Part shown: positions 1 through 42,801 of the stretch, piece after piece
How the letters are laid out: every line of letters begins with the position of its first letter
Position numbering within the stretch: the first letter of the stretch is position 1
Assembly: GCA_902541435.1 (NCBI GenBank)
Contig: CACBQR010000004.1
Location: forward strand, 1-42,801
Source: an uncultured Alphaproteobacteria bacterium
Lineage (GTDB): Bacteria; Pseudomonadota; Alphaproteobacteria; HIMB59; GCA-002718135
Direction: 5' to 3'
Length of the DNA stretch: 42,801 bases
Notes under the pieces: model-generated
What the model was told of the DNA's origin: nothing
What the model saw: the letters and a program-made list of their open reading frames with translations, nothing else
Databases searched by the model: none
Position numbers and translations under genes: made by a program

Positions 1-312
1 TTAAAATTAGAAAAAAATAAATTTATTGATGATGATAGATATAGCTCAACAAAAATACTTTCTTTATCAAATTCTGGAAAATCTAAAAATTTTATTTTTA
101 ATTACTTGATAAAAAAAGGAGTGAGTAAATCTCAAATTCAAAGTAATTTAAATTTAATGAATCAAGATAACGATAATTGGGAATTAGAGTCAGCAAAAAT
201 TTTTGCTAAGAAAAAAAAGTTGCTGGAAAAAAATGAAAGCTTTGAAAAAAAATTAGCAAAAATGGCAAGAGCTGGTTTTAGTTATGATATATGTAAAAAA
301 ATATTAAGTTAA
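1..312 (+). CDS. recX: RecX family regulatory protein, C-terminal part (truncated by window edge)
   Basis: The frame is open from base 1 to the stop at 310-312, so this is the last 103 codons of a longer gene. RecX binds the RecA filament and limits its activity. The visible part contains a FIDDDRYS block followed by a GKSKNFIFNYLIKKGVS stretch, which match the RecX pattern of a (Y/F)hDDxRYA box followed by a helix rich in Lys and Gly. A second repeat of the three-helix module follows (LESAKIFAKKKKLLEKN, then KLAKMARAGFSYDICKKIL). The extension upstream of the first ATG/GTG is clearly coding, so the true start lies left of the window. The convergent AI-2E family gene overlaps its stop codon by a few bases. 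Family call is from motif memory; the N-terminal half is not visible. Confidence 0.75.
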   Translation, partial: LKLEKNKFIDDDRYSSTKILSLSNSGKSKNFIFNYLIKKGVSKSQIQSNLNLMNQDNDNWELESAKIFAKKKKLLEKNESFEKKLAKMARAGFSYDICKKILS

Positions 313-1313
313 TTTTCTTTAATATGAATCTTACCTTCTAATAATCTTGCAATTTGTTTGGTTGTTGCAAATCTTTCAAATGTAATTCTGATGATTGCAG
401 TTAAAGGTGCTGCAAGAAGGACTCCAATAAAACCCCAAATCATTCCCCAGAAAATTAAGGATAAAATAATCGTAATTGGATGTAATCCAAAACTCTCACC
501 AAATATTTTAGGTTCTACAAAATTTCCTACTATTTGATGAATAATCGTGGGCAATATTATAATTAATACAACTAGTGTTGGATCATTATATTGAAGAAAA
601 GCAATTGGTAATGGAAGTAAAACAGCAATTACAGAACCAATAACTGGAATAAAATTTAAAATAAATGTTAAACTTCCAAAAATAAAAGCTAATTCTAAAC
701 CTAAAAACCAATAAATTAATCCTGCAGCAATACCTGTAAAAGCTGATGTTAAAAATTTTGTAAATATATATTTTTTTACTAATCTAATAATGTCGTTCCA
801 CTCATCAGAGGTATTTTTAGGAGGAGTGCCAAGTAATAAAAAAAGGGTGATTATTACAACTAGTAGAAACTTTGAAATAAAATTCGCACTATTACTTAAT
901 ATAATTGCAGCCCAATTAGTAATAGGTAACTCTGCAATTGTATTTCTAATTGTTTCTCTATCAATATCAATTTCAAATTGTTGAAGCTGCATTATGACCG
1001 CCTCAATTAAAATGATTACTTTTTGATTATAATCATCTGCAGACTCCAAGAATGTGGCTACAGAAGAAACAATAAAAGGAACTATTATTGAGAATAATAG
1101 TACAATTAAACAAATACTTATAAAAACTGCAATAAATCTATGAACGCGAAGATTAATAGTCTGAAAATCAATTATTGGATCAATTAAAATTCTTAAAAGA
1201 AGTGCTAATACAAATGGAACCATAATAGGTTGTGAAAAATTTAAAATAAATGCCACAGCAATACTAGCTAATATAAAAAGAGAGCCAGAAATTACACGAT
1301 TACTTTCGTTCAT
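309..1313 (-). CDS. AI-2E family transporter (PerM/UPF0118)
   Basis: A 334-residue polytopic inner-membrane protein with about seven or eight hydrophobic segments. The C-terminal block with VEPKIFGESFGLHP, followed by a FWGMIWGFIG segment and an LLAAPLTAI segment, is the signature of the AI-2E/PerM family. Members have been linked to autoinducer-2 export or to sodium/proton antiport; the substrate here cannot be told from sequence. Its ATG overlaps by one base the stop of the upstream MscS gene (TAATG), so the two are translated from one transcript. Length is normal for the family. Confidence 0.88.
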   Translation of the reverse strand: MNESNRVISGSLFILASIAVAFILNFSQPIMVPFVLALLLRILIDPIIDFQTINLRVHRFIAVFISICLIVLLFSIIVPFIVSSVATFLESADDYNQKVIILIEAVIMQLQQFEIDIDRETIRNTIAELPITNWAAIILSNSANFISKFLLVVIITLFLLLGTPPKNTSDEWNDIIRLVKKYIFTKFLTSAFTGIAAGLIYWFLGLELAFIFGSLTFILNFIPVIGSVIAVLLPLPIAFLQYNDPTLVVLIIILPTIIHQIVGNFVEPKIFGESFGLHPITIILSLIFWGMIWGFIGVLLAAPLTAIIRITFERFATTKQIARLLEGKIHIKEN

Positions 1314-2449
1314 TATTTTTTAGAAGATTGAGGATTAAAAATCTCAGTTTTTTCGTCAGATAATTTTTCAACATAAAGTGATTGGCTTGGAAATGCAAAA
1401 CCTGCTTCATTATTTTCAATAATTTCAATTATTTTTACAGCAAGAGTTTCTTTAATTTTTAAAAATTCAGCCCAATCATTCGTAACTGTAAAAGTTTGTA
1501 CTAACATATCAATAGAGCTATCAGAAAAACTATCTATTCTAACATAGAAACTTGCATTTTGATTTTTTGCAAAGTTATCATCTTTCTCAATTAAAGAATT
1601 TATCTCATCTCTAATTTTTTTTAATTGATCAATTGTTGTTCTGTACTCTAATCCAATTAACCATCTTATGCGCCTATGATGTCTTCTAGTATAATTAGTA
1701 ACCGACTGCTCAGCAAATTTATAGTTTGGCACCATTACTGGTGTTGAATCAAATCTTCTAACGAGGGTAGACCTAAATCCAATTTGCTCAACAACTCCTT
1801 CAACTTCACCAGAAACTAGTATTACATCCCCAACTGTAAATCTTTTTTCCATTAGGATCATAATACCACTAATTAAATTTTTAAATAAATCTTGAGCTCC
1901 CAGTGCAACTGCTACACCAAACAAACCTAATCCTGCAATTACTGGTCCAACTCTTATGCCCCACAATTCTAAAATTGCTACAGCCCCGAGAACAATAACA
2001 AGAATTTTTAAACCTTTAAGAGTCCAATCAACTAACGGTTTTGAAATTTTTGACTCAAAGTTTTTTATTACAAATGAAAATGGTATAATCAATTGATGCA
2101 GTAACCAAAATATAAATATTGTAATTAATGATCTGTTTAGTAAATCTAAAAAATCTTGGTTGTTATCAGAAACATCCAAATATGAAGAAGCTATAAAAAA
2201 ACCTAAAACAACAGGGAGAAATTTTAATGGTCCATCAAGTACTTCAATTACAGCATCATCAATTTGATTGGATGTTCTCGAAACAATTCTTGATAATCGA
2301 TTAAGAATAAATCTAGCTATCAGTCTTCTAAGTAAATAAAAAAGCAGGAAAATTACAAGACTTACTATGATATCAGTAGCATTTATGCCAAAAACACCAT
2401 TATTCCAAACATCTAAAAAAAGGTCGGTAAAGCTATTGAATGATTCCAT
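1313..2449 (-). CDS. MscS family mechanosensitive ion channel
   Basis: A 378-residue membrane protein. About five hydrophobic helices lie in the first 190 residues; the last is Gly/Ala-rich (IAGLGLFGVAVALGAQDLFK), as in the pore-lining TM3 of MscS. It is followed by the beta domain (RFTVGDVILVSGEVEGVVE and FRSTLVRRFDSTPVMVPNYKF) and a soluble alpha/beta C-terminal domain. The family opens on membrane stretch to release solutes during hypo-osmotic shock. It is the first gene of a two-gene minus operon with the AI-2E protein. Only 26 bases separate its start from the divergent glutathione peroxidase gene, so promoter elements must reach into the neighbouring coding sequences. Confidence 0.9.
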   Translation of the reverse strand: MESFNSFTDLFLDVWNNGVFGINATDIIVSLVIFLLFYLLRRLIARFILNRLSRIVSRTSNQIDDAVIEVLDGPLKFLPVVLGFFIASSYLDVSDNNQDFLDLLNRSLITIFIFWLLHQLIIPFSFVIKNFESKISKPLVDWTLKGLKILVIVLGAVAILELWGIRVGPVIAGLGLFGVAVALGAQDLFKNLISGIMILMEKRFTVGDVILVSGEVEGVVEQIGFRSTLVRRFDSTPVMVPNYKFAEQSVTNYTRRHHRRIRWLIGLEYRTTIDQLKKIRDEINSLIEKDDNFAKNQNASFYVRIDSFSDSSIDMLVQTFTVTNDWAEFLKIKETLAVKIIEIIENNEAGFAFPSQSLYVEKLSDEKTEIFNPQSSKK

Positions 2450-2475
2450 AAGCGATATATCTAATACTCACTATC

Positions 2476-3012
2476 ATGAAAATTAAATTTTTACTTGTTT
2501 TTTTGATTATGCTTAACTTAAAGAATACTTTATTAGCCAATGAAACAGTGAATTTATACGATTTCTCATTTGAAGATATAGACGGCAATCAAGTAAATTT
2601 AGAGAAGTTTGCAGGTAAGCCGATTTTAATAGTAAATACAGCTTCGAGATGTGGTTTCACTCCACAGTATGAAGATCTTCAAAATTTATTTGTTAACTAT
2701 CGAAAAAGTGATCTAACAATAATAGCTACTACGAGCAATTCCTTCAATCAAGAATATTCAGATACTGAAGATATTAAAAAAATATGTTTAGTTAACTACG
2801 GTGTAGGTTTTGTTACTTCATCGCCAATGGATGTTAAAGGAAGTAATACTCATCCAATTTATGCGTGGATTGATAATGAGTATAACGAAAAGCCAAAGTG
2901 GAATTTTTATAAATATCTTTTTGATAGAAATGGACAGCTTGTTAAATCTTGGTCCTCTATGACAAAACCAAATAGTACAAAAATCACAAATATAATAGAT
3001 CGGTTAATTTAA
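2476..3012 (+). CDS. glutathione peroxidase family protein, exported
   Basis: A 178-residue thioredoxin-fold peroxidase that reduces hydroperoxides. Residues 1-21 form a signal peptide (positive MKIK, hydrophobic core, ending LLA), so the enzyme is likely periplasmic. The peroxidatic Cys is C59 in NTASRCGFTPQY, and the Trp-Asn pair is W142-N143 in KWNFYKYLFDRNG. The position that is usually the catalytic Gln (NQF) appears as Ser89 in TSNSFNQE, a departure from the classical tetrad. C104 lies where the resolving Cys is found in thioredoxin-dependent members. The start directly follows the 26-base divergent region shared with mscS. A hairpin downstream separates it from groEL. Confidence 0.85.
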   Translation: MKIKFLLVFLIMLNLKNTLLANETVNLYDFSFEDIDGNQVNLEKFAGKPILIVNTASRCGFTPQYEDLQNLFVNYRKSDLTIIATTSNSFNQEYSDTEDIKKICLVNYGVGFVTSSPMDVKGSNTHPIYAWIDNEYNEKPKWNFYKYLFDRNGQLVKSWSSMTKPNSTKITNIIDRLI

Positions 3013-3037
3013 AAAAAAAGGGCAAATAAATTTGCCC
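3011..3037 (-). terminator. rho-independent terminator of groES-groEL
   Basis: GGGCAAA (3020-3026), loop TAAA, TTTGCCC (3031-3037). Read on the minus strand, the hairpin is followed by nine T (complement of 3011-3019), so it is a canonical terminator for the groEL transcript. On the plus strand it could also weakly stop the glutathione peroxidase transcript; there the following bases are CTCTTCTC. Confidence 0.85.
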
Positions 3038-3063
3038 TCTTCTCATTATTATTATTATAAAGG

Positions 3064-4752
<1,689 letters not shown>

Positions 4753-5058
4753 CTATTTCTTTTTCTTACCTGAAGTTATAATTCCCATGATGTCGGACTC
4801 TTTCATTATCAAAAAGTCGTCACCATTCATTTTTACTTCAGTACCAGACCATTTTCCAAAAAGTATTTTATCTCCTTTTTTGACATCCAAAGGTACTAGT
4901 TTTCCTGTTTCATCTCTTGCTCCAGAACCAATTTCTAATACTTCACCTTCCATTGGTTTTTCTTGAGCAGTATCAGGGATAATTATTCCCCCTGCTGTTT
5001 TTTGATCAGAGTCAACTCTTTTTACAAGGACTCTATCATGTAAAGGTCTAAATTTCAT
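4753..5058 (-). CDS. groES: co-chaperonin GroES (Hsp10)
   Basis: A 101-residue co-chaperonin that caps the GroEL ring. The start [15 protein letters not shown], the mobile-loop region [19 protein letters not shown] and the [12 protein letters not shown]-like strand are typical. It is slightly longer than the usual 95-97 residues because of a lysine-rich C-terminus (GKKKK). The ATG at 5056-5058 is preceded by a strong Shine-Dalgarno (AAGAGGAA on the minus strand). It is the first gene of the groESL operon, with a CIRCE operator 43 bases upstream. Confidence 0.98.
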
Positions 5059-5100
5059 ATTTCCTCTTTTGTTAACTAATTGAAATTAAATAATTTTTTA

Positions 5101-5127
5101 TTAGCACTCTCATTATGAGAGTGCTAG
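5101..5127 (-). promoter_or_regulatory. CIRCE operator (HrcA binding site) of groESL
   Basis: TTAGCACTC (5101-5109), nine-base spacer, GAGTGCTAG (5119-5127). This is the CIRCE consensus TTAGCACTC-N9-GAGTGCTAA with a single mismatch at the last base. CIRCE is bound by the repressor HrcA, which is released on heat shock. It sits between the groES start and the divergent S49 peptidase gene. hrcA itself is not in the window. Confidence 0.95.
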
Positions 5128-5209
5128 TTATTTAAGCATTATTAAAGTCGATTCAAGAAGAAAACAAAAAAAAATTCGAATTCGGCAAAGTTATGATATT
5201 TTAAAAAAA

Positions 5210-6232
5210 ATGTTATTTTTCAATGTTTTTTTTAGAACTCTTGGTTTTTTGAGTGCATTATTAATTTTTTTAATAATTATTAGTTTTGTGCTTCATATTT
5301 CCAATGAACAAGAAAAAAAACAGTTCGTAATGACTGACGGGCTATCTAACTCAAATAATATTATAGCTAAGATTAATTTAGATGGGCTGATATTCAATAA
5401 TAACAGTAATGTTTTAGGAAATAATCTTTACAGTTACATCAATCCTTCTCAGGTAAAATCTTATTTAGAAGAATTAAAAGCACTAGAAATCAAGGCTCTA
5501 ATTATAAACATTAATTCTCCAGGTGGTACAGTAAGTGCCACTGCTGAGTTAGAACAAATTATTTATGAATTTAAAAAAAATACGAACATTAAAATATATT
5601 TTTATACAAAAGAAATTTTAGCATCTGGGGGATATTGGGTTGCAACCACAGCTGATAAGATATTCGCGTCATATGGATCTATTATTGGTAGTATAGGAGT
5701 CAGTGGGCCAAGTTGGTTCTACTATGACAATCCAATAAGTTTATCTTCAGGAATCTTTGGTCAATCAATTGAAACCAAAAACGGAATAGAAGTTTTTAAC
5801 CAGAATGCTGGGGATGGAAAAGATTTGTTTAATCCATATAGAAAACCTACAAAAGATGAAATTCAACACCTACAAAATATTGTTGATGATGTTTATAATG
5901 ATTTTATAACAAAAGTTTCAAAAAGTCGTAAAATTGAAATTTCTAGTATTAAAAATAACATTGGCGCTTTAATTTATAGTACTAATCAAGCAAAAAATAA
6001 TTTTTTGATTGATGATATTTTAAATTACGAAACACTTTTAAAATTAATAATTAAAGAAAATAAATTTGAAGATTACAAAGTTTATGAAAATAAAGTAAGT
6101 AATTCTATTTTTAAAAATCTACTGTTAAAATACAAAGATCAAAATATGGATAGATCTTCATTCGAAAACATTTGTAGAAATTTAGAAACTAATATTAGTG
6201 TTATAATTCCAATATATTTAAAAGATTGTTAA
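5210..6232 (+). CDS. sppA: S49 family signal peptide peptidase (SppA-like)
   Basis: A 340-residue membrane-anchored serine protease with one transmembrane helix at residues 8-30. Members degrade cleaved signal peptides and other membrane peptides. The fold signature ININSPGGTVSATAEL is at residues 99-114. The nucleophile is Ser139 in ASGGYWVA, and Lys204 in GDGKDLFNPYR matches the general-base Lys of short (Bacillus-type) SppA. The length fits the single-domain form rather than the 67 kDa E. coli form. No Shine-Dalgarno is visible. A -10-like TATGAT at 5192-5197 would put the transcript start only a few bases before the ATG, so translation may be leaderless. The C-terminal 60 residues after the protease domain are poorly conserved. 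Confidence 0.87.
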   Translation: MLFFNVFFRTLGFLSALLIFLIIISFVLHISNEQEKKQFVMTDGLSNSNNIIAKINLDGLIFNNNSNVLGNNLYSYINPSQVKSYLEELKALEIKALIININSPGGTVSATAELEQIIYEFKKNTNIKIYFYTKEILASGGYWVATTADKIFASYGSIIGSIGVSGPSWFYYDNPISLSSGIFGQSIETKNGIEVFNQNAGDGKDLFNPYRKPTKDEIQHLQNIVDDVYNDFITKVSKSRKIEISSIKNNIGALIYSTNQAKNNFLIDDILNYETLLKLIIKENKFEDYKVYENKVSNSIFKNLLLKYKDQNMDRSSFENICRNLETNISVIIPIYLKDC

Positions 6233-6233
6233 G

Positions 6234-7256
6234 TTAGTTTATTTTACTTAGTTCCTTTATTTTAACAATTAGATTTTTATAATAATTACTTTGTGATAAT
6301 ACATTTTTATGAATATATTTTTTAGCTAAAGCAGAATGATTTTCAACTTTAACTGTATCTGCAATGACTTTACTATGCTTAAGATTATTGATTAGACTTA
6401 GGTTTAAATATCTGTCTTCAAGTATTTTTTCATTATCTTTAAAAGTAGGTGCGATTTCAAAAATTTCAGTTCCAGGTTTACAAAATATAATATTTGCTAA
6501 ATTAGATCCATGTGGGGCAATAATTTTTTCAGCATTTGAAAAGATTTCAATTTGTTCATCAATTTCATATAATTGAGGATTAATAACTTTATATCCCTTC
6601 TCTCTTAACAGAGTTACAATATCGCCTTCATTTATAATTTTTCTATAATTAGAATTTTCTCTAGTTATGTATATTTTTTTACTTATTTCTTTATTAGTTT
6701 TTGTATTTATAAATTTTTTTAATATTTTAATTGAATCATGCATATTTAAAAACTGAGGAAAATCAGAATCAATAAAATGATAAAAATCATCATCTAAAAA
6801 CACGAATGTAAATTCTATATTTAAAGATTTTAAAATTTTTCCAATAAAATTTCTATATTTGTTTGATGAGTTTCTGTGAATTGCTAGTTTAAGATTTGTT
6901 TTTTTATTAAAGAAAATCCTTGGAAGAAATTGTAGTAAATTTGAATAATAATTATTACCCGCATTTGACCCAAGAACAAAAAGTCTTTTAAAATTTTTTA
7001 ATGAATTTTTATTTTCTGTAAAATTATCAAAAAATTTTTGCGAGTAAAAATGAGAGGTGTTGTTAAGATCTCTAGTGAATAATGATGAGAATGTTTCATC
7101 ATTCTCGGTAATTGGAAAATAGTAAAATGAATCAGAAAAAAAATTACCCTTAAGTATATTGCAATTAATTGATAAATTACTAAAATTTGTATTAACAAAC
7201 AAATTTAATAAACGTTTATCACTTTTTATTTTGTTGGTATTTATATCAGTAATCAT
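6234..7256 (-). CDS. glycosyltransferase family 61 protein
   Basis: A 340-residue protein. The C-terminal half carries the GT61/DUF563 pattern: KKIYITRENSNYRKIINE, then LLREKGYKVI, then the IFSNAEKIIAPHGSNLANII block and FCKPGTEIFEI. In the family the His of the APHGS-like motif is near the sugar-nucleotide site. GT61 enzymes transfer xylose, GlcNAc or related sugars; bacterial members are often in surface polysaccharide or LPS pathways. The N-terminal third is Asn/Lys/Phe-rich and not diagnostic. No signal peptide or membrane helix is seen, so it probably acts in the cytoplasm or at the inner membrane. It converges tail to tail with sppA, with one base between the stops. Donor and acceptor are unknown. 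Confidence 0.75.
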   Translation of the reverse strand: MITDINTNKIKSDKRLLNLFVNTNFSNLSINCNILKGNFFSDSFYYFPITENDETFSSLFTRDLNNTSHFYSQKFFDNFTENKNSLKNFKRLFVLGSNAGNNYYSNLLQFLPRIFFNKKTNLKLAIHRNSSNKYRNFIGKILKSLNIEFTFVFLDDDFYHFIDSDFPQFLNMHDSIKILKKFINTKTNKEISKKIYITRENSNYRKIINEGDIVTLLREKGYKVINPQLYEIDEQIEIFSNAEKIIAPHGSNLANIIFCKPGTEIFEIAPTFKDNEKILEDRYLNLSLINNLKHSKVIADTVKVENHSALAKKYIHKNVLSQSNYYKNLIVKIKELSKIN

Positions 7257-7312
7257 TTATTTTACTTAACTAATACAGATTTGGACAAATTTGTATAATA
7301 ACATTTTAATTT

Positions 7313-7389
7313 TGGCGCGCCTGAGAAGAGTCGAACTCCTAACCTTATGATCCGTAGTCATACGCTCTATCCAATTGAGCTACAGGCGC
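7313..7389 (-). tRNA. tRNA-Arg (anticodon ACG)
   Basis: On the minus strand the acceptor arm GCGCCTG (from 7389) pairs with CAGGCGC (7323-7317). Discriminator G and an encoded CCA follow at 7316-7313. The D arm GCTC/GAGC, anticodon stem TATGA/TCATA with loop CTACGGA, and the TTCGACT T-loop region are all present. Anticodon ACG reads CGN arginine codons after A-to-I editing. A perfect TATAAT -10 (complement of 7397-7402) lies 8 bases upstream of the mature 5' end. Confidence 0.96.
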
Positions 7390-7395
7390 TTAAAA

Positions 7396-7402
7396 TATTA
7401 TA
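7396..7402. promoter_or_regulatory. -10 element shared by tRNA-Arg (minus) and the SH3 protein gene (plus)
   Basis: On the minus strand 7402-7397 reads TATAAT, correctly placed for tRNA-Arg. On the plus strand 7396-7401 reads TATTAT, correctly placed for a transcript beginning near 7408 ahead of the ATG at 7420. Neither direction shows a convincing -35 hexamer, so the assignment rests on the -10 and on spacing. Confidence 0.5.
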
Positions 7403-7419
7403 CACTTTATACAAATCGT

Positions 7420-8007
7420 ATGCTACTTTATAAAAAAACTATTATGCAAATTGTAATAGCATTCATTTCAATTATAATTTTTAGCCAAGTATGTAATGCA
7501 GATATTGGTAAAGAAACTGGTCTAGAAATTCCAAGATACGTATCTTTAAAATCTAATGATGCAAATGTTCGTGTTGGTCCGAGTAAGAATTACCCTATTG
7601 AAATTAAATACATAAAAAAATATTATCCCTTGAAAGTATTAGAAGAGTATGATGACTGGAGAAAAGTAGAAGATTTTCAGAAAAAATTTGGATGGATTCA
7701 TAAAAGTTTAATTTCCGGTACTAGAACAGGCATTATTTTATCAAATGATAATAAAAATATTAAATTATTAAACACTTTGAACGGCAATGTTATTGGAGAA
7801 ATAGGAAAGGGAAATATTGTTTTTTTAGAAAAATGTAAAATTGATTGGTGTTTGGTATCATCAAGAAATTACAAAGGTTGGATAGATAAAAAATATATTT
7901 GGGGTGTTAATGAAAAAGAAATAATTAATATTAGCTTTTTCCAAAGATTTGATGATTTATATTGGAAGAGTGTTAACTCTCTAAACAAAATTCAAAAAGG
8001 ATTTTAA
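7420..8007 (+). CDS. exported SH3-like domain protein
   Basis: About 195 residues from the ATG at 7420. A longer frame starting at 7375 would run through the tRNA-Arg gene and is unlikely. The chosen start gives a good signal peptide (MLLYKKTIM, hydrophobic core, cleavage after VCNA); an ATG at 7444 is an alternative. Two SH3-like beta-barrel repeats follow. The first has SLKSNDANVRVGPSKNYPI, then DDWRKVEDFQKKFGWIHKSLI; the second is KGNIVFLEKCKIDWCLVSS with NYKGWIDKKYIWG. This is the SH3_4/DUF1058 type seen in periplasmic proteins that bind peptidoglycan or peptide ligands. The ligand is not known. The gene sits alone between two minus-strand tRNA genes, with only three bases between its stop and the tRNA-Gln CCA. 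Confidence 0.8.
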   Translation: MLLYKKTIMQIVIAFISIIIFSQVCNADIGKETGLEIPRYVSLKSNDANVRVGPSKNYPIEIKYIKKYYPLKVLEEYDDWRKVEDFQKKFGWIHKSLISGTRTGIILSNDNKNIKLLNTLNGNVIGEIGKGNIVFLEKCKIDWCLVSSRNYKGWIDKKYIWGVNEKEIINISFFQRFDDLYWKSVNSLNKIQKGF

Positions 8008-8010
8008 ATT

Positions 8011-8085
8011 TGGCTGGGGCGGTAGGATTCGAACCTACGAATGCCGACTCCAAAAACCGGTGCCTTACCGCTTGGCGACGCCCCA
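8011..8085 (-). tRNA. tRNA-Gln (anticodon TTG)
   Basis: On the minus strand the acceptor TGGGGCG pairs with CGCCCCA, followed by discriminator G and encoded CCA (8014-8011). The anticodon stem CCGGT/GTCGG (two G-T pairs) encloses loop TTTTGGA, giving anticodon TTG. The T arm GTAGG TTCGAAT CCTAC is perfect. Confidence 0.96.
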
Positions 8086-8165
8086 AATTAAGATTACTCT
8101 CTAGTATTTAGCACAAAATAAGTCAAATTCTTCAAGTGCGACAATACCATAAATAAGATTAAAAC

Positions 8166-8185
8166 GTACAAAAAGTGATTTGTAC
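8166..8185. promoter_or_regulatory. perfect dyad GTACAAA-N6-TTTGTAC, candidate operator
   Basis: GTACAAA at 8166-8172 and TTTGTAC at 8179-8185 form a perfect 7-bp inverted repeat with a 6-base centre. It lies in the 162-base gap between tRNA-Gln and the start of the Cys-rich protein operon, about 65 bases before the ATG at 8248. The size and symmetry suit a dimeric repressor or activator. There is no T-run to make it a terminator. No regulator is identifiable. The rest of the gap is AT-rich and shows no gene. Confidence 0.35.
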
Positions 8186-8247
8186 AGATTCAAGATTGAT
8201 TCAAAACAAGGGATTTACATTTTTAAAGCTAAAACTATTTAATTTTT

Positions 8248-8937
8248 ATGCATAAATTACTTACTTGCCTCTACTTACTATTAATTTTAATATCTATTAA
8301 TAAGGCTAATGCTAATACAGAAAAATTGTATGAAAGACTTGTTAATGATTGGTCAACTATTTTCCCTGATGGAAATAGAAATGCAGCAGGACCAAGATTT
8401 TTTAAATATATTTTAGATCAAAATTTAGAATATGAAGAGTTTATGCAATTTAACAAGTTATACTGCGCTGTTTCAGGATCTATAATTCCTCCAAATACTC
8501 AACCAGATGAAATTTTTCTTACTAATTTAGAAAATGAAGAACGAATATGTGGTCAATATTATAAATGTTGTTGGCCTTGCTTATGTGATGTAATGAAATA
8601 TTCAGAAACAAAAAAAATCAATTTTGATTTTAAAGATCAATCTAAAGATATCTATGCAATTGTTATTGATAATCCATGCAATAAAAATGATTTTCCCGAA
8701 CTTGTTAATAGAGATTATTTTTGTGAAGGTAATGAATTAAATAAAGAATTTACACACTCAGTAGATAACAAACTTGTAATCGGTGTATTGCATAATGCAA
8801 AAATATGTGACGCTTACGATATAGATTATATAAAAAATGACCAGATAACAGGCCCTATGTGCGAAGCTAGAAATAGCATGCCTCTTGAAGAACTAAATTT
8901 TGGAATGGGCGACATTTTTATTAGATTGGCAAATTGA
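8248..8937 (+). CDS. Cys-rich exported protein of unknown function
   Basis: I do not recognise this family. It has 229 residues with a signal peptide (MHKLLTCLYLLLILISINKANA, cleavage near residue 22). The mature part has ten Cys, five of them within the short cluster ICGQYYKCCWPCLCDVMKY; others are in NPCNK, DYFCEG, KICDAYD and GPMCEAR. Such a cluster suggests a metal or cofactor site, or a disulfide-rich exported protein. Two downstream segments (IYAIVIDNPC and LVIGVLHNAKICDA) look like beta strands. It starts an apparent operon with a CRTAC1-like FG-GAP protein (12 bases downstream) and a DUF4396 membrane protein, so a joint envelope role is likely, but the function is unknown. Confidence 0.7.
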   Translation: MHKLLTCLYLLLILISINKANANTEKLYERLVNDWSTIFPDGNRNAAGPRFFKYILDQNLEYEEFMQFNKLYCAVSGSIIPPNTQPDEIFLTNLENEERICGQYYKCCWPCLCDVMKYSETKKINFDFKDQSKDIYAIVIDNPCNKNDFPELVNRDYFCEGNELNKEFTHSVDNKLVIGVLHNAKICDAYDIDYIKNDQITGPMCEARNSMPLEELNFGMGDIFIRLAN

Positions 8938-8948
8938 AAATACTTGAA

Positions 8949-10364
8949 ATGAGTAAGTTAGTTTTTATTTTTATCTTATTAATATCTAGTATGGCTAAGG
9001 CAGAATTTTTTTCTAATATCTCAAATATAATTGAAAATAATAATAATAGATTAAGTTATGGGATTTCAGTAACTGACTTTGATAAAGATGGAAGTTATGA
9101 ATTTATTGTTGCAGGTTTTGGTTACTCAAATCTAGCTCTTAGTTATAAAAATGGTAAACTAATTAATACAATACAAGACTCTTTATTCATTGATGAAGAT
9201 AAGAGTACCATTGGCGTATCAGCTTGCGATATTGATCAGGATGGTTTTGAAGAAATTTATTTCTTAAATACTGATACGTATAGTGGTGAAAAAAAATACT
9301 CGGATAGATTACTGGATAACAATAACAAAATATTTGATTATTTTGAATTAGAAAAAAATTTAGAAAATTTAAATTTAACTGCAGGCAGATCTGTTGTTTG
9401 TGTAGACAGAAATGGATCGGGTAAGTACGGCATATATGTTGCTAATTATGGAGGTCCTACTAGATTTTATGAAATTGAAGAAAATGAAGTTGAAGATTTA
9501 GCTCCAATGCTTGGAATAGATCAAATAACTGGAGGAAGAGCAGTAATTTCAGGACATATAGTTTCTGATAATATGGATATATTTGCAGCTAATGAGCGTG
9601 GTCCAAATTTTTTATACAAAAATATTAATGGTAATTTTAATGATATTGCGATTGAAAAAAATGTGCAAGATACTTTTCAAAATGGTCGCGGAACTGCTTT
9701 AACTGATTTTTTGTATAGAGGTGAACTTGATATTATAACAAGTAACTGGGAAGGTTATCATCGTATTTTTGTAAAACAAAAAGAATCTTTTCTCGATATG
9801 TCTTCATTAGACTTTAGATCACCTAGTAGAATACGAACAGTTATATCTGCTGATTTTGATAATGATGGTTATGATGAAATTTTTTTAAATAATATCGGTC
9901 AACCAAATAAACTCTTTCGTATTCTTGATGGAGGAAACTTAGAAGAAATTAAATTAGATGAAGCACTAGAAGCACAAGGTCTAGGAACTGGTGCAGCTGT
10001 TGCTGATATTGATGGAGATGGAATTTTAGAATTACTTATTTCTCATGGTGAATCTGGAGCTCAACCTCTCAGTTTATTTAAGGCAAATGTTTCAAATACT
10101 AATTATATTAGAGTCAAACCTCTCAACACTTTTGGTGCTCCAGCAAGAGGTGCAACCGTTACATTGCATACGAATTTAAGAGATCATGCAAAGACTATTG
10201 ATGCTGGCTCTGGATATTTATGTCAAATGGAACCAGTAGCACATTACGGTTTACGTGAGGATGAAGTAATTAAAAATGTATCAATTAAATGGACGAATGG
10301 TACGATTGATAATTATGAAATTAATGATATAAATTTTACATTCGAATTTAAACAAGGAATATAA
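8949..10364 (+). CDS. exported FG-GAP/VCBS repeat protein with C-terminal ASPIC/UnbV domain (CRTAC1-like)
   Basis: The ATG at 8949 gives a signal peptide (MSKLVFIFILLISSMAKA); an upstream TTG at 8934 overlaps the previous stop and is less likely. About 471 residues. At least five calcium-binding FG-GAP loops are visible: DFDKDGSYEF, DIDQDGFEEI, DRNGSGKYGI, DFDNDGYDEI and DIDGDGILEL, spread as in an integrin-like beta-propeller. The last 80 residues form an ASPIC/UnbV domain (GAPARGATVTL, AGSGYLCQMEPVAHYGL, VSIKWTNGTID). CRTAC1-family proteins are secreted or periplasmic calcium-binding proteins whose biochemical role in bacteria is unclear. It lies between a Cys-rich exported protein and a DUF4396 membrane protein in one operon. 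Confidence 0.88.
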   Translation: MSKLVFIFILLISSMAKAEFFSNISNIIENNNNRLSYGISVTDFDKDGSYEFIVAGFGYSNLALSYKNGKLINTIQDSLFIDEDKSTIGVSACDIDQDGFEEIYFLNTDTYSGEKKYSDRLLDNNNKIFDYFELEKNLENLNLTAGRSVVCVDRNGSGKYGIYVANYGGPTRFYEIEENEVEDLAPMLGIDQITGGRAVISGHIVSDNMDIFAANERGPNFLYKNINGNFNDIAIEKNVQDTFQNGRGTALTDFLYRGELDIITSNWEGYHRIFVKQKESFLDMSSLDFRSPSRIRTVISADFDNDGYDEIFLNNIGQPNKLFRILDGGNLEEIKLDEALEAQGLGTGAAVADIDGDGILELLISHGESGAQPLSLFKANVSNTNYIRVKPLNTFGAPARGATVTLHTNLRDHAKTIDAGSGYLCQMEPVAHYGLREDEVIKNVSIKWTNGTIDNYEINDINFTFEFKQGI

Positions 10365-10369
10365 TTTAA

Positions 10370-10828
10370 ATGTCTATTGCTGAAACATTAAAAAAACCAG
10401 CTCCACGTTTTCATTGGAAATGTAAACATACATGGAGAAGAAGTGCTAAAAATACTGCTTGGTGTTTGCTAGGATGTAGTATTGGCGATTTTGGAACCAT
10501 ACTCTATTTTCAATTAACTGGAATTCCTTGGCCTACTCTTTATATTATGATCCTAGCAATCATAAATGGTATTATTACTAGCATCATTTTAGAGACTGTC
10601 GTTTTATCAAGACAAATGATTATCAGTAAAGCTTTTAAAACAGCCATAGGAATGAGTTTAATTTCAATGGTGTCTATGGAAATAGCTATGAATGCAGTTG
10701 ACTGGATCATTATGGGTGGAGCTAAACTTGTATGGTGGGTAATACCTATAATGCTTCTTGCAGGCTTTCTAACACCGTGGCCATATAATTATTACAGATT
10801 AAAAAAATATAATATTGCCTGCCATTAA
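10370..10828 (+). CDS. DUF4396 family membrane protein
   Basis: A 152-residue membrane protein with about four hydrophobic helices after a basic N-terminus. The conserved block WRRSAKNTAWCLLGCSIGDFG is the DUF4396 signature as I recall it, followed by TILYFQLTGIPWP. A late helix has AMNAVDWIIMGGAKLVWWVIP. In other bacteria this domain is found alone or next to copper-related and other envelope proteins; no function is established. The two Cys before the GD pair and the Met-rich helix (GMSLISMVSMEIAMNA) could bind a metal, which is inference. It starts six bases after the CRTAC1-like gene, consistent with co-transcription. Confidence 0.7.
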   Translation: MSIAETLKKPAPRFHWKCKHTWRRSAKNTAWCLLGCSIGDFGTILYFQLTGIPWPTLYIMILAIINGIITSIILETVVLSRQMIISKAFKTAIGMSLISMVSMEIAMNAVDWIIMGGAKLVWWVIPIMLLAGFLTPWPYNYYRLKKYNIACH

Positions 10829-10885
10829 TTAAATTAATTCACAAACGAATATTGAAATTAGTTTAAACAAACATATCTGATTTTC

Positions 10886-11350
10886 ATGATTAGAATATTA
10901 CTTACATTATTATTTATTAGTTCTGGTGTATTTGCTGCTGCAAGTTCTGACGACAGTAGCTCAAGTATGTCTGCAGATGAACAAGTTATTAAGCTTTACG
11001 ATAAAGCATACGAATTAGTCTATTACAAGAAATTTGATAAATCTATCAAATTGCTTGAAAAAATGGCTAAGCGTAAAGATCTTGGTGATAAAAAAGCTGA
11101 TGTGTATAATTTGCTTGGATTTAGTTACAGAAAACATAGTGAGCCAAATTTAGAGAAAGCTTTTGATGCATATCAAATTGCATTAGAAGCAAACCCTGAA
11201 CATTTAGGAGCACACGAATATCTTGGTGAGCTTTACATTACACTTGGAAAGACGAATAAAGCAAATGAAATGTTGTTAAAGTTAGAAACTTTGGCTGGAA
11301 CTAATTCTATGGAATATAGAAAATTAAAATCAGCAATTGATAATTCATAA
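10886..11350 (+). CDS. exported TPR repeat protein
   Basis: A 154-residue protein. The signal peptide MIRILLTLLFISSGVFA is followed by a Ser/Asp-rich linker. Three tetratricopeptide-like units follow: IKLYDKAYELVYYKKFDKSIKLLEK; DVYNLLGFSYRKH with LEKAFDAYQIALEANP; and LGAHEYLGELYITLGKTNKANEML. TPR proteins scaffold protein complexes; here the location is probably periplasmic. The gap to the preceding operon is 57 bases and may hold its own promoter. No partner is evident. Confidence 0.8.
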   Translation: MIRILLTLLFISSGVFAAASSDDSSSSMSADEQVIKLYDKAYELVYYKKFDKSIKLLEKMAKRKDLGDKKADVYNLLGFSYRKHSEPNLEKAFDAYQIALEANPEHLGAHEYLGELYITLGKTNKANEMLLKLETLAGTNSMEYRKLKSAIDNS

Positions 11351-11357
11351 CTATTAT

Positions 11358-11381
11358 AATTGCTCTTTATGAAGAGCAATT
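11358..11381 (+). terminator. perfect 10-bp hairpin between the TPR and DUF4149 genes
   Basis: AATTGCTCTT (11358-11367), loop TATG, AAGAGCAATT (11372-11381). The stem is perfect but only two to three T follow. It ends six bases before the ATG at 11388, so it may be a weak terminator or may occlude the ribosome site of the DUF4149 gene. No separate Shine-Dalgarno is visible between hairpin and ATG. Confidence 0.5.
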
Positions 11382-11387
11382 TGACCT

Positions 11388-11816
11388 ATGATAATTTATA
11401 CTCTTAATTTTTTATTAGCAGTCTTAATAGGATCTATGATTTTCTTTATGGCTGTTGTCTCACCCTCAGTCTTTGCAACTTTAAGTACTAATGCTAGCAG
11501 TAAATTGTTAAGAACAATTTTTCCTCGAATGTTTTTATTTGGATTTATAATAGCCATTTTATCTTTAGTCCTTTGTTATATTTCAAGTAATATTTTAAAT
11601 TCCATTCTGTTAATAATAGTGGCAATGAGTTTTGTTATTAATCGAAATTATTTAACACCTAAAATTAATGATTTTAGAGATAAAGAATTAAAAGGTGATA
11701 CAAAAGCATCTTCAAGTTTTAAATATATGCATTTGCTTTCAGTTTTATTATTTGTATTGAATTTTATTATTTTAATTGGGATCGTGATTAATAACTATTT
11801 TAATTATAATTTATAA
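11388..11816 (+). CDS. DUF4149 (TMEM205-like) membrane protein
   Basis: A 142-residue protein with four transmembrane helices. Helix 1 (LNFLLAVLIGSMIFFMAVVSPSVF) carries the family pattern of a G-x-x-x-F-F run ending in P-x-x-F. The loop PKINDFRDKELKG and a helix beginning with FKYMHLLSVL match the second half of DUF4149/TMEM205-like proteins. The function is unknown in bacteria. It converges with pdeM; the two genes overlap by 13 bases at their 3' ends. Confidence 0.72.
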   Translation: MIIYTLNFLLAVLIGSMIFFMAVVSPSVFATLSTNASSKLLRTIFPRMFLFGFIIAILSLVLCYISSNILNSILLIIVAMSFVINRNYLTPKINDFRDKELKGDTKASSSFKYMHLLSVLLFVLNFIILIGIVINNYFNYNL

Positions 11817-12457
11817 ACCTTATCATTCCCTACTGGATAAATACTCAAATTTTTCTTACCTAATACATCACTTATTTGTTTAGAATTGATATCCAAACCA
11901 CCTGTTAAAATTCCAAAACTTGGTAAAATGAATATTTTTTCATTATGTACAAAAGATGTTTTAAAAATAGTTTTTCCTCTGTGTGAAATCTTTACCTTTG
12001 GATGATAGTGACCACAAATTTGAAATAAAGATGTTTCGATAGGTGTGTGTGTAAATAAAAATTTTTCAATTTTGTAATTTGTAAATTTTTTAAAACCTTC
12101 AATTTGTATATTTTTATCATGATTACCCTTGATCCATATGAAATCAGTATTTTTCATATATTGACTAAGATTTTTATGATCTTGATCTTTTAAACTCAAA
12201 GTTGAAAAAACATCATGTAATAAATCACCAACTATAATAAAATTACTTGGTTTAATTTTATCTAAACTAACAAAAATTTTGTTTAATATTTCTTTGGTAT
12301 CATATGGAGGTAAGAATTGCTTATTTTTTGCATAACTAATAGATTTTCCAATATGCAAATCTGATACGATCAGGGTATTTAGTCTTTTCCAATAAAGAGA
12401 TTTATTTGGGTAGGCATGAAATTCTTCATTACCAAAATTAATTAATTGATAATACAT
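11804..12457 (-). CDS. pdeM: ligase-associated DNA damage response endonuclease PdeM
   Basis: A 217-residue calcineurin-like metallophosphoesterase. All five metal-binding motifs are present: SDLHIGK (DxH), GDLLHD, GNHDK, THTP and GHYHPK. In Pseudomonas putida the orthologous MPE is a Mn-dependent DNA endonuclease encoded with an Lhr-like helicase, an exonuclease and an ATP-dependent ligase. That exact set surrounds this gene, which fixes the assignment within a broad superfamily. It overlaps the 3' end of the helicase gene by 20 bases and is co-transcribed with it on the minus strand. Cytoplasmic; no signal peptide. Confidence 0.92.
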   Translation of the reverse strand: MYYQLINFGNEEFHAYPNKSLYWKRLNTLIVSDLHIGKSISYAKNKQFLPPYDTKEILNKIFVSLDKIKPSNFIIVGDLLHDVFSTLSLKDQDHKNLSQYMKNTDFIWIKGNHDKNIQIEGFKKFTNYKIEKFLFTHTPIETSLFQICGHYHPKVKISHRGKTIFKTSFVHNEKIFILPSFGILTGGLDINSKQISDVLGKKNLSIYPVGNDKVYKL

Positions 12458-14870
12458 TAGCCTCTTTTAATATTTCATTTTCTAAATCCTCTAAAATATA
12501 TTCATCAGTTTCGTTTTTTGATAAATTTTCTCTATTTATTTCAAGAATAATCGGAACAGCCAATGGTGATATACTTGTTAGTTGCTTTAATATAATTTTT
12601 TTATCAATTTTTTTTAAGATTTCTCTAAGTCTATCATAATCAATCATATTCTTTTTTGCATCTTCATATGATGATTTTAGAAGAATGTGATCTGGTTCAT
12701 TTTTTTTTAGAACTGTATAAATTAGATCAGAATTAAATAAAACTTGCTTCCCAGTTTTTTCCATTCCTGGCAACCTTCTTTCTATTAAACAAGATATAAT
12801 TGCATTATCTCTAAACAATCTTTTAACTATTGAAGTTTCTTCAAGATAATTATCTAAATGTTTATCTAACAATCCTAAATTTAGAATTGTTTTAATTTCT
12901 TTAACTTCTTTTAATGACCATAAAACAATAGCATAATCATTTGCGACAAAACCTAGTGGTTTATAATTAAATTCTTTAAATCCTCTAAGCAATAAAAATC
13001 CTAGTGTTTGATTGGCATGCCATCCTGCAAAAGTATAGATAACAGTATAAAAAATTTTTTTTCGTGGGAATTGTTCCACTAGATATTCATCTTTTTTAGG
13101 AATTTTTGATATATTTTTTTGTCTTTTTAACCATTCAGTAATTTGCTCTGGATATAAATCCCACATATTACTTTTAGCCAATAAAGACCTAACTGAATTT
13201 GCTAAATTTGTTGATAAGGGCATTCTTCCGCCAGAGTATGATGGAATTTTTGAAATCAAAGATTTACTTCTTTTAACTTGTACTAAATTATTTTTCATTG
13301 ATTGAAATTCTAGTACTTGACCAGCAAATATAAATGAATCACCTTGAGAAAGATTTTGAATAAAAACTTCTTCTATATTCCCTAAAGTTTTTGTTCCAAG
13401 TTTTATTTTTAACATCGGATTTTCAATGATTGTTCCAACATTCATGCGATATTTTCTTGTTTCTCTTTTATGTACTAGCTTATAAATATTTTTATTTTCT
13501 CTCAGTTGGAAGATTCTCTTAAATTGATCATAATTTTTTAAAACATATCCACCGTCTTGTATGAGATTAATCAATTGCTTAAAATCATTAAGTTTTAGTT
13601 TTTTGTATGGATATGCTTTGATAATTTCTTTGTAGAGATCATTAATATCAAATTGTCCCGCACAGGCCGTTGCAAAAATATGTTGAGCTACGACATCAAA
13701 ACTTCCCTCTTTCAAATCAATTTTATCTAAGTTATTTTTTTTTATTTCTTCAATAGCAGCCTTTGCTTCGATAAATTCAAAACGATTAGTGGGTACTAAA
13801 ATTGCTTTTGAAGGTGTATTTAAATTATGATTTGATCTTCCTACACGCTGTAATAATCTATTAATACCTTTAGGTGCTCCAACTTGAATAATTTTTTCTA
13901 CATCTCCATAATCTAATCCGAGTTCTAAAGAAGAGGTCGCAACAACACAGTCAACTAATCCTTTGCTAAGATTATTTTCTACTTTTAAACGTAAGTTTTT
14001 TTCTAGTGAACCATGGTGAACAGCAATTTTTAATTTTTTCTTATTAATTAGCCATAAGTTTTTAAACATATATTCGGCTTGCGCCCTCGTATTAACAAAA
14101 ATAATAGTTAATTTTGATTTCATTATTTCTTTATAGATTTCATTAATAGAATATGTAGCCATATGACCAGACCAAGGAATACGTTCTTTTGATTCTAGAA
14201 TTTTAATCTTAGGTAAAACTGAATTTTCATAAGAAACTATTTTTGGTTTTTTGCGGCAAAGCCATTTTTTGGCATCTAGTTTATTCTTGAGAGTTGCTGA
14301 TAACCCTATTCGTTGTAAATTTGGAGAGAAAGTTTGTAGTCTTTCAATATTTAAACTTAGAAGATCAGCTCTCTTATTATCCAAAAAAGTGTGTATCTCA
14401 TCAATAATTATATATTTTAGATTGTGAAAAAATTCTTTCGCATTCTCATACGAATTTAATAATGCAAGTGACTCTGGAGTTGTAATAAGAATATTAGGAG
14501 GTTTTTGTTTTTGTTTTTGTTTTTTATATGGTGTTGTGTCTCCTGTTCTTACTTGAAATGAAATATTTAAATCAAGCTCTTTAATAGGCTTCTCTAAATT
14601 TCTCACAATATCGTTTGCAAGAGATTTTAATGGAGAAATATAGAGAGTATGAAGACCTTTAAATTTTTTTAATTTTATTAAATCATCTATTGGATTAATA
14701 AATCCTGTTAAAGTTTTGCCAGCACCAGTAGGAGCAAATACAACAACATCAGACCCAGTTCGAACATGATGATACGTTTCAATTTGATGAGGAAACCAAG
14801 ACCATTTTTTTTTCTTCATCCACTTATTTAGGGGGTGTAATAATAGGGGATTCGATTTATTTATATTCAT
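12438..14870 (-). CDS. ligase-associated DNA damage response DEXH box helicase (Lhr-core type)
   Basis: About 810 residues of an SF2 helicase. Visible motifs: Walker A APTGAGKTLTGF, motif II IIDEIHTFLDN, motif III LSATLKN, motif IV TIIFVNTRAQAEYMF, motif V SSLELGLDYGDVEKIIQVGA and motif VI LLQRVGRSNHN. A winged-helix and Lhr-core domain follow (for example SGGRMPLSTNLANSVR). The family unwinds DNA 3' to 5' and acts with PdeM, the exonuclease and the ligase in repair. The start is uncertain. ATG at 14870 directly abuts the ATG of the divergent exonuclease (CATATG at 14868-14873). An in-frame ATG at 14888 and a TTG at 14891 would overlap that gene. No Shine-Dalgarno is visible for any of them. 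Confidence 0.93.
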   Translation of the reverse strand: MNINKSNPLLLHPLNKWMKKKKWSWFPHQIETYHHVRTGSDVVVFAPTGAGKTLTGFINPIDDLIKLKKFKGLHTLYISPLKSLANDIVRNLEKPIKELDLNISFQVRTGDTTPYKKQKQKQKPPNILITTPESLALLNSYENAKEFFHNLKYIIIDEIHTFLDNKRADLLSLNIERLQTFSPNLQRIGLSATLKNKLDAKKWLCRKKPKIVSYENSVLPKIKILESKERIPWSGHMATYSINEIYKEIMKSKLTIIFVNTRAQAEYMFKNLWLINKKKLKIAVHHGSLEKNLRLKVENNLSKGLVDCVVATSSLELGLDYGDVEKIIQVGAPKGINRLLQRVGRSNHNLNTPSKAILVPTNRFEFIEAKAAIEEIKKNNLDKIDLKEGSFDVVAQHIFATACAGQFDINDLYKEIIKAYPYKKLKLNDFKQLINLIQDGGYVLKNYDQFKRIFQLRENKNIYKLVHKRETRKYRMNVGTIIENPMLKIKLGTKTLGNIEEVFIQNLSQGDSFIFAGQVLEFQSMKNNLVQVKRSKSLISKIPSYSGGRMPLSTNLANSVRSLLAKSNMWDLYPEQITEWLKRQKNISKIPKKDEYLVEQFPRKKIFYTVIYTFAGWHANQTLGFLLLRGFKEFNYKPLGFVANDYAIVLWSLKEVKEIKTILNLGLLDKHLDNYLEETSIVKRLFRDNAIISCLIERRLPGMEKTGKQVLFNSDLIYTVLKKNEPDHILLKSSYEDAKKNMIDYDRLREILKKIDKKIILKQLTSISPLAVPIILEINRENLSKNETDEYILEDLENEILKEANVLSIN

Positions 14871-14873
14871 ATG
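14868..14873. promoter_or_regulatory. CATATG: abutting divergent start codons of the repair helicase and exonuclease
   Basis: The minus-strand ATG (14870-14868) and the plus-strand ATG (14871-14873) share a 6-base palindrome with no intergenic space. Promoters for each pair must lie within the opposite coding region, or one or both transcripts must be nearly leaderless. The plus-strand bases before 14871 are AT-rich and lack a Shine-Dalgarno. Confidence 0.6.
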
Positions 14874-15860
14874 GATTTCATTAACCATCAACTATTTATC
14901 AAAGATATAAATGTACATATAGATCCAATATTGCCAAAAAAAACAGCAATTATTACACATGCTCACGCAGATCACGCCCGATTTGGACATGATCATGTTA
15001 TTGCTACTAGACAGACAATAGACATAATGAAAATTCGCTACGGAGATAAATGTGCGAAGAAATTTACTCCTCTTAGATACGGGCAGAAATACTCGATTAA
15101 AAACTTTGATTTTACATTATACCCTGCAGGACATATTTTAGGGAGTGCTCAAGTTTTAATTGAAAAAAATAATCATCGTTTAGTTATCACAGGTGATTAT
15201 AAAGTAGGAAAAGACGAAACATGTAAAAATTTTAAACTGGTTAAATGTGATACTTTAATTACTGAAGCAACATTTGGATTACCCATATTTCAGCATCCAG
15301 ATCCTAAAGATGAAATTCAAAAACTCATACGATCTGTAAAGATAAATAAAAGTAATTGTCATATTGTTGGTGCGTATGCACTTGGCAAAGCGCAAAGAGT
15401 AATGAATCTTTTACGCCAGCAGAAATATAATGAGACAATTTATATTCATGGCTCTCTAGAAAAGTTATGCCAATATTATTCAAAAGAAAAAATTAATATT
15501 GGAAAGTTTGAAAAAGTTTCTTCAAAGGATAAAAGCTTTTATGAGGGTAAAATAATTATTGCCCCTCCTTCAGCATTAAAGGATCGTTGGTCAAGACGAT
15601 TTCCTAATCCTATTATTTGCATGGCAAGTGGATGGATGACAGTTAAACAAAGAGCAAAACAACAAGGTATTGAATTACCATTAGTTATTAGTGATCATAG
15701 CGATTGGAATGAATTATTAGATACAATTAAAAAATCAAAAGCGAAAAATATTCTTATTACGCATGGTCAGGAAGATGCATTGGTTTATTATTGTAAGAAA
15801 CAAAATCTTGTTTCAAAGCCCCTTTCCATCCAAGGAAGAAGTGATGAGGAAATAGAATGA
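14871..15860 (+). CDS. ligase-associated DNA damage response exonuclease (MBL fold)
   Basis: A 329-residue metallo-beta-lactamase/beta-CASP type nuclease. The metal-binding motif THAHADHARFGHD lies near residues 29-41, followed by GHILGSAQV, TGDYKVGKDE and the C-terminal SDHSDWNEL. This matches the Exo member of the ligase-associated repair set, related to the SNM1 and mRNA 3' processing nucleases. It starts at the CATATG shared with the divergent helicase gene. It overlaps the ligase gene by four bases (ATGA), so the two are translationally coupled. Substrate polarity cannot be read from the sequence. Confidence 0.92.
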   Translation: MDFINHQLFIKDINVHIDPILPKKTAIITHAHADHARFGHDHVIATRQTIDIMKIRYGDKCAKKFTPLRYGQKYSIKNFDFTLYPAGHILGSAQVLIEKNNHRLVITGDYKVGKDETCKNFKLVKCDTLITEATFGLPIFQHPDPKDEIQKLIRSVKINKSNCHIVGAYALGKAQRVMNLLRQQKYNETIYIHGSLEKLCQYYSKEKINIGKFEKVSSKDKSFYEGKIIIAPPSALKDRWSRRFPNPIICMASGWMTVKQRAKQQGIELPLVISDHSDWNELLDTIKKSKAKNILITHGQEDALVYYCKKQNLVSKPLSIQGRSDEEIE

Positions 15861-17425
15861 AAAAATTTTCTTCCTTACTTCACAATTTGATTTTAACACC
15901 AAGTCGAAATACCAAAATTAAATTACTTCAAGATTATTTTAAAATACTTGATATCAATCGTGCATATGCGCTTGCAATTTTATCTGACCAACTCTCATTT
16001 CAATTTATTAAAGCATCTAAACTTAGAGAGCTTGTCTATGAACAAGTAGATCAACATTTATTTGATTACTCATATGACTATGTTGGGGATTTAGCAGAAA
16101 CAATATCGTTGATTTGGCCAACAAATAAAGAGGGTAATTCACAAAATTTATCTACCTTAATTGAAAATATAAAAAAAATTAAAAAGTCTGAAATTAATAC
16201 AGAGTTTAGTAAAGTTTTGAGCGAACTATCTAATAACGAAAGATGGACTTTAATTAAAATTTGCACGGGTGGATTGCGAATTGGAGTCTCAGAAAGATTA
16301 GTAAAAACGGCCTTAGCTGATCTGTATAACAAATCTGTAAATGAGATTGAAGAAATTTGGCATGGTCTAGTATTTCCATATGAAAATTTATTTCAATGGT
16401 TAAAAAATGAAACATCAAAACCAAAAATAGATTTTAAAAAATTATTTCATCCTATGATGCTTGCTAATCCTATTGATGAGGATAAAGATTTTAAAAGATT
16501 AAACGCTATTGAATTTCAAGCAGAATATAAATGGGATGGGATTAGAGTTCAGCTTATGGTTTCATCAAAAAGTGTTTCACTATACTCAAGAACAGGTGAT
16601 AATATATCATCTGCATTCCCCGAAATAATTGAAACTACTAAAGGTGATGCGGTTATTGACGGGGAATTACTTGTGGGGACAAATTTTAAGCCTTCTGGTT
16701 TTAATGATCTACAACAAAGGTTAAATAGAAAAAAAGCCTCAAAAGAACTTCAAAAAAAATTTCCTGTTTTCATACGAGCTTATGATATCCTTTTTTATAA
16801 AGGAAAAGATTTAAGAAAATTATCTCTCGTTAAAAGAAGAAAATATTTAGAAAAATTTCAAAAAGAAAATAAAACTAATCAAATTGATTTATCTTTTATC
16901 ATTAATTTTTCATCATGGGACGAATTAACTAAATATAAAAATAACTTTCATGATGATTTAAATGAAGGAGTCATGATTAAACTTAAAAATAGTGAATATT
17001 TACCAGGGAGAAAAAAGGGGTATTGGTACAAATGGAAAAAAAATCCAAAACTAGTTGATGCTATTTTAATGTATGCTCAACGAGGACATGGTAAAAGATC
17101 ATCGTATTATTCAGATTTTACTTTTGGTATTTGGAAAGAAAGTGAATTAGTGCCAATAGGAAAGGCTTATTCTGGTTACACTGACAAAGAACTATTAGTA
17201 TTAGATAAATTTATTAGGAATAATACGATAAATAAATTTGGTCCCGTGAGAGAAGTAAAAAAAGAGATTATATTAGAAGTAGCCTTCGATGATGTGTTTC
17301 CGAGTACTAGACATAAGTCGGGCGTAGCTATGAGATTCCCAAGAATACACCGTATTCGTTGGGACAAACCAGTTAATGAGGTATTAACAATTAGTGAATT
17401 TAAAAAAGAATTTAAGCTGAGTTAA
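15857..17425 (+). CDS. ATP-dependent DNA ligase (ligase-associated repair cluster)
   Basis: A 522-residue ATP-dependent ligase. An N-terminal DNA-binding domain covers about residues 1-200. The nucleotidyltransferase domain has adenylated Lys225 in AEYKWDGIR, motif Ia-like LYSRTGDNISSAFPE, motif III DGELLVG, motif IV EGVMIKLKNSEYLPGR and motif V YWYKWKKNP. An OB-fold domain is at the C-terminus (LEVAFDDVFPSTRHKSGVAMRFPRI). It seals 3'-OH/5'-phosphate nicks and is the partner of the upstream exonuclease, with which it overlaps by ATGA. Its length and neighbours match the ligase of the four-gene repair set rather than LigD or the replicative NAD-dependent LigA. Confidence 0.95.
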   Translation: MKKFSSLLHNLILTPSRNTKIKLLQDYFKILDINRAYALAILSDQLSFQFIKASKLRELVYEQVDQHLFDYSYDYVGDLAETISLIWPTNKEGNSQNLSTLIENIKKIKKSEINTEFSKVLSELSNNERWTLIKICTGGLRIGVSERLVKTALADLYNKSVNEIEEIWHGLVFPYENLFQWLKNETSKPKIDFKKLFHPMMLANPIDEDKDFKRLNAIEFQAEYKWDGIRVQLMVSSKSVSLYSRTGDNISSAFPEIIETTKGDAVIDGELLVGTNFKPSGFNDLQQRLNRKKASKELQKKFPVFIRAYDILFYKGKDLRKLSLVKRRKYLEKFQKENKTNQIDLSFIINFSSWDELTKYKNNFHDDLNEGVMIKLKNSEYLPGRKKGYWYKWKKNPKLVDAILMYAQRGHGKRSSYYSDFTFGIWKESELVPIGKAYSGYTDKELLVLDKFIRNNTINKFGPVREVKKEIILEVAFDDVFPSTRHKSGVAMRFPRIHRIRWDKPVNEVLTISEFKKEFKLS

Positions 17426-17482
17426 AATGGTATTATCAAAATATTGCATTAAATATTATATATAGTAAAAAAATTAAATAAG

Positions 17483-18469
17483 ATGATTAAAGAAGAAAAT
17501 TTTGGATATAGAGATAAAAGAGGCCACTTCGTTCCTAAAGAAGCAGCTGATAAAAATCCCATATGGATACTTCCTTTTAATTTAAAAAAAATTTTAGATT
17601 GGTTTATCTTTTCGTATATTTTTTCTTGGAATCTTGTTTACTTAGCTGTTGTATTTATCGCTTACTATTTTTTTACACCTGCGCTTTCCGAAATGAAAAA
17701 TCTTTCACCAGGTTGGATTTCTGAAATTTTAATTCGGAACTATGTAATTGGTACAATTTTTTTTAGTTTAATACATATACCTCTTTACGTAAAAAAATCT
17801 CAGGGAATTAAATTTAAATTTAATCCAAACTGGCCAGAAAAAATTCAAAAGATTTTTACATTTAATAAACAAATATTTGATAATTTATTTTGGAGTTTGT
17901 TTTGGGGTGTTCCAATTTGGACAGCTTACGAGGTTTTATCTTTTTGGTTTTATGCTTCTGGTTTGGTGCCTTTTATTAAATTTAGTGAAGCACCAATTTA
18001 TTTCTTTATTATTCTTTTACTAATTCCAGCATTTAGAGATGCTCACTTTTATTTAATTCATCGATTCTTGCATTTTAAATTTATGTACAAAATTGCTCAT
18101 TCTGTTCATCATCGAAATGTTAATCCTGGACCTTGGTCTAGCCTATCAATGCATCCTATTGAACATTTATTATATTTTTCTGGTGTTATCATTCATTGGG
18201 TTATTCTCTCACATCCACTACATGCTACTTATCATTTATTTCATGCGGGCCTAGGATCAGCAAATGGTCATATAGGTTTTAAGCAAATGATGATTAATGA
18301 TAAGAGAGCAATAGATCTCAGTAATTATAATCATTATCTTCATCATAAATATTTTGAGGTAAATTACGGAAATCTCATGATTCCTTTTGATCAATGGTTT
18401 GGAACTTATCATGATGGATCCAAAGAAATGCATGAAAAAATGCTTAAAAGAGTTAGTATTAAAAACTAA
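17483..18469 (+). CDS. sterol desaturase / fatty acid hydroxylase family protein
   Basis: A 328-residue membrane di-iron oxygenase with about four or five hydrophobic helices. The histidine clusters of the superfamily are all visible: HFYLIHRFLHF, IAHSVHHRNVNPGP, MHPIEHLLY and HYLHHKYFEVNYGN. These enzymes hydroxylate or desaturate sterols, hopanoids, carotenoids or fatty acyl chains using O2. The C-terminal FDQWFGTYHDG is typical of the bacterial branch. The substrate is not evident. It stands alone 57 bases after the ligase gene and is followed by the regulatory region of the sialic acid operon. It carries no visible link to sialic acid metabolism. Confidence 0.88.
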   Translation: MIKEENFGYRDKRGHFVPKEAADKNPIWILPFNLKKILDWFIFSYIFSWNLVYLAVVFIAYYFFTPALSEMKNLSPGWISEILIRNYVIGTIFFSLIHIPLYVKKSQGIKFKFNPNWPEKIQKIFTFNKQIFDNLFWSLFWGVPIWTAYEVLSFWFYASGLVPFIKFSEAPIYFFIILLLIPAFRDAHFYLIHRFLHFKFMYKIAHSVHHRNVNPGPWSSLSMHPIEHLLYFSGVIIHWVILSHPLHATYHLFHAGLGSANGHIGFKQMMINDKRAIDLSNYNHYLHHKYFEVNYGNLMIPFDQWFGTYHDGSKEMHEKMLKRVSIKN

Positions 18470-18492
18470 TTTTCCTTAACAATTTCAATCAG

Positions 18493-18573
18493 TTAGCTAG
18501 CTTTAATCTGTATCATTTTATACCTTGTTTAAAGGTTAACATTATGTTTATATGGAAATTATATGCTAGCTAA
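18493..18573. promoter_or_regulatory. candidate promoter and paired operator of the sialic acid transport operon
   Basis: The inverted repeat TTAGCTAGC (18493-18501) and GCTAGCTAA (18565-18573) lies upstream of the binding protein gene; each arm contains the palindrome GCTAGC. Between the arms, TTAACA (18536-18541) could be a -35, with TATATG at 18560-18565 as a poor -10 at 18 bases. The second arm would then lie at the transcript start, as a repressor site does. The nature of the regulator is unknown and none is encoded in the window. Confidence 0.4.
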
Positions 18574-18601
18574 TAGTGTATTTTACTCAATAGGAGGAAA
18601 T

Positions 18602-20209
18602 ATGAAAAAACTATATGTGGTTATAGTTGCAGTGTTGGCTCATCTGATGTTCATTTCATCAGCTTCAGCACAACCTACAAACAGTAACCAATTATCCGAT
18701 CCTCGTGTTAGACAAGCTTTGTGTATGGCTATTGACATGAAAACAATCGGTGAAACATTATTTGAAGATCAAATCATAATGGCGGATAGTTTATTACCAA
18801 ACGGTCCAATGAAGTCTCCAAATCTACCTGATTACAGTTACAATCCTGAAAAGGCTCGTCAACTTTTAGCAGAAGCAAATTGGGACTCTAATAGAGAACT
18901 TGATATGGTTTTCTATTATGGAGATCAGCTAACAGCTGACTTCATGGCCGCAATTCAAGCATACTTTGCTGATGTTGGTGTTAAAATGACTTACCGTCTA
19001 TTACAAGGTGATGTGGGTGCACAACTTAATTCAGTTCCTGATGATGGTGTGAACGGACCAGCTGCTGTTGACTATGACTTAGGTTATGGTGCTCGTGCAG
19101 CAATTGCAATGCAAGAGTATTACAATACTTTTAAAACAGGTCTAAATCCACAAACTCCTGGTGATCCAAAAATGGACGCGCTAATTGAAAAAATCAATTC
19201 AAGTGCAGATCCAGAAGTTCTAAAACCTGCTTTCTTTGAAATACAAGAATATCAAATGGAGCAAGTTAACATTTGTCCATTGTACTATCAAAAATTATTC
19301 ATCTATGAGAGTAATAAAGTTGATAGAAATGGTGGAGCATATGGTAACGCTCAGTATAACTATAACTGGGGAATTACTGATTGGAACGTAAGTGGTGGTA
19401 CATTACAAACTAACACTGGTCCAGTTGAATTCTTTGAACAGCCTTGGTACAACCTTGGTTTATGGATTCACAACAAAGTTGTATTCGATAGACTATTAGT
19501 TGCTGATGGTGCGTTACAACCAGTTGGATGTTCAGCTTGTGAAAGTTATGAATTAGCTGCTGATGGTTTAAGTTTAACATTTAAACTAAAAGATGGTCTT
19601 ACTTTCCATGATGGAAACGATGTAACTGTTGAAGATGTAGCATGGAGTATTCGTACCGCTATGAAAGCACCGCAAATGCACGCTCTAATTGGAAACACAG
19701 TTGGATCAATCAAAGGTGCTGATGCATTTAAAGATGGCTCAACTGATGATGTTTCTGGTATTAAATACAATATTGCAGACAGAGTTATTACGTTAGAATT
19801 AACAAAAATTGATCCTAACATCTTAACTACTTTCACTCAATTTGCTATTTTACCTAAGCACTTATTAGGTGATGTTGATCCTTTGAAATTCCAACAAAGT
19901 GATTTCTGGCAAATGCCAATAGGATCTGGAGCATTCAAAATTACTGAAGTTAAAATGAACGACTTTGCGAAGTTCGAACCTTTTGACGGCTATCATGGCG
20001 GTAAAGCTGGTTTTGATATCATTGCTTACCCAAGTTATGATGGTGATGGTAACTTAATTAAGAATGCTGCTGCAGGAAAAATGGACTACGGATTTACCAA
20101 AAACGTAGCCGATGTTGCTGCACTAGATGCTATGGACAACATGGGAACTAAAGCTGTTGATATCCCTTATACTCGTATGATGTGGATTATGCAGTATCCA
20201 AAACCATAG
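18602..20209 (+). CDS. ABC transporter substrate-binding protein, SBP family 5, circularly permuted
   Basis: A 535-residue exported solute receptor. The ATG at 18602 has a perfect AGGAGG at 18592-18597; a longer frame from 18563 lacks support. Signal peptide 1-23 ends in ASA. Unlike DppA, OppA or SatA, the halves are swapped. Residues 30-264 are the usual C-terminal part (SDPRVRQALCMAIDMKTI, YSYNPEKARQLLAEANWD, a late ICPLYYQKLFIY strand). Residues 265-535 are the usual N-terminal part (GGTLQTNTGP, LTFKLKDGLTFHDGNDVTVEDVAWSI, FAILPKHLLG, MPIGSGAFKI, FDGYHGGKAGFDII). The protein ends in TRMMWIMQYPKP, which in ordinary family members runs directly into the DPRVRQAL block. Neighbours (permeases, ATPases, NanA, NanE, NanK) point to sialic acid or a sialoside as ligand. 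Expression signals and the signal peptide are intact, so it is not a broken gene. Confidence 0.9.
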   Translation: MKKLYVVIVAVLAHLMFISSASAQPTNSNQLSDPRVRQALCMAIDMKTIGETLFEDQIIMADSLLPNGPMKSPNLPDYSYNPEKARQLLAEANWDSNRELDMVFYYGDQLTADFMAAIQAYFADVGVKMTYRLLQGDVGAQLNSVPDDGVNGPAAVDYDLGYGARAAIAMQEYYNTFKTGLNPQTPGDPKMDALIEKINSSADPEVLKPAFFEIQEYQMEQVNICPLYYQKLFIYESNKVDRNGGAYGNAQYNYNWGITDWNVSGGTLQTNTGPVEFFEQPWYNLGLWIHNKVVFDRLLVADGALQPVGCSACESYELAADGLSLTFKLKDGLTFHDGNDVTVEDVAWSIRTAMKAPQMHALIGNTVGSIKGADAFKDGSTDDVSGIKYNIADRVITLELTKIDPNILTTFTQFAILPKHLLGDVDPLKFQQSDFWQMPIGSGAFKITEVKMNDFAKFEPFDGYHGGKAGFDIIAYPSYDGDGNLIKNAAAGKMDYGFTKNVADVAALDAMDNMGTKAVDIPYTRMMWIMQYPKP

Positions 20210-20223
20210 TTAATTTAATCATT

Positions 20224-20257
20224 AAAGCTGAGGCATACGCCTCAGCTTTCTTTTTTT
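20224..20257 (+). terminator. rho-independent terminator after the substrate-binding protein gene
   Basis: AAAGCTGAGGC (20224-20234), loop ATAC, GCCTCAGCTTT (20239-20249), then C and seven T. The 11-bp stem is perfect. It stands inside the transport operon, between the binding protein and the permeases, and would lower permease expression relative to the binding protein by partial termination. Confidence 0.92.
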
Positions 20258-20277
20258 AATAATAACGGAAAGTAAAA

Positions 20278-21243
20278 GTGACCACTTATATTATTCAACG
20301 TTTATTTATTTTCTTTCCGATGTTGCTTGTCATAAGTTTTCTTGTTTATTCAGGATTAGAATTATCACCTGGCGATGCTGTTTCACATATGATCAGTCCT
20401 GAACTCGCATCAACTATTACTGCGGAACAACTTGATGCAATGCGTGAAGCGTATGGGCTAAATCAAAGTTTCCTTACAAGATACTGGATTTGGTTAACTA
20501 GTATGGTTCAAGGAGACATGGGTTATTCTATGGCTGGTGGTGTTGCTATCTCTGAAATAATGGTAAAAACAGTTCCTGCAACTTTAGAGCTATCTATGGT
20601 AGCTTTATTTTTCTCAACAATTTTAGGTTGTTCTTTAGGAGTTATTAGTGCTCTTAAAAGAGGTTCTGGTACTGATAATTCTCTTACGGTTGCTGGAATG
20701 GCTGGAGTTTCTATACCTGAATTTTTTTTTGGACTTGTAGCTATTCTTTTATTTGCAATCGAATTAAAATGGCTTCCCGTTGGAGGTAGATTATTACCTC
20801 ATTATGAAACACTTTGGGATCGTATACCAAATATTGTTCTCCCCTCTTTAGTATTGGCATTAATGATGACTGCAGGAGCTATGCGTTATGCACGCTCATC
20901 AATGTTAGATGTTTTAGCACGAGAATTTATTACTACTGCTCGATCAAAAGGAATGCCTGAGTGGAGAGTAAATATATTACACGGATTTAGAGTAGCCCTA
21001 ACACCTGTTGTTGTACTAATTGGTTTTCGTCTACCTTTACTTATAGGGGGATCAACTATTATCGAACAAGTTTACCAATGGCCAGGAATTGGGAGTATGT
21101 TTATTCGCTCTGTGCGTGCTTCTGATTATCCTTTAGTTATGACAATTTCACTAATGTATGTTTTTGTTGTTCTTACAGCAAGTTTAATAATAGATGTTTT
21201 AACAGCGTTAATTGACCCAAGAGTTAGGTTAGGAAAAGAATAA
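20278..21243 (+). CDS. ABC transporter permease, DppB type
   Basis: A 321-residue inner-membrane permease starting with GTG at 20278, 20 bases after the terminator T-run. Six transmembrane helices. The N-terminus IIQRLFIFFPMLLVISFLVYSGLELSPGD is characteristic of DppB/OppB-like subunits. The cytoplasmic EAA loop is in TTARSKGMPEWRVNILHGFRVALTPV, and it ends in the conserved LIDVLTALIDPRVRLG. With the following permease it forms the translocation pore of a peptide/sialic-acid type ABC importer. Its stop overlaps the next start by one base (TAATG). Confidence 0.95.
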   Translation: MTTYIIQRLFIFFPMLLVISFLVYSGLELSPGDAVSHMISPELASTITAEQLDAMREAYGLNQSFLTRYWIWLTSMVQGDMGYSMAGGVAISEIMVKTVPATLELSMVALFFSTILGCSLGVISALKRGSGTDNSLTVAGMAGVSIPEFFFGLVAILLFAIELKWLPVGGRLLPHYETLWDRIPNIVLPSLVLALMMTAGAMRYARSSMLDVLAREFITTARSKGMPEWRVNILHGFRVALTPVVVLIGFRLPLLIGGSTIIEQVYQWPGIGSMFIRSVRASDYPLVMTISLMYVFVVLTASLIIDVLTALIDPRVRLGKE

Positions 21244-22157
21244 TGGCAAAGTCTTCACTAGATAAGAAATTTGATCAAATAAGAAAACGTGAAGAGGAAA
21301 AAACTTTTTCTACAAAAAAAAGAAGTAGAATAGTTAATAAATTTTTAAATAACCGTTTAGCGGTTTTAGGTTTAATCATTTTTACAATAATTATTTTAGC
21401 TTCTATTTTTGCTCCTCTTCTCTCACCATATGATCCAATGCGAGTAGATTTACGTTCTATGAGACAACCGCCATCGTTTGATCATTGGTTTGGAACAGAT
21501 AGTACAGGACGAGATGTGTTTACAAGGGTCTTATTTGGAGGCAGAGTTTCAATATTTATCGGTTTAGGAAGTGCTATTCTATCAGCTGTTGTGGGAATAG
21601 CGGTTGGTTGTTACGCTGGATATAAAGGTGGTTGGATTGATGTTATTGCTCTTAGAATTTCTGAAATATTTATGTCTTTCCCTCAAATTATTTTAGTTTT
21701 ATTACTCGTATCCATCACAGGTCAAAGTTTATTTAATTTAATGGCCATATTTATCCTTACAGGTTGGGGAGGTATGTACAGGCTTGCTCGAGCTAGAATG
21801 TTGTCTTTAAGAGAGGAAGAATATGTTCAGGCACTAAGAAGTTTTGGCTTATCTACATTTACGATATGCTACAAACATATGTTGCCGAATGCATTAAGTC
21901 CCATAATGGTCAATATTACTCTATCAACAGCAATGTTTATTTTAACAGAAGCAGGACTAAGTTTTCTAGGTTTAGGGGTACCGTTAAATATTCCTACATG
22001 GGGAAATATTTTAAATGTTGCACAAGATATTTTAATTTTACAAAACTATTGGTGGATGTGGGGACCAGTTGGAATTGTTATTTCAGTTTTTGTTCTTTGT
22101 GTTAATTTTATAGGAGATGGTCTACGAGATTCAACAGATCCATCACAGCAAGGTTAG
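21243..22157 (+). CDS. ABC transporter permease, DppC type
   Basis: A 304-residue second permease. A basic N-terminal tail of about 30 residues is followed by the first helix and the DppC hallmark LLSPYDPMRVDL, then HWFGTDSTGRDVFTRVLFGGRVSI. The EAA loop is at QALRSFGLSTFTICYKHMLPNALSPIMV, and it ends GDGLRDSTDPSQQG. It pairs with the DppB-type subunit encoded just upstream and is followed after two bases by the first ATPase gene. Confidence 0.95.
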   Translation: MAKSSLDKKFDQIRKREEEKTFSTKKRSRIVNKFLNNRLAVLGLIIFTIIILASIFAPLLSPYDPMRVDLRSMRQPPSFDHWFGTDSTGRDVFTRVLFGGRVSIFIGLGSAILSAVVGIAVGCYAGYKGGWIDVIALRISEIFMSFPQIILVLLLVSITGQSLFNLMAIFILTGWGGMYRLARARMLSLREEEYVQALRSFGLSTFTICYKHMLPNALSPIMVNITLSTAMFILTEAGLSFLGLGVPLNIPTWGNILNVAQDILILQNYWWMWGPVGIVISVFVLCVNFIGDGLRDSTDPSQQG

Positions 22158-22159
22158 TA

Positions 22160-23173
22160 ATGGAAGATAAAAATAATATAGCGCTTTCAGTTAGAGATCT
22201 TAAAACTTTTTTTTATACTAATAATCGATGCAACAAAGCAGTTAATGGAGTTTCCTTTGATGTTGAAAAAGGTAAAACACTTTGTATCGTTGGTGAAAGT
22301 GGTTGTGGTAAAAGTGTTACCGCAGCTACAATTATGCAATTACTTCCAACACTATCAAGAATTGAAGAGGGTGAAATTAAATTTCAAAAAGATAATAAAA
22401 TTATCAATATTGAAAAATTAGAAAAAAATGGAAAAGAGATGCGAGAAATTAGGGGCTCAGATATTGCAATGATATTCCAAGATCCCATGACAGCACTTAA
22501 TCCTGTGTACACAGTTGGATTTCAAATAAGTGAAAATCTTAAGTATCATACTAATCTCAATAAAAAAGAAATAAGGGAAAAGTGTATTTCTCTTCTCAAT
22601 GACATGGGCATACCACTTCCAGAAAAAAGAGTTGATGAATATCCTCACAGTTATTCTGGAGGGATGAGGCAAAGAGCAATGATAGCAATGGCCATGGCTT
22701 GTAATCCAAAAATATTAATTGCAGATGAGCCAACAACAGCTCTAGATGTTACAATTCAAGCACAAATATTTGAGCTAATGGATAAATTAAAAAAAGAAAA
22801 TGATACGGCTATTATTCTTATAACGCATGATATGGGAGTTGTAGCAGAATTAGCTGATAATGTTGCAGTCATGTATATGGGAAACATTGTTGAAGCTGGA
22901 ACAGCAGACGACGTTTTAAGACGACCAACACACCCCTATACTAAAGCTCTATTGGAGTCAGTACCTGTACTTGGAAGAGGGAAGAATCAAGATATTAATC
23001 CTATTAAAGGATCAACACCTGATCCCTACAACAGACCTATTGGTTGTCAATTTGCTCCAAGGTGCAATTGGCAAACAGAAAGTTGTGACGTGATGCCAGA
23101 AATCACACAAATAAATGAAACTCACCAAGTAAGATGTCACAAGTACGAACAATTTTTTGAGAAATATAAATGA
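22160..23173 (+). CDS. ABC transporter ATP-binding protein, DppD type
   Basis: A 337-residue ATPase of the oligopeptide/dipeptide class. Walker A GESGCGKSV, Q-loop IFQDPMTALNPV, signature YSGGMRQRAMIAMAMA, Walker B ILIADEPTTALD and H-loop ITHDMGVV are all intact. The C-terminal extension is the oligo_HPY region with spaced Cys (GCQFAPRCNWQTESCD, later VRCHKY) that can hold an Fe-S cluster in some members. It drives import by the adjacent permeases together with the next ATPase. It overlaps that gene by four bases (ATGA). Confidence 0.95.
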   Translation: MEDKNNIALSVRDLKTFFYTNNRCNKAVNGVSFDVEKGKTLCIVGESGCGKSVTAATIMQLLPTLSRIEEGEIKFQKDNKIINIEKLEKNGKEMREIRGSDIAMIFQDPMTALNPVYTVGFQISENLKYHTNLNKKEIREKCISLLNDMGIPLPEKRVDEYPHSYSGGMRQRAMIAMAMACNPKILIADEPTTALDVTIQAQIFELMDKLKKENDTAIILITHDMGVVAELADNVAVMYMGNIVEAGTADDVLRRPTHPYTKALLESVPVLGRGKNQDINPIKGSTPDPYNRPIGCQFAPRCNWQTESCDVMPEITQINETHQVRCHKYEQFFEKYK

Positions 23174-24177
23174 AAAAAGAGATACTTAAATTACGCGGTG
23201 TAAAAGTACATTTTCCAGTGCAAGCAGGTGTGTTTAATCGTGTTGTAGGACATGTTTTGGCTGTTGACGGTGTAGATTTAGATATTTTTAGAGGTGAAGT
23301 TTTAGGTCTAGCTGGAGAAAGTGGTTGTGGAAAGACAACTCTTGGTAAAGCCATCCTAAGATTGGTAGAACCTACAGATGGAGAAGTAAAATATATTTCA
23401 CAAGATGATGATGAGACAGAATTAACATCTTTAGAAAAAAAAGATATGGATCCATTTCGAAAGAAGTTACAAATAGTCTTTCAAGATCCGCACTCCTCTC
23501 TTAATCCTTCATTTACAATTTTTGGCTCACTTCAAGATCCATTAAAAAAATTTGGTATAAAATCAAAAGAGGAAAGAAGAAAAATTATTGGTGATCTCCT
23601 AGAAGCAGTAAATATGCGTAGAGAATATATGGATAGATATCCTCATGAATTTTCAGGAGGACAAAGACAAAGAATTGGTATTGTCAGAGCTTTATGTCTT
23701 GAGCCGGAACTTATAGTTTGTGATGAAGCGGTTAGTGCTCTTGATGTATCAATTCAGGCACAAGTTCTAAAATTATTAATGCAACTTAAGAAAGAAAAAA
23801 ATCTAACCTACCTTTTCATTACTCATGATTTGAGTGTAACAGAATATCTATGTGATCGAATTGCTGTTATGTATCTTGGGAGAATTGTTGAACTTTGTGA
23901 TTCTGAAGATCTATATAATAATACTCTTCACCCCTACTCTGAAGCTTTGATTTCAGCTATCCCAGTTGCAGATCTAGACAAACAAACGAAAAGAATTGTT
24001 TTGGAAGGAGATGTACCAAGTCCAGTTAATCCACCTAAAGGCTGTCCTTTTCATCCTCGGTGTCCTAAAGCAACTGACATTTGTAAAACTGAGGTACCAA
24101 CATTAAAAAAATATTCAACAAATGGTAATGAACACTATGCATCTTGCCACTTAATTGATTTACCCGAAATTAGCTAA
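23170..24177 (+). CDS. ABC transporter ATP-binding protein, DppF type
   Basis: A 335-residue second ATPase. The N-terminus LRGVKVHFPVQAG is of the DppF/OppF type. Walker A GESGCGKTT, Q-loop VFQDPHSSLNPS, signature FSGGQRQRIGIVRAL, Walker B LIVCDEAVSALD and H-loop ITHDLSV are present, with the C-terminal Cys region GCPFHPRCPKATDICK. Walker B has DEA-V-SALD where many members have DEP-x-SALD, a common variant. It ends directly before the nanA start (no gap), so transport and catabolism are transcribed together. Confidence 0.95.
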   Translation: MKKEILKLRGVKVHFPVQAGVFNRVVGHVLAVDGVDLDIFRGEVLGLAGESGCGKTTLGKAILRLVEPTDGEVKYISQDDDETELTSLEKKDMDPFRKKLQIVFQDPHSSLNPSFTIFGSLQDPLKKFGIKSKEERRKIIGDLLEAVNMRREYMDRYPHEFSGGQRQRIGIVRALCLEPELIVCDEAVSALDVSIQAQVLKLLMQLKKEKNLTYLFITHDLSVTEYLCDRIAVMYLGRIVELCDSEDLYNNTLHPYSEALISAIPVADLDKQTKRIVLEGDVPSPVNPPKGCPFHPRCPKATDICKTEVPTLKKYSTNGNEHYASCHLIDLPEIS

Positions 24178-25107
24178 ATGTCTAAATATGATCCAAAAGA
24201 TCTAAATGGTGTTATGCCTGCTATGATCACATCGATTAATAAAGATGAAACTATAAACAAGGAAGGTTTAAGAAAAATAATCAATCATTTAATAGACGAA
24301 AATGTTAATGGCTTGTACGTAACTGGTAGTACAGGTGAAACTTTTTTAATGTCACCAGAAGAAAAAAAAGAGGTGCTTGATATTATTGTTGAAGAAGTAA
24401 ATAGCAGAGTTCCTGTTATTGCGCATGTTGGATCTATTGGAACTAAAATTACAACTGATCTAGCAAAATATGCCACTCATGCTGGAGTCGACGCTTTATC
24501 AGCATTGCCACCTTTTTATTATAATTTTTCTAATGAAGAGATTTATAATTATTATAGTGACATAGCTCAATCCTCACATTTGCCAATTATTATATATAAT
24601 ATTAGTCACGCAAATTTGATGGACATTGATATGTTAAAAAGATTGGCCGCTATAGATAATATTAAAGGAGTTAAATATACGGCAGCAACTCATTTTAATT
24701 TTGAGAAAATAAAAAAAGAAATTGGAGCATATTTTAAAATTTATTCTGGTATGGATGAAATGGCTATCTCTGGTCTGATATCAGGTGCTGATGGTATGAT
24801 TGGATCATTTTATAATTTAATGCCAGAAATGTTTGTAGGAATTTTTGAAAATATAAAAAATGGTGATGTTGTTGAGGCAAAAAAATTACAAGACAAAGTC
24901 AATATGATCATTTTGTATGCATTAAAAAAATCAGGTTATCCATTTATTAAAATGGGATTAAGTTGGATGGGAATTGATTCAGGGTATGTAAGGAAACCTT
25001 TTTCAAGTATTGTCAATACAGAGATAGAAAAAGAAATAAAAGATGATTTAAAAAAATTAGTATCGGAAAATGATCTTTCAGAAATAAAATTTTTAAAAGC
25101 ATTATAA
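24178..25107 (+). CDS. nanA: N-acetylneuraminate lyase
   Basis: A 309-residue class I aldolase of the DapA superfamily that splits N-acetylneuraminate into pyruvate and N-acetylmannosamine. The carboxylate-binding motif GSTGET is at residues 50-55, Tyr140 in IIIYNI is the catalytic Tyr, and Lys166 in GVKYTAA forms the Schiff base. Long stretches match E. coli NanA: IAHVG, DALSALPPFYYNFSNEE, YSGMDE and SGADGMIGSFYN. These favour lyase over dihydrodipicolinate synthase. It sits between the importer genes and nanE, with eight bases to the next start. Confidence 0.95.
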   Translation: MSKYDPKDLNGVMPAMITSINKDETINKEGLRKIINHLIDENVNGLYVTGSTGETFLMSPEEKKEVLDIIVEEVNSRVPVIAHVGSIGTKITTDLAKYATHAGVDALSALPPFYYNFSNEEIYNYYSDIAQSSHLPIIIYNISHANLMDIDMLKRLAAIDNIKGVKYTAATHFNFEKIKKEIGAYFKIYSGMDEMAISGLISGADGMIGSFYNLMPEMFVGIFENIKNGDVVEAKKLQDKVNMIILYALKKSGYPFIKMGLSWMGIDSGYVRKPFSSIVNTEIEKEIKDDLKKLVSENDLSEIKFLKAL

Positions 25108-25115
25108 TTAACTCT

Positions 25116-25790
25116 GTGAAAAAAAATATTTTAAAAAAATTAAAAAATAAAATCATTGTATCATGTCAACCTAATGAAGGTGGGCCTCAAGACAAGACGT
25201 CTATTGTTGTTTCAATGGCAAAAGCTGCAATTATAGGAGGTTGTGGTGGTGTGCGAATTGAAGGAGAAAAAAATATACGAGCAGTCAAAAAAAATATTTC
25301 TTTACCAATAATTGGCATAATAAAAAATGACTTAGATAACTTTAAAGTTAGAATTACGCCTCTCTTAAAAGATGTCGATAAAATTATTAATAGTGGTGCA
25401 GATATAATAGCGTATGATGCTACAAATAGGAAAAGGCCTTTTTCAACAAAAGAAATTATTTTAAAAATTAAAAAAGCAAACCGTTTAGCTATGGCAGATT
25501 GCTCAAATCTAGATGATGCTAAAAATGCTATTTTAGAGGGTGCGGATATTATTGGAACAACACTTGCAGGCTATGTTGGTAAACAAGTGAAAGATACGGA
25601 TAAACCAAATATAAAATTAGTTAAAGAATTTAAAAAACTTAATTGCTTTGTAATGGCTGAAGGGCGTTACAACACTCCAGAGCTTGCAAAGCAAGCTATA
25701 CAAGAAGGAGCAGATGCAGTTACAATTGGAAGTGCTATTACGCGTATTGATAATATTACGAGTTGGTTTGTAAAAAAAATTAAAAATTAA
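25116..25790 (+). CDS. nanE: N-acetylmannosamine-6-phosphate 2-epimerase
   Basis: A 224-residue TIM-barrel epimerase converting N-acetylmannosamine 6-phosphate to N-acetylglucosamine 6-phosphate. It starts with GTG at 25116. Diagnostic segments shared with E. coli NanE are IIVSCQP, VRIEG, PIIGIIKNDL (catalytic Lys), ADIIAYDATNRKRP, MADCS, IIGTTLAGY, MAEGRYNTPE and AVTIGSAITRI. It follows nanA by eight bases and precedes nanK by one base. Length and motifs are complete. Confidence 0.96.
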   Translation: MKKNILKKLKNKIIVSCQPNEGGPQDKTSIVVSMAKAAIIGGCGGVRIEGEKNIRAVKKNISLPIIGIIKNDLDNFKVRITPLLKDVDKIINSGADIIAYDATNRKRPFSTKEIILKIKKANRLAMADCSNLDDAKNAILEGADIIGTTLAGYVGKQVKDTDKPNIKLVKEFKKLNCFVMAEGRYNTPELAKQAIQEGADAVTIGSAITRIDNITSWFVKKIKN

Positions 25791-25791
25791 A

Positions 25792-26673
25792 ATGAATAAA
25801 AAAATATTTAACAAATCAGGTATCGCAATTGATTTTGGAGCAACTAAGATATCAGTATCTCAAATAATCAAAGGAAAGTTTAAAAAAACTATTACTGAGC
25901 CAACTTCAATAAATAAAGTAGCAAATAATTACATTCAACAAATTGAAAAAAATATTAAAAACTTAAATATATCTAAATCTAAAAAAATAGGCATTGCTAT
26001 TACAGGAAGGGTTGACCAATACGGAAATTGGTACCCAGTAAATAAAGAAAATTTAGGAAATTTCAAAATACCCCTTAAAAAACTTATAGAAAAAAAATTT
26101 AATACAGCTTCTACAATAATCAATGATGCAACAGCTGCAGCTTTAGGAGAAGCAAATTATGGAAAAGGTTTTAAATACAAAAGTGTGGGATATATTACAA
26201 TTTCAAGTGGTATAGGAGTTGGTGTAATTTTAAACAATAAACCTCTTCTCTCAGAAAATGGATTAGCAGGACATTTAGGATTTACAACTTCAACGATAGC
26301 AAAAACGAAATGTGGGAGTGGTAGAATTGGAACTTTTGAAAGTATCGCTTCTGGTAAAGCAATGAGTAAAATTGCTAAACAAAAAGGTCATAAAAATATT
26401 AGTGCTAAAGAAATTTTTAAGCTTAGTTTACAAAATAAAAAATGGGCAAAAGAAATAATCGATCTATCTGCAAAATCTGTCTCAGAACTGTGTGCAAATT
26501 TGAAAGCTATATTTGATATAGATATAATTATTCTTGGTGGAAGTATTGGAATGGCACAAGGTTATGTAGAGCTCGTAAAAAAAAATTTGAAAAAAGAACC
26601 TAAATTGTTTCACGTAAAAGTAGTAAAGTCATCTCTTGGAGTAAAAGCAGCAAAAATGGGTGTTTTGCTATAA
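25792..26673 (+). CDS. nanK: N-acetylmannosamine kinase, ROK family
   Basis: A 293-residue ROK sugar kinase that would phosphorylate N-acetylmannosamine between NanA and NanE. The ATP loop is IAIDFGATKISVS (residues 11-23). The catalytic Asp is D112 in IINDATAAALGEANYG, and H161 in GLAGHLGF is the conserved metal/substrate His. The zinc motif CxCGxxGCxE is degraded: residues 174-183 read C-G-S-G-R-I-G-T-F-E, so only the first of three Cys remains (Ser176 and Thr181 replace the others). The following SIASGKAM matches NanK. The assignment rests on family plus position directly after nanE; loss of the zinc site does not exclude activity. Confidence 0.88.
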   Translation: MNKKIFNKSGIAIDFGATKISVSQIIKGKFKKTITEPTSINKVANNYIQQIEKNIKNLNISKSKKIGIAITGRVDQYGNWYPVNKENLGNFKIPLKKLIEKKFNTASTIINDATAAALGEANYGKGFKYKSVGYITISSGIGVGVILNNKPLLSENGLAGHLGFTTSTIAKTKCGSGRIGTFESIASGKAMSKIAKQKGHKNISAKEIFKLSLQNKKWAKEIIDLSAKSVSELCANLKAIFDIDIIILGGSIGMAQGYVELVKKNLKKEPKLFHVKVVKSSLGVKAAKMGVLL

Positions 26674-26674
26674 A

Positions 26675-26697
26675 CACAAGAAACTGATTGTGCTTTT
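26675..26697 (+). terminator. weak hairpin after nanK
   Basis: CACAA (26675-26679) and TTGTG (26688-26692) with an 8-base loop, followed by CTTTT. The short stem suggests at most partial termination before the aminotransferase gene. Confidence 0.25.
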
Positions 26698-26723
26698 AAT
26701 GAAAATTGCATAGGTTAATTAAA

Positions 26724-28025
26724 ATGGGAAAAGGACAAAAATTATATTCAAAAGCAAAGCAAATTGTTGCTGGTGGTAATATGCTTTTATCAAAAAGACC
26801 TGAAATGTTTTTACCTGAACATTGGCCTGCTTATTTTACTAAAACAAGAGGTTGTGAAGTATGGGATCTTGATGGAAATAAATATATAGATACCTTAATG
26901 ATGCCAGGAACTAATTCACTTGGCTATAGTCATCCAGAAGTCGATGAAGCTGTCAAAGAAACAGTCGGAAATGGTAATATGTCCTCTCTTAATGCTCCAG
27001 AAGAAGTTGAACTCACAGAAAGATTAGTTGAGCTACATCCGTGGGCTGATATGGCTAGATTTGCAAGATCAGGAGGTGAAGCTAATTCAGTCGCTATTCG
27101 TCTTTCAAGAGCTGCATCTGGAAGAGATAATGTAGCATTTTGCGGATATCATGGCTGGCATGATTGGTACTTAGCTTCAAATTTATCTGACTCAAAAGGG
27201 TTAGATGGTCACCTGCTACCAGGTTTAGATCCTCATGGTGTACCACAAAATCTCAAAGGAAGTGTATATCCGTTTGAGTATAATAATTTTGATAAACTAG
27301 AAAACTTAGTCAAAACTAAAAATATTGGCGTTATCAAAATGGAAGTTTACCGAAACAAAGAACCAGAAAATAATTTTTTGCAACGAGTAAGAAAATTAGC
27401 AAATGATAATAATATTGTTTTAGTTTTTGATGAATGTACATCAGGATTTAGAAAAAATTATGGTGGTTTACATATGCTTTATGATGTTGAGCCTGACGTC
27501 GCAATGTTTGGAAAAGCTCTTGGAAATGGATATGCTGTAACTGCAATCCTTGGTAAAAGAGAGGTAATGCAAGCAGCAGAAAAATCTTTTATAAGTAGCA
27601 CCTTTTGGACTGAACGAATTGGATCTAGTGCTGGTCTTGCGACACTAAAAGTTATGGATAAAGAAAAATCATGGGAAAAAATTACAAAAATTGGTGAATA
27701 CGTAAATAGTGAGTGGATGAAGTTATCTAAAGAATTTGATCTTCCAATTACTATTAGTGGATTAGCGGCACTGACAACATTTTCATTTAAAAGTGAAAAT
27801 GCATTGGCCTATAAAACATTTATTACTCAAGAAATGCTTAAAAAAGGTTATCTTGCTGCAACTGCAGTCTATGTTTGTACTGCACACACAAAAGACATCA
27901 TTGATGGTTACATTGAAAATATACGCCCTATTTTTCAAACGATAAAAGAGTGTGAGGATGGAAGAAATATTATGGATGTATTAGAAGGCCCTATTGCACA
28001 TAATGGTTTTAAACGATTAAACTAA
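26724..28025 (+). CDS. class III PLP-dependent aminotransferase (glutamate-1-semialdehyde aminomutase-like)
   Basis: About 433 residues from ATG 26724 (MGKGQKLYSKAKQIV); a TTG upstream at 26706 is less likely. Fold type I PLP enzyme: ARSGGEANSVAIRL phosphate-binding region, FCGYHGWHDWYLAS, VLVFDECTSGFR (Asp contacting the PLP nitrogen) and the Schiff-base Lys in MFGKALGNGYAV. The overall pattern resembles glutamate-1-semialdehyde 2,1-aminomutase and related aminotransferases of amino-sugar gene clusters. It does not look like the haem-pathway HemL because of the unusual N-terminus and cluster context. It ends the transport-nan operon and converges with the M81 gene, overlapping it by four bases. 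Substrate unknown. Confidence 0.85.
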   Translation: MGKGQKLYSKAKQIVAGGNMLLSKRPEMFLPEHWPAYFTKTRGCEVWDLDGNKYIDTLMMPGTNSLGYSHPEVDEAVKETVGNGNMSSLNAPEEVELTERLVELHPWADMARFARSGGEANSVAIRLSRAASGRDNVAFCGYHGWHDWYLASNLSDSKGLDGHLLPGLDPHGVPQNLKGSVYPFEYNNFDKLENLVKTKNIGVIKMEVYRNKEPENNFLQRVRKLANDNNIVLVFDECTSGFRKNYGGLHMLYDVEPDVAMFGKALGNGYAVTAILGKREVMQAAEKSFISSTFWTERIGSSAGLATLKVMDKEKSWEKITKIGEYVNSEWMKLSKEFDLPITISGLAALTTFSFKSENALAYKTFITQEMLKKGYLAATAVYVCTAHTKDIIDGYIENIRPIFQTIKECEDGRNIMDVLEGPIAHNGFKRLN

Positions 28026-29509
28026 TCTAAAGATATAATTTTATTTCCAATTTTTTTAAAAGGCAATCTTTTTAAATTACTTGTGCAAAGACCTTGGCTA
28101 TCAATATAAAAACTCTGAGATGCAATTGGATCATAAGCATCTTTATGAGACACAGCTGCTTTAATTATTATTAATTTTGCATCTCTAGGATTAATACCTT
28201 GTGAAGTTAGTTGGCCTAAATCCATTGGTGGTGTTTTAATTGTTGTTAACAGTAAGGTTAATTGATCATTTTTTAATACAGCGGAAGGGCCCATATTAAT
28301 TTTTGCTCCCATCATTGAAGCTAAGTGAGATTGTTTATTTTCAAGTTCAAATCTTCCATCAGAAATTCTTTCTAAATTTGCTTTAATAAAAATAGGTTTG
28401 CCATGAAATGCATCAAATTTTGCACCTATATGTAGCTGAACTTCATTATTAATATGAGCTTTATGACAAGCATTTGCAGCTTCAGGATCATTAATGATAG
28501 CAACGATACCGGTATGATTAGTTTGTAATAATCGATCTAATAAATCAGTAGCATCTCCTGGTGTTCCTCCACCAATATTATCAGCTGGTTCAATTAGTAA
28601 AATAGGTTTTTTAATTTCTGTAATATTATCAATCACATTTAGAGCTTCATCCAGAGAATTTTCTTTTGGATAACCATCTTTAATTTTTGCTTCTAGTATA
28701 TTGACCAATTTATCTAGATAGTTTTTTGCATCACTAATTTTTCCTCTAGTACAACAATTTATACTAAAACCACAATCTGGAATATCCGCGTATGAATATC
28801 CTGCCATAACATTAATGCATAAGATCTCTGGATCTTTCTTCTCTATTTTTAGTGCTTCCTCTAAAATTGTTTTCATTGGATCATTTGCTGTACCAACACC
28901 TGTTGGAGGTAAAATATATTTTGTATCCAGATGTACTTGTTTTACATTAGGGTCTAGAAGAAGGTCATTTAATATTGATGCAGCTTTTACTGCTGTTTCT
29001 CTAGAATCACTGTGAGGGTTTTTTCTATATGCATAAACACATGTACTATACTTAATCATATTTTCTGAAACATTGGCGTGTAAATCTAAAACTGCAACAA
29101 TAGGAATAGATATATTTTCTTTTGATAAAAAACTTTGAATATCTCTGAGAAAATCTCCCTCAAAATCATCATGGTTAGTGCTTACCATAGCTCCATGTAA
29201 AACTAAGAAAATAGCATCAATGTTGTGACAAGAAACTTTTAATTTTTCAAAGAAATTTTTTTTAAAATAGTTTTCTGATTCTTCATCAACAGTACCTGAA
29301 GGTCTGGCTGACATTTGAATTCCTGGAATTACATTCCAATTTTGACCAGAAGCATATTCTATAAAACCATCTGTTGGAGATCCATTACCAGTGTTTTCAT
29401 TAATTATTTCTTCATCATGAAAAATAATAAAATCTTTTAAAGTAGTTGGTTCACCTAAAAATGTATGCGTTTCATGATATATACCTGAGAGAAAAATATT
29501 TTTAGACAT
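28022..29509 (-). CDS. M81 family metallopeptidase (MlrC-like)
   Basis: A 495-residue protein. The N-terminal metal site motifs of M81 are GIYHETHTF, LVLHGAMVSTNHDDFEGDF and VAVLDLHANVSENM. The C-terminal MlrC domain contains NIGGGTPGDATDLLDRLL and the late region MGPSAVLKN. MlrC cleaves linearised microcystin peptides, but most members are in unrelated catabolic clusters and probably act as amidohydrolases on small molecules. The aminotransferase and DapA-like neighbours suggest such a role here. It is the last gene of a five-gene minus operon and overlaps the upstream DapA-like gene by eight bases. No signal peptide. Confidence 0.9.
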   Translation of the reverse strand: MSKNIFLSGIYHETHTFLGEPTTLKDFIIFHDEEIINENTGNGSPTDGFIEYASGQNWNVIPGIQMSARPSGTVDEESENYFKKNFFEKLKVSCHNIDAIFLVLHGAMVSTNHDDFEGDFLRDIQSFLSKENISIPIVAVLDLHANVSENMIKYSTCVYAYRKNPHSDSRETAVKAASILNDLLLDPNVKQVHLDTKYILPPTGVGTANDPMKTILEEALKIEKKDPEILCINVMAGYSYADIPDCGFSINCCTRGKISDAKNYLDKLVNILEAKIKDGYPKENSLDEALNVIDNITEIKKPILLIEPADNIGGGTPGDATDLLDRLLQTNHTGIVAIINDPEAANACHKAHINNEVQLHIGAKFDAFHGKPIFIKANLERISDGRFELENKQSHLASMMGAKINMGPSAVLKNDQLTLLLTTIKTPPMDLGQLTSQGINPRDAKLIIIKAAVSHKDAYDPIASQSFYIDSQGLCTSNLKRLPFKKIGNKIISLD

Positions 29510-30419
29510 TTAGTATTTCTTCTAATTCATTATTTGCATGTATTTTTATTTTTTTTACATCTTCTACAGTTGCTCCATCATAAGGCCAGAGAACTTTTTC
29601 AGAAACTGGTCCCCATCCACCAACAGAAGCAAGTAATTTATCTAAACCAGTATTTGATAGTTTATTAGCAAAAGGTAAAATATATTGTTTCATAAAGTTT
29701 AGGACTTTTGCTTCTAGTTCTTGTGCTTTTTCATAATCTTTCTCTATTAAATCCCAAATTTTAACAGCGCCATTTGGGCTTAAACATGCAACATTGGAAT
29801 AAGATCCATTTGCTCCTAAAGGTTTTCCATATACAACTGTATGTCCAGGCACAAATACCGAGAAATCATCTAATAATTCTCTTCTTTGTGAGTACCATTG
29901 CTTATCACCCCCTGCACATTTAATTCCTAAAAGATTTTGAACTGATTGTTTTAATAAACTAATCTCTTCAAGAGAAAGCAGGACTTTTGCATGAGGAGGA
30001 TTGTATAAAATCATATAAATATCCTCAACCACCTCTTGCATTCCTAAAATAAAATTTTTTGACTCATTAAAAGTTGGAGGCCACCAATCTGGTAAGGTAA
30101 TTTGAAATCCATTTGGTTTTAAACTTACCATTCGCTTTGCTCTTTCTTGGCAAACTCTTGGATTAGTATGACTTAAACCAAGTTGAAATTTTTTCTTCTT
30201 TTTTAATGCAATTGTTGAGACAATTTCTGATAATTTATCAAATTCTTGTTCTGTTTGATTATGACATTCTGCAGCGGTACCATTAGTATAGATACCAGAA
30301 ACTTTTGAGTCACATAAAATATGAATCTGTTCTTCAAATGCAACCCAGTCAATTTGATTATTATTAATTGGTAAAAGAATAGTTCCCCAAATTCCATTTG
30401 GTTTCTCTCGTTGTTTCAT
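29502..30419 (-). CDS. DapA/NanA superfamily aldolase (second copy, substrate unknown)
   Basis: A 305-residue class I aldolase-like protein. Tyr139 in MILYNPP and Lys167 in GIKCAGGD are the conserved catalytic pair. The carboxylate loop reads TNGTAAE (residues 45-51), with GTAAE where NanA and DapA have GS/TTGE. That difference argues against both dihydrodipicolinate synthase and sialic acid lyase. Similar DapA-like proteins act on 2-keto-3-deoxy sugar acids or other alpha-keto acids. It lies between an M81 protein and a class IV aminotransferase in one operon, with one base to the upstream gene. It may work on a keto acid made by the aminotransferase, which is inference. Confidence 0.85.
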   Translation of the reverse strand: MKQREKPNGIWGTILLPINNNQIDWVAFEEQIHILCDSKVSGIYTNGTAAECHNQTEQEFDKLSEIVSTIALKKKKKFQLGLSHTNPRVCQERAKRMVSLKPNGFQITLPDWWPPTFNESKNFILGMQEVVEDIYMILYNPPHAKVLLSLEEISLLKQSVQNLLGIKCAGGDKQWYSQRRELLDDFSVFVPGHTVVYGKPLGANGSYSNVACLSPNGAVKIWDLIEKDYEKAQELEAKVLNFMKQYILPFANKLSNTGLDKLLASVGGWGPVSEKVLWPYDGATVEDVKKIKIHANNELEEILNV

Positions 30420-30420
30420 T

Positions 30421-31341
30421 TTAATGTTTATGTAATTGATCTTGTGCTTGCTTAATAATATCTACACCCACTCTATCGCTCCATCCTTGAATCAATTTCT
30501 TAGTTACTGGACCAACATTTCCATCAGCAATTGGCATTCCATTAAACTTTGTTGCAGGCATTATTGAGTATGGCGTACTAGTAATAAACATTTCGTCAGA
30601 AGTTGCTAAGTCATAAGATTGAATAACAGCTTCAATCACTTCAATGTCTAAAGATCGGGCTATTTCCATTGTTGAATTTCTTGTAAGTCCCTCCAAACAA
30701 TTAGCAGTGGTTGGTGTAATTAACTTTCCATCTTTGATCATAAATATATTACCACCTTTATTTTCTGCAACATTTCCATGAATATCAAGAATGACACTTT
30801 GTGCATCAGGATCAACTAATTTAGCTTCAATTTCAGCTAACGTGTAAAACAGACGACTTCTATTTTTAATTCTAGCATCTAAAGATTGTGATGGTACCAT
30901 TCTAGTGGGAGGAGTTACTGCATGACAACCTTTAGTATAAAAAGGAGCCCACAAAACAAGATTCATAGGTTGAGTATAAATCATAACAGTTGGCTTAGAG
31001 ACTTGCAAAGCTGGATTACCTCCAGTGATTGAATGTCCTCGAGAAATATTGTGCACAAGCCAACAATCCTCATTAGCCTTGTAATTATCTTTATTAATTT
31101 CTAATAATTCAAGACTAACCTTTTTCATTTCCTCTATTGTCATTTGAGGGTTTATACGTGTTAATTTAAATGATTTATATAATCTTTCTAAATGTTCATC
31201 TAATTTGAATGGTTTGAAATTAAATGTTCTAGTAGATTCAGTAACTGTATCACCTAAAAGTACAGCGCTATCAAATATTGAAATTTTAGCATCTACTTCT
31301 GGTACAATCTCACCAGAAATGTAAACTTTTCTATTGTTCAT
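30421..31341 (-). CDS. class IV PLP-dependent aminotransferase (BCAT/D-amino acid transaminase family)
   Basis: A 306-residue fold type IV PLP enzyme. The start MNNRKVYISGEIVPEVDAKISIFDSAVLLGD is typical (many have hG-x-hhP-xxxAxhxhxDxxhxxGD). The Schiff-base Lys lies in ARIKNRSRLFYTLAEIEAK, with the glutamate contacting the PLP nitrogen in VAENKGGNIFMI. The C-terminal half has LEGLTRNSTMEIARSL and EMFITSTPYSIMPAT. Members include branched-chain and D-amino acid transaminases and 4-amino-4-deoxychorismate lyase; the sequence does not decide among them. It has one-base gaps to both neighbours in the minus operon. Confidence 0.88.
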   Translation of the reverse strand: MNNRKVYISGEIVPEVDAKISIFDSAVLLGDTVTESTRTFNFKPFKLDEHLERLYKSFKLTRINPQMTIEEMKKVSLELLEINKDNYKANEDCWLVHNISRGHSITGGNPALQVSKPTVMIYTQPMNLVLWAPFYTKGCHAVTPPTRMVPSQSLDARIKNRSRLFYTLAEIEAKLVDPDAQSVILDIHGNVAENKGGNIFMIKDGKLITPTTANCLEGLTRNSTMEIARSLDIEVIEAVIQSYDLATSDEMFITSTPYSIMPATKFNGMPIADGNVGPVTKKLIQGWSDRVGVDIIKQAQDQLHKH

Positions 31342-31342
31342 T

Positions 31343-32122
31343 TTATAATTTGTTTTTTGATTTTAATTCTGCTTTTAATTGTTCTTGTTCCATTTTCTCT
31401 TTCTGCTTGTCGTGTTTTGCAGAAACACCATGATAAACAAAACCAAAAGCTCTTCGTGATCGAGTTTTAGATTTATTGGGATCAGCAAAATGAATAATTT
31501 TAGCATGGTGCATTAAAAACATTCCAGCTTTACCTTCAAACTTTACAGTATTTTTTTTATCCTCTTCAGTTCCAAAATCAGTTACTCCTTTTGAAAAACC
31601 TAAAATTTCTGATTTGCCATGTGGTCTGTATCCTTCATATTTATGTGAACCTTTAACATAATGGATACATCCATTTTCATCATCAACATCTTCAAGCGCA
31701 AGCCAACCAGTAACAGCTTTATCATTATCTAAATTAAAATAATAACCATCTTGATGAGGCGGAGTAGGATTGCTTTTACCAGGAGGTTTATTAAAGTATT
31801 CCATAGCTCTAGGTATAACATCCTCGCCTAAAGCGTTCGCAGCTAATTCTTTTATTTTACTATTGTGAAATAGATCATGAAAGAAAGCATCGTATTCTTC
31901 TAACTTTTGCATTTGCATTAAAGTATCTTTATTTTCTTTATCTACGTAATACACTTCCCCTTCTTTCATTTTAGGAACACAGTCTTTAATATATCTATCA
32001 AACTCATTATTTATAAACTCCATATCAGACTTCGAAAAAAGTTCAGGAATATGATTATAACCATTTTCATCATAAATTTTTTTTAGATCGCTTAATTCAG
32101 GGGTGTTGGTATTGAAATTCAT
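31343..32122 (-). CDS. phytanoyl-CoA dioxygenase family protein (copy 2 of a tandem pair)
   Basis: A 259-residue Fe(II)/2-oxoglutarate dioxygenase with a jelly-roll core. The metal ligands are the H-x-D of TPPHQDGYYF and a distal His in MHHAKIIHFAD. The Arg that binds 2-oxoglutarate is in the TRSRRAFGFVYHG segment. GCIHYVKGSHK is the hallmark central strand of the PhyH family. It is strongly similar to the adjacent gene (shared TPPHQDGYYF, ENGCIHYVKGSHK, TDFG-EEDKKNTV), so the pair arose by tandem duplication. The two overlap by four bases (ATGA). PhyH-family enzymes hydroxylate diverse small molecules; substrate unknown. Confidence 0.9.
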   Translation of the reverse strand: MNFNTNTPELSDLKKIYDENGYNHIPELFSKSDMEFINNEFDRYIKDCVPKMKEGEVYYVDKENKDTLMQMQKLEEYDAFFHDLFHNSKIKELAANALGEDVIPRAMEYFNKPPGKSNPTPPHQDGYYFNLDNDKAVTGWLALEDVDDENGCIHYVKGSHKYEGYRPHGKSEILGFSKGVTDFGTEEDKKNTVKFEGKAGMFLMHHAKIIHFADPNKSKTRSRRAFGFVYHGVSAKHDKQKEKMEQEQLKAELKSKNKL

Positions 32123-32883
32123 ATTAGATTTTTCTCCTTCATTTCTTTTCGAAGTTTTTCTTGATAAGCATCATGTGCTTCTTGATTTATTTCTGCACTT
32201 TCTCCATAATAAATAAATCCCAGTGCTTTTCTAGTTCTTGTTTGAGATTTATTTCCTTCAGCCCAATGTATTGTTTTAGCATTGTGAATTAAAAAAGTTC
32301 CTGGCTCTCCAGGAAAAGAGACTGTGTTCTTTTTATCTTCCTCATTTCCAAAATCAGTAATACCTTGAGAAAAACCTAATACATTGGATCTACCATGTGG
32401 CCTGTATTCAGATTTATGAGAACCTTTTACATAATGAATACATCCATTCTCTTCATCTACTTTTTCTAGAGCTAACCAACAAGTAACGGCATTATGTTTT
32501 TTTAACATAAAGTAATAACCATCCTGATGTGGTGGTGTTGGCTTTCCAATTCCTGGTGGTTTATTAAAAAATTGTAAATTTTTGGGCTCAGCTTTTTCTC
32601 GTAAAACTATTTCTGCAACTTCTCTAATAGGAGAGTTTTCAATTAATTCTTTAAAGTAATCATCATAAGTAAACATTTGCTGAAGTTGCTTTATGGAAGT
32701 TTTATCATCTTTATTTTCATAAAATATATGATGATCAGGTACATTAGGCGTAACTTCTTTAATGTATCTAGATAATTCAATCTTAATCTCTTCTATTTTA
32801 TCAATTGAAAATAATGGGTTTATTGCAATATAGCCGTTGTCATCAAATTTAGATTGAAGATCTTGATTATTAAAAGTTGTCAT
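32119..32883 (-). CDS. phytanoyl-CoA dioxygenase family protein (copy 1 of a tandem pair)
   Basis: A 254-residue paralogue of the next gene and first in the five-gene minus operon. H-x-D in TPPHQDGYYFML, distal His in IHNAKTIHWAE and 2-oxoglutarate Arg in TRTRKALGFIYYG are intact, so it should be active. The central strand ENGCIHYVKGSHKSEYRPHG is identical in pattern to its partner. The divergence between the copies is mostly in the first 80 residues, which often line the substrate entrance, so they may act on related but different substrates. It is divergent from the PanB-like operon with 96 bases between. Confidence 0.9.
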   Translation of the reverse strand: MTTFNNQDLQSKFDDNGYIAINPLFSIDKIEEIKIELSRYIKEVTPNVPDHHIFYENKDDKTSIKQLQQMFTYDDYFKELIENSPIREVAEIVLREKAEPKNLQFFNKPPGIGKPTPPHQDGYYFMLKKHNAVTCWLALEKVDEENGCIHYVKGSHKSEYRPHGRSNVLGFSQGITDFGNEEDKKNTVSFPGEPGTFLIHNAKTIHWAEGNKSQTRTRKALGFIYYGESAEINQEAHDAYQEKLRKEMKEKNLI

Positions 32884-32897
32884 AATTTAATAAAATT

Positions 32898-32947
32898 ATG
32901 GTAACTGAAATTAAAAAGATAGCTAGTAAAAATTATTTATTTACCAT
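32898..32947. promoter_or_regulatory. inverted repeat ATGGTAA/TTACCAT in the divergent region
   Basis: ATGGTAA (32898-32904) and TTACCAT (32941-32947) face each other across 36 bases in the gap between the two divergent operons. The right arm begins with TTACCA, which could serve as a -35 for the plus operon, with TATAAA (32964-32969) as -10 at 17 bases. The pair is a candidate operator for one regulator controlling both directions. The regulator is unknown. Confidence 0.35.
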
Positions 32948-32979
32948 ATTTTCTTAATTTAATTATAAATCATAAGAGA

Positions 32980-33822
32980 ATGCAAAAAAAATATAAAAGA
33001 GTTTTTTCTATAAACAATGATCTAGGATATAGAAATTATACTGTCAGAGATTTAATAAATTTAAAAGGTAAGAAAAAACTAACACAAGTAAGAGTTACCA
33101 CAGTTGAAGAAGCTGCGGCTGCTGAAGAAGCAGGAATTGATTTATTATTAACTGGACCAGGAAAAGATTTTCCAAATATTAGAAAAGCTGCTTCAAAAAC
33201 TTTTATGACTGTTGGTGTACCTTTTATTGAGAACCCGTCAAAAAGAGAAGCAACAAAAAAAGCATTCGAAATAATTGAGGCTGGTGCTGATTCACTAATG
33301 TGTCAAAATTGGAATCTTGAATGGATGGCACATTTAAGTAAATTTAGAATTCCCTTTCAAAGTCATGTTGGTTTTATTCCAAGAAGAACGACATGGATAG
33401 GTAGCATTAGATCTTTTGGAAAGACCGCAAATGAAGCTGCAGAATTATTTAAAGATATAAAGGATATTGAGAAAACTGGTGCATGGGGAATAGAAGTAGA
33501 ACTCGTTCCAGAAAATATTTTAGAATTTATTACAAAGCACACATCACTTGTTACTATTTCAATTGGTTCGGGAATAGCTGCGGATGCTCAATTTTTATTT
33601 GCTGAAGATATATTAGGACAGAGTAAAATAAGTTTTCCAAGACATGCAAAAAAATATAAAAATTTTAATAAAATATTAATTGATATTCAAAAAGAAAGAA
33701 TTGATGCTTTCAAAAAGTATAAAACAGAAGTTCAAAAAAATAAATTTCCAACAAAAAAACATACTATTTCAATTAAAAAAATAGAGTTAAATAAATTTAG
33801 AAAGTTTCTGCAACAACATTAA
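32980..33822 (+). CDS. PanB-like TIM-barrel protein (copy 1), probably not ketopantoate hydroxymethyltransferase
   Basis: A 280-residue protein that follows the PanB (3-methyl-2-oxobutanoate hydroxymethyltransferase) fold. GYRNYTVRDLINLKGKKKLT aligns with the PanB N-terminus, FQSHVGFIPRR with GHLGLTPQS, VELVPENILEFIT with LECVPxxLAxxIT, and ISIGSGIAADAQFLFAEDILG with IGIGAGxxxDGQxLVxxDxLG. The metal ligands of PanB are missing: the GDS Asp is in LLLTGPG, the ADLPF Asp is in VGVPF, and the VKIEGG Lys/Glu segment is LMCQNW. Only the late Glu (VELVP) remains. A different chemistry on a keto-acid-like ligand, or a binding role, is likely. First gene of a plus operon, three bases before its paralogue. 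Confidence 0.72.
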   Translation: MQKKYKRVFSINNDLGYRNYTVRDLINLKGKKKLTQVRVTTVEEAAAAEEAGIDLLLTGPGKDFPNIRKAASKTFMTVGVPFIENPSKREATKKAFEIIEAGADSLMCQNWNLEWMAHLSKFRIPFQSHVGFIPRRTTWIGSIRSFGKTANEAAELFKDIKDIEKTGAWGIEVELVPENILEFITKHTSLVTISIGSGIAADAQFLFAEDILGQSKISFPRHAKKYKNFNKILIDIQKERIDAFKKYKTEVQKNKFPTKKHTISIKKIELNKFRKFLQQH

Positions 33823-33824
33823 TT

Positions 33825-34670
33825 ATGAAAAATAAATTTAAAAAAGTTTACTCTCTTGCACATCAAGCTGGCTATAGAAACTATACGGTTAAAGATTTAA
33901 TAAAATTAAAAGGTAAGAAAAAATTAACACAAATAAATGTTGTATCTGCTGAAGAAGCTGCAGCTGCAGAAGCTGCTGGTATAGATATGATCATTTGTGG
34001 AGTAGATCAGTTAAAAGAAATACGTAAAGCTGCGCCCAATACATTTTTAACGTGTGGGATAAAATATACTGAGCATGCCTCCAAAGAAAGTATGATGAAG
34101 AAAGTATTTGAATTACTAGAAGTCGGTGTAGACTCCATACACACCAATTCGTGGAATATAAATTTTATTAAATATTTAAGTGATTTTAATATCCCTTTTC
34201 AAGGGCACGTAGGTTTTGTTCCAATGAAATCAACGTGGACAGGGGGTGTGAAACCAGTTGGGAAAAGTTCTGCTGAGGCTATTAAAGTTTATCATGATAT
34301 AAAAGAATTAGAAAAAATTGGTGCTTGGGCTGTAGAGGTCGAATGTGTACCGGAGGATATTTTAAAAGAAATAACAAAAGACACCAAAGCTTTGACTATT
34401 TCAATAGGATCAGGCAGATATGCGGATATTCAATTTTTGTTTGGTGAAGATATTTTGGGATATCACTTCAATTCAACTAAAACACCTAGACATGCAAAAA
34501 AATATAAAGATTTTAATAAGATATACGAAAAGTTACAAAAGGATAGAATAGATGCTTTTAAGGAATATCAGAAGGATGTAGTAAGTAAGAAATTTCCATC
34601 AAAAAATAATGTTGTTTATGCCGAAAAAAAAGAGCTAGAAAAATTTAAGAAATTAATAAAAAAAATCTAA
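33825..34670 (+). CDS. PanB-like TIM-barrel protein (copy 2)
   Basis: A 281-residue paralogue of the preceding protein, with the same landmarks: GYRNYTVKDLIKLKGKKKLTQ, FQGHVGFVPMKSTWTGG, VECVPEDILKEIT, ISIGSG and FLFGEDILG. The PanB metal ligands are again replaced: IICGVDQ for the GDS loop, LTCGIKYTE for the ADLPF strand, and SIHTNSWN for the VKIEGG strand. Both copies end in a Lys-rich tail absent from PanB (RHAKKYKDFNKIYEKLQKDR). The two may form a heteromer, as close tandem paralogues often do. One base lies between its stop and the dioxygenase that follows. Confidence 0.72.
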   Translation: MKNKFKKVYSLAHQAGYRNYTVKDLIKLKGKKKLTQINVVSAEEAAAAEAAGIDMIICGVDQLKEIRKAAPNTFLTCGIKYTEHASKESMMKKVFELLEVGVDSIHTNSWNINFIKYLSDFNIPFQGHVGFVPMKSTWTGGVKPVGKSSAEAIKVYHDIKELEKIGAWAVEVECVPEDILKEITKDTKALTISIGSGRYADIQFLFGEDILGYHFNSTKTPRHAKKYKDFNKIYEKLQKDRIDAFKEYQKDVVSKKFPSKNNVVYAEKKELEKFKKLIKKI

Positions 34671-35483
34671 ATGGAAATTAGTAAATTAGTTAGAAGATTA
34701 AATGATAATGAAATATCGCAGTATGAAGATAAGGGTTATATAAAAGGTCTGCCTGTATTTTCTCAAGGTGGTGTTAAAGATCTTCAAAAACTTTTTTTAG
34801 ATTTAAGTAATAGACTACCCGCAGGCGTTAACATAAATAAAACTAATATGTGGCATAAAGCGAGTAAAAAGTTTTATGATTTAGCCCATACGCCTGCTAT
34901 TCTTGATTATGTGGAGGATCTTTTAGGACCAAACTTCTTCCTTTGGGGTGGACAATTTTTTTACAAAGCAGCTAAGAGTAAAGGTGTTGTTCCTTGGCAT
35001 CAAGATTCTCAATATTGGCCTTTAAATCCTTCAAACTCTGTTACAGTTTGGTTAGCTGTATATGATACAGATAAATCTAATTCAGCAATGAAAATAGTAT
35101 CAGAAAGCCACAAAACAAAAAAATTTTTACATAAAATTAATGATGATAAAAATTATGATTTAAACCAAGAAGTATCTAATGATCAAATTGATAAAGAAAA
35201 AATAGTATATATGAATTTAAAAGCTGGTGAAATTTCTCTTCATTCGGATGCTCTTTTACATGGTTCTGATGCAAACCATTCAAATAATCCTAGATGTGGA
35301 ATTACTCTAAGATATTCTCCTTCAAATGTTAAAGCAGATTTATCACAGTGGCCTTTTTTTTCTGTTCAAATAGCTAGAGGTGAAACAAATCACTCTTTAA
35401 ATCCTATTGCTCCTATACCGAGAGGCGAAGCAACCCCTGTTAAGGGCTTTCAATTTCATCATGAATTTGAAAGTGAGTGGTAA
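34671..35483 (+). CDS. phytanoyl-CoA dioxygenase family protein (third, distant copy)
   Basis: A 270-residue Fe(II)/2-oxoglutarate dioxygenase. The H-x-D is in VPWHQDSQYWPL, the distal His in SLHSDALLHGSDANHSNN, and the 2-oxoglutarate Arg follows in RCGITLRYSP. The first residues NDNEISQYEDKGYIKGLPVF are the usual PhyH start. It is only distantly related to the tandem pair on the minus strand: WHQD replaces PHQD, and a loop of about 30 residues is inserted after the SESHKTKKF strand. It is transcribed with the PanB-like pair and the sialidase-like gene (30 bases downstream). Confidence 0.88.
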   Translation: MEISKLVRRLNDNEISQYEDKGYIKGLPVFSQGGVKDLQKLFLDLSNRLPAGVNINKTNMWHKASKKFYDLAHTPAILDYVEDLLGPNFFLWGGQFFYKAAKSKGVVPWHQDSQYWPLNPSNSVTVWLAVYDTDKSNSAMKIVSESHKTKKFLHKINDDKNYDLNQEVSNDQIDKEKIVYMNLKAGEISLHSDALLHGSDANHSNNPRCGITLRYSPSNVKADLSQWPFFSVQIARGETNHSLNPIAPIPRGEATPVKGFQFHHEFESEW

Positions 35484-35513
35484 AGAAATTAAATTTTAAC
35501 AAGTATAAAATAA

Positions 35514-36593
35514 ATGAAAATAATTGATGAAATAATTCTATACGAAAACCCTGATCCTTTACTCGTTAGTAAACAAGGTATTTTCCCTGGTATAGTGAAA
35601 TTAAAGGATAATTCCTTACTTGCATTATTTACTATTGGGCAAGCTTTTGATTCTGCTGATCAAAGAACATTTGTTTCAAAAAGTTTTGATGATGGAAGAA
35701 GTTGGTCTAAACCGAAACCTTTACATAATCATATATATAAAAATAAGGAAGAATCAGAATCTCTTAAACCACTATTATTACAAAATAATAAATTATTGGC
35801 AATAGGTTATGCTTTTGTAAGACCAGATAGTTTAACACCAATTGTTAACCCTAATACATTTGAAATACTGCCGCTCAATAATAAAATAAGTATTTCTAAC
35901 GATAATGGGGAAAGTTGGTCTATGCCAAAAAATTTTAACGTCAATAAAACACCACTTGAAATATCAGGGCCGTGTATTCAATTAAAATCAGGTAGAATAT
36001 TAGGAGCAGCGCCACCTTTCCATTTAAAAGAGTCAGATCATTCAGGATGGATAATTTATAGTGATGATGAAGGAGAAAATTGGAGTAAACTATCTGAATT
36101 TTATAAATCCAAGGAAGGGCATGTTTCAACTTGGGAATGTCGATTATGTGAAACGAACAGCAAAATTATTGTTATTTTTTGGGCTTATGACAATAAAAAT
36201 AAAAAAAATCTTAGCAACCATGTTGTAATTTCCGATGATGCTGGAAAAACATTTAATACTGTAATTGATACTAAAATCAGAGGACAAGCGTCTAATGTAA
36301 TGTTTTATAAAGATGATATAATTTTTACCATTCATTGTCACAGAGAAAACCCGACAGGATTAATTTTAAGAAAAGTTGATGTCAGAGATAATAAGTTTTC
36401 AATTTTAGATGAAATCAATTTGTTTTCTAAAGATGGTTTATCAAGTGATGATACTAATATAAGTAAACAGTTTGGCTCGCTTAAGTTTGGTCAACCATCA
36501 ATTCTTCTTTTAAATAACAATGAATTACTAATTTGTTTTTGGTGCATTCATGATAACCAACATATTATTAAAACGTATATCGTAAATATATAG
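35514..36593 (+). CDS. BNR repeat / sialidase-like protein 1, no signal peptide
   Basis: A 359-residue six-bladed propeller protein with repeated Asp boxes (S-x-D-x-G-x-x-W). They are SFDDGRSW at residues 57-64, then SNDNGESW, SDDEGENW and the degenerate SDDAGKTF. A segment after each box (SKPKPLHNH, SMPKNFN) and the start FPGIVKLKDNSLLALF match bacterial exo-alpha-sialidase domain proteins. These hydrolyse terminal sialic acid or related glycosides. The N-terminus MKIIDEIILYENPDP has no signal peptide or lipobox, so the enzyme should be cytoplasmic. The surrounding nan genes support sialoside hydrolysis, but the catalytic Tyr/Glu and Arg triad cannot be placed with certainty. It is followed by an MFS transporter after eight bases. 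Confidence 0.7.
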   Translation: MKIIDEIILYENPDPLLVSKQGIFPGIVKLKDNSLLALFTIGQAFDSADQRTFVSKSFDDGRSWSKPKPLHNHIYKNKEESESLKPLLLQNNKLLAIGYAFVRPDSLTPIVNPNTFEILPLNNKISISNDNGESWSMPKNFNVNKTPLEISGPCIQLKSGRILGAAPPFHLKESDHSGWIIYSDDEGENWSKLSEFYKSKEGHVSTWECRLCETNSKIIVIFWAYDNKNKKNLSNHVVISDDAGKTFNTVIDTKIRGQASNVMFYKDDIIFTIHCHRENPTGLILRKVDVRDNKFSILDEINLFSKDGLSSDDTNISKQFGSLKFGQPSILLLNNNELLICFWCIHDNQHIIKTYIVNI

Positions 36594-36601
36594 TCATCAA
36601 T

Positions 36602-37927
36602 ATGTTCAATCTAATATCTAATGAAAAAGAAAAAATGAAAGTAATTAATTATTATCATTTTTCAACTGCACTACAAATGTGTGCTGTTATAGGAACAGTT
36701 GCAGCACCTTTAACATTATATTCTGTAGAATTAGGATTAGATCCAGATAGAATTGGTATTTTAGGTAGTCTTATGGCTTTTTGCCAAGTTTTAGCTTTAA
36801 TTAGTATCCCTATAACTCTTTATTTTGGTAGTAAGGTTTTATCTATTTGGACATTATTTAGCAGGTACATTTTTCTTTTAATTTTTTTAATTGTTCCGTT
36901 TTATCAAGATAATTTAACACTTGTTTTCTACTTGTTATTTTTTGCAATGCTCATGTTTTCTATTTTACGTTCATTATCTGAAGCTGCATTTGTGCCTTGG
37001 ATGCAAGAATTTATTCCAAGAGATGTTAGGGGTAGAGTTATTGGTATTAATGGAATTATCTGTACACCCTTTGCTTTAGTTGCATCGTATGGAATAAAAA
37101 TCTGGTTGGACAGTAGAGAGGGTTTAGAGAGATTTTACTCAGTTTTTTTTATAGCAATAATTCTTGGACTAATATCAGCTCTTTTACTTTTAAAATTAAA
37201 AGGGGGAAAAAAGATTAAAGAACGAGATGATGATCAAGGTTATTTAAAAAATTTACTTAAAGCAACTAAAGATAAAAATTTTAACTTATTTTTAGTTTCA
37301 TCAGGAACACAATATTTAGTCATTACAATACTAGCTATTTTCTTAACTCTCTATTTTAAAATTAGAATGAATATTCCAAGTGGGGAATTAATTTTTTCTT
37401 CAACTTTAATTCTAATTGGTGGGACGTGTAGTGGTTTAGTAGTTGGAAGAGTAACAGATAGTTATGGTTGTAGGGGTATAAGAGTAATATTCCAAAGTCT
37501 ACAAATAGTACTATTACTTACTTTACCATTTATAAATTCTGATACTCCATACTTAAGCTACGTAATTGGAATAATTTTCTTTCTCTTTGGTTTCTTAATG
37601 TGGGGAAGTGCATCAATAGGTTATATTTTTATGCTAAACTATGTACCAAGTAATAACAAAGAATCTTTTATGTCACTTGCTTACAGCTTAGATGGAATAA
37701 CAGCAGGAGTAACAACAGTGCTAGCTGGTTATTTAGTTGTTTGGTTAGATAATAATGAGATTATTGTTTTTGACAAATTACTTGGCAGCTATGAAGTTTT
37801 ATTTGTTATTTGTGCTTTTATTATAGCAATATCTATGAATGCTTTTATTCTTATAAGAGAAGAAGGAGCTATGGGAGTTAGGACTTTTTTGAGACAATTA
37901 ATTTTTTACAGAAAGCAATTACCATAA
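36602..37927 (+). CDS. MFS transporter
   Basis: A 441-residue polytopic protein with about twelve hydrophobic helices. A loop between helices 4 and 5 has AAFVPWMQEFIPRDVRGRVIG, which fits the pattern of MFS and related sugar transporters (R-G-R after an acidic/aromatic segment). A central cytoplasmic loop LKGGKKIKERDDDQGYLKN divides the two halves. The second half has GLVVGRVTDSYGCRGIRV, the MFS loop motif G-x-x-x-D-R/S-x-G-x-R. It is encoded directly after the sialidase-like gene, so the substrate may be a sialoside or a breakdown product. It ends five bases before the convergent second sialidase-like gene. Confidence 0.85.
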   Translation: MFNLISNEKEKMKVINYYHFSTALQMCAVIGTVAAPLTLYSVELGLDPDRIGILGSLMAFCQVLALISIPITLYFGSKVLSIWTLFSRYIFLLIFLIVPFYQDNLTLVFYLLFFAMLMFSILRSLSEAAFVPWMQEFIPRDVRGRVIGINGIICTPFALVASYGIKIWLDSREGLERFYSVFFIAIILGLISALLLLKLKGGKKIKERDDDQGYLKNLLKATKDKNFNLFLVSSGTQYLVITILAIFLTLYFKIRMNIPSGELIFSSTLILIGGTCSGLVVGRVTDSYGCRGIRVIFQSLQIVLLLTLPFINSDTPYLSYVIGIIFFLFGFLMWGSASIGYIFMLNYVPSNNKESFMSLAYSLDGITAGVTTVLAGYLVVWLDNNEIIVFDKLLGSYEVLFVICAFIIAISMNAFILIREEGAMGVRTFLRQLIFYRKQLP

Positions 37928-37931
37928 AATA

Positions 37932-39050
37932 TTATTCAAATTTTAAACGTATCCAATGTAGATCCATTTTTTTATCATTACCCGCATAATAAAAAACTAA
38001 AACTTTCCCACTCTGTAAAACATCAGCATAGGGCAATCCAAAACTCCATATATTCATGTCAGCTAATAACCCTCCTAGCTCATTACTATTTTGTTTAATT
38101 TTTTTTTGATTAAAAATTGTTACCTCAGAAATTTCATCAAAATGAGCATTGAGATTATCTGATACTCTTACTTTTATGCTTTGATTTTTAAATCTATCAA
38201 CCCATGCTAACACTACCTTACCATCCTTTAATAATGCAGGATGAGAAGGTTGATCAGAAATATTTAAATCTTTTGGCTGAGACCATGTTTTACCTTCATC
38301 ATTACTTATTCTTTGATGAATATTAAGGAAAGTTTTTTTTGCCGAATCATATGTCCATGCAAAAGAAGTAATAGTTCCATTTTTATTTACACCACATCTT
38401 AAATCCCAATTAAAAATTCTTCCAGTTTCATCACCTGCTGCTAAATAAGGTTTAGACCATGTTTTTCCATTATCAGAAGAACATATGAAAATATTTTTTT
38501 GATACCATTTTGATTCATCATAATAATCTTTATTATTTTCAATACTCATAATTAATTTTCCATTTGGTAATTTCATAATAGGATTGGTAAGACTTGGTGG
38601 ACCAATGTCTTTAGGTAGCTGAACTTTTCTAAGTTTTGACCACGTATTCCCATTATCATAAGAATCTGCAATTAGAATTTTCATTGGAAGACAGCCTTCT
38701 GTATTAGCATTAAATAATTCTTTTCCTGGAATAGAAGTTCGATCGATCCACAATAATGATGCAATAATATGAGAATCAGAAATTTCAGTTAAATAGCAAA
38801 GTTTTAGACTGCCTTTAAGATTATCTATTTTAACATTTTTAAAAGGCTCCCAAGGTTCTGACCATTTCTCACCTTCATCATCTGATCGAAAAAACTCTAT
38901 TCCCTCTAATTCAGAATCTTTATTATTTCCACCTCTTGCAGTGGCAAGAATAGATCCATTACTAAGAGAAACAAATGATGAAAAAGTATAGCATGCTTTA
39001 TTTGAATCAATTTTTGAAGAACATAAGATGCCTGAAGAATCTATTTTCAT
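37932..39050 (-). CDS. BNR repeat / sialidase-like protein 2, no signal peptide
   Basis: A 372-residue propeller protein with four well-formed Asp boxes: SDDEGEKW, SYDNGNTW, SSDNGKTW and SNDEGKTW. It also has SNGSILATARGG near the N-terminus and HPALLKDGKVVLAWVDR in the last third. These are features of the exo-alpha-sialidase/BNR family. The N-terminus MKIDSSGILCSSKIDSNK lacks a signal peptide, as in the first copy, so hydrolysis is likely cytoplasmic. It is the last gene of the NagA operon, which links it to amino-sugar catabolism. It resembles the first copy only in the boxes and is not a recent duplicate. The exact glycoside is not determinable. Confidence 0.72.
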   Translation of the reverse strand: MKIDSSGILCSSKIDSNKACYTFSSFVSLSNGSILATARGGNNKDSELEGIEFFRSDDEGEKWSEPWEPFKNVKIDNLKGSLKLCYLTEISDSHIIASLLWIDRTSIPGKELFNANTEGCLPMKILIADSYDNGNTWSKLRKVQLPKDIGPPSLTNPIMKLPNGKLIMSIENNKDYYDESKWYQKNIFICSSDNGKTWSKPYLAAGDETGRIFNWDLRCGVNKNGTITSFAWTYDSAKKTFLNIHQRISNDEGKTWSQPKDLNISDQPSHPALLKDGKVVLAWVDRFKNQSIKVRVSDNLNAHFDEISEVTIFNQKKIKQNSNELGGLLADMNIWSFGLPYADVLQSGKVLVFYYAGNDKKMDLHWIRLKFE

Positions 39051-39061
39051 TTAATAAAATT

Positions 39062-39547
39062 TTATTTTCTTTTCTTAGGCCATCCCATTAAAAGTTTGGC
39101 ATTTTTTTCTTCTTCAATAGCCTTTTCTTTATCTTTAAAAATTTTCACTACGCATTGAGGTTTATTACGATCAATTACATCATAAACTAGATGGTGATCT
39201 ACTTTATCAATAAGTGGGCCTATCCAACCAGCACAATGATCGCAGTATCTTTTCATAGGCTCTGCATCATTATCCAAAACTTTACTAAGACTTGGACAAA
39301 CATTCATTCTTAATTCTAATTTTTCGTCATCTAATTTTAAATCCATATCACAGTTTTCTTCAATTCTAATATGATCCCAGTATTCATACATCCCCTTCAA
39401 ACCTTTTTCTTTGAATAACTTTAAAGTATGTTTTTCTTGATTTTTACTGATTTCCAACCAGTAAGCCTCTAGATGTTCTTCTCCTTGATCTTCGAGAAAC
39501 TTAAAAACTTCGTTATAGAAACGGGTAAAATGATCACTAGGTATCAT
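39062..39547 (-). CDS. small Cys-containing protein resembling L-2-amino-thiazoline-4-carboxylic acid hydrolase (copy B)
   Basis: About 161 residues from the ATG at 39547, which overlaps the stop of the preceding gene by four bases (ATGA) and follows a GGAAAAGAG ribosome site; a start at 39574 would give nine more residues. The helical first half (FTRFYNEVFKFLEDQGEEHLEAYW) is followed by a beta region with MNVCPSLSKVL, RYCDHCAGWI and a final CVVKIFKD strand. This Cys pattern resembles the ATC hydrolase family (opening of a thiazoline ring or related cyclic amidine), as I recall it. The resemblance is moderate, and the true activity in a sialic acid island is unknown. Confidence 0.5.
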   Translation of the reverse strand: MIPSDHFTRFYNEVFKFLEDQGEEHLEAYWLEISKNQEKHTLKLFKEKGLKGMYEYWDHIRIEENCDMDLKLDDEKLELRMNVCPSLSKVLDNDAEPMKRYCDHCAGWIGPLIDKVDHHLVYDVIDRNKPQCVVKIFKDKEKAIEEEKNAKLLMGWPKKRK

Positions 39548-40044
39548 GCTCTTTTCCTTATAGTTTGTCTGCATGCTGCTTCTCCTAAAATTTCAGTTTT
39601 AATTTCGTATGGAGTATCTTCAGCCAGTGCTTCATTTGTTTTAATAGTTTGATCACAAAAGTTAGGTGAAACATTTCCAACCAACTTTCTTACATGTTCA
39701 TATGCTGTACAACGATTAACCGTTAAAATAATTTCTTCATCATTAATAGAAATATTATAATCAGCATTTTCCCGATCAAAAAAATGCTGCCAATGTTTAG
39801 CTAACATTTTGATATTCCCTTTTTTAATATGATCTTTGATATCTTTATAAACATCATTACCAACTTTTTTGAAGATATCGTTCATGGTATCGATACCATA
39901 TTTATTAATTATAAACTCAATAGTTGTATTTGTAGCACCGTGAAAATCCATGTGGACATTGCCACCATCGTTGTAACGAAGTTTTTGATTTAAATTATTT
40001 TTATTCACTTTTATATACAGATTTTCCAGCAATATAGGTTTCAC
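39544..40044 (-). CDS. small Cys-containing protein resembling L-2-amino-thiazoline-4-carboxylic acid hydrolase (copy A)
   Basis: About 166 residues from the GTG at 40044, which has a GGAG five bases upstream. It overlaps the end of nagA by 44 bases. A second GTG at 40008 would overlap by only eight bases but lacks a ribosome site. The conserved-looking N-terminal segment NDGGNVHMDFHGATNTTIEFI precedes an alpha-helical region. A Cys-rich beta region follows (VNRCTAYEHV, SPNFCDQTI, ILGEAACRQTI). The pattern of a Cys in the first strand, C-D-x-T in the middle and a final A-C-R-x-T-I resembles ATC hydrolases. Copies A and B are only distantly similar to each other and may form a heteromer. Confidence 0.5.
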   Translation of the reverse strand: MKPILLENLYIKVNKNNLNQKLRYNDGGNVHMDFHGATNTTIEFIINKYGIDTMNDIFKKVGNDVYKDIKDHIKKGNIKMLAKHWQHFFDRENADYNISINDEEIILTVNRCTAYEHVRKLVGNVSPNFCDQTIKTNEALAEDTPYEIKTEILGEAACRQTIRKRA

Positions 40045-41179
40045 TAATCTCCAAATTATCTTTTTGTAAAAGAATAAAATCAGCTAATTTATTTTTTTCA
40101 ATACTTCCCATAATATTTTCTAAACCTATTACTCTTGCTGGTACTAAACTTGCAGCAATAGCAACTTGGGATAAAGTTTTTTTTGAAAACTTATAATAAT
40201 TTTGTAATGCTTCAATAGAAGTTAATGATGACCCAGCTAATAAACCATTATAAGTAGAAGCTTTCCCTTTTTCTACTGTACACCATCTTCCAGGAAAAAA
40301 TTCAAACTTAACAGGAACTGGAGAGCCGGCTCCCTTAACAGAATCCGTTTCTAAGAATACTCTATCAGTTGGTAAGTGAGATAGTAGTTCAACTAATTGA
40401 GGGTGAACATGAATACCGTCACATATAACTCCAAGAGCAATTCGTGTTTCAGCAATTAAAGCATCAGTTAGAGATAATACATGAACACCTGTGTCATCTG
40501 GTGGATAAGTTGGAAGTGCATCATACATATGTGTTACAGCATCAACCCCCCAATCTGCAAATTTAGGAACATCAATTGGATTGGCTCCACTGTGACCCAA
40601 ATGAATTGAAATATTTTCTTTTTTAAGTCTCTTTATAAATTCTTCTGAACCATTCATTTCTGGCGCTAATGTCAGAGCTTTTAATTTACCCTGGCATGCA
40701 TCTAATAATTCTTCGGCTAAAGATACAGAAGGGTTTCGAAGATTTTTAGGATCATGAGCCCCAGGTAATGCAAAACAAGGTCCTTCTGAATGAATTCCTA
40801 AAACACGGGCTCCCTCTTTAGCTTTATCAATGTCATTTGATAGTGCATTTAATAAAGTTTTAGTTTTTTCAGGTGGTAGGCATGGTGTTGACGGTAAAAA
40901 ACCTGTAACTCCGACTGATGGTAGTATTTTAGAATTATCAACAGTACAATTTTCTTCAGCATGACCATACAAATAATTTAAAAAACCATGTTGAAGAACA
41001 TCAATCATTCCAGGAAAGATAAAGTTTTTCTGACCATCAATTATTTTCCATTCATCAGAAATATTTTCATTCGGATTTAAAATATCAACAATTTTATCAC
41101 CATCAATTAGAAGATCTTTATCTTCTTCTCCATATGGAGTTACCAGAGTAACATTTGTAAATCTTTGTTTGTGTTGCAT
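40001..41179 (-). CDS. nagA: N-acetylglucosamine-6-phosphate deacetylase
   Basis: A 392-residue amidohydrolase that removes acetate from N-acetylglucosamine 6-phosphate, the product of NanE. Motifs: FPGMIDVLQHG near residue 55, GIHSEGPCF (metal Glu), SIHLGHSGANP (metal His), AVTHMYDALP (metal His), CDGIHVHPQ (substrate His) and ETDSVKGAG (catalytic Asp). The start ATG is 71 bases from the divergent SDR gene. It heads a minus operon with two small proteins and a BNR protein. With nanA, nanE and nanK it leads to glucosamine 6-phosphate; nagB is not in the window. Confidence 0.93.
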   Translation of the reverse strand: MQHKQRFTNVTLVTPYGEEDKDLLIDGDKIVDILNPNENISDEWKIIDGQKNFIFPGMIDVLQHGFLNYLYGHAEENCTVDNSKILPSVGVTGFLPSTPCLPPEKTKTLLNALSNDIDKAKEGARVLGIHSEGPCFALPGAHDPKNLRNPSVSLAEELLDACQGKLKALTLAPEMNGSEEFIKRLKKENISIHLGHSGANPIDVPKFADWGVDAVTHMYDALPTYPPDDTGVHVLSLTDALIAETRIALGVICDGIHVHPQLVELLSHLPTDRVFLETDSVKGAGSPVPVKFEFFPGRWCTVEKGKASTYNGLLAGSSLTSIEALQNYYKFSKKTLSQVAIAASLVPARVIGLENIMGSIEKNKLADFILLQKDNLEISETYIAGKSVYKSE

Positions 41180-41197
41180 ATATTTAATTTAATATTA

Positions 41198-41222
41198 AGG
41201 TAAAACCTAAAACAACTATAGT
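41198..41222. promoter_or_regulatory. divergent nagA/SDR promoter region with palindromic -10
   Basis: ACTATAGT (41215-41222) is a perfect palindrome containing TATAGT on both strands, so it could serve as -10 for the SDR gene (start 41250) and for nagA (start 41179). AGGTAAAACCT (41198-41208) beside it is a short inverted repeat and could be a regulator half-site pair. No good -35 is seen in either direction. Confidence 0.3.
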
Positions 41223-41249
41223 GAAAAAACAAGAACTAGGGGAAATAAG

Positions 41250-42014
41250 ATGAAAGACCAATGTGTATGTATAACTGGATCTACACATGGTATAGGATTT
41301 GGAATTGCAGAGGCATTTGCTAAAAAAGGAGCAAAAATTGTCATTAATTCTCATGAAAAAGATAATGGCGCTTTAGATAAGCTCACAAAATTGACTGAGT
41401 GTTATTTTGTACAATCAGATCTATCAACAATTGATGGAAATAAAAAACTAATTCAAGAAGCAAAAGTTAAACTTGGAAAAATAGATACTCTTATAAATAA
41501 TGCTGGTACTTTTCAAGATACTGATTTTGAAAATATTAATAAAGAAAAATTTGATAAAACATTTAATCTGAACGTTAGAGGTTATATGTTTACATCTCAA
41601 GAATTTGTAAAACAAATTTCAAACGATCAAAATAATAGTAGTATTATTTGTATTGGTTCCTCTAACTCCTTAGCAGCTGAAAAAAACAGCGTCATGTATG
41701 ATACTTCCAAAGGAGCTGTACTAATGATGATTAAATCAATGGCTGTAAGTTTAGCATCAAAGAACATACGTGTTAATGGTATTGGTCCAGGTATACTCGA
41801 AACACCACTGACTAGTGCAGGCCTAAATAAAGGAAATAATAAAAAAGTAATCAGTTCACAAATTCCACTTGGCAGGATTGGGGAGCCATCAGATATCGGT
41901 GGAGTAGCTGTATTTTTAGCATCTGAAGAAGCAAAATATATTACAGGACAAATGTTATACGTCGATGGTGGAATTTTAGCTAATCAATTAAATTGGGATG
42001 AGTCACTTTTATAA
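41250..42014 (+). CDS. SDR family oxidoreductase
   Basis: A 254-residue short-chain dehydrogenase. Cofactor motif CITGSTHGIGFGIAEAF at residues 6-22, NNAGTF near residue 87, catalytic Tyr-Lys in MYDTSKGAV, and the C-terminal VDGGILANQ. The classical SDR length suggests an NAD(P)H-dependent oxidation or reduction of a small alcohol or carbonyl. No substrate can be named. A ribosome site (AGGGGAAAT) precedes the ATG. It is divergent from nagA and is followed by a RidA gene after 23 bases. Confidence 0.92.
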   Translation: MKDQCVCITGSTHGIGFGIAEAFAKKGAKIVINSHEKDNGALDKLTKLTECYFVQSDLSTIDGNKKLIQEAKVKLGKIDTLINNAGTFQDTDFENINKEKFDKTFNLNVRGYMFTSQEFVKQISNDQNNSSIICIGSSNSLAAEKNSVMYDTSKGAVLMMIKSMAVSLASKNIRVNGIGPGILETPLTSAGLNKGNNKKVISSQIPLGRIGEPSDIGGVAVFLASEEAKYITGQMLYVDGGILANQLNWDESLL

Positions 42015-42037
42015 AAAAATTTAAAAAAGGAGAGAAT

Positions 42038-42427
42038 ATGATTAAAATAATAACCACTGGTGCAAAATCAGTTTTACCTTTTAGCCCCGCAATTAAAGCA
42101 GGTGATTTTGTATATGTTTCAGGGCAAGCTTCCGTTGATCGAGAAAATGGGTCAGTCATTGAAGGTACATTTGAAGAAGAAATGAGACGTTCAATTGAAA
42201 ATTTAGAAGTGATTTTAAAAGAAGCAGGTCTGACCTTGGATCATGTTATTAATGTTAAGGGCTACGTAGCTGATCAAAAAGATTTAAAAGAATATAATAA
42301 AATTTATCCTGAATATTTTACAGATCCACTACCAACAAGAAGTACAATTGTAAAAGTATTGCCTACTTTCTTAAAGTTTGAGCTTGATTGTGTTGCTTAT
42401 GCACCAAATACTAGACAAGAAGGATAA
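42038..42427 (+). CDS. RidA family protein (enamine/imine deaminase)
   Basis: A 129-residue RidA/YjgF/UK114 protein that hydrolyses reactive 2-aminoacrylate and related imines from PLP dehydratases. Signature segments are FSPAIKAGDFVYVSGQAS, HVINVKGYVADQ and DPLPTRSTIVKVL (conserved Arg in PTRST), ending FELDCVAYAP. It is preceded by AGGAGAG and ends directly against the stop of the convergent D-serine dehydratase-like gene. That neighbour is a plausible source of its substrate. Confidence 0.93.
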   Translation: MIKIITTGAKSVLPFSPAIKAGDFVYVSGQASVDRENGSVIEGTFEEEMRRSIENLEVILKEAGLTLDHVINVKGYVADQKDLKEYNKIYPEYFTDPLPTRSTIVKVLPTFLKFELDCVAYAPNTRQEG

Positions 42428-42801
42428 TTAAAAATAAGTTAATATACCATCAAGAACATTATAGTCATCATCAACAACTGGAATAAACTTCCATTTATCA
42501 AATGCTGTGCATGGATGGGAAATACCAGAACAAATCATATCCCCTACTTGCCATTGATGATTATCAGCAAGTTTAACAAAGGCATGCTGATCATTTGTGC
42601 TAAATATTTCTGCTTCACCAATATCTAAGAAACCTTCACCAGGTCTAAATCTTTTTATTGGTTTTGGTAAACCTGAATCATATGGAGCATCTCGTTTTCC
42701 CATAGTTAGAAAAGCAAGATTATTTTCAGGAATGGATTGTACATAGGACCAAATTTCAAGAGCTGGTTGCAGAGATTGATCCCATTGTCTATTGGAATCA
42801 C
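42428..42801 (-). CDS. D-serine dehydratase-like / D-threonine aldolase-like protein, C-terminal part (truncated by window edge)
   Basis: The frame is open from the stop at 42428-42430 to the window edge, so an ATG near 42703 is not the true start. The visible 124 residues carry the C-terminal D-ser_dehydrat domain of fold type III PLP enzymes. The metal-binding SHPCTAFDKW, preceded by WQVGDMICSG, and the end VDDDYNVLDGILTYF are its marks. The upstream residues read SNRQWDQSLQPALEIW before ENNLAFLTMGKRDAPYD. Members act on D-amino acids, giving imine or aldehyde products, or as amino acid deaminases. It converges with ridA without a gap. The PLP-binding N-terminal barrel lies beyond the window. 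Confidence 0.8.
   Translation of the reverse strand, partial: DSNRQWDQSLQPALEIWSYVQSIPENNLAFLTMGKRDAPYDSGLPKPIKRFRPGEGFLDIGEAEIFSTNDQHAFVKLADNHQWQVGDMICSGISHPCTAFDKWKFIPVVDDDYNVLDGILTYF

Follow-up and report, generated by a model that had tools for sequence, protein, structure and literature searches.

A probable naturally circularly permuted family 5 binding protein encoded beside sialic-acid catabolic genes in an uncultured alphaproteobacterium

Among the binding proteins of ABC importers, natural circular permutation is known from one, TpMglB-2 (Tp0684) of Treponema pallidum, and the accessible parts of its description report a crystal structure, ligand binding and a conformational change (PMC4990184). 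The authors considered the topology hitherto unknown for the class and, as far as those parts go, proposed cluster Bc to accommodate this Type I (cluster B) glucose-binding lipoprotein (PMC4990184). In cluster C, the accessible text on AccA assigns residues 29-280 and 494-521 to lobe 1 and residues 285-489 to lobe 2, with two short hinge segments, so that both termini lie in lobe 1 (PMC4526662). Termini in the same lobe were the basis on which the original prediction, made from the DNA analysed here, had held a permutation of such a protein to be feasible, and for AccA that premise is true. SatA of Haemophilus ducreyi (PDB 5z99, 5za4) is described, in the portion of the article available, as a sialic-acid binding protein with a two-strand hinge (PMC11364026).

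The gene considered here lies in a 42,801-nucleotide stretch of DNA (the window) from an uncultured alphaproteobacterium (GTDB lineage HIMB59; GCA-002718135). It very probably encodes a functional, naturally circularly permuted family 5 (cluster C) binding protein, referred to below as cpSBP. Like TpMglB-2, cpSBP would be a natural permutant serving an ABC importer, and it differs from the T. pallidum protein, as known from the accessible text, in its family and in the position of the cut. The literature search, which left most subscription papers outside its reach, found no natural circular permutant of family 5 among the matches listed. The claim that none had been described thus holds within that search, TpMglB-2 belonging to another cluster.

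Exchanged order of the PF00496 blocks

The open reading frame at 18602-20209 encodes a product of 535 residues, and the coordinates and blocks quoted in the original prediction agree with the sequence. PF00496 (SBP_bac_5) was the sole Pfam family found across the whole protein by hmmscan (E up to 0.001), which sets cpSBP apart from the cluster B (Type I) sugar-binding family, and the score of the whole product, 168.4 bits, compares with a gathering cut-off of 32.4. The blocks stand in exchanged order, as had been claimed: residues 27-136 correspond to profile positions 209-326, and residues 313-527, which follow, correspond to positions 7-204. The gene and its signals are laid out as follows.

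18592-18597, plus strand: Shine-Dalgarno AGGAGG, 4 nt 5' of the ATG at 18602 (sequence; GGAGGAAATATG kept in 4/4 relatives compared)
18602-18670, plus strand: putative signal peptide, residues 1-23, with an ASA/Q cleavage motif (read by eye; similar N-terminus in 6 aligned rows)
18671-19297, plus strand: residues 24-232, the former C-terminal part (lobe II), which now comes first, profile 209-326 (profile matches; lobe limits estimated by alignment)
19298-19387, plus strand: residues 233-262, presumed second hinge plus the tail of lobe I that was formerly C-terminal (alignment; AccA lobe limits from the accessible text of PMC4526662)
19385-19399, plus strand: junction at which the old ends are fused, near residues 262-266, WNV/SGG (rotation scan optimum; alignment)
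19388-20206, plus strand: residues 263-535, the former N-terminal part (lobe I), which now comes last, profile 7-204, with the new C-terminus YPKP after hinge strand 1 (profile matches, alignment)
20224-20249, plus strand: stem-loop with an 11-bp stem and a T run after it, in the intergenic region separating the SBP and permease genes (folding)

Scored alone against PF00496, the old C-terminal half reached 73.3 bits and the old N-terminal half 98.6 bits. A search of the window's own genome recovered the two halves as separate matches within a single open frame, at 18680-19009 for profile 209-326 and at 19538-20188 for profile 7-206, and the remaining six matches in that genome were all single. 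None of the canonical blocks is absent from cpSBP and none is duplicated. The canonical order was absent from the window and from all full copies fetched for the order check, and the swapped order marks the protein as a permuted variant of SBP_bac_5 rather than an ordinary member. Thus cpSBP is a family 5 protein by profile, descent and operon, yet it lacks the canonical block order. The GC content of 18602-20206 is 37%, compared with 30% for the window, and is similar in the two parts (0.376 and 0.372).

The permutation was evaluated further with a canonical profile built from 29 family 5 proteins, treated as canonical and drawn from loci of the window's own genome, the genus, the class and the phylum. 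The mature protein was scored in its native order, after rotation at residue 262, and after 25 other rotations at 20-residue spacing. The native order matched in two pieces, of 109.9 bits (profile 86-318) and 98.4 bits (profile 324-546), leaving just profile positions 319-323 unmatched between them, whereas the rotated order gave a single match of 218.8 bits over positions 87-546; the profile comparison that the original prediction had proposed thus came out in its favor. The best single piece, 218-219 bits, was obtained only with cuts at residues 244-284, which is where the old termini are joined, and cuts within 20-50 residues of the native ends gave a best piece of about 101-123 bits. The old ends had been predicted to be fused, and the rotation optimum indeed falls at a near linker-free junction, DWNV/SGGTLQ.

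Proteins of solved structure behaved similarly. AppA matched the rotated order in one piece at 82.0 bits and the native order in two pieces at 76.3 bits, and the corresponding values for DppA were 59.6 and 52.9 bits; for 8upi, the best PDB match, rotation gained almost nothing (83.9 vs 83 bits). DppA, AppA and AccA carry the same blocks as cpSBP, which aligns with them in one piece once rotated, but their order is canonical. SatA, which we take to belong to family 5, likewise matches the rotated cpSBP by sequence (36.6 bits) but has the canonical order, and by score it is not the nearest relative. Among outside ORFs in which both halves were significant, the order was canonical in 16 of 16, several of these being near-identical to one another; 16 more outside lines matched one half alone and are uninformative on order.

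The expression signals that had been described as intact are conserved. The AGGAGG lies at 18592-18597, and the N-terminus, read by eye, has a hydrophobic stretch and the ASA/Q motif of a putative signal peptide. The stem-loop recurs at the equivalent place in all 8 intergenic regions folded (the window and 7 relatives), and the stem sequences of the hairpin within 20210-20277 vary among relatives with pairing retained. Terminator-like hairpins as such occur at chance level, with 1 found and 1.1 expected. Since the T run is short in two relatives (L055, L063) and absent in two others (L057, L058), the hairpin may be an RNA-stabilizing or partial-termination element.

The operon and the candidate ligand

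The genes that follow cpSBP were assigned as below.

20278-21243, plus strand: permB, a DppB/Opp4B-like permease (profile search)
21243-22157, plus strand: permC, a DppC/Opp4C-like permease (profile search)
22160-23173, plus strand: atpD, an ABC ATPase with oligo_HPY (profile search)
23170-24177, plus strand: atpF, an ABC ATPase with oligo_HPY (profile search)
24178-25107, plus strand: nanA-like N-acetylneuraminate lyase (NF003164 291.4 bits, cut-off 281; TIGR00683 253.6 bits, below its cut-off of 382)
25116-25790, plus strand: nanE (passes its subfamily model)
25792-26673, plus strand: ROK kinase, nanK-like (below NCBIfam cut-offs)
26706-28025, plus strand: class-III aminotransferase (profile search, locus comparison)

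The operon order is therefore cpSBP-permB-permC-atpD-atpF-nanA-nanE-nanK-aminotransferase. As expected of an SBP_bac_5 gene, cpSBP adjoins DppB/DppC-type permease genes and two oligo_HPY ATPase genes, and, as expected of a sialic-acid ABC importer, the operon includes sialic-acid catabolic genes, nanE and nanK not being universal. On named contigs we found 28 loci, which overlap with the genome set described below; 24 of them span at least 532 of the 535 residues and 4 are cut by contig ends. The order from cpSBP to nanA is identical in 25 of the 28, the other 3 stopping sooner, which answers the suggestion that permuted homologues be sought beside nan genes. The nanE and nanK genes (25116-26673) resemble an optional cassette: both are missing in L055, L058 and L063, where the aminotransferase gene follows nanA, and nanK alone is missing in L043. 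A gene for an M81/MlrC-like metallopeptidase (28022-29509) adjoins the operon and was also present in L141 and, by eye, in L058.

Several steps of transport can be proposed from these assignments. The protein would be exported by Sec, adopt the usual two-lobed fold around a ligand cleft, and act as the receptor of an Opp4-like ABC importer, passing its ligand to permB and permC, with atpD and atpF driving uptake. Sialic acid or a derivative would then be broken down by NanA, together with NanE and NanK where these are present. We regard sialic acid or a close derivative as the probable ligand, and the neighboring genes point to N-acetylneuraminate. Plasmid nan clusters of Deinococcus, which share the partner genes of cpSBP, support a sialic-acid-type substrate. 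Across the 102 genomes of the genus, a NanE match above 200 bits occurs in 24 of the 26 genomes that carry the permuted gene and in 3 of the 76 that do not, an association confined to one genus, whose genomes are not independent. Among these 3 non-carriers, the contig of G095 stops inside nanE of this same operon, and G056 and G094 have nanE and nanK in another amino-sugar cluster, as do the carriers G006 and G065; in the carrier G004, the NanE copy and the permuted gene are on different contigs. No NanE above 200 bits was found in the carriers G005 and G008 (64% and 61% complete).

It is possible that the importer instead handles another ligand, such as another keto-acid sugar, an amino sugar or a peptide, a reading that concerns the ligand only and is compatible with a functional permuted binding protein. 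The three operons without nanE and nanK and the one without nanK would be in keeping with another ligand, as would the missing NanE in G005 and G008, the scores of NanA under the TIGR00683 cut-off and of NanK under the NCBIfam cut-offs, and the occurrence of other Opp4A-like relatives beside peptidases. On the other hand, NanA passes NF003164, NanE is encoded elsewhere in G004, G006 and G065, and the Deinococcus nan clusters with the same partner genes adjoin a gene annotated as N-acetylneuraminate epimerase. The literature search found no report of sialic-acid uptake in this clade among the matches listed, and the accessible part of PMC10308909 makes no mention of sialic, neuramin, NanA or oligopeptide.

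Elsewhere in the window, two BNR-repeat genes at 35514-36593 and 37932-39050, which we take to be sialidase-like, flank an MFS transporter gene near nagA (40001-41179). Two tandem PhyH-like dioxygenase genes, one recognized by profile and the other by eye, lie at 31343-32883.

Descent, distribution and selection

Canonical SBPs of Deinococcus ficus (WP_027463875.1) and D. psychrotolerans (WP_124875354.1), found by tblastn in a plasmid collection, are Opp4A-like proteins of nan clusters and are among the closest canonical relatives found. They share 24-25% identity with the rotated cpSBP over 471 aligned residues, and the two score 110.1 and 105.7 bits against it. Genes near the Deinococcus SBPs are annotated as N-acetylneuraminate epimerase and a GntR regulator, and 3' of them lie genes for a permease, opp4C, a DHDPS-family aldolase, an N-acetylmannosamine-6-phosphate 2-epimerase and a ROK protein. 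Their clusters thus have permB, permC, nanA-like, nanE and ROK kinase genes in common with the cpSBP operon, and D. psychrotolerans alone has both ATPases as well. Unlike in the cpSBP operon, the SBPs have the canonical block order and the ATPase genes lie downstream of the nan genes. The highest score against the rotated cpSBP, 141.0 bits at 26% identity, belongs to a plasmid-encoded SBP of Cytobacillus oceanisediminis (WP_192909026.1), which also adjoins Opp4-type permeases but has the canonical order and peptidase neighbors instead of nan genes.

In a 37-row tree of rotated permuted and canonical proteins, the permuted clade grouped with the Deinococcus pair and L122 with support of 98/89, a value that includes L122, a Neorhizobium sequence whose frame is broken at the block; L122 was in the first whole and half trees and was dropped from the later half trees. 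An alternative to the permutation of one gene is a chimera that took its two lobes from separate family 5 genes. When L122 was kept in the half trees, lobe I was placed with Deinococcus at weak support (77/61), and lobe II came out beyond the Opp4A-like rows (85/95); this placement of lobe II elsewhere, with the weak resolution of the half trees, speaks for such a chimera. Once the frame-broken L122 was removed, however, both halves fell inside one and the same Opp4A-like group, made up of 11 of the 25 rows (95/95 for lobe I and 80/81 for lobe II); pairing with Deinococcus was then weak for lobe I (69/32) and for lobe II was not recovered and not rejected (AU p 0.357). In the permease tree, the operon belongs to the corresponding larger group (83/80), and this agreement, together with the shared Opp4A-like group of the two halves, favors a single permuted gene over a chimera.

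Profile scores bear on the same point. The best NCBIfam models differ between the halves, TIGR04028 (51.8 bits) ranking over Opp4A (40.2 bits) for the lobe II half alone, and for many relatives the two halves give uneven scores. Nevertheless, the Cytobacillus SBP has the highest score on both lobe II (64.1 bits) and the rotated whole and the fourth highest on lobe I (71.8 bits; best 82.8), no canonical block is absent or doubled, and the seam is gapless in the alignment. A chimeric origin is thus improbable, and the preferred history is that a single permutation of one Opp4A-like gene preceded the divergence of the operon in the genus. Tandem duplication with later trimming, proposed earlier as the origin, may have been the route. 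No second copy or remnant of the gene was detected when each half was searched by tblastn (E up to 1) in the window and 9 relatives, the gene itself alone being matched, and a repeat search of 18470-20280 found nothing beyond direct repeats of 12-16 nt.

A full-length permuted gene is present in 24 of the 102 genomes of the genus, the window's own included, at 80-100% identity and with the permuted order in all 24, and contig-end pieces occur in 2 further genomes. The remaining genomes among the 102 searched had no copy at E up to 1e-13, and no permuted gene was found in 8 other genomes of the family. The neighboring permB, at E up to 1e-75, was found in the same 26 genomes of the genus that carry cpSBP, which is present as pieces in 2 of them. 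In a search of 385 genomes of the class, 16 matched at E up to 1e-13, namely 2 members of the genus that have the whole gene and 14 others with a match over one part; among 398 genomes of the phylum, 5 matched at E up to 1e-18, namely the window's own genome and 4 over one part. Both of these searches scored the 3 best candidates per genome, so weaker or unusual relatives may be missed. One genome with a contig-end piece (G066; L132) also has a separate canonical family 5 SBP gene adjoining its own permease and ATPase genes.

Another explanation is that cpSBP is a degenerate or repurposed protein that is no longer the transporter's receptor. The branch from the permuted clade to the canonical relatives is long (2.16 changes per column), and a hinge asparagine frequent in relatives is methionine in cpSBP according to the alignment, both of which would fit such a change of role. 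Yet dN/dS was 0.044-0.143 in 21 of 21 pairs drawn from 7 sequences, the 24 full copies contain no internal stop, and the permease is present in 26 of 26 carriers and adjoins the gene in the loci inspected. Loss of the receptor function is accordingly very unlikely. The sequence-based case for a functional gene made in the original prediction is strengthened by these dN/dS values, by the conserved expression signals and operon and by the intact partner genes. Although the window's genome is an incomplete assembly of 65 contigs (74.91% complete), the notion that an ordinary gene was scrambled in one assembly or chimeric contig can be dismissed, given divergent full-length orthologues down to 80% identity in 24 genomes and in named contigs of several projects, fixed synteny, and purifying selection across the fusion segment (dN/dS of 0.08 and 0.03 in the two of three comparisons for which it could be computed).

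The two parts of the gene appear to change at different rates. The lobe II part (18671-19297) is slower than the lobe I part (19457-20206), with dN of 0.025 vs 0.111 in the comparison with L056 and 0.099 vs 0.189 with L058, dS being roughly similar. L056, whose lobe II part is near-identical to that of the window, was considered as a recombination mosaic, and this was rejected; since dS is similar in its two parts (0.57 and 0.72) and mainly dN differs, slower change of lobe II fits better.

Position of the cut and its implications

Where in the fold was the chain opened? In the relatives, a strand with a conserved terminal asparagine is followed by a P-F-D-x-x-V-R-Q-A helix, and we place this strand at the AccA hinge, residues 281-284. 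When the new ends of cpSBP are joined with residues 24-30 omitted, ...WIMQYPKP continues into LSDPRVRQAL opposite ...SYNVQKKP/LDDVKVRQAL of DppA, with a two-residue gap before the seam, and against the Deinococcus proteins the seam is gapless. These alignments agree with the earlier claim that the new ends lie at a single point of the fold. The new termini would directly adjoin hinge strand 1, on the side toward lobe II, at P275/L276 of DppA as counted from the chain numbering of the alignment. With the cut just past the first inter-lobe hinge strand, each lobe would form one continuous stretch, lobe II from residue 31 to about 232 and lobe I from about 233 to 530. AccA differs in that its lobe 1 is split around lobe 2, as the accessible text has it, whereas lobe I of cpSBP would be continuous by alignment.

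By this alignment, lobe II and lobe I would be consecutive stretches joined through one continuous hinge strand, and the second hinge strand would be the protein's own C-terminus, docked across the cleft. A tentative proposal is that this un-nested cluster C fold, in which one hinge is covalent and the other is a free C-terminal strand, alters opening and closing kinetics and thereby affinity, an effect for which an oligotrophic marine lineage may have retained it. Two AlphaFold runs on 21-row alignments gave mean pLDDT values of 44.9 and 51.1 and pTM values of 0.40 and 0.44; scans of the viral_contigs collection for alignment depth yielded six distinct relatives in total. A PDB fold search with the second, low-confidence model returned proteins of the family 5 / cluster C type, one part at a time, over about 183-264 columns and with TM of 0.23-0.30 among the 50 matches listed.

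Engineers permute binding proteins to make sensors. In cpSBP, selection has maintained a permuted member of the large family 5 group beside its own transporter, and the protein would extend natural permutation from cluster B, represented by TpMglB-2, to a second cluster of binding proteins. It offers a scaffold with termini apparently at the hinge, and a natural test of whether Venus-flytrap binding needs two covalent hinge strands. Such block swaps stay hidden when annotation rests on the family score alone.
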